From contig NZ_AP027130.1 in assembly GCF_027925145.1 (NCBI RefSeq), positions 496,001-560,000 on the forward strand: DNA of 64,000 bases. Reading direction: 5' to 3'. How positions within the stretch are numbered: position 1 is the first letter of the stretch; every line of letters starts with the position of its first letter. This document shows positions 1 to 64,000 of this stretch, in pieces. This stretch comes from Thermodesulfomicrobium sp. WS (lineage in GTDB: Bacteria; Desulfobacterota; Desulfovibrionia; Desulfovibrionales; Desulfomicrobiaceae). Both the position numbers and the translations under genes were made by a program. The notes beneath the pieces are model-generated. The model saw only the letters and a program-made list of their open reading frames with translations. It searched no databases and was not told where the DNA came from.

Positions 1-17
1 AAGCCGTGTGGGTTTTT

Positions 18-42
18 GGGCTCGGGGCGGTGTCCCGAGCCC
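18..42. other. GC-rich hairpin upstream of aprB
   Basis: A perfect 9-bp inverted repeat (GGGCTCGGG at 18-26, CCCGAGCCC at 34-42) with a 7-nt loop. No T-run follows it on either strand in the direction of transcription, so it is not a textbook intrinsic terminator. It may close the transcript of a gene outside the window or lie just upstream of the apr promoter. Confidence 0.4.
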
Positions 43-59
43 CGTCAATTCGCAATACC

Positions 60-97
60 TTGACAGCGGGCGGGAAACGTTGGTAAAAGATTCACAA
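60..97 (+). promoter_or_regulatory. aprBA promoter with Rex-like operator
   Basis: TTGACA at 60-65 is a perfect -35 element. TAAAAG at 84-89 lies 18 bp away and matches four of six -10 positions. The 18-mer at 80-97 (TTGGTAA, 4 nt, TTCACAA) matches the Rex consensus TTGTGAA-N4-TTCACAA at 12 of 14 fixed positions and covers the -10. Rex is the NADH-sensing repressor known to control sulfate-reduction genes in Desulfovibrio. Binding here is inferred from the match and its position. Confidence 0.6.
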
Positions 98-162
98 GCG
101 CAACGCGCCTGCCTGTGTGGTTTGGGTCTTTTTTCCAAACAAATCTAGTGACTGGAGGAATT

Positions 163-651
163 ATGCCAACCTTTGTTGATCCGGCAAAGTGTGATGGGTG
201 CAAGGGCGGTGAAAAGACGGCTTGCATGTACATCTGCCCCAACGATCTGATGATCTTGGATCCGGTGGAAATGCGTGCCTACAACCAGGAGCCTTCCGCC
301 TGCTGGGAGTGCTACTCCTGCGTGAAGATTTGTCCTCAGGGCGCCATTACGGCTCGTCCGTACGCGGACTTCGCGCCCATGGGCGGCACCTCGATCCCGC
401 TGCGGAGCGCCGAAGACATCATGTGGACGGTGCAGTTCCGTTCGGGCGAGGTCAAGCGCTTCAAGTTCCCCATCCGTACGACTCCTGAAGGCTCCATTGA
501 TCCCTACGCTGGCAAGCCTGAGCCCGGCAACCTGGATGACGAGTTGCTGTTCACCGAGACCGCGCTGAAGAAGCCCCAGGCTGTTCTGGGCAAGAAGTTC
601 GAGGTGGCCGAGGCCGATCTGAAGCAGGTCTTCAAGTCTGCCGTTGCCTAA
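163..651 (+). CDS. aprB: Adenylylsulfate reductase, beta subunit
   Basis: The iron-sulfur subunit of the cytoplasmic APS reductase, which passes electrons to the FAD of AprA for reduction of adenylyl sulfate to sulfite and AMP. The 162-residue protein has two ferredoxin-like cysteine sets near the N-terminus (CDGCKGG...CMYICP and CWECYSCVKICP), which would hold two [4Fe-4S] clusters. The C-terminal tail, which wraps AprA in known structures, is full length. The start at 163 follows GGAGG at 154-158; the reading frame is open further upstream, but without a ribosome binding site. aprA follows after 42 bp, and the pair is expected to be co-transcribed from the promoter at 60-89. Confidence 0.97.
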   Translation: MPTFVDPAKCDGCKGGEKTACMYICPNDLMILDPVEMRAYNQEPSACWECYSCVKICPQGAITARPYADFAPMGGTSIPLRSAEDIMWTVQFRSGEVKRFKFPIRTTPEGSIDPYAGKPEPGNLDDELLFTETALKKPQAVLGKKFEVAEADLKQVFKSAVA

Positions 652-693
652 GTTTGGGCCTATTGACCAACGTACGATATTCAGGAGGAACAT

Positions 694-2679
694 ATGCCTC
701 AGATTCCTGTGAAAGATCCTGTAAAAGGTTTGCCCCTGGCCGAGCCGGAGCTCGTGGAACTGGAAACCGATGCCCTTATCGTGGGCGGTGGTATGGGCGC
801 TTGCGGCGTGGCTTACGAGGCCTGCCGCTGGGCGGACAAGCACGGTGTGCGTGTGCTTTTGGTGGATAAGGCTGCCCTGGAGCGTTCCGGCGCGGTGGCC
901 CAGGGTCTGTCCGCCATCAATACCTACCTCGGCAAGAACGAGCCCGATGACTACGTGCGCATGGTGCGTACCGACCTCATGGGCCTGGTGCGTGAAGACC
1001 TGATCTTCGACCTGGGCCGCCACGTGGATGATTCCGTCCATCTGTTCGAAGAGTGGGGCCTGCCCTGCTGGATCAAGAAGGACGGCAAGAACCTGGACGG
1101 CGCCGAGGCCAAGAAACAGGGCTTTTCGCTGCGCAAGGGCGACGAGCCGGTGCGCTCCGGCCGTTGGCAGATCATGATCAACGGTGAGTCCTACAAGTGC
1201 ATCGTGGCCGAGGCCGCCAAGAAGGCCCTGGGCGAAGATCGCTACATGGAGCGTGTCTTCATCGTGAAGCTGCTCTTGGACGCCAAGGTGGAGAACCGCA
1301 TCGCTGGCGCCGTGGGCTTCTCGGTGCGCGAGAACAAAGTGTATGTCATCAAGGCCAACGCCATCTGCTGCGCCTGCGGCGGTGCGGTGAACGTGTACCG
1401 TCCCCGCTCCACGGGTGAAGGTATGGGCCGCGCCTGGTACCCGGTGTGGAACGCTGGCTCCACCTACACCATGTGTGCGCAGGTGGGCGCTGAGATGACC
1501 ATGATGGAAAACCGTTTCGTCCCGGCTCGCTTCAAGGACGGTTACGGTCCGGTGGGTGCCTGGTTCTTGCTCTTCAAGGCCAAGGCCACCAACGCCAAGG
1601 GCGAGGACTACTGCGTCACCAACCGCGCCATGCTCAAGCCCTACGAGGATCGCGGCTACGCCAAGGGTCAGGTCATCCCCACCTGTCTGCGCAACCACAT
1701 GATGCTGCGCGAGATGCGTGAAGGCCGTGGTCCCATCTACATGGACACCGCCACTGCCCTGCAGACCACCTTCAAAGAGCTGACTCCCAAGGAGCAGAAG
1801 CACCTGGAGTCCGAAGCGTGGGAAGACTTCCTCGACATGTGCGTGGGCCAGGCCAACCTGTGGGCTTGTATGAACATCAAGCCCGAGGAGCGCGGCTCCG
1901 AGATCATGCCCACCGAGCCCTATCTGCTGGGTTCCCACTCCGGCTGCTGCGGCATCTGGGTGTCGGGTCCGGACGAGGAATGGGTGCCGGAAGAGTACAA
2001 GGTCCGTGCGGACAACGGCAAGGTGTACAACCGTATGACCACGGTCAACGGCCTGTTCACCTGCGCTGACGGCGTGGGCGCTTCTGGTCACAAGTTCTCC
2101 TCGGGTTCGCACGCCGAGGGCCGTATCGTGGGCAAGCAGATGGTGCGCTGGTGCGTGGACCACAAGGACTTCAAGCCCACCCTGCAGCTCGATGCCGAAG
2201 CCCTGAAGAAAGAGATCTATCAGCCCTGGTACACCTACGAGCAGTACAAGGGTGCTTCCACGGATCCGGTGGTCAACCCCAACTACATTACCCCGCACAA
2301 CTTCATGATGCGCCTCATCAAGGCCACCGATGAATACGGCGGCGGCGTGGCCACTCTGTACACCACCTCCGAGAAGCTGCTCGACACCGGTTTCGCCCTG
2401 CTCGACATGCTCGAGGAAGATTCCAAGAAGCTGGCTGCTCGCGACCTGCACGAGCTTTTGCGCTGCTGGGAACAGTACCACCGTCTGTGGACCGTGCGCC
2501 TGCACATGCAGCACATCCGCTTCCGTCAGGAAAGCCGTTACCCCGGCTTCTACTATCGTGCCGACTTCATGGGCATCGATGACTCCAAGTGGAAGTGCTT
2601 CGTCAACTCCAAGTACGATCCGAAGACCGGTGAGACCACTGTCTTCAAGAGACACTACTACCAGATCATCCCTGACTAG
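694..2679 (+). CDS. aprA: Adenylylsulfate reductase, alpha subunit
   Basis: The FAD subunit of dissimilatory APS reductase, 661 residues, the usual length for the family. It belongs to the fumarate reductase/succinate dehydrogenase flavoprotein superfamily. An N-terminal dinucleotide-binding motif (ALIVGGGMGACG, about residues 26-37) is followed by the flavin and APS-binding domains. Conserved AprA blocks such as NAICCACGGAVNVYRP and SGSHAEGRIVGKQ are present. A strong AGGAGG precedes the ATG. It forms a heterodimer with AprB and receives electrons from the Qmo complex encoded just downstream. A strong terminator follows the stop by 15 bp, so qmo is probably separately promoted. Confidence 0.97.
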   Translation: MPQIPVKDPVKGLPLAEPELVELETDALIVGGGMGACGVAYEACRWADKHGVRVLLVDKAALERSGAVAQGLSAINTYLGKNEPDDYVRMVRTDLMGLVREDLIFDLGRHVDDSVHLFEEWGLPCWIKKDGKNLDGAEAKKQGFSLRKGDEPVRSGRWQIMINGESYKCIVAEAAKKALGEDRYMERVFIVKLLLDAKVENRIAGAVGFSVRENKVYVIKANAICCACGGAVNVYRPRSTGEGMGRAWYPVWNAGSTYTMCAQVGAEMTMMENRFVPARFKDGYGPVGAWFLLFKAKATNAKGEDYCVTNRAMLKPYEDRGYAKGQVIPTCLRNHMMLREMREGRGPIYMDTATALQTTFKELTPKEQKHLESEAWEDFLDMCVGQANLWACMNIKPEERGSEIMPTEPYLLGSHSGCCGIWVSGPDEEWVPEEYKVRADNGKVYNRMTTVNGLFTCADGVGASGHKFSSGSHAEGRIVGKQMVRWCVDHKDFKPTLQLDAEALKKEIYQPWYTYEQYKGASTDPVVNPNYITPHNFMMRLIKATDEYGGGVATLYTTSEKLLDTGFALLDMLEEDSKKLAARDLHELLRCWEQYHRLWTVRLHMQHIRFRQESRYPGFYYRADFMGIDDSKWKCFVNSKYDPKTGETTVFKRHYYQIIPD

Positions 2680-2694
2680 TTCATGGGCCACGAA

Positions 2695-2723
2695 AGGCTG
2701 CGGGGCTCGCCCCGCAGCCTTTT
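2695..2723 (+). terminator. Intrinsic terminator after aprA
   Basis: An 11-bp perfect GC-rich stem (AGGCTGCGGGG at 2695-2705 with CCCCGCAGCCT at 2710-2720), a 4-nt loop and a short T-run (2720-2723, then CTTTC). It lies 15 bp after the aprA stop codon. Confidence 0.85.
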
Positions 2724-2733
2724 CTTTCGCGGC

Positions 2734-2805
2734 AATAGAATGGTCTCTGTATGATCTGTAACGGATCGTGAAGGTTGTTATAGATCATGCTTGGGCCATT
2801 CTATT
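2734..2805 (+). promoter_or_regulatory. Long hairpin in the aprA-qmoA gap
   Basis: Two nested 12-bp stems, each perfect if one G-U pair is allowed: 2734-2745 with 2794-2805, and 2751-2762 with 2777-2788. They are separated by a symmetrical 5x5 internal loop, and two further G-U pairs shorten the apical loop to 10 nt. It sits between the aprA terminator and the qmoA ribosome binding site. TATAGAT at 2779-2785 could serve as a -10 element, so the element may be a transcribed leader structure or a large operator. I do not recognise a known RNA family. Confidence 0.6.
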
Positions 2806-2843
2806 CATTTTATGGCCTTCAACGTTGTCCTGGGAGGAATGTA

Positions 2844-4085
2844 ATGGCGAATACCAGCATACTTGTCATCGGTGGCGGGTTCGCGGGGATGACCGCCGCC
2901 CTGGAAGCCGCGGAGCTGGGCCACGAAGTCTATCTCGTGGAAAAGTCTCCGTACTTGGGCGGACGGGTCATGCAACTCAATAAGTACTTTCCCAAGCTTT
3001 GTCCGCCATCCTGTGGTCTGGAGATCCAGTACCAGCGCATCAAAAACAATCCGCTGGTCAAATTTTTCACGTTGGCTGAAGTGGTCAAGGTAGAAGGCTC
3101 CAAAGGCAACTATACGGCTACGGTACGGGTGCGCCCGCGCCACACGGCCCCCAATAGTGTGGACTTGAGCGCCGTGGCCAAGGGGCTGTCCGGCGAGGTC
3201 GTGAGTGAATTTGAATTCGGCCTGGCCCGCCGCAAGGGCCTGTATCTGGACGTACCCTTTGCGTTCCCGCAGCGGTACGTGGTGGACAAGGCGTGTCTGA
3301 CGGATGCGGACAAGAGCGCGTTGTCGGCGTGTCCGCATGTCAACTTGACGGAAGAGGAGCGCCTCATCCCGCTCCAGGTGGGCGCCATTGTGGTGGCCAC
3401 AGGTTGGCAGCCCTATGATGTCACCCGTCTCACCAATCTCGGTGCCGGAACGGTGAAGAACTGCATTTCCAACATGCAGATGGAGCGTCTGGCGTCCCCC
3501 TACGGGCCGACCCAGGGCAAGATTCTGCGTCCCTCGGATGGGCGTGCGCCGAAGAAGGTCGCGTTCGTGCAGTGCGCAGGCTCCCGGGATGAAAATCATC
3601 TGTCGTTCTGCTCGTACATCTGCTGCATGGCATCGCTCAAGCAGGCGCAGTACGTCCGCGAGCAGTATCCGGATGCGGATATCACGGTGTTTTACATCGA
3701 CCTGCGCACCCCTGGCCGCTATGAGTCCTTTGCCGAAAAAGTCTTGGCGGATCCCAAGATCCACGCCATCAAAGGCAAGGTGGCGGCCGTGGCCCAGGAT
3801 AAGGCAGGGGATGACGTCTGGGTGACGGTGGAAGATGCCGTGACCGGCGCCAAGTCGGTGGAGCGCTTTGATTTGGTGGTCTTGGCCACGGGCATGCAGC
3901 CGAGCCTTGCCGCCCAGAAACTGCCTCTGGACGTGACGGTGGACGAGGAAGGGTTCATTGTGAACGGTGAGGACCAAGGGATTTTCGTGGCTGGCTGCGC
4001 CAAACAGCCGTTGGATGTCATGAAGACGGCCCAGTCCGCCACGGCTGCAGCCATGAAGGCGATCCAGACGGTGAGAGGGAGGTAG
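2844..4085 (+). CDS. qmoA: QmoA, FAD subunit of quinone-interacting oxidoreductase
   Basis: A flavoprotein subunit of QmoABC, the membrane complex that carries electrons from menaquinol to APS reductase. The 413-residue protein resembles HdrA, with an N-terminal FAD motif (VIGGGFAGMTAALEAAELG) and an HdrA-type central region including CPPSCGLE and the CAGSRDENHLSFCSYICC cysteine block. The start at 2844 is chosen because GGGAGG lies just upstream; an in-frame ATG at 2787 would lie inside the long hairpin and has no ribosome binding site. qmoB starts 3 bp after the stop. Confidence 0.95.
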   Translation: MANTSILVIGGGFAGMTAALEAAELGHEVYLVEKSPYLGGRVMQLNKYFPKLCPPSCGLEIQYQRIKNNPLVKFFTLAEVVKVEGSKGNYTATVRVRPRHTAPNSVDLSAVAKGLSGEVVSEFEFGLARRKGLYLDVPFAFPQRYVVDKACLTDADKSALSACPHVNLTEEERLIPLQVGAIVVATGWQPYDVTRLTNLGAGTVKNCISNMQMERLASPYGPTQGKILRPSDGRAPKKVAFVQCAGSRDENHLSFCSYICCMASLKQAQYVREQYPDADITVFYIDLRTPGRYESFAEKVLADPKIHAIKGKVAAVAQDKAGDDVWVTVEDAVTGAKSVERFDLVVLATGMQPSLAAQKLPLDVTVDEEGFIVNGEDQGIFVAGCAKQPLDVMKTAQSATAAAMKAIQTVRGR

Positions 4086-4088
4086 ACC

Positions 4089-6377
4089 ATGGCTGAAAAA
4101 ATTGGTGTATATTTTGATGAAGCCTCGCTGGGGGGAGCCCTGGATCTCGCCGCCCTCATGGATGGCGTGCGTGCCAAGTGGGGCGCCACCTGTCCTGTGG
4201 TGAAGTCGCACCCGCAGCTTGCCTCGGACGAAGGGCGGGCCATGATTCAGGCCGATATCGACGCCGGGACCGTGGACGGCGTGTGCATTTGTGGCTCTTC
4301 TCCGCGTGTGGATTGGGACATCTATCGCTTCCCTGGTGTGCTCGTGGAACGGGTGAACCTGCGGGAGCAATGCGTTTTGTGTTATCAGGACCCCAAAGGC
4401 CAGCCCGTGGTTCCGGGCGCCACTCCGGAACTCTTGCAGAAGATGGCCACCGACTATGTGAACATGGGCGTGGTCAAGCTCCAGAAGGCGACCCAGCCGG
4501 GAGGCGGCGAGATCGAAGCGGTGCGCCGCGTATTGGTCGTGGGCGGCGGCTTTGCCGGCCTGACGGCGGCCCTGGATGTGGCCTCGTTGGGCTATGAAGT
4601 GGTCCTGGTGGAAAAGAAGGACCACCTCGGCGGCGCGGCGGCGGAGATGTATAAGACCATCCCGCTGACCCCCCCGTACACGCAGGCACAGCCCACCGGG
4701 GTGGAGAAGAAGATCGCGGCAGTGCAGGCCAGTGAGAACATCACGGTACTGCTTGGTGCCCAGCTCAAGTCCTTGGCCGGTGCGCCGGGGCAGTACACGG
4801 CCACCATCGCCGTGGACGGCGCGGAGCGCACCGAAGAAGTCGGCGCAGTGGTGCTGGCCACGGGCTGGACGCCGCTGGATGCCAGCTACCTCAAGCCCTT
4901 GGGGTATGGTCGCCTCAAGAACGTGGTCACGGCCTGGGAATTCGAGGCCATGGCCAAGGCGGGCGCCATTGTGCGCAAGTCCGACGGCGCCAAGCCTCAA
5001 AAGGTGCTTTTCCTCTTGGGCTTTGGTGAGGCCCTGGCGCCGTTTGCGGAAAAAGAGCGCGCCGAAGCAGAGGCGGCGGCCAAGAAGGCTGAAAGCAAAG
5101 AAGAAAGTGACGCGCCCAAGACCAACTTCGTCAAGCAGCTCACCTACAAGCATTTGCCCTTTACCTCGGAGTTGACCTCGCTCACGGCCCTCAAGCAGGC
5201 CGGGTATGTGCGGGAGTTTTTGCCCGAGAGCATCGCCATGATCGTCTACGAGCACATGATGGTGCCGGGGGTGAACGAGCTGTACTACAAAGCCGCCCAG
5301 AATGATCCGGGTATCATGATGACCAAGGGCATCGTGCGCGAAGTGCGTGATGGCGGCGACGGCGATGTGGTGGTGGTCTTGGAGGACACCCTTTTGGGCG
5401 CCAAGGTGGAGATCGAGGCCGATCTGGTGGTGGTCCCCACAGGCATGGTGCCCACCACGGCCTTGGAGCCGGTGCTCAACCTCAAATACCGCCAGGGGCC
5501 GGCCTTCCCGGATCTGCAGCTCTTCAGCGGCTACGCCGACTCCAACTATATCTGCTTCCCGTACGAGACGCGGCGCACCGGCATCTATGCTGCCGGCGCG
5601 GTGCGGCAGCCCATGACCTTGGCCCTGACCGAGACCGATGCTGCCGGTGCGGCCCTCAAGGCGGTGCAGTGCCTGGAGTCCGCCAATCGCGGCATGGCGG
5701 TGCACCCGCGTTCGGGCGACCTGTCCTTCCCCAAGTTCAATCTGCTGCGTTGTACCCAGTGTAAGCGTTGCACTGAGGAATGTCCCTTCGGCGCCTTGGA
5801 TGAGGACGAAAAGGGCAATCCCATGCCCAATACCTCCCGGTGTCGGCGCTGCGGCACCTGCATGGGCGCATGTCCCGAGCGCGTCATCTCCTTTGACAAC
5901 TACAACATCGATCAGATCGGCTCCATGATCAAACAGGTGGATGTGCCGGACGACATCGAGACCGGCGGCCCGCGTTTCCTCATCCTGGCCTGCGAGAACG
6001 ACGCCTACCCGGCCCTGGATATCGCTGCCCTGCAGGGGAAATCCTGGAGCCCGTACGTGCGCATCATCCCGGTGCGCTGCCTTGGCTCCGTGAACACCAT
6101 CTGGATCGCGGACGCCATGTCCAAAGGCACCGACGGCTGCCTGCTTCTTGGTTGTAAGTACGGCGAGGACTACCAATGCCACTTCGTCAAGGGTTCGGAG
6201 TTGTGTAACCGCCGCATGGCCAACATCGGTGAGACCCTGGGCAAGTTGGGCATCGAGACCGAGCGCGTGCAGCAGCTTCAGGTGGCCATTGACGACTACG
6301 CCATCGTCCCCGAACTGATTGATAAGTTCGTGAGTGATATCATGAAGCTCGGTCCCAACCCGTTCAAGGGCTACTAG
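4089..6377 (+). CDS. qmoB: QmoB, FAD/Fe-S subunit with MvhD-like tail
   Basis: The largest soluble subunit of Qmo, 762 residues. It has an HdrA-like flavoprotein region with a dinucleotide motif (VLVVGGGFAGLTAALDVASL, near residue 150). A two-cluster ferredoxin block follows at about residues 555-600 (CTQCKRCTEECPFGA and CRRCGTCMGACPERV). The C-terminal 120 residues are MvhD-like, with the CLGSVN and GCKYGEDYQCH motifs. MvhD domains pass electrons between hydrogenase and heterodisulfide reductase in methanogens, consistent with a role in linking Qmo to AprBA. It sits 3 bp after qmoA and 9 bp before qmoC. Confidence 0.95.
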   Translation: MAEKIGVYFDEASLGGALDLAALMDGVRAKWGATCPVVKSHPQLASDEGRAMIQADIDAGTVDGVCICGSSPRVDWDIYRFPGVLVERVNLREQCVLCYQDPKGQPVVPGATPELLQKMATDYVNMGVVKLQKATQPGGGEIEAVRRVLVVGGGFAGLTAALDVASLGYEVVLVEKKDHLGGAAAEMYKTIPLTPPYTQAQPTGVEKKIAAVQASENITVLLGAQLKSLAGAPGQYTATIAVDGAERTEEVGAVVLATGWTPLDASYLKPLGYGRLKNVVTAWEFEAMAKAGAIVRKSDGAKPQKVLFLLGFGEALAPFAEKERAEAEAAAKKAESKEESDAPKTNFVKQLTYKHLPFTSELTSLTALKQAGYVREFLPESIAMIVYEHMMVPGVNELYYKAAQNDPGIMMTKGIVREVRDGGDGDVVVVLEDTLLGAKVEIEADLVVVPTGMVPTTALEPVLNLKYRQGPAFPDLQLFSGYADSNYICFPYETRRTGIYAAGAVRQPMTLALTETDAAGAALKAVQCLESANRGMAVHPRSGDLSFPKFNLLRCTQCKRCTEECPFGALDEDEKGNPMPNTSRCRRCGTCMGACPERVISFDNYNIDQIGSMIKQVDVPDDIETGGPRFLILACENDAYPALDIAALQGKSWSPYVRIIPVRCLGSVNTIWIADAMSKGTDGCLLLGCKYGEDYQCHFVKGSELCNRRMANIGETLGKLGIETERVQQLQVAIDDYAIVPELIDKFVSDIMKLGPNPFKGY

Positions 6378-6386
6378 GAGGCTTGC

Positions 6387-7613
6387 ATGTCCAAAACGGT
6401 ACGCATCGAACCCAATGTGCAATTCGTCAAGGAATTGCAGGAGGTGGGAGGCGAGGACCTCAAGAAGTGCTACCAGTGCGCCACGTGCTCGGTAGCCTGC
6501 CCCATGTCTCCTGCGGATAACCCCTACCCGCGCAAAGAGATGATCTGGGCGCAGTGGGGGCTCAAAGACAAGCTCTTGAACGACATCGACATCTGGCTGT
6601 GCCACAATTGCGGCACCTGTTCGGATCTGTGTCCTCGCGGGGCCAAACCCGGTGACCTGCTCGCTGCCTTGCGCAACATGACCTACCGCAAGCTGGTGCC
6701 GCCGGCCATCATCGGGGAGTGGATGAGCTCGCCCAAGCATCTGCCGATCCTGGCAGGCATCCCGGCGGTCATCTTCGGCATCGTCTGGATGATCCGCGCC
6801 GCCATGGTGGGGAGCTTCTTCCCGGTGACGGAGGAAGGCAAGATCGTGTACGGGAACCTCTTCCCCGGCGATTTCACCATCGATCCCATCTTCGGCCTCA
6901 CCGCCCTTTTTGTGCTCATCTGCTTTGCCGTGGGGGTCCGCAACCTTATCGAGGGGTTCAAGAGCACGGTGACGGACACCTTTGTCATCGGCTACAAAAA
7001 GCCCACCATCAAAGAGGCCATCATCGATGCCATCAAGTATGAGGTGCTCCAGCATACGCGCTTCAAAGATTGCATCGACGAGCCTGCGGATGAGGAGCGG
7101 GTCAAAGGCCATTTGCTCTTGTTCTACGGCTTTGTGGCCTGCTTCATCGTCACCTCCATCGTGGCCGTGGCCCATTGGGGCGGTAAGATCGTGCACTTCT
7201 TGGAGCCCATTGGGCACACCCCCATGCCTTTGTGGAGCCCGGTGAAGATCCTGGCCAATGTGGGGGCAGTGCTGCTTTTGACCGGTCTTACCTTGCTTAC
7301 CCGCCGTCGCCTCAATCTCGAGCGTCGCAAGAGCCGCTCCAACTACTATGATTGGTATCTCTTGGGGGTGATCTGGGCGGTGACGCTGACAGGTATTGGC
7401 TCGGAGGTGTTCCGTCTGGCCGCCGTGGCCCCGCTTGCCTTCTTCACCTACTACCTGCATCTGGTGAGCATCTTCATGCTCATTGCCTATCTGCCGTGGT
7501 CCAAGCTGGGCCATTTGGTGTACCGGACCACCGCGCTCATCTATGCGCGGTACGTGGGCCGTCTGCCCATTGGCGAAAAACTCATCGAGGACGAGAAAGT
7601 CTTTGTCATTTAA
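6387..7613 (+). CDS. qmoC: QmoC, Fe-S/membrane subunit
   Basis: The membrane anchor and quinol-oxidising subunit of Qmo, 408 residues. The N-terminal third is HdrC-like with two [4Fe-4S] motifs (CYQCATCSVACP and CHNCGTCSDLCPRGA). The remainder is a NarI/HdrE-like cytochrome b domain with about six hydrophobic segments between residues 115 and 375; histidines inside or beside these are candidate haem ligands. AGGAGGCTTGC precedes the ATG. It follows qmoB by 9 bp and is followed by qmoD, the standard order in Desulfovibrio. Confidence 0.95.
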   Translation: MSKTVRIEPNVQFVKELQEVGGEDLKKCYQCATCSVACPMSPADNPYPRKEMIWAQWGLKDKLLNDIDIWLCHNCGTCSDLCPRGAKPGDLLAALRNMTYRKLVPPAIIGEWMSSPKHLPILAGIPAVIFGIVWMIRAAMVGSFFPVTEEGKIVYGNLFPGDFTIDPIFGLTALFVLICFAVGVRNLIEGFKSTVTDTFVIGYKKPTIKEAIIDAIKYEVLQHTRFKDCIDEPADEERVKGHLLLFYGFVACFIVTSIVAVAHWGGKIVHFLEPIGHTPMPLWSPVKILANVGAVLLLTGLTLLTRRRLNLERRKSRSNYYDWYLLGVIWAVTLTGIGSEVFRLAAVAPLAFFTYYLHLVSIFMLIAYLPWSKLGHLVYRTTALIYARYVGRLPIGEKLIEDEKVFVI

Positions 7614-7631
7614 TCAAGAGGAGGACGCATC

Positions 7632-8300
7632 ATGTCGGAAGCCCGGAAGATTTTTCCCATGGAGACCTTTGTGGCCTACATCAAAGGCGAGGCCAATGAT
7701 CAGGTGAATGAAATGCTGAGCTACCTCGTGCAGCGGGAGCTCGCTGCCGAGTTCGCTCCCTTTGCCGCGGCTCTGGCCAAGGCGTGGATTTATGAGCAGC
7801 ACCCGGAACTCACCAAGATGTCCAAGGGACAGATGGTGGAGCTGGGTCAGTCGGTGTCGGTGGCGCCCATGCCGGTGCGCGCCAAGGCTGAAGTGGACGC
7901 GGTGTTCGAGAAGCTGGAAGGCTTTGCCGCCAAGATTGCTGCTGCGGAGGCGAAAATTGCGGATCTGCAGTCCACGGTAGCTGCCAAGGACGCCGAGATC
8001 GCCAAGCTGCAGGCCAAGGTGAAGGAGTACGAAAGCGAGAAGAAGGGCGAGGCCGAGAAGCTGTTCGTCACTACCGAGGCGCGGGTTGCTGAGTTCACCG
8101 CCAAGCTGGAAGAGCTCCTCAAGCAGGTGGAAGAAGTGAAGAAGACCGGTGTGGTCGTGGCCGGCGTGGCTGGCGCGGCGGCTGCCGCGGCTCCGGCTGC
8201 AGGCGGCGAGGCCGCGGGTGCTCCGGCCCAGGCCGAGGCTGGTTCGGACTTCGGTTTCTCCGGCGGTGCTGCGGACCCCTTCTCCGACGCCAACTGGTAA
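7632..8300 (+). CDS. qmoD: QmoD-like coiled-coil protein
   Basis: A 222-residue cytoplasmic protein placed as the fourth qmo gene in Desulfovibrio, where the homologue is needed for normal growth on sulfate; its biochemical role is not settled. Residues 1-75 form a helical domain. Residues 85-170 form a long coiled coil rich in Ala, Lys and Glu (for example KIAAAEAKIADLQS). The tail is low-complexity Ala/Gly/Pro, ending in acidic and aromatic residues (SDFGFSGG to DPFSDANW). AGAGGAGG precedes the ATG, 18 bp after qmoC. It could be an assembly factor or adaptor between AprBA and Qmo; this is inference. Confidence 0.8.
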   Translation: MSEARKIFPMETFVAYIKGEANDQVNEMLSYLVQRELAAEFAPFAAALAKAWIYEQHPELTKMSKGQMVELGQSVSVAPMPVRAKAEVDAVFEKLEGFAAKIAAAEAKIADLQSTVAAKDAEIAKLQAKVKEYESEKKGEAEKLFVTTEARVAEFTAKLEELLKQVEEVKKTGVVVAGVAGAAAAAAPAAGGEAAGAPAQAEAGSDFGFSGGAADPFSDANW

Positions 8301-8342
8301 AAAATGGGCTCCCTGCCAACGGGCGCGGGAGCCTTGGAAAAA

Positions 8343-8378
8343 AATCCGCACTCTTTTCCGAGGGTGCGGATTTTTTTT
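8343..8378 (+). terminator. Intrinsic terminator after qmoD
   Basis: The stem AATCCGCAC with GTGCGGATT is followed by a run of eight T residues (8371-8378). The left side is preceded by AAAAA, so it can also end the convergent minus-strand transcript whose last gene stops at 8377. Confidence 0.85.
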
Positions 8379-8850
8379 ATCTCCTGTTTCGCCGAGCCAA
8401 CAGCGCCACCGGCGCGAGGACAAAGGGCAGGGCGAGGTGGAGCCAGTCCAGAAGCATCGTGGTCGTCGGCGAGAAAAAGAACCCCGGGGTGTTCTTGGCT
8501 ACCCGGGCGAGTCCCGTAGCCACGATGCCGAGCCAGAGGGCGGCCTTGAGCACGGTGGCCCGGCGGGGCCGCCATCCGCGGCGCCACGCCGCAAGGGCAA
8601 AGGTAGCCCGGTAGCTCAACCAGAAGAGCAGCAGTGCGGCGAGCGCGTAGTGCATGCGGTGGGTGGCGTAAAAGTCCGCAGTCCAGGCAAAGCCCGGCAC
8701 GTCCGCCAGGTAGTAGCGTTTGAAAATGGGCATCTGGGCCAGCCCAGTAAACAGCAGACCGAAGACAACGGCCGCTGCCAAGCGCCGCTGCCACGCGGGC
8801 GGCGTAGACATGGCGGCTTGCGGCGCAGTCCCTGGGTTACTTGTCTTCAT
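8377..8850 (-). CDS. Four-helix membrane protein of the cytochrome/Fe-S module
   Basis: A 157-residue hydrophobic protein with about four transmembrane segments (roughly residues 20-40, 58-80, 98-118, 133-150). Histidines in DFYATHRMHY and LLDWLHLALP lie at membrane edges and could bind haem, giving a cytochrome-b-like fold, but I do not recognise the family. The start at 8850 has an AAGGAGG site; the gene overlaps the end of the Fe-S protein gene by 14 bp, so the two are translationally coupled. As last gene of the octahaem operon it probably anchors or accepts electrons for that complex. Confidence 0.7.
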   Translation of the reverse strand: MKTSNPGTAPQAAMSTPPAWQRRLAAAVVFGLLFTGLAQMPIFKRYYLADVPGFAWTADFYATHRMHYALAALLLFWLSYRATFALAAWRRGWRPRRATVLKAALWLGIVATGLARVAKNTPGFFFSPTTTMLLDWLHLALPFVLAPVALLARRNRR

Positions 8851-9793
8851 GAGAATCCTCCTTGGTGGCGCGCAGGATCTGCAGGGCGCCTGCGGCAATC
8901 CCGGCGAGGGGGGCGGCAAGGATGGCGCGTGTCAGGCGTTCTTCCTCATGGAACGGGTTGGGCACGGACTGCAGGTGGGGCCGTCCTGGTCCGGTGGCGA
9001 TGGCGGCATTGAGTACATCAAAGGGCACTGGAGAGACATAGATGGTATTGGTGCCGCCGTTTTCGTGCTCGCCGTAGAGGAATCCATGCATGGACTCGGC
9101 CAGTTGGTGCGCTTTTTCCACAATGGCCTGTCGGGGACCGATGGTTTGCACGTCGTAGGGACAGGCTTCGATACAGGCCGGGAGCGCGCCTTCGGCAATG
9201 CGGTTCCAGCAGCGGTCGCATTTGTACATGACCCCGTTGCCGGCGTAGGCAGGAAGGATGTCGAGATAGAGCCCCACGCCGGTTTGGCGCTCGGGAATAT
9301 GCCAGGGGCACACCGCTTTGCACTTGGCGCCGCCGAGGCAGATCTGGTCATTGATGCGCACAATGCCATTGGCCTGCTTGAAGGCCGCACCCCACGGGCA
9401 CAGATTGGCGCAAGGGGGATTGGTACAGTGCAGGCACCTGCGGGGGATGTGGATTTCAAAGGGCTGATCGTTATAGGTTCCGGTGGCGGTTTGGATGAAA
9501 AGCCAATTGTACGGCGTGAGCCGGTCGTCCACCTGGCGCCGTTCGGACCAATCCGCCACCTGCACCCGGCCTTGGGGGTACATCTTGGGGAAGGGTTGGG
9601 TAGGGCGGGGATATTTGGCTTGGTTGGCCTCCCGGCAGGCCTCCACGCAGGAGCCGCATCCCACGCATCGAGAGAGGTCGAGCATGGTGGCGAGTTCTTC
9701 TCCGGCTGCTGCGGCCTCGCTGGTCCCAGGAAGCATCGAGAGCGCGGCGCTCGCCCCCAGCCACTGAAAAAATGTCCGTCGGGAAATGCCCAT
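8837..9793 (-). CDS. Tat-exported four-cluster ferredoxin subunit (DmsB/NrfC type)
   Basis: An electron-transfer subunit of 318 residues. The N-terminus has a twin-arginine signal (SRRTFFQWLG, then a hydrophobic stretch and an Ala-rich cleavage region). Four cysteine sets follow: CVGCGSCVEAC, CLHCTNPPCANLCPWGA, CLGGAKCKAVCPW and CDRCWNRI...CIEACPYD, the DmsB/NrfC pattern for four clusters. A hydrophobic C-terminal segment (AILAAPLAGIAAGALQIL) may anchor it. The start at 9793 follows CTGGAGGACTCT. It should pass electrons in the periplasm between the octahaem cytochrome and the cytochrome b of the same operon. Confidence 0.88.
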   Translation of the reverse strand: MGISRRTFFQWLGASAALSMLPGTSEAAAAGEELATMLDLSRCVGCGSCVEACREANQAKYPRPTQPFPKMYPQGRVQVADWSERRQVDDRLTPYNWLFIQTATGTYNDQPFEIHIPRRCLHCTNPPCANLCPWGAAFKQANGIVRINDQICLGGAKCKAVCPWHIPERQTGVGLYLDILPAYAGNGVMYKCDRCWNRIAEGALPACIEACPYDVQTIGPRQAIVEKAHQLAESMHGFLYGEHENGGTNTIYVSPVPFDVLNAAIATGPGRPHLQSVPNPFHEEERLTRAILAAPLAGIAAGALQILRATKEDSHEDK

Positions 9794-9856
9794 AGAGTCC
9801 TCCAGAAAAAAAATCAGGGCCACGGATAGCCATGGCCCTGGGGGTGTCAAGGATGC

Positions 9857-10495
9857 CTAGCGTCGGGCGGCCCGTTCCCAATCCGCGACTTCGTGTTCGT
9901 CCACCTCTTCCCAGCCGCTGATCATGGCCGCGATGTGGCTGGTGAGGGTGTGGCCGGTGGTGGTCATGTAGATGTGGATGATGACAAAGGAGAGGATGCC
10001 GAAGGCGCAGGCCAGGTGGATGAGGGCAATGGTTCGCAAGCCGAGGAAGGTGAGTCCCCACACGGCCCAGTCGTTATAGAGATAGTAGAGAAGGCCGGTG
10101 CCCATCTGCAGGGTGAGCAGCACTGCGGTGAGCGCCAGGTAGGTCAGCCGCTGCAACGGGTTGTGTTTGGCTTCTTTGGTCTTCTGCACAGGGTGGGGTT
10201 TTCCCTGGAAGATGCCGGAGGTGTAGTAGCGCACGACTTCCCAGAGCTTTTTGCTGGTAGGAATGTACTGCTTCCACTCTCCGGTGGTGAAGACCCAGAA
10301 GATGATGAAGGCAAAAAGCACCACCCAGCCAAATCCAAAGGCGTTGTGGATCCGTACCGCAGTATGGAAGCCGAGCAGGCTGTAGGTTCCATGGACTTCG
10401 AATCCGGTCAGGAGCAGGACGAAGATGATGATGGCCTGCAGCCAGTGCCAGAAGCGTTCGAAGCGTGTGTAGAGGTAGATTTTGGTTTTCGCCAT
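9857..10495 (-). CDS. Cytochrome b561-like membrane subunit
   Basis: A 212-residue di-haem cytochrome b of the Ni-Fe hydrogenase/b561 type. There are four transmembrane segments (about 17-37, 50-70, 115-137, 145-170), with histidines at expected positions: FWHWLQ near the start of helix 1, RIHNAFG, LIHLACAFG and VIIHIYMTTTGH. It would exchange electrons with the menaquinone pool and the Fe-S or octahaem partners. The gene lies 9 bp after the octahaem gene and 63 bp before the Fe-S gene. No paired catalytic molybdoenzyme or hydrogenase subunit is present nearby. Confidence 0.88.
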   Translation of the reverse strand: MAKTKIYLYTRFERFWHWLQAIIIFVLLLTGFEVHGTYSLLGFHTAVRIHNAFGFGWVVLFAFIIFWVFTTGEWKQYIPTSKKLWEVVRYYTSGIFQGKPHPVQKTKEAKHNPLQRLTYLALTAVLLTLQMGTGLLYYLYNDWAVWGLTFLGLRTIALIHLACAFGILSFVIIHIYMTTTGHTLTSHIAAMISGWEEVDEHEVADWERAARR

Positions 10496-10504
10496 GGGAT
10501 CCTC

Positions 10505-12100
10505 CTAGCGCTTGAGAGAAGCGATGAAACGGCCAAGGCCGTGGAGCGCGACGCCGATCACCGAGATGATCACCAGTGCCCAACCGCCGGTATCCAATGC
10601 CTGCACCCGATCGCGGGCGGGCATGTACACCCCCTGGATATGGCGGAGGCGGCCTTGGGCGCTATGGCACTCGGTGCATGCAAGCACCTGCTCCTTGGGC
10701 GCGACCATGTGGGTGATGGGGAAGACGTATTCGGTATCCACGAAATCGAACTGTCCGCTGTAGGGGAGGCCGTTGTACTCCTGGCCAAGAGCGATGGCCT
10801 TGCCCCAGTCGAAGTCCGCCCAATACGCCCCGGAGCCTTTGGGGCCAAAGAGTTTGGGGATGACCATGGTTTTGTTGACCTTGTCATACGGACTCCGGCC
10901 GGTGTGGATTTTGAAGGGGAAGATGCGGGATTTCGGGTCATTGGGGCTGCCTTCAGGCCAGCTCAGGCGGACGGGCTTCGTGGGGTCGATGGGGTCCTTG
11001 GCTGTGGTGCCTTTGATGGAACCGTTGTACCAAGCGTAGTAAGGGGGAACGTTTTTGCGCCACACGAAGCTCCCTTTTTTGGGATCGTAGTCATCCTTGC
11101 CGAATGCATCCTTGTGGATGGGACGCTCCTTGTCGCCGGCCAGGGACCAATCCCAATGCATTTTGGTGGGAAGCGCCCGGGCAAAGGTGGGGATGTGGCA
11201 GCTTTGGCAGGCCACTTTGTCGGTGTGGTCGTTGGCCTTGGCATGGGCCTTGTGCGGCGTGTGTCCGTGGCAGGACTCGCAGCTGATCTTGGCGGCAAGG
11301 TCATCCTCGAGCAGACTTTTGCGCTCCGTAACGGCCGGGGTGGCATACACCCGGCCCGCGATGTGGTGGGCGCGGGTGGAATGACAGCGGCTGCAGGTAA
11401 AGTTTTGGCCATCGAGGCCCATGTGGACGTCAAGGGCCTTGTTGGGATTGGTCATGGAAGAATCGAGGTCGCCGTGCTTCACGCCGTCTCCGCCACCGCC
11501 GTAGAAGTGGCAAGCGCCACAATTGCGGCGGCTGGGTTTTCCCACAGACTGGGCCACTTTGGTGTAGTCCGGTGGCAGGATTTCCTTGCCCTCAAAGGGC
11601 GTGGGTTCGGTGGCGGGGTAGCCGCCTTTGGTGGGGAACTTGACGTAGGTCCCGGTCTGTTCGTGGCAGACGAGACAATCGATGGCCTCCACATTGGAGA
11701 AATCGAAGTTTTTGTTCATCCAGCCGTAACCGGCGTGGCAGGAGGTGCATCGCGGCTCGTTTGCACCCAAGGCGATGCAGAAGTTGTTGACGGTCAGGCG
11801 GCCTTTGCCCGTGATGCCGCGCGAATCGGCCGGATCGGCCCATGTCCAGTGGATCGTCTTGTGGAATTGGATCCCGGCCTGGTTGTGGCAGGAGAGGCAG
11901 GCGCGGGTGACCTCCTCGGGTTTGGTAAATGGCTGTTTGAGGATGGGGTGTTGGGAGTGGTCCGCGGTGATCCAGGCCTTGGGATCCTCTTTGGTGGCCT
12001 GGCGGGCCAGGATGCGGCCTGGTGCCTGTTCGTCAGCCTCCGCCCCCCAGGCAGAGGCGGTCCATGTCAGGACCAGAATCAGGACGAAGGGACGAAGCAT
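10505..12100 (-). CDS. Octahaem c-type cytochrome (OTR family)
   Basis: A periplasmic multihaem cytochrome of 531 residues with a signal peptide (residues 1-19, ending SAWGA) and exactly eight CxxCH motifs: CLSCH, CTSCH, CLVCH, CGACH, CSRCH, CESCH, CQSCH and CTECH. A C-terminal transmembrane helix (WALVIISVIGVALHGLG) would anchor it. Size and haem count fit the octahaem family named after Shewanella OTR, which reduces tetrathionate, nitrite and hydroxylamine in vitro. The physiological substrate is unknown, and with its membrane partners it could work as an oxidase or a reductase. The start at 12100 has AAGGAGG, overlapped by a long inverted repeat. Confidence 0.88.
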   Translation of the reverse strand: MLRPFVLILVLTWTASAWGAEADEQAPGRILARQATKEDPKAWITADHSQHPILKQPFTKPEEVTRACLSCHNQAGIQFHKTIHWTWADPADSRGITGKGRLTVNNFCIALGANEPRCTSCHAGYGWMNKNFDFSNVEAIDCLVCHEQTGTYVKFPTKGGYPATEPTPFEGKEILPPDYTKVAQSVGKPSRRNCGACHFYGGGGDGVKHGDLDSSMTNPNKALDVHMGLDGQNFTCSRCHSTRAHHIAGRVYATPAVTERKSLLEDDLAAKISCESCHGHTPHKAHAKANDHTDKVACQSCHIPTFARALPTKMHWDWSLAGDKERPIHKDAFGKDDYDPKKGSFVWRKNVPPYYAWYNGSIKGTTAKDPIDPTKPVRLSWPEGSPNDPKSRIFPFKIHTGRSPYDKVNKTMVIPKLFGPKGSGAYWADFDWGKAIALGQEYNGLPYSGQFDFVDTEYVFPITHMVAPKEQVLACTECHSAQGRLRHIQGVYMPARDRVQALDTGGWALVIISVIGVALHGLGRFIASLKR

Positions 12101-12109
12101 CGCTACCTC

Positions 12110-12166
12110 CTTGCGTTGAATGGAACAGGATGATTGTTCCGTATTCTTCCTGTTCAGCAACGCAAG
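12110..12166 (-). promoter_or_regulatory. Inverted repeat abutting the octahaem gene RBS
   Basis: Stem one is CTTGCGTTG/CAACGCAAG (12110-12118 with 12158-12166, 9 bp). Stem two is GAACAGGA/TCCTGTTC (12123-12130 with 12148-12155, 8 bp). Small unequal internal loops lie between. On the minus strand the hairpin ends in CAACGCAAG, whose last bases form the start of AAGGAGG, so part of the Shine-Dalgarno is paired. It may act as a translational switch, an operator, or a rho-type end for the upstream chemoreceptor mRNA; no T-run follows. Confidence 0.55.
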
Positions 12167-12188
12167 CGTTGGAGCGATTTGGTCCGTT

Positions 12189-13715
12189 TTAGGCGGTGCG
12201 GGAGATTTCGTGCATGCGGGCGATGATGGAGTGGATGCGTGCCGCCAGCTCTGCAAGGCTGGTGACTGCCTTGGCGGATTCTTCCATGGCGGTGGTGCTT
12301 TGCTGCGCCGAATCCGCAAGGCTGCGGCCGATGGTGTCGAGTCCCGCGCTGGCCTCGGCTTGCTGGGCGGCCGCCATGGCGATGTCGCCCAGATAATCAG
12401 CGATATTGGTGACTTGAGTGGTCAATTCGGCGAGCATGGTTTGGCTGTGGGCCACGAGCTCGGAGCCTTGGGTAATGGTGGTGGCGGCTTCGTCGGTGGC
12501 TTTTTGGTTGGCGAGCACCCCGTGCTGCACCGCCGCGATGGAACTGCGCACATCGTTGGTGGCCTGGACGGTTTTTTCCGCCAGCTTGCGCACCTCGTCC
12601 GCCACGACGGCAAAGCCTCGGCCGGCGTCTCCGGCGCGGGCGGCTTCGATGGCTGCGTTGAGCGCCAGCAGATTGGTTTGATCCGCGATGTCTTCGATGA
12701 CTTGGATGATGGAGCCGATGGTCATGGCCTGCTGCGCCAGGGCGTGCATGCCCTGACGCAAGGCGTTTGCCTGGCCGAGGACGCCGTCCATGGCGTGTTG
12801 GGCTTCGTTCAGGGTCGCGGCACAGTCTCGAGCCTTGCGCTCGGTGGCGGCCCCCAGGTCTTGGGCCGTTCGGGTATTGGCGCCGATGGCCCGGGCCGAG
12901 CTCGCCAGTTGCTGCGTGGATGTCGCCATGGCCTCGCTGTGCTGCTGTTGGCTGCGGGCCACGGCCGAGGCCTCTTCGATCTGGGCGGAAAGCTCCTCGG
13001 CGGCCGAAGCCAGGGTGGCGCCCACCTCGGTGGAGGCTGCGATGAGCTCGGCAAGGGCGGCGTGCTGCTCACGCAAACGCTGCGAGGCCTTTTTGGCCTC
13101 GGTCATATCGAGATAGATGCACATGCCGCCGAGCAGGCGGCCGGCGCTGTCGTAAAGAGGATAGACATTGGCCAGCACATGGCGTTCGCTGCCCTTATGG
13201 CCGCGGATGGTGACCTCCAGGTTGCGGAAGACTTCTCCGGTGGCCATGGCCTTGCCCACGGCGGTGGAGCGGCTCGGGTCGTTGTAGAAGATCTCCGCGA
13301 GCGTTCGGCCCAGCTGGGCTTCGGGCGGAGTATCGATTTCGAGCATCTCCATGGTGGCGGCATTGGTGGCTACGGCCCGTTCTTTGGGGTCCACCAGAAG
13401 GAACGGCATGGGCAGGCCCTGGATGATCCCTTGGCGGAGTCCGGTCTCCATGCGCAAGCAGTTTTCCACCTGGCCCAAGGCGCTGGCCAGTTGCGGGGAA
13501 ATCCGCAGCCCTTGAGGCATGGTGTGCTCGCGGACCAGAGCGTCCAGCGCCGCGGCAAGGGCACGGTGCCCTCGGCCCTCGGCCCACGCGGCTTCCAGGG
13601 CCATCAGCAGGGCCGCAAACATGCCGGCCAGGGTGAGTTGGGGGGTGGACCCGATTCCGGCTGCAAGCATGCTCGCGATGAGGACGGCGGTCATGCCAAG
13701 AAGACGTGCGCGCAT
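12189..13715 (-). CDS. Methyl-accepting chemotaxis protein with PAS domain
   Basis: A 508-residue chemoreceptor. Two hydrophobic segments near the N-terminus (about residues 5-45) anchor it with essentially no periplasmic domain. A PAS domain follows at about residues 90-210 ([14 protein letters not shown], then [15 protein letters not shown]). The C-terminal half is the cytoplasmic MCP coiled coil with the highly conserved hairpin tip ([19 protein letters not shown], then [15 protein letters not shown]). It therefore senses an internal signal such as redox or a small ligand and signals to CheA/CheW. AAGGAGG precedes the ATG. No other chemotaxis gene adjoins it. Confidence 0.92.
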
Positions 13716-13838
13716 CGTTTCCCTCCTTGATGACGAACCTTGCCTACCCTAAAGCGACGTGCCCGGGCAAGCTGAAGGGGCCTGCGGAAGGCGGAGCGAT
13801 GTGTCTTCCGCCCGCGTGACCGCGAAGATGCGCAGCGC

Positions 13839-15326
<1,488 letters not shown>

Positions 15327-15330
<4 letters not shown>

Positions 15331-16274
15331 GGATGTCCCTCCACCAGCGCGGCGGCTTTGGGGTAGCGCGGCGGCCGGGATGGCAGCAGGCCGCCGTTGC
15401 GGAAGATCATCATGGCCACCATGGCCGCCCCGAAGACCAACATACGGTACTGGGCAAAGTCGCGGAAGAGTTCGGGCAGGCCAACGAGCAAAAAGGCGCC
15501 GAGGAGCACCCCCAAGATATTTCCGGAACCACCGAGAATGACGATGGTAAAGAGGACGACAGATTCCCAGAACGTGAAGGATTCTGGAGAGATGATCGTC
15601 ATTTTCGCGGCAAAGATGGTGCCGGTCATGCCCGCCCATACCGCGCCGATGACAAAGGCCGCCAGCTTGTAGCCTGCCACGTCGATGCCGCTGCCTGCAG
15701 CCGCGGTTTCATCTTCCTTGATGTAGCGCAGGGCCCTTCCGAAGCGGGAGAGCTCCAAGCGGCGGAAGAGAAAGACGCTGACGCCTGTCAGTATCCAGAT
15801 GAGGTAGAAAAAATGCATGGGCTTGGAAAGTTTGAAACCCAAGAGCATGGGGCGGGCAATGCCGAAGATGCCGTTGGCCCCGCCGGTGATGCCAAAGACA
15901 TTGTTGATGAGGGCAATGCGCACGATCTCCACCATGCCGATGGTGACGATGAGCAGATAGTCTCCCCGCAGGTGGATGATGGGCCGCGCCACCAGGGCGG
16001 CGAAGATGCCTGCCAGAAGCCCGGCCACCGGCATGGTCCAGAGCACCGGCACGCCGTACACCGTGTTGAGGATGGCGGTGGTGTAGGCGCCAACGGCATA
16101 GAAGGCGGCGTGCCCCATGTGGAAGAGCCCGGCCAGGCCCAAGATGACATTGAGGCTCAAGGCCAGGATGGCGTAGAGCCCGACGTTGTTGAGCACGTCG
16201 GTCCAGTAGGTGTCGAGAATCAGCGGGCATACGGCCAGCAGGGCGGCCACGGCCCACGGTACGATGCGGTTCAT
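15327..16274 (-). CDS. livM: Branched-chain amino acid ABC transporter, permease LivM
   Basis: A 315-residue permease with about nine or ten hydrophobic helices and the LivM signature around GLAGLFHMGHAAFYAVGAYT. The start at 16274 overlaps the livH stop by 4 bp. The open frame extends upstream of this point, but only as overlap with livH and without a ribosome binding site. Confidence 0.93.
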
Positions 16275-17176
16275 ACTTTCTCCGCGACCCGTTCGCCCAG
16301 GATGCCTGTGGGGCGAACGATGAGAATGAGGATGAGCACGCAAAAGGCGATGGCGTCCTTCCAGGCAATGGAAATATATGCCGCGCCCAAGGCCTCGATA
16401 ACGCCGAGGAGGAGTCCTCCGAGCATGGCGCCGGGGATGTTGCCGATGCCGCCGAGAATGGCGGCGGTAAAGGCCTTGAGGCCATAAATCCAGCCCATGG
16501 TGAAATTGATCTGGCCGTAGTAGAGCCCCACCATGAGCCCTGCCGCGCCGCCGAGGGCCGGACCGATGCAGAACACCAGCATGATGACCCGGTCCACGTT
16601 GATCCCCATGAGGCGCGCGGCCCCCTGATCAATGGCTGCGGCCCGGATGGCGGTGCCGATCTTGGTCTTGTGGATGAAGACATAGAGCCCGGCCATGAGG
16701 GCCAGAGAGGCGGCGAAGAGCAAGAGACGGATGAGCGGGATCTCGAGGCCGAAGAAAGGGACCGTGGTTTTGGGCAGGACGTCGTGGGGATAGACCTGAA
16801 ATCTCGCCCCGTACACCAGCATGACGGCGTTTTGGAAAAAGATGGAGGCCCCCAGGGCCGAGACCACGGCGGATAGGCGCGGCGAGTGGCGTAGCGGCTT
16901 GTAGGCCACGCGCTCGAGGAGCACGCCGATGACGGCCACCAGCCCCATGACCAAGAGCACCAGAACCCCCACCCCGGCCAAGGGGCCGAGTTTGTCGAAG
17001 AGTCCGAGGCTCGTGAGCAGCGTCAGGCCCAGGTACGCACCAATGGTGAAGAGGTCGCCATGGGCGAAGTTGATGAGCTTGAGCACTCCGTACACCATGG
17101 TGTAGCCGAGGGCCACCAGCGCATAGATGCCGCCGACGGCCAGGCCATTGGTGAGCTGTTGGATGAATTCTTCCAT
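16271..17176 (-). CDS. livH: Branched-chain amino acid ABC transporter, permease LivH
   Basis: A 301-residue inner-membrane permease with about eight helices and the family motif GYTMVYGVLKLINFAHGDLF near the N-terminus. It forms the channel heterodimer with LivM. It lies 51 bp after livK, and that gap holds a strong hairpin. Confidence 0.94.
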   Translation of the reverse strand: MEEFIQQLTNGLAVGGIYALVALGYTMVYGVLKLINFAHGDLFTIGAYLGLTLLTSLGLFDKLGPLAGVGVLVLLVMGLVAVIGVLLERVAYKPLRHSPRLSAVVSALGASIFFQNAVMLVYGARFQVYPHDVLPKTTVPFFGLEIPLIRLLLFAASLALMAGLYVFIHKTKIGTAIRAAAIDQGAARLMGINVDRVIMLVFCIGPALGGAAGLMVGLYYGQINFTMGWIYGLKAFTAAILGGIGNIPGAMLGGLLLGVIEALGAAYISIAWKDAIAFCVLILILIVRPTGILGERVAEKV

Positions 17177-17192
17177 GCCACGATCCTTGGGT

Positions 17193-17218
17193 CGGGGAGG
17201 GCCATACGGCCCTCCCCG
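17193..17218 (-). terminator. Intercistronic hairpin between livK and livH
   Basis: A perfect 11-bp GC-rich stem (CGGGGAGGGCC at 17193-17203 with GGCCCTCCCCG at 17208-17218) and a 4-nt loop. No T-run follows on the minus strand. Such hairpins after a binding-protein gene commonly stabilise or attenuate the message, so the binding protein is made in excess over the permeases. That role is inferred. Confidence 0.6.
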
Positions 17219-17227
17219 TTTGGTGCG

Positions 17228-18355
17228 TTAGGGCAGAAGCTTGAAGGCCCCGGTCTCGTCCACTTGGTAGATGCGGTAGAGATCGCCCACGCGGTCGCCC
17301 TTGGCATTGAAGGAAATGGGACCGGTGAGGCCCGGGAAGTCTTTGAGCTTGGTCTTGAGGTAGGCGGCGATGTCTTCACCCTTGGTGGAGCCGCCCTTGG
17401 CGATGGCTTCCGTCAGCACGCGGTAGGCGTCGCCGGCCAACACCGCCCACACCGAGCCCGGCTGGCTGCCGTAGGCCTGCTTGTAGGCGGCAAGAAAGGC
17501 CTTGGCCTCCGGGGTGTCCAGGTCTGCGGGTACAGGCGGAGAGAGGAAAAGGAATCCGGCCGCAGCCTTGGCACCAGCGATCTTCACCAGGTCGGGGTTG
17601 TTGGTGGCATCCCCGCCCATCATGGGCACGTCCCAGCCCATCTCCATCTTTTGTTTGAGGAGCAAGCCGGCTTCAGGGTAGTAGCCGGTAAAGAACACGA
17701 AGTCCGGACCGGCGCCTTTCATCTTGGTGAGGATGGCGTTGTAGTCCCGCTCCCCCGGGGTGAGGGCGTCGAAGAAGACGATCTTGGCACCCTGGGCTTC
17801 CAGGAGCGCCTTAGTCTCGTCGGCCAAACCCTTGGCGTAGGAGGTGTTGTCGTGGAGGATGGCGATCTTCTTGGCGCCCTTGGCAAGGATGGTCTTGGCC
17901 GCCACTTTGCCCTGCTCGTCATCGCGGGGGCTGGTGCGCAAGAAGAGCGGCAGCCCCTTTTCCGTGAGGCGGATGGCGGTGGAGCCGGTGGCCACCTGCA
18001 CGATGCCTGCTTCGTTGTAGATGCCTTGCGAGGCTTCGGTCACCGAGGAGCCGTAGGTGCCGATGACGGCCACGATGCCCTGACTGACGAGCTTGTTGGC
18101 CGCCAAGGCGGCCTGGCGCGGATCGCCGCCGTCGTCTTCGGTGATGATTTCCACCTGCATGCCACCAATGCCGCCGGCCTTGTTGGTCTCTTTGGCCAAG
18201 AGCTCGACGATCTGTTTCATGTCCTGACCTTCGCTGGCCCAAGAGCCGGTGAGCGGGCACATAAGGCCGATGCGGACGGTTTTGGCCATTGCCGACCCCG
18301 CGCCGATACACAGAAGCAGCGCGAGGCAGCCACACAGGATGTGAAAACGTTTCAT
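17228..18355 (-). CDS. livK: Branched-chain amino acid ABC transporter, binding protein
   Basis: A periplasmic binding protein of 375 residues with a classic signal peptide (basic MKRFH, hydrophobic core, SAMA cleavage). The mature part has the type-1 periplasmic fold seen in LivJ/LivK, with GLMCPLTGSWASEGQDMKQI and AVIGTYGSSVTEASQGIYN. The exact ligand cannot be read from sequence; relatives bind leucine, other aliphatic amino acids, or amides. The start at 18355 is set by CCAAGGAGG. First gene of livKHMGF. Confidence 0.92.
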   Translation of the reverse strand: MKRFHILCGCLALLLCIGAGSAMAKTVRIGLMCPLTGSWASEGQDMKQIVELLAKETNKAGGIGGMQVEIITEDDGGDPRQAALAANKLVSQGIVAVIGTYGSSVTEASQGIYNEAGIVQVATGSTAIRLTEKGLPLFLRTSPRDDEQGKVAAKTILAKGAKKIAILHDNTSYAKGLADETKALLEAQGAKIVFFDALTPGERDYNAILTKMKGAGPDFVFFTGYYPEAGLLLKQKMEMGWDVPMMGGDATNNPDLVKIAGAKAAAGFLFLSPPVPADLDTPEAKAFLAAYKQAYGSQPGSVWAVLAGDAYRVLTEAIAKGGSTKGEDIAAYLKTKLKDFPGLTGPISFNAKGDRVGDLYRIYQVDETGAFKLLP

Positions 18356-18824
18356 GCGGACCTCCTTGGGGTTTGGGAAAATGCGTTTCTGCCACCTATG
18401 CAGCCGGAATGCTCCGGAAGACACCCAAATGATCCTGTTTTCCGCCAAGGTCCGTAGAGGATCCGGGGAAAAAAAATCAATTTGTTTCCCAAAAAGGAAA
18501 ATTTGTTCGGAAAAAACCGTGTTTGTCCGCAGCGTCGGCGGCGATAGACGATCTATTTTAGAGTATTGTTCTTTTTTGATCGGTTTTTGGGTGGATTTTT
18601 TGAATAGAATTCATGAAGTGCGGAGAATGGGCGGGGTCTTGGCGAAGGGCCTCTGGCGGGCGCAGTGCGGATTCTTTGGGGAGAAGGCGGCGCGGATATT
18701 TTTTCAAAATTGAAAAACATGCTGGTGCGATGCAGGCCAGAGGAGGACTCCGGGCGCGATGGTCGGACTGGGGCGCAGACGCCCCCCTGACCGCAGGGGG
18801 CGGCCAGGGGGGGCGGTAGGGGGC
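18356..18824. other. Non-coding gap between livK and putA
   Basis: A 469-bp stretch with no convincing gene. It must hold the livK promoter (minus strand); TAAAAT on the minus strand near 18553-18558 is a possible -10, but its -35 is poor. Near putA there is a short GC hairpin (CCCCCTG/CAGGGGG, about 18784-18800) without a T-run. An AT palindrome, TTTTTCAA-AA-TTGAAAAA, sits at about 18700-18717. The middle part (18460-18610) is AT-rich with A and T runs. Confidence 0.6.
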
Positions 18825-21800
18825 TCAGATCCAGTCGTCGTCTTCCATGGTCGGGGCAAAGCCGCGGCGCATGGTGTTTTCGCAGACGGTGCGCGGGTCG
18901 AGGAATTGGATGAGGTAGTCGGGCCCGCCGGCCTTGGAGCCCACGCCGGACATCTTGTAGCCGCCAAAGGGGTGGCGTTCCACCAGGGCGCCGGTGGAGC
19001 CGCGGTTGAGGTAGAGGTTGCCTACGTTGAACTCCCGGCTGGCGCGCTCCAAATGCCGGGGACTGCGGGAGAACACCGCACCGGTCAGGGCAAAGCGGGT
19101 GCTGTTGGCCCACTCCAGGGCTTGGTCGAAGTTCTTCACCTTCATGACGGCGAGTACCGGGCCGAAGATCTCTTCCTGGGCCAGGCGATGTTCCGGGGTG
19201 ATGCCTTCCACGATGGTCAGCGGCACGTAATAGCCGTGATTGGGGACTTCCTGGCACAAGAGCACGCGGCCTTCCTGGCGGGCCAGTTCCACGTACTTGA
19301 GGATGGTGCTCTGGGCGCGTTCATCCACCACCGGGCCCATGAAGTAGGCGGGGTCCTCCGCCGGGCCGATGGCCAGTGCCCGGGCGCCTTCCACCAGGCG
19401 TTCCACGAAGCGGGGGTAGATGGACTCCACCACGATGACCCGGGAGCAGGCGGAGCATTTCTGCCCCTGGAAGCCGAAGGCCGAATAGAGCACTTCGCGC
19501 ACCGCCTCGTCCAGGTCGGCGTCGTCATCGATGATGATGGCGTTTTTGCCGCCCATTTCGGCGATGACCCGTTTCACCTGGCTTTGGCCTGGATGCACGC
19601 GGGCGGCCTTTTCGATGATGTGCAGCCCCACCTCCATGGAGCCGGTGAAGGCGATGAGGGAGATGGCCGGATGCTCCACCAGGTAGTCGCCCATGACCGA
19701 GCTGCGGCCGGGCACGTAGTTGAACACCCCGTCGGGGATGCCGGCCTCGCGGTAGATGCGGCACAAGGTGGCGCCCACCACCGAGGAAGGGCTGGCCGGC
19801 TTGTAGAGCACAGGGTTGCCCGCCACCATGGCGGCGGAGGTCATGCCGCAGCTAATGGCCAGGGGGAAGTTCCACGGGGCGATGACTGCGGCGATGCCTT
19901 TGGGCTGGTACATGAGCTGGCTGAACTCCCCCGGGGCCCGGCCCATGCGCCGCGGTTTGCCCAGGCGCAGCATCTCGCGGCCGTAGTATTCCAAAAAGTC
20001 GATGGCTTCGGCCACGTCGGCGTAGGCCTGATCCCATTGTTTGCCCACTTCCAGGATCTGCCAGGCCGACAGTCGGTAGATGTCCTTGCGGGCGATGTCC
20101 GCGGCCTTGAAGAGATAGCCGGCGCGGTCTTCGGGCGAGAGATCCCGCCACAGGGGGAAGGCCTTTTGCGCCGCTTCCAGGGCCTGGTCGATGTGTTCGC
20201 GCCCTGCCTGGCACACGGAGCCGATGACTTCATCCGGGTTGGCAGGGTTCACGGAAGGAATGCGGTCGTCGGTGAACACCTCGCGGCCGCCGATCCACAA
20301 GGGATAGGTGCGCCCCAATTCCTGGCGCACGCTGGCGATGGCCTGCTGGAAGGCCTGACGCACGTCGGCGCGGGTGAAGTCGGCCATGGGCTCGTTGGTG
20401 AACGGCGGGATCGGTGCCGCCGAAGGGGCGCTCGTCCGGGCGGCGCGGCGGGCGCGTTCCCGGTCCAGGGTGATGAGCGGGTTTTCCAGCAGCCGTTCGA
20501 TCTCCGCGGCTTCAGCGAAGGATTGGCGCAGGAAGGACTCGTTGGCGGTATTTTCCAGCAGCCGCCGCACCAGGTAGGCCATGCCGGGGAGGAGATCGCC
20601 GTACGGGGCGTAGAGCCGCACGCGGCGGGCCACATGGAGCAGGCCTTTGCGCACCGGCTCGGCCATGCCGTAGAGCGCCTGGAACTCGTAGCGGCTCTCG
20701 GGCACCTGGAGCTCGGCGGCCATTTCCATGACTGCAGCGATGGTGCGGATGTTGTGGGATGCGCAGGCGAAGTGGCAGATGTCGTGGTTTTCCAGGATGA
20801 CCCGGGCCTGGCGCTCGAAGGCGGCGTCGGACTCGGCCTTGATGGTCCATACGGGAATTTCCCAGCCGTTCTGCTTGGCGATGACCGTTTCGTAGTCCCA
20901 GTAGGCGCCTTTGACCAAGCGGATGCCGATGGGGAGTTTCTTCTCCCGCGCCCAGGCCAGAAGCTCGGCCAGGTCGCGGTCGGTGTCCTTGAGGTAGGCC
21001 TGCAGCACCACGGCCAGTCCGGGATAGTCGTGGAATTCCTCACTGGAGCGCAGGCGGCGGAAGAGCTCCAGGGTGATGTCCTTGAACTTGTACTGCTCCA
21101 TGTCGATGCACATCCAGCCGCCGAGCTCGCGCACCTTGCGGTAGATGGGGATGAGCCGCTTGAGGATGCCCTGCACCGAGCCCTCGAAGTCTTTGGGAGA
21201 CGCCTGGGAAAAGAGGGCCGAGGGTTTTACCGAGACATTGAGCATGGGCGTCGTGCCCCAATCGAGGCTTCCGCCGCCGCCCAGGCCCGTCCATTTGGGG
21301 AGCTCGCCGCGCAGGGCGTCGAGGAGCTCCAGGTAGCTTTTCAGGTACGCCTCGGCCTCGGCCTCGCTCACCGTGGCCTCGCCAAGGATGTCCACCGTAA
21401 AGGCAAACCCGTCTTTGCGCAGCTTGCGCAGGGTCTTGATGGCGTCCTGGGTATTTTCACCGATGATGAACTGCTTGGCCATGGATTCGATATTGGCGCG
21501 GATGGTCTTGGCCACGAGACCGGCGGCCAGCTTGCCGCCAATGCCGCCCATGGCGCCGGCGCCCCACTTGAGGACCTTGGGGATGTCCTGGTCTTCGCCG
21601 GAAAAGTACTCTTCGATGTGCCGAGACAGCGATTCGGATGTGTTGAGGTAGGGCAGTACATCCACAAATCGGAACAGCTGGACCTTGAACTGTTCGTTCT
21701 GCATGGCCCAGTCCATGACCTTCCCCGTCCACCATCCCTTGTTGAAGATGGACGGCGCCTCGCCGGCGATGCTGGCAAAGAACTCTTTGCCCCGGTTCAT

Positions 21801-21827
21801 GATGCGCACATCGAGATTGGATTGCAT
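18825..21827 (-). CDS. putA: Bifunctional proline dehydrogenase / P5C dehydrogenase
   Basis: A 1000-residue enzyme that oxidises proline to glutamate in two steps. An N-terminal helical region is followed by the FAD-dependent proline dehydrogenase barrel (about residues 170-450; IRLVKGAYWDYE, YEFQALYGMAE, RVRLYAPYGDLLPGMAYLVRR). The aldehyde dehydrogenase domain (about 500-990) has the NAD-binding APWNFPLA block and the catalytic cysteine in FGFQGQKCSACS. There is no N-terminal ribbon-helix-helix DNA-binding domain, so unlike the E. coli enzyme it cannot repress its own gene; the adjacent Lrp-type regulator probably does that job. The gene starts 1 bp after the regulator stop codon. Confidence 0.95.
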   Translation of the reverse strand: MQSNLDVRIMNRGKEFFASIAGEAPSIFNKGWWTGKVMDWAMQNEQFKVQLFRFVDVLPYLNTSESLSRHIEEYFSGEDQDIPKVLKWGAGAMGGIGGKLAAGLVAKTIRANIESMAKQFIIGENTQDAIKTLRKLRKDGFAFTVDILGEATVSEAEAEAYLKSYLELLDALRGELPKWTGLGGGGSLDWGTTPMLNVSVKPSALFSQASPKDFEGSVQGILKRLIPIYRKVRELGGWMCIDMEQYKFKDITLELFRRLRSSEEFHDYPGLAVVLQAYLKDTDRDLAELLAWAREKKLPIGIRLVKGAYWDYETVIAKQNGWEIPVWTIKAESDAAFERQARVILENHDICHFACASHNIRTIAAVMEMAAELQVPESRYEFQALYGMAEPVRKGLLHVARRVRLYAPYGDLLPGMAYLVRRLLENTANESFLRQSFAEAAEIERLLENPLITLDRERARRAARTSAPSAAPIPPFTNEPMADFTRADVRQAFQQAIASVRQELGRTYPLWIGGREVFTDDRIPSVNPANPDEVIGSVCQAGREHIDQALEAAQKAFPLWRDLSPEDRAGYLFKAADIARKDIYRLSAWQILEVGKQWDQAYADVAEAIDFLEYYGREMLRLGKPRRMGRAPGEFSQLMYQPKGIAAVIAPWNFPLAISCGMTSAAMVAGNPVLYKPASPSSVVGATLCRIYREAGIPDGVFNYVPGRSSVMGDYLVEHPAISLIAFTGSMEVGLHIIEKAARVHPGQSQVKRVIAEMGGKNAIIIDDDADLDEAVREVLYSAFGFQGQKCSACSRVIVVESIYPRFVERLVEGARALAIGPAEDPAYFMGPVVDERAQSTILKYVELARQEGRVLLCQEVPNHGYYVPLTIVEGITPEHRLAQEEIFGPVLAVMKVKNFDQALEWANSTRFALTGAVFSRSPRHLERASREFNVGNLYLNRGSTGALVERHPFGGYKMSGVGSKAGGPDYLIQFLDPRTVCENTMRRGFAPTMEDDDWI

Positions 21828-21828
21828 A

Positions 21829-22323
21829 CTAGCCTCCGTTTTTGGAATTTTTCCGGCCGCCCTTCACCGGGATGTGATCCAGGCAAAGGGATTGGGTTTC
21901 TTTGATCGTTTCGAGGACCAATGTCGTGCGGCTGTCCTGGACACCGGGGATTTCCCCGAGTTTTTTCATGAGCGCCACCTGATCTTCGGTGTCCCGCACC
22001 CGGACCTTGATGAGGTAGTTGTATTCGCCGGCGGTCCAATGGACTTCGAGCACCTCGGGGATGGCGGCCAGGGCGTGTCCGATGGCCGAAGACCCTACAG
22101 GCTCGTTGGTCTTGATGAGCACGAAGGTGCTCAAGGTGAGCCCAAGACGACGGGGGTCGAGGCGGACACTGGCACCGGTGATGATGCCGCGGGACTCCAG
22201 CTTGCGTACCCGCTCCAAGGTCCCGGAGGGGGCCATGCCGATGCGCCGCGCCAGCTCGGCATTGGTAATTTTGGCGTTTTCTTGAAGAAGGTTCAGTATC
22301 TGGATGTCGATTTCGTCGAGCAT
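21829..22323 (-). CDS. Lrp/AsnC-family regulator
   Basis: A 164-residue transcription regulator. The N-terminal helix-turn-helix (ILNLLQENAKITNAELARRIG, then SGTLERVRKLESRGII) is followed by the RAM ligand-binding domain (about residues 65-145, with the VHWTAGEYNYLIKVRVRD strand). It is first in an operon with putA, whose ribosome binding site lies inside the end of this gene. By analogy with PutR/BkdR-type regulators it likely responds to proline and activates putA; this is inferred from position. Confidence 0.92.
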   Translation of the reverse strand: MLDEIDIQILNLLQENAKITNAELARRIGMAPSGTLERVRKLESRGIITGASVRLDPRRLGLTLSTFVLIKTNEPVGSSAIGHALAAIPEVLEVHWTAGEYNYLIKVRVRDTEDQVALMKKLGEIPGVQDSRTTLVLETIKETQSLCLDHIPVKGGRKNSKNGG

Positions 22324-22404
22324 GCTTGTTTTCCTCGTTTTTTTCGCTTTTAGTTCGATTTTTTTCGGTAGTCAACGATGGCCGTTGGAAAACGGCGGCC
22401 GATG

Positions 22405-22448
22405 GAAAAAAGCGCCCCTGGCCCGGAAGTGGTGGGCGAGGGGCGCTT
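22405..22448 (-). terminator. Intrinsic terminator after rpe
   Basis: On the minus strand a 10-bp stem (AAGCGCCCCT/AGGGGCGCTT, 22439-22448 with 22410-22419) with a 19-nt loop is followed directly by T residues. It lies 24 bp after the rpe stop and ends the ahbC-hemB-ahbD-ahbB-rpe operon. Confidence 0.8.
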
Positions 22449-22471
22449 GAGGGGGCCTGGGGGAAGAGGCG

Positions 22472-23140
22472 CTAGTTGGCGGTGTCACCCATGGCCGCAC
22501 GAAAGGCGGCCAAGCGCTGGTCGTAGGGCGGGTGGCCGAAGAAGGCGGAACCGGACACGAGCACCGTGGCCCCGAGGCGCACGAGCGCTGCGGCGTTGTC
22601 CACCGTGACGCCGCCGTCCACCTGCAGGTGGATGGGTTTGCCGGTGTCGCGGATGCGCGCGGCGGTGTGGGCGATCTTGGGGAGGGTGAGGGGCAGAAAA
22701 TGCTGCCCGCCAAAGCCGGGATTGACGCTCATGATGAGCACCAGGTCCAGGTTTTCGAGGATGTAGTCCAGGACCGTCAGCGGGGTCGCGGGGTTGAGGG
22801 CGAGTCCCGCCTGCATGCCCGCGTCGTGGATGGCCTGGATGGTGCGCTCCAGGTGCACGCAGGCCTCGGCGTGCACGCACAGCAGATCGGCCCCGGCGTC
22901 GGCAAAGGCAGTGATATAGCGGTCCGGGTGTTCGATCATGAGGTGGACGTCGAAGAACAGGCGGCTTCGGGCACGCAGTTTGGCGACCACCGGTGGGCCG
23001 AAGGTGATGTTGGGCACGAACTGGCCGTCCATGATGTCCCAATGCACCCAGGAAAGTCCGGCTGCCTCCAGGGCGGCCAGCTCCTCGGCCAGGCGGCCGA
23101 AGTCTGCGGACAAAAGCGAGGGAGACAGGATGGGGGTCAT
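22472..23140 (-). CDS. rpe: Ribulose-phosphate 3-epimerase
   Basis: A 222-residue TIM-barrel enzyme interconverting ribulose 5-phosphate and xylulose 5-phosphate in the pentose phosphate pathway. Family signatures are clear: ILSPSLLSADFGRLAEEL at the N-terminus, WVHWDIMDGQFVPN with the metal-binding His and Asp, VHLMIEHP, MSVNPGFGGQ and the phosphate-binding LQVDGGV. The start at 23140 overlaps the upstream ahbB stop by 4 bp, so it is translated as part of the haem operon despite an unrelated function. Confidence 0.95.
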   Translation of the reverse strand: MTPILSPSLLSADFGRLAEELAALEAAGLSWVHWDIMDGQFVPNITFGPPVVAKLRARSRLFFDVHLMIEHPDRYITAFADAGADLLCVHAEACVHLERTIQAIHDAGMQAGLALNPATPLTVLDYILENLDLVLIMSVNPGFGGQHFLPLTLPKIAHTAARIRDTGKPIHLQVDGGVTVDNAAALVRLGATVLVSGSAFFGHPPYDQRLAAFRAAMGDTAN

Positions 23141-23592
23141 GCGTCGTCTCCCATTTTGAAGTCCACCTGGATTTTGTACATCTTGGAGGCCGGCAGGTTG
23201 AGGATGGGGATGCCGGTGGCCTGGGTGATGCCCGCCAAGGTGGCGGCCACGTCCTCCGGCGACGGGCCGATGAGGGTGAACCACACGTTGTAGCGGTGGG
23301 CGCGCAGGTAGTTGTGGGTGACCCCTGGGTGGCGGTTGACCTCGGCGACGAAGGCGTCGAGCCGGTCTTCCGGCACGCACGCCGCGCACAAGGTGGAGTG
23401 CCAGCCGAGCTTGCGGGACTGGAAGTTGGCGCCGATGCGGCGGATGACCCCGCGGGCCGTGAGCGCCCGCACCCGGGCCAAGGTCTCGGCCTCGGTAAGG
23501 CCGAGGCGCTCGCCGAGCACGGCGTACGGCCGCGGTTCCAAAGGAAAGTCCGTTTGGATGATGTCGAGGAGTTGGCGGTCGATGGCGTCCAT
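23137..23592 (-). CDS. ahbB: Siroheme decarboxylase subunit (AhbA/AhbB type)
   Basis: A 151-residue protein of the NirD/AhbAB family, which has an Lrp-like fold but is enzymatic. AhbA and AhbB together remove two carboxyl groups from siroheme to give 12,18-didecarboxysiroheme. Visible features are the degenerate helix-turn-helix (YAVLGERLGLTEAETLARVR, then GVIRRIGANFQSRKLGW) and the HPGVTHNYLRAHRYNVWFTL segment. The start at 23592 follows TAGGAGG. Only one family member lies in this operon, so its partner should be elsewhere; which of A or B this is cannot be settled by eye. Confidence 0.82.
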   Translation of the reverse strand: MDAIDRQLLDIIQTDFPLEPRPYAVLGERLGLTEAETLARVRALTARGVIRRIGANFQSRKLGWHSTLCAACVPEDRLDAFVAEVNRHPGVTHNYLRAHRYNVWFTLIGPSPEDVAATLAGITQATGIPILNLPASKMYKIQVDFKMGDDA

Positions 23593-23602
23593 GGGAGGTA
23601 TC

Positions 23603-24703
23603 CTAGGAGGATTGGCGTTGCAGTCGGGCCGGGGTGTACGAGCACAGTGGCTCTTCGGCCATGTGGTTGCCGCGCATGGTATGGGCGCGGGCCCGGCAGC
23701 CGCCGCAGACCTTGTGGTATTCACATACCCCGCACTTGCCTTGGTATTGGGACTGGTCCCGGAAGGCGCGGAAGATGGCGCTGTTGCGCCAAATCTCCGG
23801 AAACGGCGTGGTGCGCACATCCCCGCAGGCAAGTTCCAGATAGCCGCAGGGCTGGACGATGCCCGTGTGGGAGATGAAGCAGAAGCCAATACCGCCCAGG
23901 CAGCCGCGGGTATGGGCGTCCAGGCCAAAGTTTTCCGGCGTCACCGGGATGCCCTCCTCTTTGGCGCGCTGGCGCAGGATCCGGTAGTAATGGGGGGCGC
24001 AGGTGGCCTTGAGGCTCATGCTCGTGGTCTTGCGGAAGTCGTAGAACCAATGGAGCACCTGTTCGTATTCCGTGGCGCTGATGATCTCTTCCTCCATGGA
24101 GGCGGCCCGGCCGGTGGGCACGAGCAGGAAGATATGCCAGGCCGCGGCCCCGAGCTTTTCGCAGAGTTCGAAGATGCGCGGAAAGCGCTCCATGTTGGAG
24201 CGGGTGACCGTGGTGTTGATCTGGAAGGGGATCCCCGCCTGCCGCAGATGTTCGATGCCGCGCAGGGCGCCGGCAAAGGCGCCGGGCACGCCGCGGAAGG
24301 CGTCGTGGGAGGCTGCGTCCGGGCCGTCGATGGAGATGGAGCAGCGCTGCACGCCGGCGGCCTTCATGCGCTGGGCGGTTTCGGCGGTGATGAGGGTCCC
24401 GTTGGGCGACATGACCGGCCGCAGGCCCAAGGCCGCGGCATGGGCCACGAGATCGTAGACATCGGGGCGCAGCATGGGGTCGCCGCCGGTGAAGATGACG
24501 ATGGGGCTTCCCACTTGGGGGAAGGTGTCGATGAGGGCCACGGCCTCTGCTGTGGAGAGCTCGTTGGGATACGGCTCCAGATGGGCCTCGGCCCGGCAAT
24601 GCTTGCAGGCCAGATTGCAGGAGCGGGTCACCTCCCAGGCGATGAGCCGGCAGGCAGGGGCCTCTGTGCTGGAAGCATGGGCAGCGGCATGCGGATGGGT
24701 CAT
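23603..24703 (-). CDS. ahbD: AhbD, haem b synthase (radical SAM)
   Basis: A 366-residue radical SAM/SPASM-type enzyme expected to perform the last step of the siroheme-dependent pathway: oxidative decarboxylation of two propionates of Fe-coproporphyrin III to the vinyl groups of haem b. The SAM cluster motif is CNLACKHC (about residues 34-41). A C-terminal cluster region has CGYLELAC and [18 protein letters not shown]. The start at 24703 overlaps the hemB stop by 4 bp. It is distinguished from AhbC by overall pattern and gene order; the assignment is by resemblance. Confidence 0.85.
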
Positions 24704-25677
24704 GGGATGAGTCCTTGCTGGATGAGGTCCGCCGCGAAGTAGGTGAGGATGAGGTCCGCGCCGGCGCGTTTGATGGCGGTGAGACTTTCCAGGGCCACGG
24801 CGGTCTCGTCCATCCAGCCGAGTTTTCCGGCGGCCTTGATCTGGCTGTATTCCCCGCTCACCTGATAGGCGGCCAGCGGCAGGTCCGTGACCTCCCGCAG
24901 GGTGCGCAGCACGTCCAGATACGGCAGGGCGGGTTTCACCATGAGCATGTCTGCGCCTTCGGCCTCGTCGGCCAGGGCCTCGCGCAGGGCCTCGCGGCCG
25001 TTGGCCGGGTCCATCTGGTAGGTCTTGCGGTCGCCGAACTTGGGGGCGCTTTCCGCCGCTTCCCGGAAGGGGCCGTAGAAGGCCGAGGCGTATTTTACGG
25101 CGTAGGAGAGCACGGGAATGTGGGCGAAGCCTTCCTGGTCCAAGGCCGTCCGGATGGCCGCCACCCGACCGTCCATCATGTCCGAGGGCGCGATGATGTC
25201 CGCACCGGCCTTGGCTTGGCTGACGGCGGTGCGTGCCAGAAGCTCCAAGGTGGGGTCGTTGGCCACCTCGCCGTTGGGGAGCACGATGCCGCAATGGCCG
25301 TGGGAAGTGTACTCGCACAGGCAGGTGTCGGCCACGACGATGAGCTCGGGCCAGCGCTCCTTGATGCGGCGGGTGGCCTCTTGGACGATGCCGTCCGGCG
25401 CGTAGGCCCCTGAGGCCCGCTCGTCCTTGGCCTGGGGGATGCCAAAGAGGATGACCGCAGCCAGGCCGGCGGATACCGCCGGCTCCATGTGGGCGATGAG
25501 CCGATTCAGGCCCAATTGGTACTGGCCGGGCATGGAGGCGATGGGTGTTTCGGCCTCGGGGTTGGACTCGACCACGAAGTAGGGTTGGATGAGATCCAGG
25601 CGCGTCAGCCGCGTTTCCCGCACCAAATCTCGTAAGGCGGCAGTACGGCGCAGACGGCGGCCTCGGAAGAAGGTCAT
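24700..25677 (-). CDS. hemB: Delta-aminolevulinic acid dehydratase (porphobilinogen synthase)
   Basis: A 325-residue enzyme condensing two 5-aminolevulinate molecules into porphobilinogen. Family motifs are present: the metal-site cysteine region ([16 protein letters not shown]), the two active-site lysine strands ([15 protein letters not shown] and [12 protein letters not shown]), and [18 protein letters not shown] precedes the ATG. It supplies the early tetrapyrrole step inside an operon that otherwise encodes the late siroheme-to-haem steps. Confidence 0.96.
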
Positions 25678-25707
25678 GGCAGGCTCCTTGGTGTGGGGGC
25701 GGGCCGC

Positions 25708-26901
25708 CTAGAGCGGCTCGCCGGTGATTTCGTCGTCCGTGAGGTAGCAGGCCGGGTCCGGTGCCCAGAAATCGCCGGTGGCGGCCTCGGCCCGGGCGCG
25801 GAAGTTACCGCCGCAGATATTGAGGAACCGGCAGCGGGCGCAGCGGCCCGTCACATGGGGGCGTTTGTCCTTGAGCTTCTGGAGGAGCTCGATGGACGGG
25901 TCGTCCCAGATGGCGGAGAAGGGCCGCTTAAGGACATTGCCAAAGGTGATGTGGCGCAAAAACTGGTCCGCGTGCACCGAGCCGTCCCAGGAGATGCAGG
26001 CAATGCCCCGGCCCGAGGAGTTGCCCTCATTCATTTTGAGCAACTCCAGCACTTCGGCCGCCCGCTGGGGGTTTTCCCGCAGCAGTCGGAAATAGACGTA
26101 GGGGCCGTCGGCGTGGTTGTCCACGGTGAGCACTTCTTTAGGCTTGCCGCGCTCATGCAGATCGCGGGTGCGGTCCATGATGAGGTCCACCACGGCGCGG
26201 GTTTCGGCGTGGTCCAAGTCTTCGTTCATGAGCTCGGAGCCGCGGCCGGCATACACCAGATGGTAGAAGCAGATGCGCGGGATCTCCATCTGCTCGATGA
26301 GGTCGAAGAGGTGTGGAATTTCGCCGGCATTGCGTTTGTTGATGGTAAAGCGCAGCCCCACCTTGAGGCCTTCGGCCTGGCAGTTTTCCACGCCTTTGAG
26401 GGCCTGGCGGTACGATCCGGTGACGCCGCGGAAGCGGTCGTGGATGGTCTCGGCGCCGTCCAGGGAGATGCCCACGTAGGAGAGCCCCACGTCTTTGAGC
26501 TCGCGGGCCTTGGACTTGGTGATGAGGGTGCCGTTGGTGGAGATTACCGCGCGCATGCCGCGGGCAGTGGCGTACTTGGCGAGTTCCACCAGGTCCTCGC
26601 GCACCAAGGGCTCGCCGCCGGAAAAAAGCAGCACTGGCGCGCCGTAGGCGGCCAGGTCTTCGATCATGGCCTTGGCCTGTTCGGTATCGATGGGGTCTTG
26701 ATGGCCTTTGGGATCGACGGCGTGGGCGTAGCAATGCACGCATTTGAGGTTGCAGCGCTGGGTCATGTTCCAGACTACAACCGGCTTTTTATCCTTGGAA
26801 AATTGGAGCAGATGCGAGGGGAGCGACCCGGAATGGCGGCCATAGCGCAAGGCGTCCGAAGGCTCCACCGTGCCGCAATAGAGTTTGGAGATACCGATCA
26901 T
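25708..26901 (-). CDS. ahbC: AhbC, 12,18-didecarboxysiroheme deacetylase (radical SAM)
   Basis: A 397-residue radical SAM/SPASM enzyme resembling AhbC and NirJ, which removes acetate side chains from didecarboxysiroheme to give Fe-coproporphyrin III. The N-terminus MIGISKLYCGTVEPSDALRY is typical of the AhbC/NirJ group. The SAM cluster motif is CNLKCVHC (about residues 50-57), and the C-terminal cysteines (CARCRFLNICGGNFRAR) hold the auxiliary cluster. AAGGAAC precedes the ATG. First gene of the operon; it is divergent from the receiver/TPR gene across a 223-bp gap that must hold both promoters. Confidence 0.88.
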   Translation of the reverse strand: MIGISKLYCGTVEPSDALRYGRHSGSLPSHLLQFSKDKKPVVVWNMTQRCNLKCVHCYAHAVDPKGHQDPIDTEQAKAMIEDLAAYGAPVLLFSGGEPLVREDLVELAKYATARGMRAVISTNGTLITKSKARELKDVGLSYVGISLDGAETIHDRFRGVTGSYRQALKGVENCQAEGLKVGLRFTINKRNAGEIPHLFDLIEQMEIPRICFYHLVYAGRGSELMNEDLDHAETRAVVDLIMDRTRDLHERGKPKEVLTVDNHADGPYVYFRLLRENPQRAAEVLELLKMNEGNSSGRGIACISWDGSVHADQFLRHITFGNVLKRPFSAIWDDPSIELLQKLKDKRPHVTGRCARCRFLNICGGNFRARAEAATGDFWAPDPACYLTDDEITGEPL

Positions 26902-27124
26902 TGTTCCTTCCTCGAAAGTTCGGGGCCGCACGAGGCCCTCTGTGGCGGGATGCCGGGGCAGGTTGCCTGAAGCCGCCCTGTTGTCAAGGAGCGCGCCGGG
27001 GTGAGGTGTTGATTCGGATGGAACCCTCGCGTAGGGCTTGCTACAGGTGCATACAGGTGCCAAGGGGCGCGTCAGAGGTGCTCGTTTGGGGGCGTTTTCG
27101 TGGCCTTGGGCTGTGGGAGGAAAT

Positions 27125-28165
27125 ATGATCGTTATCGTGACCGCCATCGATGCATACGCCCAGGAAGACCGACGTTTTCTCGTGGCCATGGGGCAGGCCG
27201 AGATCGTGCGGTTCTCCTCCGGTGCGGCGGCAGTGGATTTTGCCGCCCACAACGAGGTCGCCCTGGCCCTGGTGGACTCGGAAGTGGGAGACATGCCGCT
27301 TGCGGCCTGCATCGCGGCCCTGCGTACCAGCCGGCCTGGAGAGATGCGGCCCGTGGTGGCCATCTCCGCCCGCCGGGAAGAAGACTTTGTGTTGGAGCTC
27401 ATCTCGGCCGGATGCTGCGGGTTGGTGGTGCGGCCCTTTGATCCCCAGGCGTTGGAGCGGCATGTGGCGCAGGGCTTGCGCATGTCCGCCAAAGGCGCTG
27501 CCCTGCAGGCCACAGTGAATCAGGCTCAGGGGCTCATGGCCGAAGGCCGGTTTGAAGACGCCATTGACGTGCTTTCCCTCACCGTGGGGGAGGACGAAGA
27601 CATGGCGGAGGTCCTGTTCTTCAAGGGCTGCAAATTTCTCATGGAAAAACGCTGGTCCGACGCCATTGCCGCCTTCAATCAGGCCCTGGAGCAGAACCAG
27701 ACCTTCATCAAAGCGTATGAAGGTCTGGCTGCGGCCTACAAAGGCAAGGGCGATATGGAGCGCTACCAGCATTACTTGCAAAAGGCGGCGGAAGAATACG
27801 CGAAAATCAACAAGTTCAATAAGGTGAAAGAGATTTTCGTGGAGATCCTCCGCCATGACGTCAATGCCCCCAATCCCTACAATACCCTGGGCATTCGCCT
27901 GCGCCAGAACAAACAGTACAAAGAGGCGCTGCAGGCGTATATGCGGGCATTGGAGTTGAGCCCCCAGGACGAAAACATCTATTACAACATGGCAAAGGCA
28001 TACTTGTGTGATCGAAATATCGAAAAGGCATTGGAATGCCTGCGGCAATGTCTCTCCATTGCTGCGGATCACGCCGAGGCCATCAAGCTCTTGAATCGCC
28101 TCACAGGAGAAAAATCGTCGGATGATTCCGCGCCTTCTCCCATTCGTCTGTCCTTGGGAGGTTGA
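27125..28165 (+). CDS. Receiver-like/TPR protein
   Basis: A 346-residue cytoplasmic protein. Residues 1-115 look like a degenerate response-regulator receiver domain: VDSE is at the phospho-acceptor position, but the conserved lysine before PFD is an arginine (VRPFDP). Residues 135-330 carry tetratricopeptide repeats (AEVLFFKGCKFLMEKRWSDA, YNTLGIRLRQNKQYKEALQA). The start at 27125 has GGGAGG; an earlier in-frame start lacks one. It probably acts as a scaffold or adaptor; no output domain is visible. Confidence 0.75.
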   Translation: MIVIVTAIDAYAQEDRRFLVAMGQAEIVRFSSGAAAVDFAAHNEVALALVDSEVGDMPLAACIAALRTSRPGEMRPVVAISARREEDFVLELISAGCCGLVVRPFDPQALERHVAQGLRMSAKGAALQATVNQAQGLMAEGRFEDAIDVLSLTVGEDEDMAEVLFFKGCKFLMEKRWSDAIAAFNQALEQNQTFIKAYEGLAAAYKGKGDMERYQHYLQKAAEEYAKINKFNKVKEIFVEILRHDVNAPNPYNTLGIRLRQNKQYKEALQAYMRALELSPQDENIYYNMAKAYLCDRNIEKALECLRQCLSIAADHAEAIKLLNRLTGEKSSDDSAPSPIRLSLGG

Positions 28166-28166
28166 T

Positions 28167-28376
28167 ATGGCGGAACTTCGGGCCTGTCCTTTGTGCGGCA
28201 AACTCGTGGATATCGATACGGAGCGGCACAATCTTTTCCATTGCCGCAATTTTTTGCTTTCTTCCTACTATGCGGAGCGCAATCCCATCCGCCGGAAACG
28301 GCTTGCAGAGCGTGTGGAAGCCATCAATGCGCGGCTGGGGCTGCGCAGTATGAATCTCGTGGATACAGACGAATAA
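28167..28376 (+). CDS. Small zinc-ribbon-like protein
   Basis: A 69-residue protein with CPLCGKLVDI and HNLFHC, a CxxC-plus-HxxxHC arrangement suited to one zinc ion, followed by a basic helix (NPIRRKRLAERVEAINARLG). It starts 1 bp after the receiver/TPR gene with GGGAGG, so the two are co-translated. trmFO follows after 10 bp. No function recognised; it could be a small nucleic-acid-binding or assembly protein. Confidence 0.65.
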   Translation: MAELRACPLCGKLVDIDTERHNLFHCRNFLLSSYYAERNPIRRKRLAERVEAINARLGLRSMNLVDTDE

Positions 28377-28386
28377 GGGGGCGCGT

Positions 28387-29688
28387 GTGCGCTATGTGGT
28401 TGTCGGCGCCGGCCTTGCGGGATGCGAGGCGGCGTTTGCCTTGGCTGAGGCAGGCCAGGACGTGCTGCTCATGGAGATGAAGCCGGGGCGGTTTTCCCCG
28501 GCGCATACCCAGCCCGGGTTTGCGGAGCTGGTGTGTTCCAACTCGCTGCGTTCGGCGGAGATGACCTCGGGTGTAGGGCTGCTGCAGGCCGAGATGCGGG
28601 ACTTGGGGAGTCTGGTCATGGCCGCGGCCGATGCCACGCAGGTGCCGGCAGGCAAGGCCCTGGCCGTGGACCGGGAGCGGTTTTCAGCCTGGATTACCGA
28701 GCGCCTGAGTACGCATCCGCGCATCACCGTGGAGCACCGGGAAGTCACCGCTGTGCCGGATCCGGAGCACTGGGGGGCGCAGGCCGTGATCATTGCCGCA
28801 GGTCCGTTGGTGAGCGAGGCCCTGGCCGCGGATCTGGCCCGCGTGGTCGGGGCCGAGCATCTGGCCTTCTACGACGCCATCGCCCCCATCGTGGCCACGG
28901 ACTCGGTGGATATGTCGGTGGCCTATTGGGGTTCGCGCTACGATCCCGAGGGGCGCGACTATCTCAACCTCCCCTTGGACGAAGCGGCGTACTTTCGTTT
29001 CGTGCACGCCTTGCGGGAAGGACGCACGGTACCGGCGCGAGAGTTCGAGGACGAACGCCATTTCGAGGGCTGCCTGCCCATCGAGGTCATGGCCGCGCGT
29101 GGGGACCTCACCCTGGCTTTCGGCCCCATGAAGCCCGTGGGCCTGCCGGACCCGCGCACCGGCACGGAGCCCTTTGCCGTGGTGCAGTTGCGGCCCGAGA
29201 ACCGGGAGAAAACCGCGTGCAACATGGTGGGGTTCCAGACCAAGCTCACCTATCCGGAGCAGCGCCGGATCTTTTCCATGCTGCCGGGCCTTGCCGAGGC
29301 CGAGTTCTTGCGTCTGGGCAGCATGCATCGCAATACCTACGTCAATGGGCCGCAGGTGCTCACCCCGTTTTTGGAGCTCAAGGCCCGGCCCGGAGTCTAT
29401 GTGGCAGGCCAGCTCTCCGGGGTGGAAGGATACGTGGAATCCGCGGCCACCGGGCTGTGGCTCGGGCTTTTTCTGGCGGGGCGCCTTCCGGGGCTGCCGC
29501 CCACAGAGACGGCCCTGGGCGCCCTTTTGGGACACGTACGCACGCCTTCGGCCTCGTTTCAGCCTTCCAACATCCACTTCGGTCTCATGCCCGCCCTGGC
29601 GGGCAAGCATAACAAACGCGCACGCAAGGCGCTCTATGCCCAGCGTGCGCGCGAGGTGTTCGCCGCGTGGTTGGCGGCCTGCGCGTAA
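28387..29688 (+). CDS. trmFO: Methylenetetrahydrofolate-tRNA-(uracil-5-)-methyltransferase
   Basis: A 433-residue FAD- and folate-dependent enzyme that makes ribothymidine at position 54 of tRNA. The N-terminal FAD motif is VVVGAGLAGCEAAFALAEAG. The cysteines of CSNSLRS and TACNMVGFQTKLTYPEQ are those used in catalysis in this family. The C-terminal VYVAGQLSGVEGYVESAATG block is typical. The gene begins with GTG after a purine run (AAGGGGGC). It ends 1 bp from the convergent plsY stop codon. Confidence 0.94.
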   Translation: MRYVVVGAGLAGCEAAFALAEAGQDVLLMEMKPGRFSPAHTQPGFAELVCSNSLRSAEMTSGVGLLQAEMRDLGSLVMAAADATQVPAGKALAVDRERFSAWITERLSTHPRITVEHREVTAVPDPEHWGAQAVIIAAGPLVSEALAADLARVVGAEHLAFYDAIAPIVATDSVDMSVAYWGSRYDPEGRDYLNLPLDEAAYFRFVHALREGRTVPAREFEDERHFEGCLPIEVMAARGDLTLAFGPMKPVGLPDPRTGTEPFAVVQLRPENREKTACNMVGFQTKLTYPEQRRIFSMLPGLAEAEFLRLGSMHRNTYVNGPQVLTPFLELKARPGVYVAGQLSGVEGYVESAATGLWLGLFLAGRLPGLPPTETALGALLGHVRTPSASFQPSNIHFGLMPALAGKHNKRARKALYAQRAREVFAAWLAACA

Positions 29689-29689
29689 T

Positions 29690-30283
29690 CTACGCTTCTG
29701 GCTTGGCGCACTTCCAGGGAGTTTCGGTCCCGGCGAGCAAGCGATCGATGTTGTCTTGGTGTTTCCAGAAGATCAGGGCCGAGGCCGCCAGGGTGGGCAC
29801 CAGTACGCTCCAGGATCCGGAAACGAGGAGCATGATCGGCAGGGCTGCGGCCATGGCCAGGGAAGCGAGGGACACATAGCCGTAGAGGTGCAGGGCCAGG
29901 AAGAAGACCAAGACGCTCAGCACCGTCGCCCCTGGGGCCAGGGCCAAAAATGCGCCCACGAAGGTGGCCACCCCTTTGCCGCCTTTGCCGTGGAGAAAGA
30001 CCGAGAACATGTGCCCGCAGATGGCGGCAAGCGCCGTCAGGGCCAGGAAGAATCCGGAATCGCTGACCGCTTGGGCCAAAAGCACCGCCACGAAGCCCTT
30101 GGCGATATCGAGGATGAGGGTCCAGAGCCCTGCGCCTTTGCCGCAGACCCGGGCCACGTTGGTGGCGCCGATATTGCCACTGCCTTCGGTGCGGGGATCC
30201 TTGCCGCAGCGCAGTGCGATGATGAGCCCGAAGGGGACTGCGCCGAGAAGATAGCCGATGATGAGCACGAACAGCTTGGCCAT
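29690..30283 (-). CDS. plsY: Acyl-phosphate:glycerol-3-phosphate acyltransferase PlsY
   Basis: A 197-residue integral membrane enzyme that acylates glycerol 3-phosphate with acyl-phosphate, the first committed step of phospholipid synthesis. It has about five transmembrane helices and the three conserved cytoplasmic motifs GSGNIGATN, HGKGGKGVAT and DNIDRLLAGTE. AGGAGACTCCT precedes the ATG. Confidence 0.94.
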   Translation of the reverse strand: MAKLFVLIIGYLLGAVPFGLIIALRCGKDPRTEGSGNIGATNVARVCGKGAGLWTLILDIAKGFVAVLLAQAVSDSGFFLALTALAAICGHMFSVFLHGKGGKGVATFVGAFLALAPGATVLSVLVFFLALHLYGYVSLASLAMAAALPIMLLVSGSWSVLVPTLAASALIFWKHQDNIDRLLAGTETPWKCAKPEA

Positions 30284-30370
30284 AGGAGTCTCCTTTTTTC
30301 GAGAAATGGGATATGCGCGCCCCTACCACAAGGAGGGGTGGGTCTCAAATGGAATTCGTCCCCGGCGCCC

Positions 30371-32407
30371 CTACACTTCGAAGGCCTCCAGGATGCGGGC
30401 CTCGCCGCACAGTGGGTCCACCCGGCCGAGGCGTAAGTGAAACCGCTGTCCCACCCGCAGCTTGTCGCCGAAGACCTTGCGCGGCGCTTTGAGGAAGAGG
30501 GCGAGGTCCGGCAGCGCCACGGTGGCCAGGGGTGTCCCGGCATCCACGAGCACTGCCGGGAAGTGGCGGGTTTTGGCGCGCTGCCGCAAGTATTCGAACT
30601 TCCAGTATCTGGGCCGGGTGCGCTGCACCTGGCCCACCATTTCCGCCCGCAGGCAGAGGCTGGGGAGCAGGGCTTCCAGGTCGGCATGGGAAAAGGGCGG
30701 CGGCGTGCCGTGGAGCACGGCGAGGATTTGCCCCATGTTGATCAGATCCACGTAGCGCCGCAGGGGCGAGGTGAAGGTGGCGTAGGCCTTGGCCGCGATG
30801 GTGGCGTGGCGGCGGGGGACGCATTCCAGAAGCGATGGTCCCATGCGGCCAAGGATGCGGTAGATGTCCTGAGGCTCGCTCCAGACGCCGGCGCACTCCG
30901 GGGGAAGGCCGATGTTCTGGGTGCGGAAAAGGAGCGGGATATGCTGCTCCACCGCCAAGGCCGCCAGGGCGGTGTTGGCGAGGATCATGAATTCCGACAC
31001 CATGGCCTGGGCGTTCGGCGTGCTGGCCGGGGTGTGGACGCGGACCTCGGGCTGGTCGCCGTGAAGGGAAATAGTCGGGTCCGGCTGCTCGGTGATGACC
31101 GCGCCGTGCTGGATGCGGCGCTGGCGAAGGGTAAGGGCCGCGGCGAGGGCGGTTTCGAGCATGGGGACCTTGCCGTCGCGCAGCGCCTTTTCCACGGCCT
31201 CGTAGGTGGTGTTGGCCGCGATCCGGACTCGGGCGAGCTGCGGGGTGCATTGGGTGATCTCCCCGGCGGCATTTACGCGGCATTCCACCACCAGCGCCGG
31301 CCGCGGACCGTCCGCCCGCAGGCTCAGCGCCTCGGTGCCCAGGGCCTCGGGGAGCATGTGGCTCACCCCTTCGGGCAGATACAGGGAGGAGAAGCGGTGG
31401 CGCACCGCAAGGTCCAAGGGGCTGTGCCAGGCCCAGGCCAAGGCCGGACAGGCCAAGACCATCTGCACGCGCCATCCCTCGCCTTCGGCCTCGGCCCAAA
31501 AACCGTCGTCGATATCCTGGGTGGAGGCTGCGTCCACGGTGATGAAGGGCGTGGCGACCTGGGGAAGGTCCGCCTCGGCGTGCGCGGTGCGCAGGCGTTC
31601 CACTTCTTCGGCAAAGGCGGCGGCCCAGGAGGGCTCCCAATCGTACTCCGCCCGGGCAAGATGCACGTTGTAATGCCGTGGCACGATCCCCCAGGCTTGG
31701 GCCAAGAGGAGTTCCATCCAAGGTTCTTCGGGCAGGCCCTGGGCCATGGTCTTCCACAAGGTTTCGCTGTCCCGGTCGTCCGGGGCGGTGATCCGGGTCA
31801 TGAGCAGCGCGCGCAGCTTGGCTTCGTGCTCCGCGTCCGCCTGCGGCAGGGGCGTGGCCTTGCCCTGGGCGCGGTCCCAGAGGGCGCGCAGGAAATCCTG
31901 CCCAAAGCCCACCAGACGGCGGCGCTCTTCGGCGCGGCGCAGCTCTTCTTGGCGCCGCAGGACCACGTCTTCCGGGAAGATCTCGAACTGCGGCGGGTTG
32001 AAGCGGAAATGGGTCTTGGTTTGCAGGAGCTTGCGGCCCAAGGCGGCCAGGTGGTCGGGGGTGGGATCCGTGAAGATGAGGCCGCCGAGCCAGAGGATGT
32101 CCGCCTGGGCGAGTTCCCCTTGGGCGAGCTCCCAGATCTCCAGGGTGTCGATGGATTCCGCCAGGGTGTCCCGGCGGCTGTGATGGGTGCGCAGGGCTTC
32201 GAGCATCTCGCTGCGCGACGCACCGGCGGCCTGCACCGGGCCGGTCCACGGCAGGATGCGGGAGACCGGCAGCTTGGCCTCCCGCTGGGCGATGGTGAAG
32301 ACGCGGGTCTTGCCGGAGACGGCCTCCAGCACCCAGGCGATGACGGGCTGGTTGTCTTGGAGGAACTCCACGATGCAGCCCGGCTGCACGGCAGGCAGAT
32401 GGGTCAT
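30371..32407 (-). CDS. RNB-domain (RNase II/R-like) ribonuclease
   Basis: A 678-residue exoribonuclease-family protein. The catalytic RNB domain spans about residues 275-590, with the metal-binding signature VDAASTQDIDDGFW (the D-x5-DIDD motif) and the late motif YATFTSPLRRYVDLINMGQI. The N-terminal 250 residues lack a recognisable cold-shock fold, and no clear C-terminal S1 domain is seen, so it is a divergent RNB branch rather than classic RNase R. It starts 8 bp after the AICAR transformylase stop. Confidence 0.85.
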   Translation of the reverse strand: MTHLPAVQPGCIVEFLQDNQPVIAWVLEAVSGKTRVFTIAQREAKLPVSRILPWTGPVQAAGASRSEMLEALRTHHSRRDTLAESIDTLEIWELAQGELAQADILWLGGLIFTDPTPDHLAALGRKLLQTKTHFRFNPPQFEIFPEDVVLRRQEELRRAEERRRLVGFGQDFLRALWDRAQGKATPLPQADAEHEAKLRALLMTRITAPDDRDSETLWKTMAQGLPEEPWMELLLAQAWGIVPRHYNVHLARAEYDWEPSWAAAFAEEVERLRTAHAEADLPQVATPFITVDAASTQDIDDGFWAEAEGEGWRVQMVLACPALAWAWHSPLDLAVRHRFSSLYLPEGVSHMLPEALGTEALSLRADGPRPALVVECRVNAAGEITQCTPQLARVRIAANTTYEAVEKALRDGKVPMLETALAAALTLRQRRIQHGAVITEQPDPTISLHGDQPEVRVHTPASTPNAQAMVSEFMILANTALAALAVEQHIPLLFRTQNIGLPPECAGVWSEPQDIYRILGRMGPSLLECVPRRHATIAAKAYATFTSPLRRYVDLINMGQILAVLHGTPPPFSHADLEALLPSLCLRAEMVGQVQRTRPRYWKFEYLRQRAKTRHFPAVLVDAGTPLATVALPDLALFLKAPRKVFGDKLRVGQRFHLRLGRVDPLCGEARILEAFEV

Positions 32408-32415
32408 GCTCCCGC

Positions 32416-33690
32416 CTAGTGCTTGAAGGAGCGCTGGCCGGTGAAGACCATGGCCACCTGCGGTGTGGCTTCGTTGACCGCGGCGATGACCTCGGCGTCC
32501 CGCAGGGAGCCGCCGGGCTGGGCGATGGCGGTCACCCCGTGCTCGATGGCCAGGTCCACGCCGTCGCGGAAGGGGAAGAAGCCGTCGGAGACGAGCACGG
32601 AGCCCGGCAGCCCGCCGCGGGCGGTGCGGGTGCGGGACTCGATGTCCTCCAGGGCGCGGGTGAGTCCCGTATCGGTCTTGGCCGCCCGCCGCAGGTCGTA
32701 GATGGAGCGTCCGGTCTCTTCTCGGGCCAGACCGTCGGCGTACTTGGTGAAGGCCTTGTAGATGGTGAGATCCACGCACCCCACCCGGTCCTGCTCGCCG
32801 GTGCCGATGGCCACGGTGGCGCCGTCACGGGCGAAGATGACGGAGTTGGACGTCACCCCGGCTTCCACGGCCCAGGCAAAGAGCAGGTCTTCGGCCTCCT
32901 TGGGCGTGGGGCGGCGCGCCATCACCGTGACCCCGTCCTGGGTGGCCTCGGCCGGGAGGAAATCCTCGGTGCTGCGGATGCGGTTTTGGAAGGAGGTCTG
33001 GATGATGAGCCCACCGTCCGTGAGGCTTTTGATGTCCAAAAACGGGGCGGTGAGGAGCTCCTCCAGGTGCGCAAGGCCCGGCAGGCGCAGTACGCGCAGG
33101 TTCTTCTTGGTGGCGAGGATCTCCAGGGCCGCAGGAGTGTACTCCGGGGCCGCGATGATCTCGAAATAGTGCGCCGCCAAGAATCGGGCGCAGTCTTCGG
33201 TAAGTGGTCGGTTGACCACCACCGCGCCGCCGAAGGCGGCAATGCGGTCCGCGGCGTAGGCCCGCGTGAGGGCGGTGTATAGGCCTGCGTCGGACCAGGC
33301 CGCCCCGCAGGGGTTGGTGTGCTTGAGGATGACCGCTGCTGGCTTGGCGTGCAGGTATTGGAGGATGTTGATGCCGTTGTCCACGTCCGTGAGGTTGATC
33401 TTGCCCGGGTGCTTGCCCGACTGCAGCAGCTCCGTCTCGGTCATGGCGGAGAGCAGCCCGGGGACGCGCGTGGTGAGCGGCACCCCGGCGGCGTTGAGAC
33501 CGCCGGCCTCCACGGCGTACAGGGCCGCGGGCTGATCCGGGTTTTCGCCGTAGCGCAGCCCCCGGCGCTCGCCGTCGATGCTCCAGAGGCGTTTGCGCAA
33601 CAAAAGGGTTTCCTCCCCTAGGGTCAGTTGCAAGGTCTCGGGAAAGGGATCCCCGAGGATGGTGCGGTACATGGCTTTGAGATCGCTCAC
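32416..33690 (-). CDS. purH: Stand-alone AICAR formyltransferase
   Basis: A 424-residue enzyme formylating AICAR with 10-formyltetrahydrofolate in purine synthesis. It contains only the transformylase part of Pur[15 protein letters not shown] near the N-terminus, the catalytic KHTNPCG motif, and the C-terminal [27 protein letters not shown]. The IMP cyclohydrolase (MGS) domain that normally occupies the first 200 residues is absent, and no reading frame for it lies upstream. Ring closure must be done by another protein, as in relatives with a separate cyclohydrolase. GGAGGACACC precedes the ATG. Confidence 0.92.
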
Positions 33691-33883
33691 AGGTGTCCTC
33701 CACTCTGAAATCCAGAAAGCGCGCAGCTACCACAAGGGCGCACAAAGGGCAAACGAGCCGAAGACGCAAGATCCGAATCCCCGGGGGGGGGCGTGGGGGA
33801 TGGGCGCGCACAACGGCCGTCCGTCCCCTGTCGGGCCGTGGCACACAATGTGCTTTGGTTTCTCCCCGGAACAGGAGGAATAT

Positions 33884-35200
33884 ATGCGTTTTTTTCATAT
33901 TTGGAAAAAATCTTCACAGACAGAACCCTTGGGCAGGGGCGGAGACCAGGACCACAGTTTGGTGGCCGTCGTGCGGGCAGCCATGGAGGTGCAGTCGGCG
34001 GCGTCGCCGCTCGATGCGGTGGGAAACCGGGTGCAGGGCGGCATGGAGGATTTCGTGGAGCGGCTGGTCGTGGTGGAAGGGCATGTGGGCGCCGTGGCCG
34101 AGCGCGCCGAGGGCGTGGACCTGCATGCGCAGCGTCAAGGGCATGTGGCGCAGCAGGCCGCGGGCCTCATGGCCTCGTTGGCGGAGCGGGTGCGGGCTGC
34201 GGAGGAGCGGCTCACGGCGCTCGAAGGCGCTCTGGCGGAGCTTCTGGTCCGCACCCGGGAAGTGGAGGAGCGCACCCAGGGTATTCATGCTATTGCTAGT
34301 ACCATCCAAAACATCGCCCGCACCACCAATATGCTCGCTCTCAACGCGACCATCGAGGCGGCCCATGCCGGTGATGCGGGGCGGGGGTTTGCGGTGATCG
34401 CCGCGGAGGTACGCTCCCTGGCGCGCCAGACAATGGAGTCGACCAGCCGGGTGGAACGGCAAAATGACGAAATTGAAAATCACGTGGCATCCATGGTGAC
34501 TGCCGTGGCCCAAGTGGAGCGCTTGGCCCAGCAGGTGCGCAGCGCCATGGCCGCGTGCCTGGAGGATGTTCAGGGGGCACGGCCGTGCGTGGAAGAAGGC
34601 GGAAGCCGTGCCTTGGAGATCTGCGATGAGGCGCGGGAAGTGGTCCAATCGGTGGAATCCGTGCAGGAAGAGTTGCGGGCTCTGCACGCCGGTGCGCTCG
34701 GGCAAAAAGAAGAGGCCGTGGCATTGGCGCGGTTGGCCCGGCAGCTGCGCGAGCAGGCAGACGCCCAGTTGCTGGCTGTGGGGCGGATCCGCTTCGGTCT
34801 CCATGAGCGGGGTCGGCAGGCGGTGGAGGAACTGGCCCGGGATGCGGCGGTGCGCTCCATGCATCCCCCGCAGGTGGAGGAGGCCTTGGGGCGCGCCCTT
34901 GAGCTTGGCCTGTTTGAGCTGCTCTACGTCACCGATCTGCAGGGGCGCCAAGTGGTGCGCAATGTGGGGACCGTCACTGCGGCCTATGGAGATACGGGCC
35001 TTGGCAAGGATTGGTCCCACCGGCCGTGGTTCCGCGTCCCCAGTCAAAGCGGGCAGACCTACATTTCCGACTTTTACCGGTCTGCCGCCACGGAAAACTA
35101 CTGCCTCACCGTGTCGACACCTATTGCTGACGCCCAGGGGAAGATGGTGGGGATCCTGGGCGCAGACCTGGACCTCGCCCGCTTGGTTGCAGGGAGGTAG
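33884..35200 (+). CDS. Soluble MCP-like protein with C-terminal sensor domain
   Basis: A 438-residue protein with no transmembrane segment. Residues 20-250 form a long coiled coil with a chemoreceptor signalling tip ([20 protein letters not shown], then [15 protein letters not shown]). Residues 300-438 look like a PDC/Cache-type sensor ([18 protein letters not shown], then [13 protein letters not shown] and GQTYISDFY). Having the sensor after the signalling region and in the cytoplasm is unusual. AGGAGGAATAT precedes the ATG; the open frame extends upstream without a ribosome binding site. The EAL gene follows after 2 bp. Confidence 0.85.
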
Positions 35201-35202
35201 CC

Positions 35203-36450
35203 ATGCTGGATGTTCGCGCGCTTGTGGCAGCCCGGCGGGTGGTGGTGCATTTTCAGCCCATCGTCAGTCTCCGGCGCAGGCAGGTCATCGGCTATGAGGC
35301 CCTGGCTCGGGGGGTTGGCGAGCATGGGTGGATCTCCCCTCTGGCGCTTTTCGAGGCCGCTCGGCAGCAAGGCTTGGCCCTGGAACTGGACCGCCTGTGC
35401 CGCGAAACCGCGCTGCGGACCTTTGTCGCGTCGTCCCTGGGGTCGGTCATGCTCTTCCTCAATGTGGACCCTACGGCCCTGAACGCGACGGTGGTGGGGT
35501 CCCAATGGATTCGCCGCATGGCCGAGGAGGTCGGTATTCCCCCCTCCTCTGTGGTCATTGAAATTGCTGAGACGCAAGTGACGGATGCCCAGTTGTTGTA
35601 CGATTTTGCGAAGCAATATCGGCAGCAGGGATTCCTTATCGCCTTGGACGATTTCGGCGCCGCCCACTCCAATCTGGACCGCCTGGCCCAGGTGGCCCCG
35701 GATATCATCAAGATCGACCGCGGTTTGGTGCAAGGCGCCCATCAGTCCCCTGCCCGCCGCCTGCTGCTCCATTCTTTGGCGGACTTGTGTCGTCGCCAAG
35801 GCGCTCTGGGGCTTGCAGAAGGGGTGGAAAACGCTGCGGAGGCCTTGGCTTTGGCCGCTGCGGGCTTTGACCTCTTCCAGGGGTATTTTTTCGGCCGGCC
35901 AGCGGAGGCGTCGGTGGCATCGGCCGATGGAGCGGCCCAGGCGGTCCATACCCTGGCAAGGGAGTTCGAGAAGTACCGCAGGCGTTGTCTCGTGACCGCC
36001 AAACGTCGTTCCCGAGAAATGCTGCAGCGGGTGCAGGAAATGGTGCACGTGCTTCGGCAATACGATCCTTCCGAGTTCGCAGCGGTGCTCGAAGAGATCG
36101 TCGGGCTTTCCAACGATGTGGACTGTATTTTTGTGACCGACGTCCGTGGTATTCAGATAAGTACCACCGTGTGTCAGGATCGCGAGCATAGAAACGGGGG
36201 CTTACTTTTCCAAAAAGCGCCTCCAGGAACGGATCATGGAATCAAAGACTATATCGCTGTCCCGAGAAGATTACATAAAGAATGGTATATATCCAATCGT
36301 TATGTATCCTATGCAACGCGGTCAATATGCCGGACAGTTTCGTATGCATTTCAGGCAAGAGACGGGCGCACCTATTTTTTGTGCGTTGACTTTACAGAAG
36401 ACAATTTCGATCAGCTCTTTCCGGTTGAAGACCATGACAATGATCTCTAG
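35203..36450 (+). CDS. EAL-domain cyclic-di-GMP phosphodiesterase with C-terminal sensor
   Basis: A 415-residue protein. The EAL domain (residues 10-250) keeps the catalytic signature: YEALARG, the Asn of FLNVDP, EIAETQ, LDDFGAAHSN, IKIDRG and AEGVEN. The loop after DDFG departs slightly from the usual TGYSS. The C-terminal 150 residues (LEEIVGLSNDVDCIFVTDVR onward) resemble the sensor of the preceding MCP-like protein, so the pair may read the same signal and feed chemotaxis and c-di-GMP together. GGGAGGTAGCC precedes the ATG; its stop overlaps the convergent CARF gene by 4 bp. Confidence 0.88.
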   Translation: MLDVRALVAARRVVVHFQPIVSLRRRQVIGYEALARGVGEHGWISPLALFEAARQQGLALELDRLCRETALRTFVASSLGSVMLFLNVDPTALNATVVGSQWIRRMAEEVGIPPSSVVIEIAETQVTDAQLLYDFAKQYRQQGFLIALDDFGAAHSNLDRLAQVAPDIIKIDRGLVQGAHQSPARRLLLHSLADLCRRQGALGLAEGVENAAEALALAAAGFDLFQGYFFGRPAEASVASADGAAQAVHTLAREFEKYRRRCLVTAKRRSREMLQRVQEMVHVLRQYDPSEFAAVLEEIVGLSNDVDCIFVTDVRGIQISTTVCQDREHRNGGLLFQKAPPGTDHGIKDYIAVPRRLHKEWYISNRYVSYATRSICRTVSYAFQARDGRTYFLCVDFTEDNFDQLFPVEDHDNDL

Positions 36451-37550
36451 TGGAGCCCAGAGTCGAGGAGGTCGAGTACAAGCGAGTCTCCTTCATAATG
36501 AAGGAATATACGCTTGGCTTCCCCAGATGCCCATGCGTCGCATTCATGGGTGGAACCATTGTGTTCTTGGCGGAGTTTTTTGAGATCCAGGCGATTGATG
36601 TTACCGCCTCTTGGGCCGCAATGGAAGCGGGTCAGATCCAGGATGCGTTCGTTGATATGCGCCTTCTCTGCTGCGCTGCATTTTTCGGTGGAGGAGAGAA
36701 AATCTGGTCCGAATTGGATCTTGGGATCCACAGACTCCCAAATGCGCTCCTGAAAAAGCCGTTTTCGCCCTTCGTTCCAGATGAGTTCGCCCCAGATGGA
36801 GAAGGTCACCATGCCGTCCAGTTCCATGAGCAGCGTTTCCGGGACCTGACGTGCGTCTTGGCTGCGTACCGGAAGGCCGGCCGCGAGGCGGCGGAATATC
36901 CTGTGGTGCTCGCGGACAATGGTAAGGGCGTCGGGCTCGGCGAGGGGAAGTTTGGGCAGCCGCAGCAGCTCGGAGGTGTTTTCAAAGATGGAAATGCTTT
37001 CATCGGCGTATATCATCCCCAGGGCCTGCATGAAGCCTTGGACACTCTTGAAGCCTCCGGTGAGATTGAACACGACGCGGTAGCCTCGCTGGCGGTAGAA
37101 TTGGATCTCGTGCGCGCAGAGACGGACGATTTCGCTCATGGCCAATCGGAACGCCTCCAGGTCGCTCGTGCGCAGGTCCGTGATGCGCTGCACGCAGGCA
37201 CTGTGGCCATGGCGCTGGAGCGTCGCGGCAATGGCCGTGGCGGCTGCTTCGCCAAGGAAGGTGTCGGTGGCCAGGAGCAGGTGATGGGTGTCCCTTGGCG
37301 CCTTGAGATCCCCATGGAAGAAGCGGACGATGGCATTGAGCTCGGCGCTGAGGCGGCACATTTCCGTGACGCTTGCCTCCTCCAGGCGTTTTTGGGCTGT
37401 GGTGATACAGGCGCGGAGCGCTGCGCGCGTTGCTGCATCCAATGCATCGGCCCTGGGGACATTGGCGTGGGCGTGAATACATTGGCGCGCCTCGGGATTG
37501 GTGTTCATCAGCAGGCTGGTGCCGCAGGTGGAAACCATGAGTGTGGGCAT
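36447..37550 (-). CDS. CARF-domain CRISPR effector with RelE-like C-terminus (Cami1-like)
   Basis: A 367-residue protein of the TIGR02619/APE2256 CRISPR group. The CARF domain opens with MPTLMVSTCGTSLL, has the NLTGGFKSVQGF loop at residues 162-173 and continues to about 200. A middle region (205-290) looks winged-helix-like. Residues 298-367 read like a RelE/ParE toxin, with ECDAWASGEAKRIFLHYEG and a terminal LDLLDSGLH. CARF-RelE proteins (Cami1) are cyclic-oligoadenylate-activated mRNA interferases. The CARF call rests on clear motifs; the RelE tail is inference. The start at 37550 has GAGGACGCCGG. Confidence 0.72.
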   Translation of the reverse strand: MPTLMVSTCGTSLLMNTNPEARQCIHAHANVPRADALDAATRAALRACITTAQKRLEEASVTEMCRLSAELNAIVRFFHGDLKAPRDTHHLLLATDTFLGEAAATAIAATLQRHGHSACVQRITDLRTSDLEAFRLAMSEIVRLCAHEIQFYRQRGYRVVFNLTGGFKSVQGFMQALGMIYADESISIFENTSELLRLPKLPLAEPDALTIVREHHRIFRRLAAGLPVRSQDARQVPETLLMELDGMVTFSIWGELIWNEGRKRLFQERIWESVDPKIQFGPDFLSSTEKCSAAEKAHINERILDLTRFHCGPRGGNINRLDLKKLRQEHNGSTHECDAWASGEAKRIFLHYEGDSLVLDLLDSGLH

Positions 37551-37559
37551 CCGGCGTCC

Positions 37560-37765
37560 TCACGGCAGAAGGTCAAGGGCAAGGGCGGACCAGAGTTCCA
37601 GGGGCAGACTGCGGAGCTCTTGGGGTGGCAGCCATTGGAGTCCTGCGAGTTCGGCTGCTGGGGCGGCGCCGCAAATGTCCACGTGGTGGAGGAAGACCGC
37701 ACCGATGTGCACCGCCCCCACGGCGGTGCGGCTTTCGTGCACGAGTCCGCAAAAGTGACTGTCGC
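37560..37765 (-). pseudogene. Remnant of a NUDIX-family protein (C-terminal part)
   Basis: On the minus strand this codes GLVHESRTAVGAVHIGAVFL and an ending with LQWLPPQELRSLPLELWS. This resembles the C-terminal portion of NUDIX-like hydrolases that carry a G-L-I-x-D-E-S-x-x-V-G-x-V-H-I-G-V-V block. The NUDIX box and the N-terminal half are missing; the same frame runs to 37919, but that extension looks like random translation. No other frame restores the protein, so it is a deletion remnant at the edge of the CRISPR island. Confidence 0.45.
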
Positions 37766-37964
37766 CGTGGCCAGCAGCCGGGAATTCTTCCTGTGAAGAG
37801 CCGAGGGGGCCCATCCTCCCTGCTTTTTGGGGATGTGCGGAGAACAATCCTGATACGGTGCGTTCGCCGCTGCTTGTTCGCCGAGGGGCATTGGCATACA
37901 GGCGGAACCAAGATGGCATGAAGGTTTCGTTTTTTGTCTGTCACTGGGAAATGCAGGAGGTTTG

Positions 37965-39200
37965 ATGGACATGGATATCCAAAAGGCTCAAGTAAATACT
38001 CTCATCTCTTTGCTTGGGAAAAGTAATCTTGACAGTAAAACAGGTTATCGCGTGACGTGCTACCGTATGCCCAACGGAGAAGAGCGAAGCACCGAATACT
38101 TCGGATTGGCGCTTGCGGAATATCTGCAAGTACGCCGTATGATTCTGATTGGTACTGCGTCGAGCATGTGGGACCTGCTTGTGGAAAACGTCGCTGGCGA
38201 CGATGCCGCTGAAGAACTCCGGATCATGCTCTTCGATGCGGTGCGCGCCGGCACCGTCAGCGAAGACCTGCTTGGGAAACTTGCCCCAGCCATTGAACAG
38301 AAGGTAGGGCGCAAGGTGACTCCTCTCGTCATTTCCTCCAGCGTCACCTTTGCGGAGCAGCAGGCCTTGCTCTTCCGTCTCGAGGAATTGCTGCAAAAAG
38401 ACGAACGGGTGGCTCTCGATCTCACCCATGGTTTTCGGCATCTGGCCATGCTGGGGTTGGCGGCCTCCCGTTATCTGTCGCACGAACGCGGTGTGCAGGT
38501 GGTCGGGCTCTACTATGGGGCCTTGGACATGACCCGGGATGGGATCACCCCGGTGGTCACCGTCGATGGCCTGGCGCATCTGCTCGAATGGGCCGAGGCC
38601 TTCGAGGGCTATGATGCAAGCGGCGATTTTTCCCGCTTCGCGCCGCTGTTGAAGCGGGACGGATTGGCGCATGAGGCGGCCGATGCCCTCGAGCGGGCTT
38701 GGGGGCTGCTTCAGGTCAGCAACGTCAGCGACGCCGCACGAACCCTGTATTCAGCGTGGAAGAAGCTGGAATCGCCCCTCACCGGAGCCTCCGAACTCTT
38801 CCGTAAGCGCCTCCAGAAGGCACTCCGTTGGTGTCAGGCGCAGCAGTTGTCGGAGAAGCTGCGCCTGCTCGCGCTGCAAAGCCTCGGGCGCGGAGATGTC
38901 CTGCGCGCCGCCGTGTTCGGCTTTGAGTGTACGCTTGTCCGCGAGGTGGAAGAAGCCGGCGGCAATCCCCTCGACTACGAGCAGCGCAAGGCGGCGGACG
39001 ATCGCCTGCAGGAGGCCTTCAAGGGAGGGGAGGAAGGCCCTGATTGGAAGCGCCACGCCTATTGGCTGCTCAAAAATGTGCGCAATGCCTGTGCCCACAG
39101 TGCGCCACCGCGCAATACCAAGCACGCTGAACTGATGCGTAACCCTGAGCGGCTGCGGCGTGAGCTCGATGCGACGTTGAACCGTCTGACCAACACATGA
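37965..39200 (+). CDS. csx2: Csx2-type CARF-HEPN ribonuclease (DxTHG family)
   Basis: A 411-residue CRISPR ancillary effector of the TM1812/Csx2 group. The CARF domain occupies residues 1-210 and includes the family motif DLTHG (152-156). The C-terminal HEPN RNase domain carries RNACAH (RxxxxH, Arg373 and His378). Such proteins bind cyclic oligoadenylate made by Cas10 and cleave RNA non-specifically. AGGAGG at 37955-37960 precedes ATG at 37965; a second ATG two codons later is possible. It is the only plus-strand gene of the island, facing the Lon-type protease gene. Confidence 0.88.
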   Translation: MDMDIQKAQVNTLISLLGKSNLDSKTGYRVTCYRMPNGEERSTEYFGLALAEYLQVRRMILIGTASSMWDLLVENVAGDDAAEELRIMLFDAVRAGTVSEDLLGKLAPAIEQKVGRKVTPLVISSSVTFAEQQALLFRLEELLQKDERVALDLTHGFRHLAMLGLAASRYLSHERGVQVVGLYYGALDMTRDGITPVVTVDGLAHLLEWAEAFEGYDASGDFSRFAPLLKRDGLAHEAADALERAWGLLQVSNVSDAARTLYSAWKKLESPLTGASELFRKRLQKALRWCQAQQLSEKLRLLALQSLGRGDVLRAAVFGFECTLVREVEEAGGNPLDYEQRKAADDRLQEAFKGGEEGPDWKRHAYWLLKNVRNACAHSAPPRNTKHAELMRNPERLRRELDATLNRLTNT

Positions 39201-39224
39201 CCCGCGCCTGGATGGGCGGGCTCC

Positions 39225-41219
39225 TCAGTGATAGGTGTAGGGGAAAAATCGGGCTGGCTGGCGGGCGACCAGGTCCAGGACCGCTGGGGCGTCCAGGTCC
39301 AGCAGCGGCGCGAAATGCGGCGGGTGCAGCAGCTCGCTGCGCACCGGAGCCAAGGCCTGTGCCACCGGTTCTTCAGGGATGCAAACCCCAAGGCTTTGGA
39401 GCAATGCCAGGGGCAGCAGCGCCATGACCTGCACCGTGGGGCCCATGCGGGCGCACCATTGGGCGCTTCTTTGCGCAAGCGCGCGGGCGGCCTGGGGATC
39501 TTCGTGCGCCAGATGCCGGGCCAGATTCACGGCCACGAGCTGCCAGGGGTGGCGCGCCTCGCCGTCCTGGTCCACGCGCTTGCGGATGGCGGCAGTGACG
39601 TCAGGCGCAAGGGGCAGGCGGGCGTCGCCGGACACCCGCAGCAGGGCGTGGAGTTCGTAGGCATTGAGGGCCGCGACTGTGCCGCGGCGCTGGATCAGGG
39701 CGTTCAGCTCCGCGGCGGCTTGCGCGTGCTCGCCGGCGCTCGTCCAGGCCATGATGGCGTAGAGCTGGTCGCGCTCGATGTCGTCCCACCTGCCGGTGCG
39801 GGGGGCGCAGAAGGCCTCCTCGGCCTTGCGCAGAAGGGCGATGCACTGCGGGAGATATGCAGGACCGAGAAAGCCGTAGTGCTGCCCCAGGGTGCCGTAG
39901 TATTGGCCGAGGATGATGCAGGGGCATGGCCCGAAGCGTTGGCGGCGGCGCTCCCAGACGGACTCCAGCTCTTCCAGGGCTTCGCGTTCGTGGGGGTTGA
40001 GGGGCAGTGCGGGCGGAAAATCGTAGCGGTTGTGGCGCTCACCGATGGCTTTGATGACGGCGTGGAGCACAATGCTTTGTGGACCGTCTTCCTGGTAGGG
40101 TACGGCAGACTCGTGCTGCAGGGCGATGGTCTTCCAGGCGGCAAACGCCGTGACATCGCCGCGGTGGTTGGCCCGTTCCATTTGGAGCATGGCGAGCTTC
40201 CAGGCAGCCTGGGGTTGGTGGTCGGCCACGGTGGCGTTCATGCATGCGAGGAGGGCTTCTTGAAGATTTTCCGGAAGCTTGGGGAGGGCGTCCACCAGCC
40301 GGTTCAGGTCTGGAGCACGGCAGAGGGCGCGGGTGATCTCGTGGCGCTGGTGCCGTACCCAGGGGGCAAGGGCCCCGGGGAGCGTGGCGAGCTCTGCGGC
40401 CAGAGCGCCGGATCCCGGCTGGGAGAGGGCGCTTTCCAACAGGCGCTGGGTCACGAGGAGTTTGGCGGCGGCTTCGGGGCTGCGGGCCCAGCGCAGGATG
40501 GCCCAGGCCTCGTCCAGGGTGGTCACGGCCACGGCGTGGGGGCATGGCGGCGCGGCGCAGCCTTGGGGGTAGAGGAAAAGGCGTCCAGGGCATTGGGCCT
40601 TGGTGGCGACCTCGGCCACGGGCAGGACATGGCCTTGGAGGTCGAGGCCGCCGGTGGCGATGACGTCTTCGGGAAGGGCGAGGTCGTCGAGGGCGGCCAG
40701 GGCGGCCAAGGCGCACGGCAGGGCCAACGACGCCCCCACCAGCCGTTCGTGGGGTGCCAGAGGCAGGAGGCATGGGGTGCGGCCGCGGCGCTGCGCCACC
40801 ACCTGGGTCACGGTGACGGCGGCGTGGCGGGCGGCGGTATCGGACCACAGGGCGGCGGTCTTTGCCTCGGGCAACGGGCCAAAGCCCACCAGCACGTGGG
40901 CCAGCACCGCCCCTTCTGGCCCAGCGGTGGGTACCAACGCCAGCCGCCAGGGGGCGTGCTCCAGGACGTCCAAGGGCACGTCCCATAGCCCGCGCGCCAG
41001 GGCGGCGATGTGGGGGCGCGCCCACGCGGGGCGGTGCTGGGGCCAGAGCAGGTGGCAGGCCACAAGCAGCCGGGAAAACGCCGGGGGCGCGGCGGCGAGG
41101 ATGCGATCAAGGGTTGGCCCCTGGGCGTGTCTGCCCCAGATGCCAGGATGAGGCGGGATGGCAAAAGATGCCACCCCGTCGGCGAGGTCGAAGTCCAGGG
41201 AATCCAGATTACCGGGCAT
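39225..41219 (-). CDS. Lon-type (S16) serine protease domain with helical repeats, no ATPase
   Basis: A 664-residue protein. Residues 130-245 align with the Lon proteolytic domain: a serine in LVGASLALP (Ser164) and a lysine in VAEVATKA (Lys207), exactly 43 residues apart as are Ser679 and Lys722 of E. coli Lon, with the bridging TGGLDLQGHVLPV matching Lon TGxxxLxGxVLPIGG. No AAA+ module is present. Residues 250-664 are helical and TPR-like (YAIMAWTSAGEHAQAAAELN). The start at 41219 overlaps the unknown gene upstream by 11 bp. Compare CalpL, a SAVED-Lon CRISPR protease; I see no SAVED domain here. Confidence 0.7.
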   Translation of the reverse strand: MPGNLDSLDFDLADGVASFAIPPHPGIWGRHAQGPTLDRILAAAPPAFSRLLVACHLLWPQHRPAWARPHIAALARGLWDVPLDVLEHAPWRLALVPTAGPEGAVLAHVLVGFGPLPEAKTAALWSDTAARHAAVTVTQVVAQRRGRTPCLLPLAPHERLVGASLALPCALAALAALDDLALPEDVIATGGLDLQGHVLPVAEVATKAQCPGRLFLYPQGCAAPPCPHAVAVTTLDEAWAILRWARSPEAAAKLLVTQRLLESALSQPGSGALAAELATLPGALAPWVRHQRHEITRALCRAPDLNRLVDALPKLPENLQEALLACMNATVADHQPQAAWKLAMLQMERANHRGDVTAFAAWKTIALQHESAVPYQEDGPQSIVLHAVIKAIGERHNRYDFPPALPLNPHEREALEELESVWERRRQRFGPCPCIILGQYYGTLGQHYGFLGPAYLPQCIALLRKAEEAFCAPRTGRWDDIERDQLYAIMAWTSAGEHAQAAAELNALIQRRGTVAALNAYELHALLRVSGDARLPLAPDVTAAIRKRVDQDGEARHPWQLVAVNLARHLAHEDPQAARALAQRSAQWCARMGPTVQVMALLPLALLQSLGVCIPEEPVAQALAPVRSELLHPPHFAPLLDLDAPAVLDLVARQPARFFPYTYH

Positions 41220-42195
41220 GGGATGCGGAGTCGTCCACGAGCAGGAGCAGCGGTCGGCCCATGAGGTAGGATTCGGTCCCGTGGCCGGGAAAATCGGCGC
41301 GGAACATCCCGGTGTGGGGGTCCAGACGGCAGACCCCTTCTCGCAGGTGGAGCTTGTGCTGCCACCAGGCGTAGAGCGTACCCTTGCGCGCTGCGGGATC
41401 CAGGACGCCGGTGATGCGGATGGTGTCGCCATCGAGCCGGCGCTGGTATTGGGTGGCAAAGAAGCCGTGGCACGGCATTTCCTGCGCTTCTCCCAAAAGG
41501 ACGCGGGTATAGGGGATGGGCTCCGGGGTGTCGGCCGCGGCCACAGCGGTCAGTTCCGGGGGCAGCGTGGCGGTGGCCAGGGCGCGCCAGGGGTCGAGGT
41601 CTTCAGGCAGTGCGATGCCTGGGTGAAAGCGCAGTACTCGGCGGCGGGTGGCCTCGGCGGCGCTGGCGTCCAGGTCGCGGCTGCGCAGGACCATGAACTG
41701 GGCCACGTCTGCTTCCAGGAGCCGGAAGGCGGCGATCCCGGAGTCTTCAGGCACGCAATACTCTCCCTGGGCGGCCTCGCGCACGGCGTGCAGATGCCCC
41801 GAAGAGACGTCTCCCAAGTGGTGCTCCAGCGCCTGGACGGGGAGGATGGCGGTGTTCCAGGCCTCGGCCAGGCCCTGCCCTGGGCCGAGGGGTACGTCTC
41901 CTGGCCCGGCCAACTCCGGGGTGTCGAAGAGCTGCGCCCCCCATAGGCGCGCCCCGGGGAGCACCTCCAGCACCAGCACCAGGGGCGGGTGGATGTAGCG
42001 GCCCGGATGCAGCCAGCCCCCCAGGCGCTGGGCAAGGCTCCAGATTTGGCCGGCTGCGGGTTGGGGGCGCTCGTCGGGGACGAGTTCTGGCCAATGGACG
42101 CTTGGGGCCTTGCGCGGCCACGGCCACGGTGTTCCTGTGGGCGGCAGGGTGCGCTCGGTGAGCATCAAGCGCCACGCGGCGCGGAGCAGAGACAT
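41209..42195 (-). CDS. Unknown protein between sigma-like and Lon-type genes
   Basis: A 328-residue protein I do not recognise. It has no signal peptide or transmembrane segment, is rich in Pro, Leu and Trp, and shows few cysteines. Recognisable segments are AEAWNTAILPVQALEHHLGD in the middle and DDSASHAR at the end. AGGAGGCCGCT precedes the ATG; it lies 9 bp after the sigma-like gene and overlaps the protease gene, so all three are co-translated. By position it could be an anti-sigma or adaptor that the protease cuts, or a ligand sensor; this is inference only. Confidence 0.7.
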   Translation of the reverse strand: MSLLRAAWRLMLTERTLPPTGTPWPWPRKAPSVHWPELVPDERPQPAAGQIWSLAQRLGGWLHPGRYIHPPLVLVLEVLPGARLWGAQLFDTPELAGPGDVPLGPGQGLAEAWNTAILPVQALEHHLGDVSSGHLHAVREAAQGEYCVPEDSGIAAFRLLEADVAQFMVLRSRDLDASAAEATRRRVLRFHPGIALPEDLDPWRALATATLPPELTAVAAADTPEPIPYTRVLLGEAQEMPCHGFFATQYQRRLDGDTIRITGVLDPAARKGTLYAWWQHKLHLREGVCRLDPHTGMFRADFPGHGTESYLMGRPLLLLVDDSASHAR

Positions 42196-42204
42196 AGCGG
42201 CCTC

Positions 42205-43149
42205 CTATGGTTGGCGGCAGTCCACCTGCTGGCACAAGACGTCCCAGAGGCGCTCACGAAAGGCCTCGAAGAGGCTGGGGTCCAAGTCCGCCTCGCCAAG
42301 CCCGGCATGGGGTTCGAGCACCTGCCGCAGGGTGAGATAGGCGCGCTTCTTGATGGCCGAGATGCCGCATGCGGCCGCATACCCCAATGCCCGGGCGGCG
42401 TCTTCCATGCGCCAGCCGCAGTGTTCCAGATAGCACAAGACCAAGGCAGCCTTGGGTTCCAAACTTTGGGCCGCGGCCAGGACAATGGCCTCGAGGCGGC
42501 CGCGCGTGATGGCGGCTTCGTAGTCGGTGGCCTCTCCCAAGCGTTGCAAAATACTGGGGCTGTCTTCCTCGGCGTCCGAACCTTCTTCCAAGGAGATTTC
42601 GTCGCGGTCGTAGATGCTTGTGTCATAGTGCTGGCGCAGGAAGGCGCAAAACTCCCGCAGATGGATGCTCGGGGCATATCCCAAAAATGCTTTTGCCTGA
42701 TGGAAAAAGTGGAGCGCCACTTCGAGAATGTCTTTGGAGTTGCGAATATCTTTGTTTGGAAGCAATTGGGGTTGGAAGTTGCGTTCTCGAAGTTCCTTGT
42801 ACGCCGGCAGCGGCTGGCCTTGAGGATCTCCGTAAGCGGCATAATCCCCGCGCAGATGATACCCTGTCTCGGGAAATTGCTTCAAGGATTGCCGCACCCG
42901 TTGGTAGAGCAGGTCCCGTTTTTGTTCTTGGAAGAATTTTTTCTGGAGGTAGCGTATCTTGGCACGGATGGCGTCGATGTTTTGGGTCGCCACCAAGTGA
43001 TGGAAGTGGAGATCGTTGGCCAGTCGCTCCTGCAGAAAGATCCAGAGGTCATGGAGATGGTCGAGATCGCCCCTATGAAGGGTCTGGCGTAAAAGATCCA
43101 GAAAATCCTCACTGCGAAGCCATTGGTGGATGGTTGCGTTGGCCGTCAT
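42205..43149 (-). CDS. Sigma-factor-like protein (region 4-type HTH)
   Basis: A 314-residue cytoplasmic protein. Residues 222-280 read like sigma region 4: EPKAALVLCYLEHCGWRMED, then AARALGY and ISAIKKRAYLTLRQVL, i.e. a helix-turn-helix after the usual L-P-x-x-x-R-x-V-L-x-Y-L pattern. The N-terminal 180 residues are helical and basic/aromatic (YLQKKFFQEQKRDLLYQRVR), and I cannot prove they are region 2. An acidic linker (EEGSDAEEDS, 188-196) separates the halves. No good ribosome binding site precedes the ATG. First gene of the triad with the unknown protein and the S16 protease. Confidence 0.6.
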   Translation of the reverse strand: MTANATIHQWLRSEDFLDLLRQTLHRGDLDHLHDLWIFLQERLANDLHFHHLVATQNIDAIRAKIRYLQKKFFQEQKRDLLYQRVRQSLKQFPETGYHLRGDYAAYGDPQGQPLPAYKELRERNFQPQLLPNKDIRNSKDILEVALHFFHQAKAFLGYAPSIHLREFCAFLRQHYDTSIYDRDEISLEEGSDAEEDSPSILQRLGEATDYEAAITRGRLEAIVLAAAQSLEPKAALVLCYLEHCGWRMEDAARALGYAAACGISAIKKRAYLTLRQVLEPHAGLGEADLDPSLFEAFRERLWDVLCQQVDCRQP

Positions 43150-43553
43150 GGAAGGATTTGGGGTTGGTGGTGGAGGATCGGGCGCAGGCCGCGTTGTGGG
43201 CGCTGCGCCATGCCAGTGCCCCCATAGCGCACGGCCGCAGTGATTTCAACGCACTTGCCGGGCCGTCGCCTGCGGTGTGCATGCGGCGCTCAAGGCCAAC
43301 CGCAATGCGCAGCCATGCAGCATCCCCCCAGCCGCACGGCTCCTTGGTTCTGATTGTTTCCCGTAAAACCGCTTGGGCCTGCAGTCCCCTCGAATCGGGT
43401 CATGCAGTCAGAGCGAACTGGGCGCCCGAAAGAACTTTCGGTGGAGAGGTGATGCGGAGGAACGCGGTGATCGGAGCGCCGCTCCTACCAGAAAAACTGC
43501 AAGCGACACCCCGATCACCGTGCTTCATTGTTGGTGGAAATCGGCAAGATGCC
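43150..43553. other. Gap with an eroded CRISPR repeat
   Basis: 404 bp between the sigma-like gene and the small secreted protein gene. GC-rich up to about 43380, with no convincing gene. It contains the degenerate repeat at 43385-43413. The promoter of the sigma-like operon should lie here but no good element is visible. Confidence 0.5.
43385..43413 (-). repeat. Eroded CRISPR repeat, outermost
   Basis: 29 nt identical to the array repeat from TCCCCTCGAATC to the end, except for one change (CATGCAG for CATGCAT). The first 7 nt of the 36-nt unit are not conserved. It lies about 1.0 kb beyond the array. Confidence 0.75.
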
Positions 43554-43856
43554 TCAACGAGGTTTGACCCGGTAACTATTTCCATTCAAATCATAAAGTC
43601 TTCCATAACCATCGTTGTCAATGTGGCCGCGAAGTATATCTCCATTCAAATTTCTCATTCGCACAGAGCCATAACTATCAATTTCTCCTCTATATTTATT
43701 CGCTGGATCATAATCATATCGTCTGCGCATCTCAATCCCAACACTGCTACCTATGCGTGGGGCAAAGGGGTCGGTGTTGATTTCATACTCGTCATTCCAA
43801 GCGAATGCAGAGGATGCCATGACAAACAAAGCCAAGACACAAATCGAATATTTCAT
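43554..43856 (-). CDS. Small secreted protein
   Basis: A 100-residue protein with a clear signal peptide (MKYSICVLALFVMASSAFA, cleaved before WND). The mature 81 residues are charged and Tyr/Gly/Asn-rich and contain a repeated short unit: NLNGDILRGHIDNDG then DLNGNSYRV. CCAAGGAGG precedes the ATG, and TTGACA on the minus strand at 43917-43922 could be a -35. The gene is AT-richer than its neighbours and sits between two eroded CRISPR repeats, so it may be a recent insertion. Function unknown. Confidence 0.7.
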   Translation of the reverse strand: MKYSICVLALFVMASSAFAWNDEYEINTDPFAPRIGSSVGIEMRRRYDYDPANKYRGEIDSYGSVRMRNLNGDILRGHIDNDGYGRLYDLNGNSYRVKPR

Positions 43857-43986
43857 ACAATCCTCCTTGGGTTTTTGGTTTCTTTTTATTTCATTTGTGT
43901 TGAGCATATCTCGTCATGTCAATCTGTGGACGAAAAGCCGAAGGGAATCGAGTTTCTAAGCCGGAGTTTCTTTTCTATCGTCTCGA

Positions 43987-44022
43987 GTATTAATTCCATC
44001 GAATCTGGTCATGCATCCAGAA
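43987..44022 (-). repeat. Eroded CRISPR repeat
   Basis: A full-length 36-nt copy with six mismatches to the array consensus (for example TCGAATCTGG for TCGAATCGGG, and CATCCAGAA at the end). A weaker, interrupted copy lies at about 44359-44391 (TCGAATCCGG ... GCCATGCATTGGAGA). Confidence 0.65.
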
Positions 44023-44128
44023 TGGGGGTGGTTGTGGCATAAGAAATGGATAGAACATGGCGGCCTTCCTGTTTTTTTGAGAGTTACTCCGGTGAGTTGT
44101 GGTCGCGGGGCCGTTTGCTCCTTCCGTG

Positions 44129-44215
44129 TTATTTGTCCTTGTTGATATGTTCGAGGGCCAGCAAGAGGAGCATGATGATTTCTTTGAAGGGATCGCTTTT
44201 GAAGCAATCGGTCAC
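44129..44215 (-). CDS. Possible 28-residue hydrophobic small protein
   Basis: A GTG-initiated frame with a strong AGGAGG eight nt before the start. The product opens MTDCFKSDPFKEIIMLLLLA and ends EHINKDK: a short amphipathic/hydrophobic helix with a charged tail. It lies between eroded repeats next to the array. Support is the ribosome binding site and the composition only; no homologue is known to me. Confidence 0.4.
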   Translation of the reverse strand: MTDCFKSDPFKEIIMLLLLALEHINKDK

Positions 44216-44423
44216 GGCAGTTCCTCCTGGTTGCAGGTTGCCGGAAGGTGACTCCAAGACTCCTTAACGGGATGGGGATCGGTTTTTTTGGGGTTGAGAT
44301 GAACATTTTGGCATTCAAGGCCACCTTCCACCGGCGCCCGGTCGTTGGACGCCATGCGGCTCGAATCCGGCAGTCGGGCCATGCATTGGAGACGGGAAAA
44401 TTGTACTCATTTTGGGAAAAGCC

Positions 44424-47400
44424 GTCTTCCTCCCCTCGAATCGGGTCATGCATTCAGAGGCACGATAAAAACCACCCGATAAAAACTCTGTGCACCAGTC
44501 TTAATCCCCTCGAATCGGGTCATGCATTCAGAGAACATCGATAATCCTAACCAACAGGCGGTAGCCATCGCGTCTTAATCCCCTCGAATCGGGTCATGCA
44601 TTCAGAGCGTCCATCGAGGGATTGACGGAAATGGTAGTGTTCGCTGTCTTAATCCCCTCGAATCGGGTCATGCATTCAGAGAGAGATTATGACCGGATTC
44701 TACCACAAGACCAACCAAAGTCTTAATCCCCTCGAATCGGGTCATGCATTCAGAGCGGATACGTGGAGGCGCTGGGCGTATGGCGCCGTGTCTGTCTTAA
44801 TCCCCTCGAATCGGGTCATGCATTCAGAGCCCCTCCCCCGCCAAGCCGTGAGTGGCGGTAGTAACCAGTCTTAATCCCCTCGAATCGGGTCATGCATTCA
44901 GAGTTCATTGTGGCGGGAGCTGTCCGCGGGCTCGTCAGTGTCTTAATCCCCTCGAATCGGGTCATGCATTCAGAGCAGTCTCTGACCGGATTTTCACAGC
45001 GTGCCGCGGCTAGTCTTAATCCCCTCGAATCGGGTCATGCATTCAGAGAACGCATGCAGTACGTGCAAAACGTACTGCAAAAGACGTCTTAATCCCCTCG
45101 AATCGGGTCATGCATTCAGAGCGTGGCGCATACCATGGAGCATCTCGTCAAGAGACGAGTCTTAATCCCCTCGAATCGGGTCATGCATTCAGAGAACGCT
45201 AACCCTACCAACGCTAACCCTACCAACGCTAGTCTTAATCCCCTCGAATCGGGTCATGCATTCAGAGGAGCGCAAAACAGCGCCGTCAACGGCCGAGCGG
45301 AAAAGGTCTAGTCTTAATCCCCTCGAATCGGGTCATGCATTCAGAGGAGCATCTCACCCCGACCCAGCGCCGGGCACTGGTGATGTCTTAATCCCCTCGA
45401 ATCGGGTCATGCATTCAGAGCAGGCGTGAGGCGTTTGCCCAGCTGTTGGGCGCCCCCAGGTCTTAATCCCCTCGAATCGGGTCATGCATTCAGAGGACAA
45501 TGTCCAACCGGGCGCTCCGTGAGGCCGGATTTAGAGTCTTAATCCCCTCGAATCGGGTCATGCATTCAGAGCACGACGAGGCTCCAACTGCGCCTCGCCA
45601 GGACCTGCTACGTCTTAATCCCCTCGAATCGGGTCATGCATTCAGAGAAGACAGCTTGCAGGGCGTATAACCTTGGCCGCCGCCCAGGTCTTAATCCCCT
45701 CGAATCGGGTCATGCATTCAGAGGGAGGTGGGCCAACAGAGGAATTCTCCCCCCGCCGGTGCGTGTCTTAATCCCCTCGAATCGGGTCATGCATTCAGAG
45801 AAATGGCAAATAAGCTTTTTGCTGAAGCGCGGGGCTAGTCTTAATCCCCTCGAATCGGGTCATGCATTCAGAGATAAGCGACTACGCAAACTGTTTTAAT
45901 GTACAAAGTGTCTTAATCCCCTCGAATCGGGTCATGCATTCAGAGCAAGGCAAGCAGGAGTCAACGAGGGCGAGGGATAGGCCGTCTTAATCCCCTCGAA
46001 TCGGGTCATGCATTCAGAGAATTTGCCAGAGCGCTAGAGATTCGCGACTCGAACGAGTCTTAATCCCCTCGAATCGGGTCATGCATTCAGAGCGGCGCCC
46101 TCGAGGCCCTGCGCACCGAGGAGCACCAAGTCTTAATCCCCTCGAATCGGGTCATGCATTCAGAGTAAAACTATGTTGAAAAAATAACCATAGGAGAACC
46201 CAGTCTTAATCCCCTCGAATCGGGTCATGCATTCAGAGGGAAGCAGGTTTATGAGTTGTCAGTTGAAATTGATTTGTCTTAATCCCCTCGAATCGGGTCA
46301 TGCATTCAGAGCGACGGCGTGGCGCTTGGGTGTTTCCGTTTGGCAACCGGTCTTAATCCCCTCGAATCGGGTCATGCATTCAGAGGAGATGCGGGCAACA
46401 AAGAGCGGCACAGGGCACTATCTCGTCTTAATCCCCTCGAATCGGGTCATGCATTCAGAGCTGGTTTTTTGAGCAGCCTCAATCCAGCCAGCTGTTCATG
46501 TCTTAATCCCCTCGAATCGGGTCATGCATTCAGAGAAGTCAAGGCGCCGTTCTTTGGTGCCTTAGCGCTTCTAAGTCTTAATCCCCTCGAATCGGGTCAT
46601 GCATTCAGAGATGGTCTCCGGTTCGACCCGGCCCCGGTGGGCCATATCGTCTTAATCCCCTCGAATCGGGTCATGCATTCAGAGCCGCCCAGGCCGACGT
46701 TTTGCGCCGGGCGGAGGGCTCCGGAGTCTTAATCCCCTCGAATCGGGTCATGCATTCAGAGCCATCGCGTCAACCAAACAGCGTTCGAGGCCGCTTTTGT
46801 CTTAATCCCCTCGAATCGGGTCATGCATTCAGAGCATCGCGTCAACCAAACAGCGTTCGAGGCCGCTTTCGTCTTAATCCCCTCGAATCGGGTCATGCAT
46901 TCAGAGGCAAGAAGGGAAGCCTAAAAGGGCTTCCCTTTTTTTGTCTTAATCCCCTCGAATCGGGTCATGCATTCAGAGGCGAGGTTGGTGCTTCGGATTT
47001 TGGCCACTACATCCAGGTCTTAATCCCCTCGAATCGGGTCATGCATTCAGAGCAAAATGGAGCAAACCCTTCTTCGTTCAACCAAAACGTCTTAATCCCC
47101 TCGAATCGGGTCATGCATTCAGAGTCCCCAAACGAGCAAGAGCTAGAAGAGCTCTCGCGAGACGTCTTAATCCCCTCGAATCGGGTCATGCATTCAGAGA
47201 TTGGCAATGACAAGGTGTCCGTGGATACCCTAGTTCAAGTCTTAATCCCCTCGAATCGGGTCATGCATTCAGAGATCGAGTATGATGGCGAGTGGTACGA
47301 CATGCGCTATCTGTCTTAATCCCCTCGAATCGGGTCATGCATTCAGAGCCAGGCGTGTCGCAGACAAGATCTTCACGGCATGTCGGTCTTAATCCCCTCG

Positions 47401-47637
47401 AATCGGGTCATGCATTCAGAGTTTGGGGATAAATGACACATAAAAAAGGAGAAAAAGTCTTAATCCCCTCGAATCGGGTCATGCATTCAGAGTATGAGCT
47501 TTTACTGTCGCGTGAACCAGGAAGAATGTGTCTTAATCCCCTCGAATCGGGTCATGCATTCAGAGTTTTCTGGCTGCTCGGAAGAGCAGCTGATTGAATG
47601 GGTCTTAATCCCCTCGAATCGGGTCATGCATTCAGAG
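44424..47637 (-). CRISPR. Type III-B CRISPR array, 44 repeats, 43 spacers
   Basis: 36-nt repeats that begin GTCTTAATCCCC and end CATTCAGAG on the plus strand. 43 copies (44498 to 47637) are identical as far as I can read; the leftmost, at 44424-44459, has AA changed to CC at positions 6-7. Spacers are 35-43 nt, mostly 36-39. Read on the minus strand the repeat ends in ATTAAGAC, a typical 8-nt crRNA 5' handle. The degenerate repeats lie on the left and the cas genes and leader on the right. Transcription is therefore leftward from about 47.72 kb. Cas6 at the right edge is the expected processing enzyme. Confidence 0.97.
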
Positions 47638-47766
47638 TGCGGATGGAGGGAGCCCATGTGGGGAGCGGGTTGGCGCTGGTGCGTTCACGAATCCTCCGAT
47701 TTTTTTGCCCTCGGGAAATGCTGGGTGATGTTTTTTTAGCCAAAATTGTCCTTGTTTTCAAGGGGG
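47638..47766 (-). promoter_or_regulatory. CRISPR leader with promoter
   Basis: 129 bp between the csx2-csx16 stop and the first repeat. On the minus strand TTGAAA (47756-47761), 17 bp, then TAAAAA (47733-47738) form a plausible promoter reading into the array. A/T runs dominate 47697-47760, as is usual for leaders. Confidence 0.65.
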
Positions 47767-49371
47767 TCAGTCACTCATGGATCGGTTTTTGTCTGGAGCT
47801 GTCTTTTCCGTGGGTTGGGTGGCGGAAGCCGACGGAAGGGCCAGGTCCGTGGGTGGGATGGTTTCGCGCTCTCGAACCTCGAACTCGTGCAGGCGGGCGC
47901 CGTAGTGCTCCATATCGTCGGCGGACAATTCTTCTCCCCGGGCCTCTGGTGGGAGGTTCAGGGAAAGAAATATAAATCTTGCTCCGCGCTGGCATACTTG
48001 GGCGGCCAGGTGGATGGGCAGGGTGCCGATGACGATGTCACCGGGTTGTATGTTCTCCGGGTCGAGGTGATCCACCATGCGGGAGATGCTGATCCCCTGG
48101 CGCTTTGCCCACTCTTTGGCCCCGGGATGCCGGGAGACGAACCATACGCTGCCGGTGGACGTTGGAGGCTCGATGCGGCCAGAGGCGGCGAAGCGCTGCA
48201 CTTCGGCCTCGAGGCGGGGGCGGACCTTGTCTTTGGGCAGGGGGCGTTTCTTCATGCCGCCGTGCTGGATGTCGTTGCGCACCTCGGCCACAGGACCGGC
48301 GATATCCCGTATCTCGGCAAAGACGGCGTCCCAATGGCGGCGTTGGGCTTCGTCGAAGCCGGGCTGGGTAGGGCAGGTGGCCTCGGGCGGGGCCAGGCGG
48401 CACGTCCAGCCTTCGCGCAGGACCACCGCTGCCTCGGCCAGGCGGCCCCAATCAAGGTAGAGCTGGGCCAAGGCCGCGAGGGCGTTGTGGCCGGCATCCG
48501 ATGCCAGGTGGTTTTCCGTGAGGGACAGGGGGCGCAGCATCGCTTCCAAGCGGTTCATGGGTTCCTGGAGCACGGGGAGGCGCTCTTCCAGCTGGGGCCG
48601 GGCGATGGCGATGGCCTTCAGCAGGCCGGTGACCAAGGAGGTTTTGCCGGGAGCAGACGGGAGGAGGAGCTCGCCGATGCGGATGCCGTCCAGGGCCTGG
48701 CAGGTGCTGCGCAGGGCGGTCGCCAAGCCGAGCAGTTGGGGCGGGTCGCCCTGCCTGCCAGAAAGTCCCCAGGTTTTGCCCCAGGCGCGGCCGGTACTCT
48801 CGGCGAGATCGGCCAGAGCGGTGCCATGGCCGGTGGCGAGAAAGGTGGCGATGGCTGTGCTCCAGTCTGCGGTCTCCACGAAGGCGGTCAGGTCCCAGAT
48901 GGGGGCCTCGTTGTGCTCGTTCTTGGCCTCGTAGGCGCCGTAGAGGACGTGGATGGGCTGGGACTCTCCCAGGGCGCGGTAGAGGTGCAGGGCCGCGCCG
49001 GCAAAGAACGGTTGGGAGCGAAAGCCGTGGGTAATGTCCACCACCAGCGGGGCGGAGGTCGCGGTCATGGTATCGAGCAGGGTGCGGAAGTTGTCCTGCA
49101 GCTCCGTGGGGGTTGCGCCGTTGGTGATGGGGACGATTTGGGGCTGCTCGAGCCCTGCCTCGGTAAAGGCGGCGGCGATGTCTGCCCCGTGGGTTTCCAT
49201 GGCCTTGGCCGTGGCGAAGATGGTGGTGCCCCCTGGGCCAAGGAGCTTGCGGATGGCCAGGGCGGCGTAGCGGGTTTCGACCCCTGGGCCTTCGGGGTGG
49301 AAGCGATAGGTGACAGGCTGATAGTTTCCCGTGCCGAGAAAGGAGATGAGGTGGGGGCTGGCTTCGTTCAT
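47767..49371 (-). CDS. csx2: CARF-HEPN effector fused to Csx16
   Basis: A 534-residue fusion. Residues 1-190 form a CARF domain of the TM1812/Csx2 group, with DITHG at 112-116. The HEPN RNase motif RNDIQH (Arg365, His370) follows. Residues 409-500 are a complete Csx16 domain (VWFVSRHPGAKEWAKRQG, PGDIVIGTLPIHLAAQVCQR, LSADDMEHYGARLHEFEV), normally a separate small protein. A 35-residue polar tail ends it. Csx16 belongs to small CARF-like proteins reported or predicted to degrade cyclic oligoadenylate, so the fusion may switch itself off. GGAGGAACC precedes the ATG; 38 bp after cas2. Confidence 0.87.
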   Translation of the reverse strand: MNEASPHLISFLGTGNYQPVTYRFHPEGPGVETRYAALAIRKLLGPGGTTIFATAKAMETHGADIAAAFTEAGLEQPQIVPITNGATPTELQDNFRTLLDTMTATSAPLVVDITHGFRSQPFFAGAALHLYRALGESQPIHVLYGAYEAKNEHNEAPIWDLTAFVETADWSTAIATFLATGHGTALADLAESTGRAWGKTWGLSGRQGDPPQLLGLATALRSTCQALDGIRIGELLLPSAPGKTSLVTGLLKAIAIARPQLEERLPVLQEPMNRLEAMLRPLSLTENHLASDAGHNALAALAQLYLDWGRLAEAAVVLREGWTCRLAPPEATCPTQPGFDEAQRRHWDAVFAEIRDIAGPVAEVRNDIQHGGMKKRPLPKDKVRPRLEAEVQRFAASGRIEPPTSTGSVWFVSRHPGAKEWAKRQGISISRMVDHLDPENIQPGDIVIGTLPIHLAAQVCQRGARFIFLSLNLPPEARGEELSADDMEHYGARLHEFEVRERETIPPTDLALPSASATQPTEKTAPDKNRSMSD

Positions 49372-49409
49372 GGTTCCTCCGGAAGATCAAGGCAAGGTGC
49401 CCAATTCCT

Positions 49410-49688
49410 TTACAGGTAGGCGCTGGAGCGTAGGCGGGGCGGCTCGCCGATCCCCAGTCCTTCGAAATCCGTAAGACAGCTGCGACAGAGGCGGTAGCAG
49501 CGCACGCTGTCGCTGGTGTGGTCCAAGAGGCGTTCGAGCTTGTCAAGGAGCCGCAGGAGTTGGCGCTCACTCATGTGTTCGCATTCATACACGGACTTTT
49601 GCACTCGTCGGCCGTAGCCGTCCAGGAGTTTGGCGGCCTTGGTGCGGGCGCGGTCCTCGGCGATGTCGTAGCAGATGACGTAGAACAT
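49410..49688 (-). CDS. cas2: CRISPR adaptation protein Cas2
   Basis: 92 residues, the usual Cas2 size. The ferredoxin-like fold begins MFYVICYDIAEDRARTKAAK, with the conserved metal-site Asp at residue 8, followed by the VQKSVYECEH strand typical of Cas2. Its start codon overlaps the cas1 stop by one base. With Cas1 it forms the spacer integrase. Confidence 0.95.
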   Translation of the reverse strand: MFYVICYDIAEDRARTKAAKLLDGYGRRVQKSVYECEHMSERQLLRLLDKLERLLDHTSDSVRCYRLCRSCLTDFEGLGIGEPPRLRSSAYL

Positions 49689-50737
49689 CAGCGGACAAGC
49701 TCCCAAGGGAAAGGGCGGTACTCAGGGGCTTCGCCGACGAGGTGGGCGGCGAAGCGGCGCACCTGACGCAGGATGAGTTCCCGCAGCGTGGTGTGGTCGT
49801 CGGCCAGGGGGTCCCGGGTGCGGGTGCTCATCCAGGTGTCGTAGCTCTCCATGAGGGCGCGGATGGTGCCTGGCTTCATGGACACCGGGCGTTTTTCCGT
49901 AAGCTCGTCTTCGTGGGCAAAGGCCTCGGGGGCGGGGCGCAGGATGAAGCCTTCGGGGCTGACGGCGCGGCGGTTCACCAGCCCGAGGATAAGGCGGTCG
50001 GCCACGAAGGTGCGCCATTCTTCGACCAGGTCGCAGGCCAGGGATGGCCGGCCGTAGGCCACTTCGTGCAGGGCGCCCAGGTAGGGGTCGAGGCCCACGC
50101 GGGAGATGGCGGAGAGCACTTCGGCCGTGAGCACGGTGGAGACGTAGGAGATCAGGGCATTGATGGGGTCCCGAGGGGGGCGGCGGGTGCGGCCGGTGAA
50201 GGTGAAGGCGGGGTTGCGCACAAGCAGGCCGAAGACCCCGAAATAGATGCGGCTGCCGTGGCCTTCGGCGCCGCGTACCAGCTCCAGGGAGGGCTGCGCC
50301 GGCAGTCCGCGCTCCAGGGCGCGGATGGCCGTGCCTGCGGCGAGCAGGCGCTCATCGTCATATTGCTGGCCGCGCAACAGGAGAAATCGGGCCTGGGCGC
50401 GGAGCTTGCCGGCCACGATGCTGCGGGCGATCTGGGCTGTCCTGGCCGGGTTGGAGAGCACGAGGTATTGGGCGCGGCGGCGCTCCACGTGTTTGTGCTC
50501 GTCAAGGACCAGTCGGGCCTCGAAGCGGCCGGTGGGCGACAACAGTACGGTTTCTACCCGGTGCTGCACCAACGCCTTGAGCACGGCCCCGGACAGGGAG
50601 CCATAGCCCATCACGGTGAGGGTTTTGAGGCCATCGAAGGCCACGCGCTCTACGGTACGGCCGTGGCGCACCACGGCCAGGTTGCCGTCTTCCTTGCGCA
50701 GGTAGGCCCCGGGTTCCAGCACATAGACGCGTTCCAC
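49688..50737 (-). CDS. cas1: CRISPR integrase Cas1
   Basis: A 349-residue Cas1. The N-terminal beta domain (MERVYVLEPGAYLRKEDGNL) is followed by the helical catalytic domain with SRVGLDPYLGALHEVAYGRP and SLACDLVEEWR, which provide the conserved His and Glu, and the acidic DELTEKRPVSMKPGTIR region. It uses a GTG start after TAGGAGCG. Located between CAPP and cas2, the arrangement seen where a primase-polymerase takes part in adaptation. No reverse transcriptase fusion is present. Confidence 0.95.
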   Translation of the reverse strand: MERVYVLEPGAYLRKEDGNLAVVRHGRTVERVAFDGLKTLTVMGYGSLSGAVLKALVQHRVETVLLSPTGRFEARLVLDEHKHVERRRAQYLVLSNPARTAQIARSIVAGKLRAQARFLLLRGQQYDDERLLAAGTAIRALERGLPAQPSLELVRGAEGHGSRIYFGVFGLLVRNPAFTFTGRTRRPPRDPINALISYVSTVLTAEVLSAISRVGLDPYLGALHEVAYGRPSLACDLVEEWRTFVADRLILGLVNRRAVSPEGFILRPAPEAFAHEDELTEKRPVSMKPGTIRALMESYDTWMSTRTRDPLADDHTTLRELILRQVRRFAAHLVGEAPEYRPFPWELVR

Positions 50738-50746
50738 GAGGCGCTC

Positions 50747-52333
50747 CTAGTGGGCTGGCAAAAATCGGTGCACCAGATCCATGGCGCGGCGGAGTTCCCG
50801 CAGCGCGTCCTGGAGATTGGTGATGCGCTCCGAGACCTCGGCCTGTTCGAGGCGCCAGCCGGGGACGAACACCAAGGGGTGGAGGTAGCGCACCGGGCCG
50901 GGAGCGGGGCAGAGGTCCCGGGTGCTTTCCAGCAGGGCGTGGATCTTGCGGCAGCCCAGCGGAGTTCCCCGCAGACGGGAGATTTTGTAGTCCACCAGGT
51001 GGGGGTTGTAGTTTTCTTGGTCCCCCAACAGGGCGTGGAGCACCTGACGGCGCTCAGGCAAAAAACCGATGGTACCCAAGAGGACGCGCTCTTCGCGCAG
51101 GGACAGGGCGCGTCTTTGCCGGCACAGGGCGACGATGCCGGCCACAAGCGGGCAGGCCTGGGTCAGGGTGTGGAGGGTGGGAAAGTCCTCCGCCCACGCC
51201 GCGGCCGCCGGATGGGGGAGCACCGGGGCCGCAGGCGGCAGACTCTCCAGCACGGATGCCGCATTGAGGACAACGCCTTGCAGCCGCTCCAATTGCCGCA
51301 CCATGTCCTCCCGGGTGCCGGGCAGAAGGCGTGAGGGCTTGCCCGAGAGGCGGTGGATGCCCAAGGGGAGCTTGACGAGGTTCCCCAGCCCCTTGCCGGA
51401 GAGGGTGTCTTGCTTGGGGAAGACCTCCAAATGGAAGGCGGTGAGGTCCGGCTGCAGGCGGGCCGCCAGTCGCCCCAGGGCGGTGCGGACGGCAGCAGGG
51501 TCCACGGGTTCGGCGAAGGGGAACCAGAAATGGTAGCCTTTGCCGCCGCTGAATTCCGTGATGCAATGGAGCTTCTGCTCCGCGGCAAGCTCAGGGAGGC
51601 GCCCGAGGAGGTAGGCGAGCTCTCGGCGCACGGTGTGGCGTTCGCGGCCATCGAGGCGCGCGCCCCGCAGCTCCTTGCGCAGGTCCGCATCGATGACGCC
51701 CAGATAGGTGCGGCCGCTTTGGGTCAGGAGATAGATGCCGTAGGTGCGCAGTCCCGCCAGGTGCTCGCGCACGGCCGCAGGCGTCAGCGGTTCGCGCACC
51801 GGCACGTAGCCGCTTTTGCCGGTGGCCTTGTCCACCCACTGCCGGGCGAAGCAGTCTTCGCGGCCGCGGAAGATGTGCATGTAGTGGCGGATGAGCTCTT
51901 CCATGTGCGCCTGGCGCGTAAACGGGGCTTCGGGCACCGGGGGGTCTTGAGGCTCCGGACTGGGCTTGGGCACGCGGGATACGATCCCCAGGTGCTCGGG
52001 GGCCAGTTGTTGGCAGAGGGCGCGCAGGCGCATGAGTCCTGGCGTATCGCCGAAGGTCTCAAGCAGGGCGTGGTGCTCCTGCCAGCCGAGGGCGTCGTGC
52101 GGGAAGCGTTGGTGGAGGGTTTCCAAGGCTGCGTGCGCTGCGTCGCGGTCTTGGGCCATTTGCGCGCAGCGGGCCCAGCGCAGCAGCTGCGAGGCGTCCA
52201 GTTCCTCGAGCAGTTCCCGCTCGGACAGAAGCTGCCGCAGGGCCTCTGGATCTGCGCCGGTAAGGGCAAGGTGCTCCAGGCGAGCGAGGATGAGACCAAA
52301 GTCCACGGGGCGGGGTTGGGGCGTGGCGGCCAT
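50747..52333 (-). CDS. CRISPR-associated primase-polymerase (CAPP)
   Basis: A 528-residue archaeo-eukaryotic primase superfamily protein. Residues 15-115 are helical, TPR-like. The catalytic core has motif I YLGVIDADLRKEL (Asp215 and Asp217), motif II FSGGKGYHFWFPF (262-268 core) and motif III HLEVFPKQ (301-308), followed by KLPLG. The C-terminal part carries spaced cysteines (TQACPLVAGIVALCR, LGCRKIHALL, RDLCPAPG) resembling the PriL iron-sulfur region. Proteins of this kind next to cas1-cas2 are implicated in spacer acquisition. The start at 52333 follows AAGGAG, which lies inside a hairpin. Confidence 0.88.
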   Translation of the reverse strand: MAATPQPRPVDFGLILARLEHLALTGADPEALRQLLSERELLEELDASQLLRWARCAQMAQDRDAAHAALETLHQRFPHDALGWQEHHALLETFGDTPGLMRLRALCQQLAPEHLGIVSRVPKPSPEPQDPPVPEAPFTRQAHMEELIRHYMHIFRGREDCFARQWVDKATGKSGYVPVREPLTPAAVREHLAGLRTYGIYLLTQSGRTYLGVIDADLRKELRGARLDGRERHTVRRELAYLLGRLPELAAEQKLHCITEFSGGKGYHFWFPFAEPVDPAAVRTALGRLAARLQPDLTAFHLEVFPKQDTLSGKGLGNLVKLPLGIHRLSGKPSRLLPGTREDMVRQLERLQGVVLNAASVLESLPPAAPVLPHPAAAAWAEDFPTLHTLTQACPLVAGIVALCRQRRALSLREERVLLGTIGFLPERRQVLHALLGDQENYNPHLVDYKISRLRGTPLGCRKIHALLESTRDLCPAPGPVRYLHPLVFVPGWRLEQAEVSERITNLQDALRELRRAMDLVHRFLPAH

Positions 52334-52338
52334 GGCGG

Positions 52339-52373
52339 CTCCTTGGAGAAGGTGTGTCCTTTTCTCCAAGGAG
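52339..52373 (-). promoter_or_regulatory. Hairpin enclosing the CAPP ribosome binding site
   Basis: On the minus strand CTCCTTGGAGAA pairs perfectly over 12 bp with TTCTCCAAGGAG (52362-52373 with 52339-52350), with an 11-nt loop. The 3' arm contains AAGGAG, the Shine-Dalgarno sequence 5 nt before the ATG. Translation would require the hairpin to open. No T-run follows, so it is not a terminator. Confidence 0.65.
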
Positions 52374-52442
52374 TACGGGAGCCGCGGCTGAGATTTTGCG
52401 CCTCACCCGGGAGGCTTGCCCGGGGCCTACGGGTCGGTGTCG

Positions 52443-53993
52443 CTAGGCCCCCACCTCCCATCCCACGATTTGGCGTTGGGCGGCGCTGAATTCCACCCCC
52501 ACTTCCAGGACCCGCACCCCTGGGGCGCGGTATTTGGCAGCGTAGTTTTTGGTTTGGATCTGGGCCAGGGCGGTGCCGGTGGGGGTGTCCTGGTGGATGA
52601 CCTTGAACTCGAAGATCCACACCGTGTCGTGGTGCCGCACCGTCAGGTCGCAGCGGCCAAAGCTGCTCACGTCTTCAGCGATGATGGAGAGCCCGAGCGA
52701 GGCCAGGTGGCTGTAGAACACACTGGCGAAATAGCCTTCGTACTGGGCGATGGGACTGGTGTCGTACCAGCTGTGGGGGATGCCGGCAAAAAGGCGCTCG
52801 AAGTGTTGGCGCACCGCCTGGGTGTCTGCTGCGGCAAAGGCGCGGCGAAGGGGGAGGGCGTGGCGCATGACCTCCGCGTCGTTGGGGATCCAGGCGGCCA
52901 AGAGGGAGCGGTTGAGGGCCATGCGCACTTCCAGGTTGGGCACGCGCAAGGTGTAGGCCGTGAGCACCCCATCGCTCTCGCGCTGGGCGATGGTCAGGTA
53001 CCCGGTCTGCCAGAGCATGGCCTCGAGGCCGATGTGATCCACGTCAAAGACGGAGAGGAGTTCGTCGTCGGCAAAGGTGTGTTCGAGGGATGGGGTAAAG
53101 AACTGCTGCTTTTTGAGCCACTCCACGAGAAAAGTCGGGGTTCCGGTCTCGAACCACCAGGAACGGAACTGGCGCTCTTGGAAGAGCAGCAGCACGTCGA
53201 AGGGGTTGTACACCGGGGTGTCGCCCCAGCGGTAGCCGTTGTACCAATGGCGGATGGCGTCGCGATCCAGATCGCCTAGCTCTGGAGCAAACACGCAGTC
53301 GATGTCCTCGTCGGTGTAGCCGCAAATGGTGGCAAATTCGGACGCCAAGGTAATATCGCGAAGATTGTTGAGTCCGGAGAAGATGGAGACCTTGCTGAAT
53401 TTGGACACACCGGTGAGAAACACAAAGCGCAGGTCCGCATCGCGCCCCTTGAGCACGGAATAGAGGTTGCGCAGCCCATCGCGCATCTGCCGGGCGATGT
53501 CCGGATCGGTGATATTGTCGAGGATGGGCTTGTCGTACTCGTCCACGAGGACCACGACCTTTTCCCCGCAGTGTCGGTGCGCTGCCAGGATAAGTTCGTC
53601 AAAACGAATGGCTGGACTGGTACTGCGTGCGGGAATGGATACGCCCAGGGCTTCTGCGTTGCGCTCTAACGTGGTGTGGATGTGTTCTTCCAGATGACTT
53701 GGGTCGTGCAGTACGCCGCTGGCGAAATTCACGCGGATCACCGGGTGGCGCTTCTGCCAATCCCAATGGTCTTCCAGGTAGAGGCCGGTGAAGAGGGCGC
53801 GGTTGCCGGCAAAGGCCTCGGCTAACGTGTCGAGAAACAAGGATTTGCCGAAGCGCCGCGGCCGGGAGAGGAAGAAGTAGCCCCCTTCACGAGCGAGTTT
53901 GGCCACGAAGGGGGTCTTATCCACGTAGTAGCAATGTTCCTGGCGGATCTTGGCAAAGGTCTGGATGCCGATGGGCAGTTTCTTGCGAAGCAT
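52443..53993 (-). CDS. AAA-ATPase-like / PD-(D/E)XK nuclease-like protein (DUF1703 group)
   Basis: A 516-residue protein. The N-terminal half is an AAA-like ATPase (KLPIGIQTFAKIRQEHCYYV opening, P-loop-like SRPRRFGKSLFLDTLA, Walker B VVVLVDEYDKPILDN). The C-terminal 100 residues carry a PD-(D/E)XK nuclease-like fold, with DVSSFGRCDLTVRHHDTVWI and FEFKV giving a D...ExK-like set. This family is common, widely spread and often near mobile or defence genes; its function is unproven. It sits between the TPR and CAPP genes. Ribosome binding site is weak (GGGGG). Confidence 0.8.
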   Translation of the reverse strand: MLRKKLPIGIQTFAKIRQEHCYYVDKTPFVAKLAREGGYFFLSRPRRFGKSLFLDTLAEAFAGNRALFTGLYLEDHWDWQKRHPVIRVNFASGVLHDPSHLEEHIHTTLERNAEALGVSIPARSTSPAIRFDELILAAHRHCGEKVVVLVDEYDKPILDNITDPDIARQMRDGLRNLYSVLKGRDADLRFVFLTGVSKFSKVSIFSGLNNLRDITLASEFATICGYTDEDIDCVFAPELGDLDRDAIRHWYNGYRWGDTPVYNPFDVLLLFQERQFRSWWFETGTPTFLVEWLKKQQFFTPSLEHTFADDELLSVFDVDHIGLEAMLWQTGYLTIAQRESDGVLTAYTLRVPNLEVRMALNRSLLAAWIPNDAEVMRHALPLRRAFAAADTQAVRQHFERLFAGIPHSWYDTSPIAQYEGYFASVFYSHLASLGLSIIAEDVSSFGRCDLTVRHHDTVWIFEFKVIHQDTPTGTALAQIQTKNYAAKYRAPGVRVLEVGVEFSAAQRQIVGWEVGA

Positions 53994-54080
53994 GGAGGGC
54001 CCCCGGGGATCTGGGAGGAAATTCGCATCGTTGGGCATGCATATACTGGCTCCGCGGGATGAAGTCAAAAGAGTGGCCGA

Positions 54081-55448
54081 TCAAGGGCGGCCGTTTGGCT
54101 TCGGGTCGTCGTGGAGGGCCTGGCGCAGCTTGGGCAGCCAGGGGTAGCCCGGACGGTGGGTGCTGAGTTCTTGCTCCAGGCGCCGGGCCGTATCACCATC
54201 TCCGGCGCGCAGCGCTGCCACTGCCCCCCAAAAGAGACCGTCGGCGCAGGGGGTGCCGTAGGTGTGGCGATGAAATTCCACTGCTTGCTGGGCAAAGGAG
54301 GCGGCGTCGGCGAGTTGTCCGTGCTGGTATGCCATGCGTGCCAGGCGGATGAAGGCCTTGTGGCGTCCGCGGCGGTCGCGCTCTGCTGCCTCCAGAAGCA
54401 CGGCGCGGGCCTGGGTGGGTTTACCCAGGGCCACGAGGCAATCGGCTTCGGTCCAGCGCACGTAAGGGCGCCGTGCCTTGAGCGGGACGCGGTTTATGGC
54501 GGCCAGCCCTTTGCCCGCTTGGCCCAGGGCCAGGTGACAGCGCGCCATGAGCTCGAAGACGTAGTCCACTTCTGCGGGCGGCGTGAACATGCTCGCGGTT
54601 TCCAGTGCCGAGAGGGCTTCCTGAAAACGGCCCAAGGCATGGAGAGTCTTGCCCAAGGCAAAGTGCTTGTGTTCGTTTTTGAGGTAGTCTTGGTCCTCGG
54701 CCAGGACGTGGCGCACTTGCTCCAGGGCGGCTTCGGCCTTGCCGGCATCGAGGAGGCAGGAGGCCAGCGCGTAGCGGGCCTTGACGGCATTTTTGCGCTC
54801 TTGGTGCCGTTCGTTTCGGGTGGCGTCGTCGTATGCCTCCCAGTTGCGCACCGCTTGGGCAAAGAGCGGCATGGCCCTTTGGGGGTCCCGGTCGAAGTCT
54901 TTATACAGGCGGCCTTCGCGGTAGTAGGGGGTCACCCGGTCGGGCAGGATCTTTTGGGCGTGCTGGAAATGCGCGTGCGCCTCGAGGATGCGCTTTTTGC
55001 GCTCCATGCCGGTGAGCACGATTTCTTTGGCCTGGGCGGCCTGGAGGCTGCGCAGCAGGAGGTAGCCGCGGGAGGAGTGGTAGCGGAAATTGGCGGGGTC
55101 TTGGGCGAGACAGTGCTCGAGTTCCGTCAGCGCTTCGTCGAAGCGCCCCAGTTGCCCGAGGGCGAAGGCGACCACGGCTCGCACCTCGGCATCGAGGCCG
55201 TGGCCGCAGAGCTCGGGGTGGTGTTTTTCCACCGGATGGGCAAGTTCGAGCATCTCTTGCCAGCGGCAGGCGCCTTTGAGCTGGTCGAGTTCGGCGAGCA
55301 GCCGACGTTGGCGCTCCTGGGCGTGTTGGATTGGCCCACACACCTCGGCGAGGGCCGCAAAGGGGTCGGGCTCCGGGGCCGCTTTCGCAGCGGGCTTCGG
55401 CTCTTCAGTTTGGGGCAGGGCGATGATGCGGGCAGGTTCGGCGCTCAT
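54081..55448 (-). CDS. TPR-repeat protein of the CRISPR island
   Basis: A 455-residue soluble protein made almost wholly of tetratricopeptide-like helices (for example YHSSRGYLLLRSLQAAQAKE, ARYALASCLLDAGKAEAALE, HFALGKTLHALGRFQEALSA, RLARMAYQHGQLADAASFAQ). No enzymatic motif is seen. Related TPR segments occur at the N-terminus of CAPP proteins, so this may be a partner of CAPP or of the Cmr complex; that is inference from position. AGGAGGACGGTT precedes the ATG, but this site is buried in a hairpin. Confidence 0.8.
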   Translation of the reverse strand: MSAEPARIIALPQTEEPKPAAKAAPEPDPFAALAEVCGPIQHAQERQRRLLAELDQLKGACRWQEMLELAHPVEKHHPELCGHGLDAEVRAVVAFALGQLGRFDEALTELEHCLAQDPANFRYHSSRGYLLLRSLQAAQAKEIVLTGMERKKRILEAHAHFQHAQKILPDRVTPYYREGRLYKDFDRDPQRAMPLFAQAVRNWEAYDDATRNERHQERKNAVKARYALASCLLDAGKAEAALEQVRHVLAEDQDYLKNEHKHFALGKTLHALGRFQEALSALETASMFTPPAEVDYVFELMARCHLALGQAGKGLAAINRVPLKARRPYVRWTEADCLVALGKPTQARAVLLEAAERDRRGRHKAFIRLARMAYQHGQLADAASFAQQAVEFHRHTYGTPCADGLFWGAVAALRAGDGDTARRLEQELSTHRPGYPWLPKLRQALHDDPKPNGRP

Positions 55449-55450
55449 AA

Positions 55451-55480
55451 CCGTCCTCCTGGGTTTTCCCAAGAGGACGG
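55451..55480 (-). promoter_or_regulatory. Hairpin enclosing the TPR gene ribosome binding site
   Basis: On the minus strand CCGTCCTCTTGGG pairs with CCCAGGAGGACGG across an AAAA loop: 13 bp with a single G-U pair (55468-55480 with 55451-55463). The 3' arm contains the GGAGG that serves the ATG at 55448, only 2 nt after the stem. Confidence 0.65.
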
Positions 55481-55609
55481 GAGGAGCACAACGATTTTTA
55501 TGCATCGGGAGGGGGCGGGTGGGCTCTACCGGGGATATCCCAAAAAAACTCCACCCAGCCCAAGGGAATGCATGCTGCAGGGTGGATGTCTAAAAGTTCC
55601 CCAAAGTCC

Positions 55610-55639
55610 TTCTCCCACGGCCCAAGGACCGTGGGAGAA
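55610..55639 (-). terminator. Strong hairpin after cmr6
   Basis: A perfect 11-bp stem (TTCTCCCACGG with CCGTGGGAGAA) and an 8-nt loop, 18 bp after the cmr6 stop. The following minus-strand bases are GGACTTTGG, not a T-run, so termination may be partial; it could also protect the cmr message from decay. It separates the core interference genes from the accessory and adaptation genes. Confidence 0.6.
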
Positions 55640-55657
55640 AAGATCAGGGTTGCAGGA

Positions 55658-57013
55658 TCAGCAGGAAGTGTCGTTTATGCCGATGATCTCGATATAATTC
55701 CCTTGTTTTCGAACTATAATCGGTATATTTCCTAGAGATTTCTTCTTTTTGATCCGGATTGTTCGCTCTTCTCCCAATTGCTGCCAAAATTCGTGGATTT
55801 GTCCTAGGAAAGTGGCTTGGCGTCCCTCAAATGTGGCAGTGATTTTTTGAGATCCAGGATCGTATTTCAAGTAGGCTTGCGGCCATTGCTCAGTGGTTTC
55901 CTGAATCTGGTGGATATCCAAATTTTTTTGCTGATTCGTGGAGGGAGATTCTGGGGTGGAGATTTTCATAGCTCCATACCCAACGGCCGTTTTTGCGCCA
56001 AAACCAACCCAGGAAAATGCATGTATGAAGGCGGTATGGAGCAAATTCTGCCAGCGTGCCGTCCCATTTTCTTCTTGGAAGAGGCTTGGGGCAATGCGCT
56101 TGAGACGTTCCGCATCACAGATGACATGGAAGACGAATGTGGAGCCCGGCGGTATGGTCAGGAAGCTGATGGGATTGGGTTGCCCGGAGTCATGAGGGCT
56201 GGTGCTTCCACCGCTTTGCCGATCGGTCCGTTGTTGATAGTAGTGGGTTTGGTGGGGCGTCATGATCTCCACCATCAGACTGTTTCCTGCAATTTGCGGA
56301 ATCACGTCCCAAAACGTGAGCACCCCACGGACGGCAGGGGAATCCTTGCCTTGGGGCTCGCGGCCAAAGAGTACGTCAATGGCCGAGAGCGCAATGCGCG
56401 TCGTGTCCGCTCCTGTGCCGTGTTCGATGCTGGAGACGGGATCGTGGCTCCAGCCGCAGGTGTCGCCCCAAATGCCTTCGGCCAATTCTTCGGCAGTACG
56501 CCGCACAACCCCTTTGACCCCACTGCCCGGCAGATAGGGCAGCCCATAGGGCCAGAGAAAGGCAAACCCGTTTTCCAGCGGGTGCTCGTTGCCCAAGCCG
56601 GTGGTGAAGGGGGCCACTGTGGTGGCGCGTAGCGAGAAGCCTGTAGTCCCCTGGCAGGTAAAGGCAGCTTGCTGGCGGGCAAGAAGGCTCTGAAGGATTT
56701 TGGCGTCTTCTGCACTGAGTTTGCAGATTCCTTCCCAAGCGCGTCTGGAGGCAAAATCGTTTTTTTGCCAAAGGGAGGGTAATGGTCTGCGACGCTGTAG
56801 TGTAAGAGCTTGGATCACCGCATCCATGCCATCTCGTTGAAGCATGGATGCTACCTCTTGACCTTCGCGACTTCGTTGGTTCGCACGGTCTTGAACTTCA
56901 TGTTCTTGGTCTGTTCTGTTTGTCCATATGGAGAGATACATGCCGAATCGCATTCCAGGAGAAGCACTGGAAAAATCTTTCCCCATATAGTGAGGTACAG
57001 CGGCAATAGGCAT
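55658..57013 (-). CDS. cmr6: Type III-B RAMP subunit Cmr6
   Basis: A 451-residue RAMP protein that caps the base of the Cmr backbone. The core RAMP region carries TTVAPFTTGLGNEHPLENGF, LPYLPGSGVKGVVRRTAEEL and the glycine-rich WVGFGAKTAVGYGAM near residue 350. A C-terminal extension of about 90 residues past the glycine-rich loop makes it longer than typical Cmr6. GGGAG precedes the ATG; 3 bp after cmr5. Confidence 0.92.
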   Translation of the reverse strand: MPIAAVPHYMGKDFSSASPGMRFGMYLSIWTNRTDQEHEVQDRANQRSREGQEVASMLQRDGMDAVIQALTLQRRRPLPSLWQKNDFASRRAWEGICKLSAEDAKILQSLLARQQAAFTCQGTTGFSLRATTVAPFTTGLGNEHPLENGFAFLWPYGLPYLPGSGVKGVVRRTAEELAEGIWGDTCGWSHDPVSSIEHGTGADTTRIALSAIDVLFGREPQGKDSPAVRGVLTFWDVIPQIAGNSLMVEIMTPHQTHYYQQRTDRQSGGSTSPHDSGQPNPISFLTIPPGSTFVFHVICDAERLKRIAPSLFQEENGTARWQNLLHTAFIHAFSWVGFGAKTAVGYGAMKISTPESPSTNQQKNLDIHQIQETTEQWPQAYLKYDPGSQKITATFEGRQATFLGQIHEFWQQLGEERTIRIKKKKSLGNIPIIVRKQGNYIEIIGINDTSC

Positions 57014-57016
57014 ACA

Positions 57017-57370
57017 TTAGCTCCCTATGCGTGCTGCGGCCATCTGTCGGAGCCATTTGAGCCAGGCAAAGGCTTCGGTGGTGACCCTTTGGTAGATCGT
57101 GGATTCCTTTTGCATGAGATATTCCATGAATCCGGTGAAATCTTTTGGGGTCTTGCATTGCTGGTGGAGCCACTGGCGCAGGTGTTCTCCAAGGAGTTCG
57201 TGTCTGCCACCTTTTTGTTGGAGAAAAGCCATGACCTGCATCAGGCCAGAATTCATAATCAGGGCAGGAAGCCCCTTGGCATCATTGACGTAGTCTTTGC
57301 CATGACGCTGGATGCCTTCTTGGGCACACTTCCAGGCATGTTGGGCTCGGCGCTGTTCCAGGGTGTTCAT
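57017..57370 (-). CDS. cmr5: Type III-B small subunit Cmr5
   Basis: 117 residues, all-helical, the usual Cmr5 size. It opens MNTLEQRRAQHAWKCAQEG, matching the family start with Q-R-R-A-x-x-A. Cmr5 subunits form the minor filament along the crRNA and bind the target RNA backbone. It starts 2 bp after cmr4. Confidence 0.92.
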   Translation of the reverse strand: MNTLEQRRAQHAWKCAQEGIQRHGKDYVNDAKGLPALIMNSGLMQVMAFLQQKGGRHELLGEHLRQWLHQQCKTPKDFTGFMEYLMQKESTIYQRVTTEAFAWLKWLRQMAAARIGS

Positions 57371-57372
57371 GG

Positions 57373-59509
<2,137 letters not shown>

Positions 59510-59513
<4 letters not shown>

Positions 59514-62500
59514 GCGGCGTGCTCCTTACCGGTATGCAGGGATGTGTCCGCAGGCATGCGGGTTTCTCGGGCCAGAAATTCCGCGATAGCGAGGAAGTTT
59601 TCCAGCCACTCCTTGGGATGGGCCTGTTGCTGGGCAATCTGGGTGAGCCGTTGGGCGAGAAGGGGGGCGTGTTTGGCCGGCTCTCCTTTGGATTGGCGAG
59701 CAAGCTGGTACCCAAGCAGTGTTTCGAGAATATCGGGATGGGTTTTGGGATCCGGCAGATCGGCAAGCCACTTCAGGCTATGGTAGACTGCTCGGCGGGA
59801 TGTGGTTGGTGCCGCAAGAAAGCGGATGGTGTCGAGCAATAACGCCATGGGTTCACCCCATGGGGCCGTAAAATGCAGCGCCCCTCCTGCGCGTTTGATC
59901 ACCGTGATGGCAAAGGCGTTGCGCCCGCCCTCTTCTTTGGCGCGTTTTTCTGCGGCGCGCAGTTCCCGCAATACGGCGGAAAGTGGTGCTTGATGGTGGG
60001 CCACCACCAAGCCCGCTGAGGCCGTGGCGTTTTTTCCCATCATGCGCATGAGCCGGCCGCGGAGGAAGGCAAAGCCGTTTTTGCAGTGGAGCTGTTGGGG
60101 ATGCTGCCGCACGGTGTGCCAGTCCAGGGGCTCGTTTTCAGAGGTGATCCCACTGTACGCCTGCCGCAGGCGACTCGCGCAAGACATCAGATCTGCTACC
60201 GGCAACACTGCCAGCACATCGTCCCCGCCAGCATAGATCAGGCGGCCGAGGTGCTCTTCTTCCACCACGTGCCTTGCCACATGTTGGGAGAAATCGTTGA
60301 GGGCCGCAGAGATGGCGAGGTGCCGACCAGGGGAGACGGCGCGGCGCTGATTCCCATAGTCCCGAATCGCAGGACAACTTTGGGCAAGGTGGTCAAAGCC
60401 ATGTCGGACCTGCTTGTGGAAGCTCTCGCGGTAGGTGATGGCCGTGCCGGTGGTCTCGTCTCCGGAGAGGATGGCGCCCATATGGTCGCCGTCCATCATC
60501 AAAAGTCCATAGTAGCTTTCTAGGCGGAAGCGTTTCTTGGGAGCTGAGGCCGGAAGTCCTTGGGCCAGGATGTCGCGTACATGATGCCGGATTTTTTCCG
60601 CTTGGGATTCGTTCTCCATCTCGCTTGCTGCATCGAGCAAGGCCGGGAGGATGCGGGCCTTTTGGAGGGCCTCGGGGTGCCGCTTGCTATGGCGCAGCAC
60701 CATGCCCCGTGGCAGCACCACTGGGTCGACCTTGATTTCCGGGATGGCCGCTGCGCTGGTGTTGGCGTCGTTTTCGAGCCAAACATCAAGTTGGCGCGCC
60801 AAGGCCATGGCATGAGTGCTGACGCTGTAGCGGAAGATGTTTTTGTTCCCTAAAGCCTGCTCCACCTCCTGGGTGAAGAGTGTGGGCCACAGGCGTTTGA
60901 GGGCCGCCAGTCCTCCCAAATGTTCCCCTTGACGAGCCCACGCCGGGCGTTTGTGGGCGATCCGCGTCCAGAGAGTGTCGGTGCGCTGGCCAGGAGGCAG
61001 GGCGAGATGGGTTCTGTCTGTGGTAAGCCATTCCACGTCGCCGCAGAGAGATTCCCTCCACCCGGTCTGCGGTTTTTGATCAAAGGGGCGCGCTGTTTTG
61101 GCTGCAGCGAGCACGCGTTCCGCGAGATCATAGACTGCCGGATAGAGAACCCCAGGGTTGGGGTGGAAAAAACGCACCTGCTGACCATTGCTGGTGACTT
61201 CGATGGCCTGGGAGAGGACTTTCCATGCGGCCGTATTGAGGAAGCCGCAGGGGCGCCCGGAATCTTCCCCAAAAAATGGCGCCATGGCGCTCTGGAGATT
61301 GGTCAGATCGAGGTCGCGCTGCTTGGTGTGGTCGCGGCAGCGAATGAGGGAGAAGGGTACGGCAGCCCAATAGACTTCAGGAAAAGAAGAGAGCTGCTCG
61401 CGCATTTGGGCGTAGGCCGGGCAGAATGGATCGTCTTCGAGACCTGCTGTGGTCAAGAGACGACGCACGGTTTCTTGGCCACGGTCCTGAATCCATTGCC
61501 GTGCGCTTTCGCGGCAGGCCTCGGCCAGTTCTCGGGCGCGGCTTGCGGGCACGAGGGCAACGAAGCGGTTGGGGAGCGCTGCGGCAAAGAGCGGGTTGGA
61601 GTCACTCGCTCCTCGTTGCCATTCGCATTGTTCAAACAATTGGGCAGGCAACCCCATGGCATCCCGCAGCCATAAATCCACCAGAGCGATGCCGCGGAGC
61701 CGGGGAAAGAGGAAGGCGTCCGGTCCCAGCGCCTCTGCCACGGGCCGCATGGTCTCCCAGGCAAGACGGGACAGCAGGTGGGATCCAGCCCAAAGGTCGT
61801 CCAGTTTGCGGGCGGAAGCAATGAAGGATTGTACTGGACCGATGGAAAGGGCCAAAAGCGCTGCATCGTCCTGGGGGTCTGCGGCGAAGGCACCGGCAAA
61901 GGCCGAGGTGAGGTCGAGGTGCTCCCAGATGGAATGGTCGGGGACCCGTGTGTCCGCCGGAAGTAGCGGCCAGAGCGCCCCCATTTTCCCGTTGTCGGCA
62001 TCTTCGCTAAGCTCCGGGCCAAAGCGCCAGAATGCCAGGAGCGTTGCGCGCCAGGCGTCTTCATCCTTTCGCTCGCCGATGGCTTTGGCGAGGGCGGCAA
62101 AATGGCGGAATGCGCGCTCTTTGATGTCCGAGACGTCCGTATCATGGAGGGCGTGGAGATCGATTTCCTCTCCGGTAAGGGGATGGATGAGGATCGGTGC
62201 TGTGGTCCAGCGGACTTGAGCCCAGTTCGCCACTGGAAACGTGCGCTGCGTCCCGGACTTGGTGGTGACGGTGCGTTCCTCCATGGGCCATTGCGGTCGA
62301 TCCGCGGCTGCTGCCCACCAGTCGGCCCGCTGGATCTGGCGGTAGATATCGCTGGCAAGACTTTGCGGAAAAAGAATCTTGGCGAGCACTTCGTCGTTGT
62401 CCGGGTCTATCTGGCTGCCGAGTTGCTCGAGGCCCATGAGGCGGCGGAGCGCTCGGGAGGTCCCGTTTTCGTGGCCTTCGGGGTCCCGTAAGAGGACCAA

Positions 62501-62566
62501 GGCTTTTTCCGCGGGGTCGTGCAGCCGGGCGGCGAGCTTGGTTTGCCAAAGGCGAGCAGTATTCAT
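59510..62566 (-). CDS. cmr2: Cas10/Cmr2 with cyclase GGDD motif
   Basis: The 1018-residue signature protein of type III systems. The N-terminus has an HD-like start (LAARLHDPAEKAL, His16-Asp17), so DNase activity is possible but not certain. The palm domains follow, with LLMMDGDHMGAILSG and the cyclic-oligoadenylate synthase motif LIYAGGDDVLAVLPV (GGDD at residues 780-783). The C-terminal D4 region is helical. On target RNA recognition it should convert ATP to cyclic oligoadenylates that activate the CARF proteins of this island. Overlaps cmr3 by 4 bp and follows cmr1 by 4 bp. Confidence 0.96.
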
Positions 62567-62570
62567 GGGG

Positions 62571-63602
62571 TTACTCCGAAATGCGCTGCAGTTTTGATTC
62601 TGAAGAGCTGTCGAGGAAATGGTGAACCTTCTTCCAAATGCGAATGAAGGTTTCTTCTTGAGGTTTGAAGGATGCAGGCGGGAGATGGGGCATATGAAAG
62701 ATGACGCCTACCACCTGTTGATCTTTGCTGCGCCGAACCTTGAAACGGAGTTGGTTGGGGAGGCGGCAATTGCCCCAGGCCGCTACGCTGTGCCTCGTGA
62801 CCGGGTAGGCGAGCCAATGTCGGTCTTCTGGAGATCCTTCTCCTGCGGTGAAGCGGAATTGCGTCCGCAGATTGATTTTGATGGTGGCGAGGGTTTTCAT
62901 CAGACTCTGCCAATCAGAATGCGGCTCGGTCTGCCAGATGAGTGCGCCTTGGTCGTCTTGGCCGATCGCCTGGGGCCAATCGCTTTGCAGGCACTTACGC
63001 CAGTCCCGTAGGGGGATTAGTCCCGAAAGGGCAAACGCCCCTTCTTGCGGCTGAAGCACATAGGATCCCCATCCATTGCGGGACCGACCACCAAGGGTTC
63101 CAAAGCGGTCCATGAGCCAGAGGGCGTGCTCCACGAGGGGCGCTTCCTCTTCTGGGTAGGCGATGGACAGTGTGGCGGATTCGTCGGCCTGGATGGCGGC
63201 ATTGGCCTTGAGTTTGGGACTGCGTTCGCCCCGGGGAAGCGTGAGGGGGCCGTAGCCGAGGTAGAGGTCGCTTCCCACAGGGAACCGTACTTCGGGGTGA
63301 GAGACCTGGCTGAGTGGGGACCAGGATCGCTGTTTTCCTTCTTCCCAGGAGCTCAGTCGCAGCAGGACATGGCTTTTGCAGAATGCACCATCGAGCCATG
63401 CATTGCCAAAAATTTTGCCTTCTATTTCGCGCATTTTGGCTATATCGACGCAAAAATTTGTGCTTGCAGCATACGCCACGCGCCACCATTGGCGGAGATT
63501 GGCCTTGATAGGTGGGGTTCGCCATCGGCCGCTTTGTTGGGCATCCCCAAGGAATGCAGGGGTAATAAAGGATAACAGAAATTTTTGTTTTTTCATTTTC
63601 AT
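62571..63602 (-). CDS. cmr1: Type III-B RAMP subunit Cmr1
   Basis: A 343-residue RAMP protein at the 3' end of the crRNA complex. The N-terminus FLLSFITPAFLGDAQQSG and RTPPIKANLRQWWRVAYA match the Cmr1 pattern (S-x-I-x-P-x-F-x-G, then P-x-x-x-x-x-R-x-W-W). LMDRFGTLGGRSRNGWGSYV is the glycine-rich loop. The start at 63602 follows AGAGGGAGC; an in-frame ATG seven codons earlier has a poorer site. Confidence 0.94.
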   Translation of the reverse strand: MKMKKQKFLLSFITPAFLGDAQQSGRWRTPPIKANLRQWWRVAYAASTNFCVDIAKMREIEGKIFGNAWLDGAFCKSHVLLRLSSWEEGKQRSWSPLSQVSHPEVRFPVGSDLYLGYGPLTLPRGERSPKLKANAAIQADESATLSIAYPEEEAPLVEHALWLMDRFGTLGGRSRNGWGSYVLQPQEGAFALSGLIPLRDWRKCLQSDWPQAIGQDDQGALIWQTEPHSDWQSLMKTLATIKINLRTQFRFTAGEGSPEDRHWLAYPVTRHSVAAWGNCRLPNQLRFKVRRSKDQQVVGVIFHMPHLPPASFKPQEETFIRIWKKVHHFLDSSSESKLQRISE

Positions 63603-63632
63603 GGGTTGCTCCCTCTCCGCCATACGGTTTTC

Positions 63633-64000
63633 TTACTCAATGACTCGGTATTCCATCCATCCCAGTCCGAATGTAGTTTGTTTGCCTATTCGTAAAACTT
63701 CCGCTGCCGTCAATAGGGGAGTGAATTCCGTGAGGTCGCCGCGGTAGAGAATTCTGCCGGTCAGTCCGCCCAAAAGCATTTCCCGCTCTTGGCGGCTGGA
63801 GAAGCGGCGATGGTCGATCCACTCCAGCTCGTCGCGCGCGGTGGTGATGGAGGCCGCCCGCTTGGCCAGTCCGCGGTAGTCCAGGGGCGGCTCGCCTGCG
63901 CCAAAGGCGTGAAAAAGGCTGGAGACACGCCGTAAAGCACCCCGTATGAGCACGTCGAAGGGCAGCTTTCCTGCGAGATGGTTGTCCGCCTTGAGGCGTA
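63633..64000 (-). CDS. cas6: CRISPR pre-crRNA endoribonuclease Cas6 (C-terminal part)
   Basis: The gene runs off the right edge; only the last 121 or so residues are seen. They read RLKADNHLAGKLPFDVLIRG, then RRVSSLFHAFG, a LLGGLTGRILYRGD stretch and the C-terminal glycine-rich VLRIGKQTTFGLGWMEYRV, characteristic of Cas6. The enzyme cuts the array transcript within the repeat, leaving the 8-nt handle. The N-terminal catalytic residues are outside the window. It lies 30 bp before cmr1 and is first of the visible operon. Confidence 0.9.
   Translation of the reverse strand, partial: RLKADNHLAGKLPFDVLIRGALRRVSSLFHAFGAGEPPLDYRGLAKRAASITTARDELEWIDHRRFSSRQEREMLLGGLTGRILYRGDLTEFTPLLTAAEVLRIGKQTTFGLGWMEYRVIE

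Follow-up and report, generated by a model that had tools for sequence, protein, structure and literature searches.

In the 64,000-nt stretch of the Thermodesulfomicrobium sp. WS genome analysed here (the window), the genes of APS reductase, aprBA, are followed on the same strand by qmoABC (Table 1). The names of aprB, aprA and qmoC rest on NCBIfam matches, and those of qmoA and qmoB on position and HdrA-like matches. In dissimilatory sulfate reduction, AprBA and QmoABC act one after the other as partners; to our knowledge, the mechanism that matches their amounts has not been worked out. The gap between the aprA stop codon and qmoA contains two hairpins, a GC-rich one and, behind it, a long rod whose 3' end lies 38 nt upstream of qmoA. 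At the other end of the operon, a 222-aa coiled-coil ORF with weak SMC-like and DUF4407 matches only (7632-8300) follows qmoC, presumably where D. vulgaris has a hypothetical gene behind its qmoC. Further downstream, a strong inverted repeat with A and T tracts (AAAAAAATCCGCACTCT/AGGGTGCGGATTTTTTT, 8338-8377) is likely a two-way terminator after the qmo operon.

Table 1. Features at the apr-qmo junction, in window coordinates
Feature	Position	Strand	Basis
aprA, APS reductase alpha subunit	694-2679	+	NCBIfam TIGR02061, 1109.5 bits, above cut-off
Terminator-like GC-rich hairpin behind aprA, U-rich tail	2693-2722	+	14-nt perfect arms; terminator-like scan match
Conserved RNA hairpin, 31 bp	2734-2805	+	Inverted arms, fold, covariance model
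Lower stem, 5' half; near-invariant GGTCT at 2742-2746	2734-2746	+	Alignment A1 columns 11-15, G and G invariant in 31/31
Upper stem and loop; genera differ in sequence but retain the pairing	2749-2790	+	A1 columns 18-31 with 61-74
Lower stem, 3' half; GGGCC at 2793-2797 pairs with 2742-2746; conserved U.G wobble 2744.2795	2793-2805	+	Alignment
ATGGCC, possible alternative partner of 3' arm GGCCAT (2794-2799); lineage-limited	2812-2817	+	Shuffle comparison
Shine-Dalgarno-like GGGAGGA of qmoA	2832-2838	+	Read from sequence
qmoA, ATG at 2844	2844-4085	+	HdrA-like flavoprotein; precedes NCBIfam-confirmed qmoC; relatives 98-51% identical
qmoC	6387-7613		NCBIfam NF038018

Folded as RNA, the second hairpin is a single rod of 31 bp. 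Its arms (2734-2762 and 2777-2805) are 29 nt each and 79% complementary without counting G.U pairs; the lower stem (2734-2746 with 2793-2805) is followed by a 2x2 internal loop (2747-2748/2791-2792), the upper stem, which contains one bulge, and a 5-nt loop. A first-pass annotation of this DNA had described an almost continuous stem of about 30 bp, with two arms separated by equal 5-nt bulges, placed after the aprA terminator and before qmoA and far above chance. Stem and placement were borne out, but the bulges become the 2x2 internal loop once G.U pairs are counted. The excess over chance is also confirmed, as the 101-nt context 2720-2820 folds at -42.8 kcal/mol, compared with a mean of -19.9 (sd 3.0) for dinucleotide shuffles (z -7.6; 0/200 equally good). 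It is the top rod of the window (26 vs 24 for the next) when each unpaired stem base is subtracted from the number of pairs; by pair count without the penalty for unpaired bases, 673 of 15,980 80-nt segments reach at least 27 pairs and the rod is not singled out. The hairpin is absent from the list of an inverted-repeat scan of the whole window, which was not used for ranking.

The genome (G000, one contig of 2.36 Mb) contains one copy of the hairpin by sequence and one by covariance model, and a plasmid search gave no match. The first-pass annotation had proposed a search for copies, and a repetitive or mobile palindrome is rejected on the basis of this single locus. A known RNA family was rejected, since no Rfam 15 family came to or near its gathering score; there were two matches, both sub-threshold (24.5 bits against a gathering score of 44, and 17.6 against 50) and located mainly on the GC hairpin.

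A terminator scan of the gap reported 2702-2721, within the GC hairpin, as its sole match. This hairpin was detected by script after aprA in 33 of 36 genera, with a U-run of at least 4 in the tail in 21, a T-rich tail in 8 and no U-run in 4. The spacer between GC hairpin and rod is 1-2 nt in four genera (g5, g15, g17 and g21), which leaves little room for a promoter between them, and a scan for sigma-70-like promoters at 2400-3100 found no site. A folded sense RNA at the rod would have to originate upstream, and read-through from apr would be its simplest source. Because the GC hairpin lies directly upstream, the rod, initially described as part of a qmo leader, is more probably an element between cistrons into which transcription from apr would continue. 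In Desulfobacterales (L081-L091), the apr terminator sequence is nearly invariant in most loci (CCTCCAGGTGTC...GACACCTGGAGGTTTTTATTA), which is unusual for a terminator stem.

The rod could itself act as a second, reinforcing intrinsic terminator with a short U tract (CCAUUUU) behind it. Many genera have UUUU directly behind the stem, and it is kept in g5 and g15, where its 5' partner is U, not A; yet the tract is short and usually paired with a 5' A tract, the scan picks the GC hairpin only, and two terminators in a row would leave qmo without an evident promoter. With 22-34 bp the rod is also long for a terminator. An intrinsic terminator would be a short GC-rich stem with a U-run immediately behind it, which does not describe this rod of 31 bp. 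We consider this function unlikely, in line with the original impression that the hairpin is not terminator-like.

Conservation of the pairing was analysed in a seed alignment (A1) of 31 rows. These were selected visually, by presence of the motif, among 80 contig loci and 60 fetched loci, omitting loci of already sampled genera and loci without a recognisable hairpin; a structure-aware model supplied 38 non-seed loci. In A1, 89.1% of 834 cells are paired, a percentage that, like all pairing percentages here, is biased upward by the by-eye seed and the structure-aware retrieval. Both sides have changed at 22 of 29 pairs, the covariation score is 0.504 vs 0.245 in shuffles, and pairing falls to 29.7-46.2% when the 3' partners are slid by 1-3 columns. 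The covariation that the first-pass annotation proposed to look for in the apr-qmo gaps of other Desulfovibrionales is thus strong, and the pairing is conserved.

The ratio of G.U to A.C, synteny and the out-of-order test described below are less affected by the selection bias. G.U exceeds A.C by 127:19 in the seed and by 142:9 in the 38 non-seed loci, compared with 117-135 : 36-68 in slid registers. Such an excess indicates selection on the qmo-sense RNA and is expected of a folded RNA, not of a DNA palindrome. Although the hairpin is palindromic at the DNA level, a DNA element, whether operator, cruciform or mobile palindrome, is highly improbable given the G.U over A.C asymmetry, the covarying upper stem, the single copy and the scores of covariance model R1, which gives 61.8 bits on the sense (+) strand vs 23 on the other. 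The protein-binding operator suggested earlier is likewise argued against by the G.U bias and the covariation; a transcription factor operator was also rejected because the half-site spacing is set by a variable, covarying stem and is not short and fixed.

Stem length is 22-34 bp (median 27) in 36/36 genera, and the apical loop varies from 3 to 14 nt. A stem length that is held while loops vary is what one would predict if function depended on the amount of double helix. The 36 folded genera all give an essentially unbranched rod with a variable loop, whereas a riboswitch would have a conserved junction or pocket with an expression platform; a riboswitch was rejected on this ground. The early suggestion of a leader RNA that senses something was right in proposing an RNA element, which covariation and G.U bias support, but the plain rod without a junction lends no support to sensing.

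Within the rod, a central block (GGUCU/RGGCC) is nearly fixed and includes a conserved U.G wobble. Its first two G-C pairs are invariant in 31/31 seed rows, and the third pair is U.G in 21/31 seed rows, otherwise C-G or U-A, and U.G in 14/14 genera of the non-seed set. In g13 and g34, which have 22-bp stems, the block lies near the helix middle. In genus g7 (f4), two of three loci retain the 3' arm GGTTTAGGC despite a drifted 5' arm, and the 3' arm may thus have a constraint of its own. It could serve to mark the zone of the predicted cleavage, or to bind an additional factor. Its near-invariant pairs and the retained 3' arm of g7 would also suit a binding site for a dedicated RNA-binding protein or trans-acting RNA that reads GGUCU/RGGCC with its wobble and regulates qmoABC translation or stability. 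This function is possible but rather doubtful, as the genome has a single site, the distance to qmoA is highly variable and rods free of the block fill the same gap in other genera and orders.

The 5' arm (2740-2754 in the window) opens with a start codon in 25/31 rows of A1, with a stop within six codons in 24/31, often as AUG-GUC-UAA or UGA. A mini-ORF (AUG-GUC-stop) was rejected: no Shine-Dalgarno is visible, the start codon is replaced by ACG in five rows and by TCG in one, and the codons fall on bases that are paired and inherited.

Alternative pairings of the arms were also considered. The 3' arm GGCCAU has two potential partners, the 5' arm and a downstream AUGGCC, and a change between them could expose or hide a site. 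A downstream GGCC is found in 16/36 genera, compared with 4.0 expected from shuffles, and AUGGCC itself in g1, g3, g19 and g46, but the downstream partner is absent from most genera, and in only 9/36 is the duplex matched by at most 5% of shuffles. For the 12-nt core, pairing energies are -10.6 to -18.7 kcal/mol with the 5' arm vs -3.0 to -12.0 downstream. Such a switch is very unlikely for the element as a whole; a three-way switch with the downstream GGCC was rejected as real in some genera but not general. Upstream of the rod, five loci of genus g22 (L223, L224, L231, L232 and L235) have a second complement of the 5' arm, CAGACC before GGUCUG, and two loci of g34 (L225 and L236) have CGGCCGTTTG before CAAACGG. 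These are possibly another alternative pairing.

The model found the element in 168 of 297 Desulfovibrionales genomes, representing 40 of 55 genera; among these matches, two from genus g12, G189 (E 0.03) and G220 (E 0.006), are probably due to chance. QmoA is encoded at E 1e-80 or better in 167 of the 168 genomes, with no QmoA at this limit in G077. All 39 in-order matches with fetched surroundings have aprA before and qmoA after the rod, at about 33 to 176 nt from qmoA. Near copies in genera g1 and g3 (77-99% identity over the 166-base query) precede qmoA wherever the gap was read. More distant gaps in the order, obtained through QmoA, have a common base, AAAAUGGUCU...RGGCCAUUUU, closing a genus-specific upper stem. 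A large insertion occurs at the rod tip in genus g10 (L219 and L270), where base and block are unchanged.

No model match was found in 73 of 240 QmoA-bearing genomes. Among the genera missed by the model, g11, g16, g18 and g53 have rods of 24-29 bp with other sequence, of which those in one of two g11 loci, g16 and g18 are no better than the best of 40 shuffles; in this check, the automatic recognition of the aprA end missed the g7 loci and one g15 locus, and it had missed several loci among the gaps obtained through QmoA. In g12 and g36, no rod in the gaps stands out clearly. Together with the genomes that have no match, this indicates that the element is dispensable there.

The element sequence is absent outside Desulfovibrionales. 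A phylum-wide model search of 395 genomes gave seven matches, six in Desulfovibrionales and a weak 45-nt one with neither aprA nor qmoA nearby. Long rods of unrelated sequence, scored at 17 or more and with the terminator removed where found, occur in 15 of 27 out-of-order apr-qmo gaps; of 100 control gaps, taken from three genomes, 5 contain one (Fisher p 1.3e-8). The 27 gaps derive from 34 out-of-order loci, of which five have no upstream ORF in reach and one has too short a gap, leaving 28 that were tested; L110, with no aprA-like tail, is left out. Compared with other gaps of the same loci, the numbers are 15/27 vs 1/14 (p 0.003), after exclusion of three of 17 'other' gaps that are the apr-qmo gap itself. 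The enrichment is suggestive, not settled, as the 27 loci are related to each other and mostly from MAGs, gap lengths differ and the controls are small.

With moderate confidence, we interpret the element as a cis-acting intercistronic RNA stem that separates the aprBA mRNA from the qmoABC mRNA by cleavage and/or end protection. Transcription from the apr promoter would in part continue beyond the GC hairpin, and the extended RNA would fold into the rod just 3' of it. The rod would then be cut by a double-strand-specific nuclease, most likely of the RNase III type. Trimming from the 3' side would halt at the GC hairpin, leaving a stable and abundant aprBA mRNA, and qmoABC would continue as a separate, less abundant mRNA, with a presumed effect on the AprBA to Qmo ratio. 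This interpretation draws on the length of the rod, at least two helical turns, its sense strand, its place at the junction of an enzyme pair and a membrane complex, and the unrelated rods in the same place elsewhere. Of the functions proposed by the first-pass annotation, a processing site fits best: the RNA element is established in structure, strand, place and conservation, and cleavage is the part that we infer.

RNase III is a candidate because its gene is present in the same genome (G000:C1:719711-720358) and the stem length fits. RNase III substrates are helices of about two turns, about 20 bp or more, a length reached by the rods of all 36 genera. An RNase III site is not known to need as much sequence specificity as the near-fixed block shows. 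A generic RNase III sequence box was rejected, since the processing stems of 16S and 23S rRNA in this genome were searched for the block and lack it. The block thus does not mark RNase III sites in general here, which leaves room for a second, sequence-reading factor alongside the proposed cleavage.

Intercistronic hairpins that set segment levels are a known kind of element. New with respect to Rfam and the literature searched are the apr-qmo element itself, its order-wide covariation, its fixed block and the recurrence of rods in the apr-qmo gap, none of which was described there before; D. vulgaris transcript ends may already exist in published data. A D. vulgaris transcript map was reportedly made by Price et al. 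in 2011. In a term search, qmo is named in neither PMC545781 nor PMC11124144. Being only about 70 nt long and open to mutation, the hairpin provides a compact, testable handle in genera that can be cultured, such as Desulfomicrobium. In addition, the observations suggest that an operon junction may be conserved for double-strandedness and not for sequence; such junctions would escape RNA searches that take sequence similarity as their starting point. A broader and distinctly speculative idea, which we think improbable, is that a long double-stranded stem at the apr-qmo junction is a general need of sulfate respirers, having arisen repeatedly from unrelated sequences in several orders, and that it is sequence-marked in Desulfovibrionales, where a dedicated factor would read the block and tune the AprBA to Qmo ratio.

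The RNase III processing stems of rRNA operons are long, nearly perfect double-stranded RNAs of two helical turns or more. The apr-qmo rod resembles them as a long, nearly perfect double-stranded RNA, but it lies between protein genes and its block is missing from the 16S and 23S stems. Internal terminators are reported to set operon stoichiometry by partial termination after the first, abundant product (PMC9045158); such a mechanism would fit the GC hairpin at 2693-2722 but not the long rod behind it. In the cip-cel operon of Clostridium cellulolyticum, intercistronic stem-loops (SRPS), most of them without a U-run, are reported to set the segment ratio, and their described action is the kind of mRNA separation, by cleavage and/or end protection, proposed here for the rod (PMC4423207). 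The apr-qmo element is similar in being an intercistronic stem-loop in an operon for partner proteins. The genes aprA and qmoA flank it in each in-order locus with fetched surroundings, and their co-transcription is predicted from spacer length and missing U-runs. Unlike the cip-cel stem-loops, it is one hairpin at one junction throughout an order, with strong covariation, a near-invariant internal block and a predicted cleavage.

Follow-up and report, generated by a model that had tools for sequence, protein, structure and literature searches.

What is the role of three tightly packed genes that lie beside a type III-B CRISPR array in the window (the whole 64,000-nucleotide stretch of DNA analysed here)? 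All three occupy the minus strand. Gene A (42205..43149; assigned from its open frame and family profile) encodes a sigma-70-family-like protein of 314 aa, gene B (41209..42195; an open frame conserved with A and C) a 328-aa CalpT-like putative anti-sigma factor and candidate protease substrate, and gene C (39225..41219) a 664-aa TPR-Lon protease. The original prediction of three co-directional genes, overlapping or closely spaced, held, with a gap of 9 nt between A and B and an overlap of 11 nt between B and C. The start codon of C is an ATG at 41219 that lies within the end of B, so that the longer TTG frame of 744 aa in the ORF listing is not needed.

Contiguous A-B-C order was found at 27 loci in 26 genomes, covering 11 families and 19 genera of the window's phylum, and comparison of two sister species indicated purifying selection on every member (dN/dS 0.30 for A, 0.20 for B and 0.30 for C). 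Because the order recurs at these loci and all three genes are under selection, the set is beyond chance. Identity falls to 14-40% outside the window's own genus, and the divergence of A, B and C is correlated (r 0.62-0.63; 0 of 2000 permutations reached such values). A contig scan of other genomes, whose reach is limited to close relatives, returned the sister species only; plasmids queried with B and two C sequences gave no match, nor did viral contigs. The models of Pfam, NCBIfam and PADLOC leave the family unrecognised apart from weak matches, and surveys built on these resources would therefore have overlooked it. The module is likewise absent from the descriptions of a BREX survey (PMC12839542).

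Several further features of these loci were recorded. At L033, L034 and L037 a large DEAD-box helicase occupies the place beside the sigma/anti-sigma pair where Lon would stand. A fourth gene, f4, was considered as MazF-like and rejected (profile comparison 0.4%, no PDB match); it was looked for in the window's genome and not found. By eye, several of the sequences upstream of the operons resemble ordinary TTGACA promoters.

Protein C combines two domains. The first is a Lon (S16) proteolytic domain without an ATPase (approximately residues 91-245; 40485..40949, minus strand), delimited by VIA and the family profile. The single protein gives a weak S16 match and the family profile a strong one to archaeal Lon (E 4.6e-15), and the model aligns with Bacillus LonBA in VIA (Z 19.7, 156 aligned, rmsd 3.0). 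The putative catalytic residues Ser164 (codon 40728..40730, minus strand) and Lys207 (codon 40599..40601, minus strand) fall in conserved columns, being Ser in 34/35 and Lys in 33/35 aligned members, and are spaced 43 residues apart. This equals the spacing in E. coli Lon, whose dyad is Ser679-Lys722. The prediction of an ATPase-free Lon domain is thus borne out by profile and fold, and its possible weak point, absence of the dyad from homologues, was checked and the Ser-Lys pair found conserved in 33 of 35.

The second domain of C is a TPR-like helical-repeat region (residues 262-664; 39228..40436, minus strand; identified from the model and structure matches) and a candidate sensor. In the AlphaFold2 model (pLDDT 88) no strand occurs beyond residue 232 and this part is all-helical, which argues that no SAVED or CARF alpha/beta fold is present there; residues 252-660 match the TPR structures Rap, MalT and APPBP2 at Z 16-19. 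Searches with sequence models and structures assigned neither SAVED nor CARF in C or B, and a weak PADLOC match to CARF-Lon (E 0.024) is confined to the Lon stretch of C. The earlier description of helical repeats with no visible SAVED domain therefore agrees with the predicted TPR superhelix. It had placed the sensor in either the middle protein or the repeats; the repeats stand as the better candidate because B looks like the substrate. The TPR domain is shared with DUF3800-TPR proteins in type III settings, which in L092 are encoded upstream of a RAMP-like gene and in L080 within the operon.

Protein B, left unrecognised by the original prediction, is here newly identified: it looks like a MazF-fold putative anti-sigma factor matching CalpT. 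Its central domain (residues 41-148; 41752..42075, minus strand) is predicted by the AlphaFold2 model to resemble MazF in both Foldseek (E 5e-5) and VIA (Z 13.2, 93 aligned, rmsd 3.1), and this likeness is at the level of fold only, since the B profile scores a probability of 0.2% against E. coli MazF. N-terminal to this domain, B homologues, for example those of L071 and L076, carry a C-H-C-C anti-sigma zinc finger, intact in 27/29 aligned members, and zf-HC2 is matched weakly in 4 members of the family. At L085, the protein encoded between the sigma-like gene and C passes the Pfam zf-HC2 cut-off (E 8e-6). In the family alignment the N-terminus of the window's B (42076..42195, minus strand) is a degenerate counterpart of this zf-HC2/ZAS finger: the C-H-C-C residues are missing there, having been lost in P0002 and in the window's genus. 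If B still holds A in this organism, A would have to be restrained via other parts of the protein.

The sigma region-4 match of A is real, as first proposed. A region-4-like stretch (residues 206-277; 42319..42534, minus strand) is matched by NCBIfam SigX5 (E 2.1e-4), a weak match for the window's single protein; the family profile hits FliA clearly (E 3.4e-6), and Sigma70_r4 was found in 8/25 family members. Region 2 was not significant by profile, with one member reaching E 0.057, and the A profile matched the canonical-looking sigma factor of L085 weakly (10%).

The surroundings in the window are those of a type III-B locus. An array of 44 repeats adjoins A (about 44430..47638), the type III-B operon contains separate genes for Cas10, Cmr1, Cmr3, Cmr4 and Cmr6, with a GGDD palm motif in Cas10/Cmr2 (59510..62566, minus strand), and the CARF effectors Csx1 (37962..39200) and CARF-RelE (36447..37550) lie on the other side of the triad, so that the flanking effectors and array cited for a defence role are all present. 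Across genomes, Cas10 lies at most 30 kb from the triad in 14/23 Cas10-bearing genomes, compared with 0.86 expected at a 40-kb limit (P 6e-15, a calculation that ignores the shared ancestry of loci). Cas10 occurs in 17/21 C-bearing genomes and in 103/374 others (Fisher P 1.3e-6), cas families adjoin 22 of 33 other C-bearing loci, and genes for Csx1, Csx20 and CARF-deaminase recur next to the triad. A scenario that would have counted against the original prediction, in which triads would occur mostly away from CRISPR, is the opposite of what was found: the majority of loci adjoin type III cas genes. Several triad-bearing genomes lack a Cas10 match at E <= 1e-9, among them the single-contig G002 and G568, and curli genes lie near the triads of L088 and L089. 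The triad is thus strongly linked to type III CRISPR, yet not obligatorily so. Either type III is not the sole trigger, or the module has taken on another use. Given the minority of triads in genomes without Cas10, cyclic oligoadenylate cannot be taken as the universal trigger.

The closest precedent is CalpL-CalpT-CalpS, which likewise joins a Lon-type protease without an ATPase, a MazF-fold protein and a sigma-like gene at type III loci. According to published work, a 23-kDa part of CalpT resembles MazF (PMC9704534) and CalpT is an anti-sigma factor cleaved by CalpL (PMC11417357). This comparison, raised in the original prediction, is strengthened by the MazF fold of B, the zinc finger of its family and the Lon fold of C. 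The two systems differ in several respects. CalpL carries a SAVED cyclic-nucleotide sensor, whereas C has a TPR superhelix in its place, and the Lon domain of C is closer to archaeal Lon than to CalpL (E 1.4e-5). Set beside CalpS, an ECF sigma factor, A shows a significant match to region 4 and none to region 2. The N-terminal C-H-C-C finger was seen in B homologues, in a comparison within the B family. Finally, type III location holds for the window and most triad loci, not all, and some triads, differently, occur in genomes lacking Cas10.

The TPR domain and CRISPR linkage of C are shared with the type III-E Craspase/CASP system (Cas7-11, TPR-CHAT Csx29, Csx30, Csx31 and CASP-sigma), which features a TPR-protease fusion, a sigma-inhibiting substrate and CRISPR linkage (PMC10028731). 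Its protease is of the CHAT type, whereas that of C is Lon-type, and its effector is the single-protein gRAMP/Cas7-11, in contrast to the multi-subunit Cmr complex of the window; a sequence match to Csx29 was absent among the PDB matches of the TPR part. As in the B family, ZAS anti-sigma factors of the RseA/RsrA type have a C-H-C-C finger and adjoin a sigma-like gene in an operon, but in the B family a MazF fold comes after the finger, and a Lon-type protease is encoded in the same operon. The predicted fold of B also appears to be that of the MazF/PemK mRNA interferases.

Taken as a whole, A-B-C is probably a protease-gated transcription switch belonging mostly to type III-B CRISPR loci. Our best reading of the computed gene set, conservation, selection, predicted folds of B and C, dyad conservation, sigma region-4 match and type III linkage is that the triad represents a sigma switch gated by a protease, the third family of its kind, equipped with a TPR sensor and akin in mechanism to CalpL-T-S and Craspase. 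For the binding of A by B, the cutting of B by C, sigma release, trigger and regulon, we infer the following course. B, a MazF-fold anti-sigma factor with an ancestral zinc finger, would keep the sigma-like A inactive. C would perceive infection via its TPR superhelix and be switched on, whereupon its ATP-independent Lon domain would make one or a few cuts in B, and A, once released, would launch a defence regulon. As the likeliest trigger we regard the activated type III-B machinery, reached either by the TPR domain touching a Cmr or Cas protein directly, as in Craspase, or through a putative cyclic-oligoadenylate-dependent partner.

Three other explanations were weighed. Cyclic oligoadenylate might itself bind to B or to the C-terminal domain of C, as in CalpL, with the TPR repeats forming a new ligand pocket. 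The GGDD cyclase motif of the window's Cas10 fits this idea, as do neighbouring CARF effectors of the cyclic-oligoadenylate-dependent type and the recurrence of Csx1, Csx20 and CARF-deaminase, but we consider it unlikely given a strandless C-terminal part of C, hence one without a SAVED/CARF fold, a recognised fold in B that is MazF, and the Cas10-free triad genomes. Those same genomes, together with the curli neighbours at L088 and L089, are compatible with a general stress/anti-sigma module that merely tends toward defence islands. Such a module is a still less probable account, since type III cas genes are enriched both locally and genome-wide and the TPR domain is also part of DUF3800-TPR proteins, encoded in one case next to a RAMP-like gene and in another within a triad operon.

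Improbable to a greater degree is toxin release, in which C would cut B to free a MazF-type RNase acting on mRNA while A served as an ordinary regulator. The MazF fold of B speaks for it, and PMC9704534 gives this as the initial proposal for CalpT too; however, the B family has anti-sigma zinc-finger residues, A is a conserved and co-diverging partner, and the later finding for CalpL-T-S, as given in PMC11417357, was sigma release. The protease-gated switch thus remains the preferred reading. A bolder form of it, which we offer tentatively and hold to be somewhat doubtful, is an independent third CRISPR protease cascade in which a Cas10 type III-B system switches on Lon by TPR contact, not by cyclic nucleotide, and the sigma/anti-sigma pair is a plug-in part coupled elsewhere to other sensors, such as the DEAD-box helicase of L033, L034 and L037.

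In the literature found, CalpL-T-S and Craspase were the only CRISPR protease cascades ending in a sigma factor. The parts of the triad recall both, with Lon and a MazF-fold protein as in Calp and a TPR sensor and sigma factor as in Craspase. The triad raises the question of how a Cas10 system might signal to an effector that has no CARF or SAVED domain. If a third cascade of this kind is true, proteolytic sigma release would be a strategy that recurs in type III immunity.

The three-gene description in the original prediction was confirmed: the sigma-70-family-like gene A (314 residues; 42205-43149), gene B, encoding a putative CalpT-like anti-sigma factor (328 residues; 41209-42195), and gene C, encoding a TPR-Lon protease (39225-41219), are open frames on the minus strand, with a gap of 9 nt between A and B and an overlap of 11 nt between B and C. 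The 664-residue product of C most likely starts from the ATG at 41219. The predicted CARF effectors and array were likewise found. The window contains a type III-B operon (Cmr1, Cas10 with GGDD, Cmr3, Cmr4 and Cmr6), Cas1, a CRISPR-associated primase-polymerase and an array of 44 repeats; CARF proteins flank the triad on both sides: Csx1 (37962-39200) and a CARF-RelE protein (36447-37550) on one, and a Csx1 (CARF-HEPN)-Csx16 fusion (47767-49371) on the other. Between the array and A there are isolated single CRISPR repeats that have partly degenerated (43377-43435 and 43986-44044), and the one upstream of A recurs at the corresponding position in the sister species (locus L013). In L013 the place of the window's Csx1 beside C is taken (5241-7705) by a CARF-adenosine deaminase together with a gene of 198 residues whose family is weakly NUDIX-like; this is effector swapping next to a constant triad.

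Recurrence was surveyed within one phylum by related-genome searches followed by iterated profiles on the neighbourhoods of matches, with genes called by a custom script and neighbour families named from representatives. Contiguous A-B-C, with order and strand kept, was found at 27 loci; the 26 genomes that hold them represent 19 genera in 11 families of the window's phylum. Beyond the genus of the window, homologues share 14-40% identity with its A, B and C proteins (minimum 14% for A, 18% for B and 19% for C). The tree distances of the three proteins were correlated (r 0.62-0.63, reached in none of 2000 permutations), a pattern also produced by block inheritance of the operon. Because dN/dS between the window and the sister species was 0.30, 0.20 and 0.30 for A, B and C, respectively, the module is being maintained in this lineage.

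The original prediction was to be judged by whether the triad lies mostly away from CRISPR loci, and the opposite was observed. Of 23 Cas10-positive genomes that carry the triad or C, 14 have Cas10 and the module on one contig, no more than 30 kb apart (0.86 expected, at a 40-kb limit); in several of the other nine the module sits on short contigs. When 395 genomes were sampled evenly across the phylum, Cas10 was present in 17/21 C-bearing versus 103/374 other genomes (Fisher P 1.3e-6), and cas families occurred near C, within the stretch examined, in 22 of 33 other C-bearing loci. Two single-contig genomes (G002 and G568) carry the triad with no Cas10 at E <= 1e-9. One related locus, L089, adjoins curli genes, and the same neighbour families are found in L088.

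Sigma region 4 in A is supported by profile matches, and for region 2 there is a resemblance by eye and one weak match. The window's B was not recognized by family libraries, and E. coli MazF was not detected by the B sequence profile. In its structural model, residues 41-148 adopt a MazF fold (Foldseek E 5e-5; by VIA, Z 13.2 over 93 aligned residues, 3.1 A). Because the anti-sigma factor CalpT, the substrate of CalpL (PMC11417357), has a 23-kDa part resembling MazF (PMC9704534), the modelled fold of B is the one to be expected for a CalpT-like protein. At their N-terminus, homologues of B carry C-H-C-C residues like those of zinc-finger anti-sigma factors; the set is complete in 27 of the 29 members aligned, and zf-HC2 gives weak matches in four. 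The window's own B has lost this finger. At locus L085 a sigma-like gene comes first, next a gene whose product exceeds Pfam's cut-off for zf-HC2, and then C. Within this locus (8333-15891) C is present in two copies, one of which has lost both catalytic residues, and its partners are a sigma of canonical appearance and a clear zinc-finger anti-sigma with no recognized MazF part.

The C family profile matched the proteolytic domains of archaeal Lon proteins (E 4.6e-15) and, less strongly, CalpL (E 1.4e-5), and the Lon domain was recovered from the AlphaFold2 model (pLDDT 88) with Z 19.7. Possible lack of the catalytic dyad in homologues had been raised, and the dyad proved to be present: Ser164 is kept in 34/35 aligned members and Lys207 in 33/35, the exceptions being one divergent member and the degenerate second copy in L085. 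Beyond residue 232 the model contains helices only, resembling the TPR superhelices of Rap, MalT domain III and APPBP2 (Z 16-19), in agreement with the earlier description of helical repeats with no visible SAVED. As modelled, this region is not an alpha/beta SAVED domain. The TPR part has conserved motifs of its own and also occurs in two DUF3800 fusion proteins: in L092 (169-2376) the fusion gene immediately precedes a RAMP-like gene that by eye reads as Cmr1-like, and in L080 (6481-8622) it sits inside a triad operon, between B and C. These fusions make the TPR part a candidate sensor module linked to type III systems.

With the folds of B and C as predicted, the most likely reading of A-B-C is a protease-gated sigma switch, in which B would restrain A, C would be activated through its TPR domain and then cut B, and A would thereby be released. 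CalpL-CalpT-CalpS works in a similar manner, as does the type III-E system Craspase (PMC10028731), but A-B-C is a member of neither, since the SAVED domain of the former and the CHAT protease and Cas7-11 of the latter were sought and not found. By analogy with Craspase, C may be triggered by touching the type III-B machinery itself, which would fit the TPR domain; activation by cyclic oligoadenylate is a possible alternative route.

The module belongs to a wider family. A fourth, conserved gene, f4 (~150 residues; for example L083, 5803-6279), immediately precedes A in about two dozen loci and encodes an HP...CPCTS motif; no recognized relative of f4 was found, and a profile search, within its sensitivity, did not detect it in the window's genome. 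At three further loci (L033, 9887-13945; L034, 5090-9142; L037, 10804-13773), near which cas genes of the tracked families were not found, a large DEAD-box-type helicase of about 990-1350 residues stands beside B in place of Lon. Together, the f4 loci and the replacement of Lon by a helicase suggest that more than one kind of sensor can be coupled to the sigma/anti-sigma pair.
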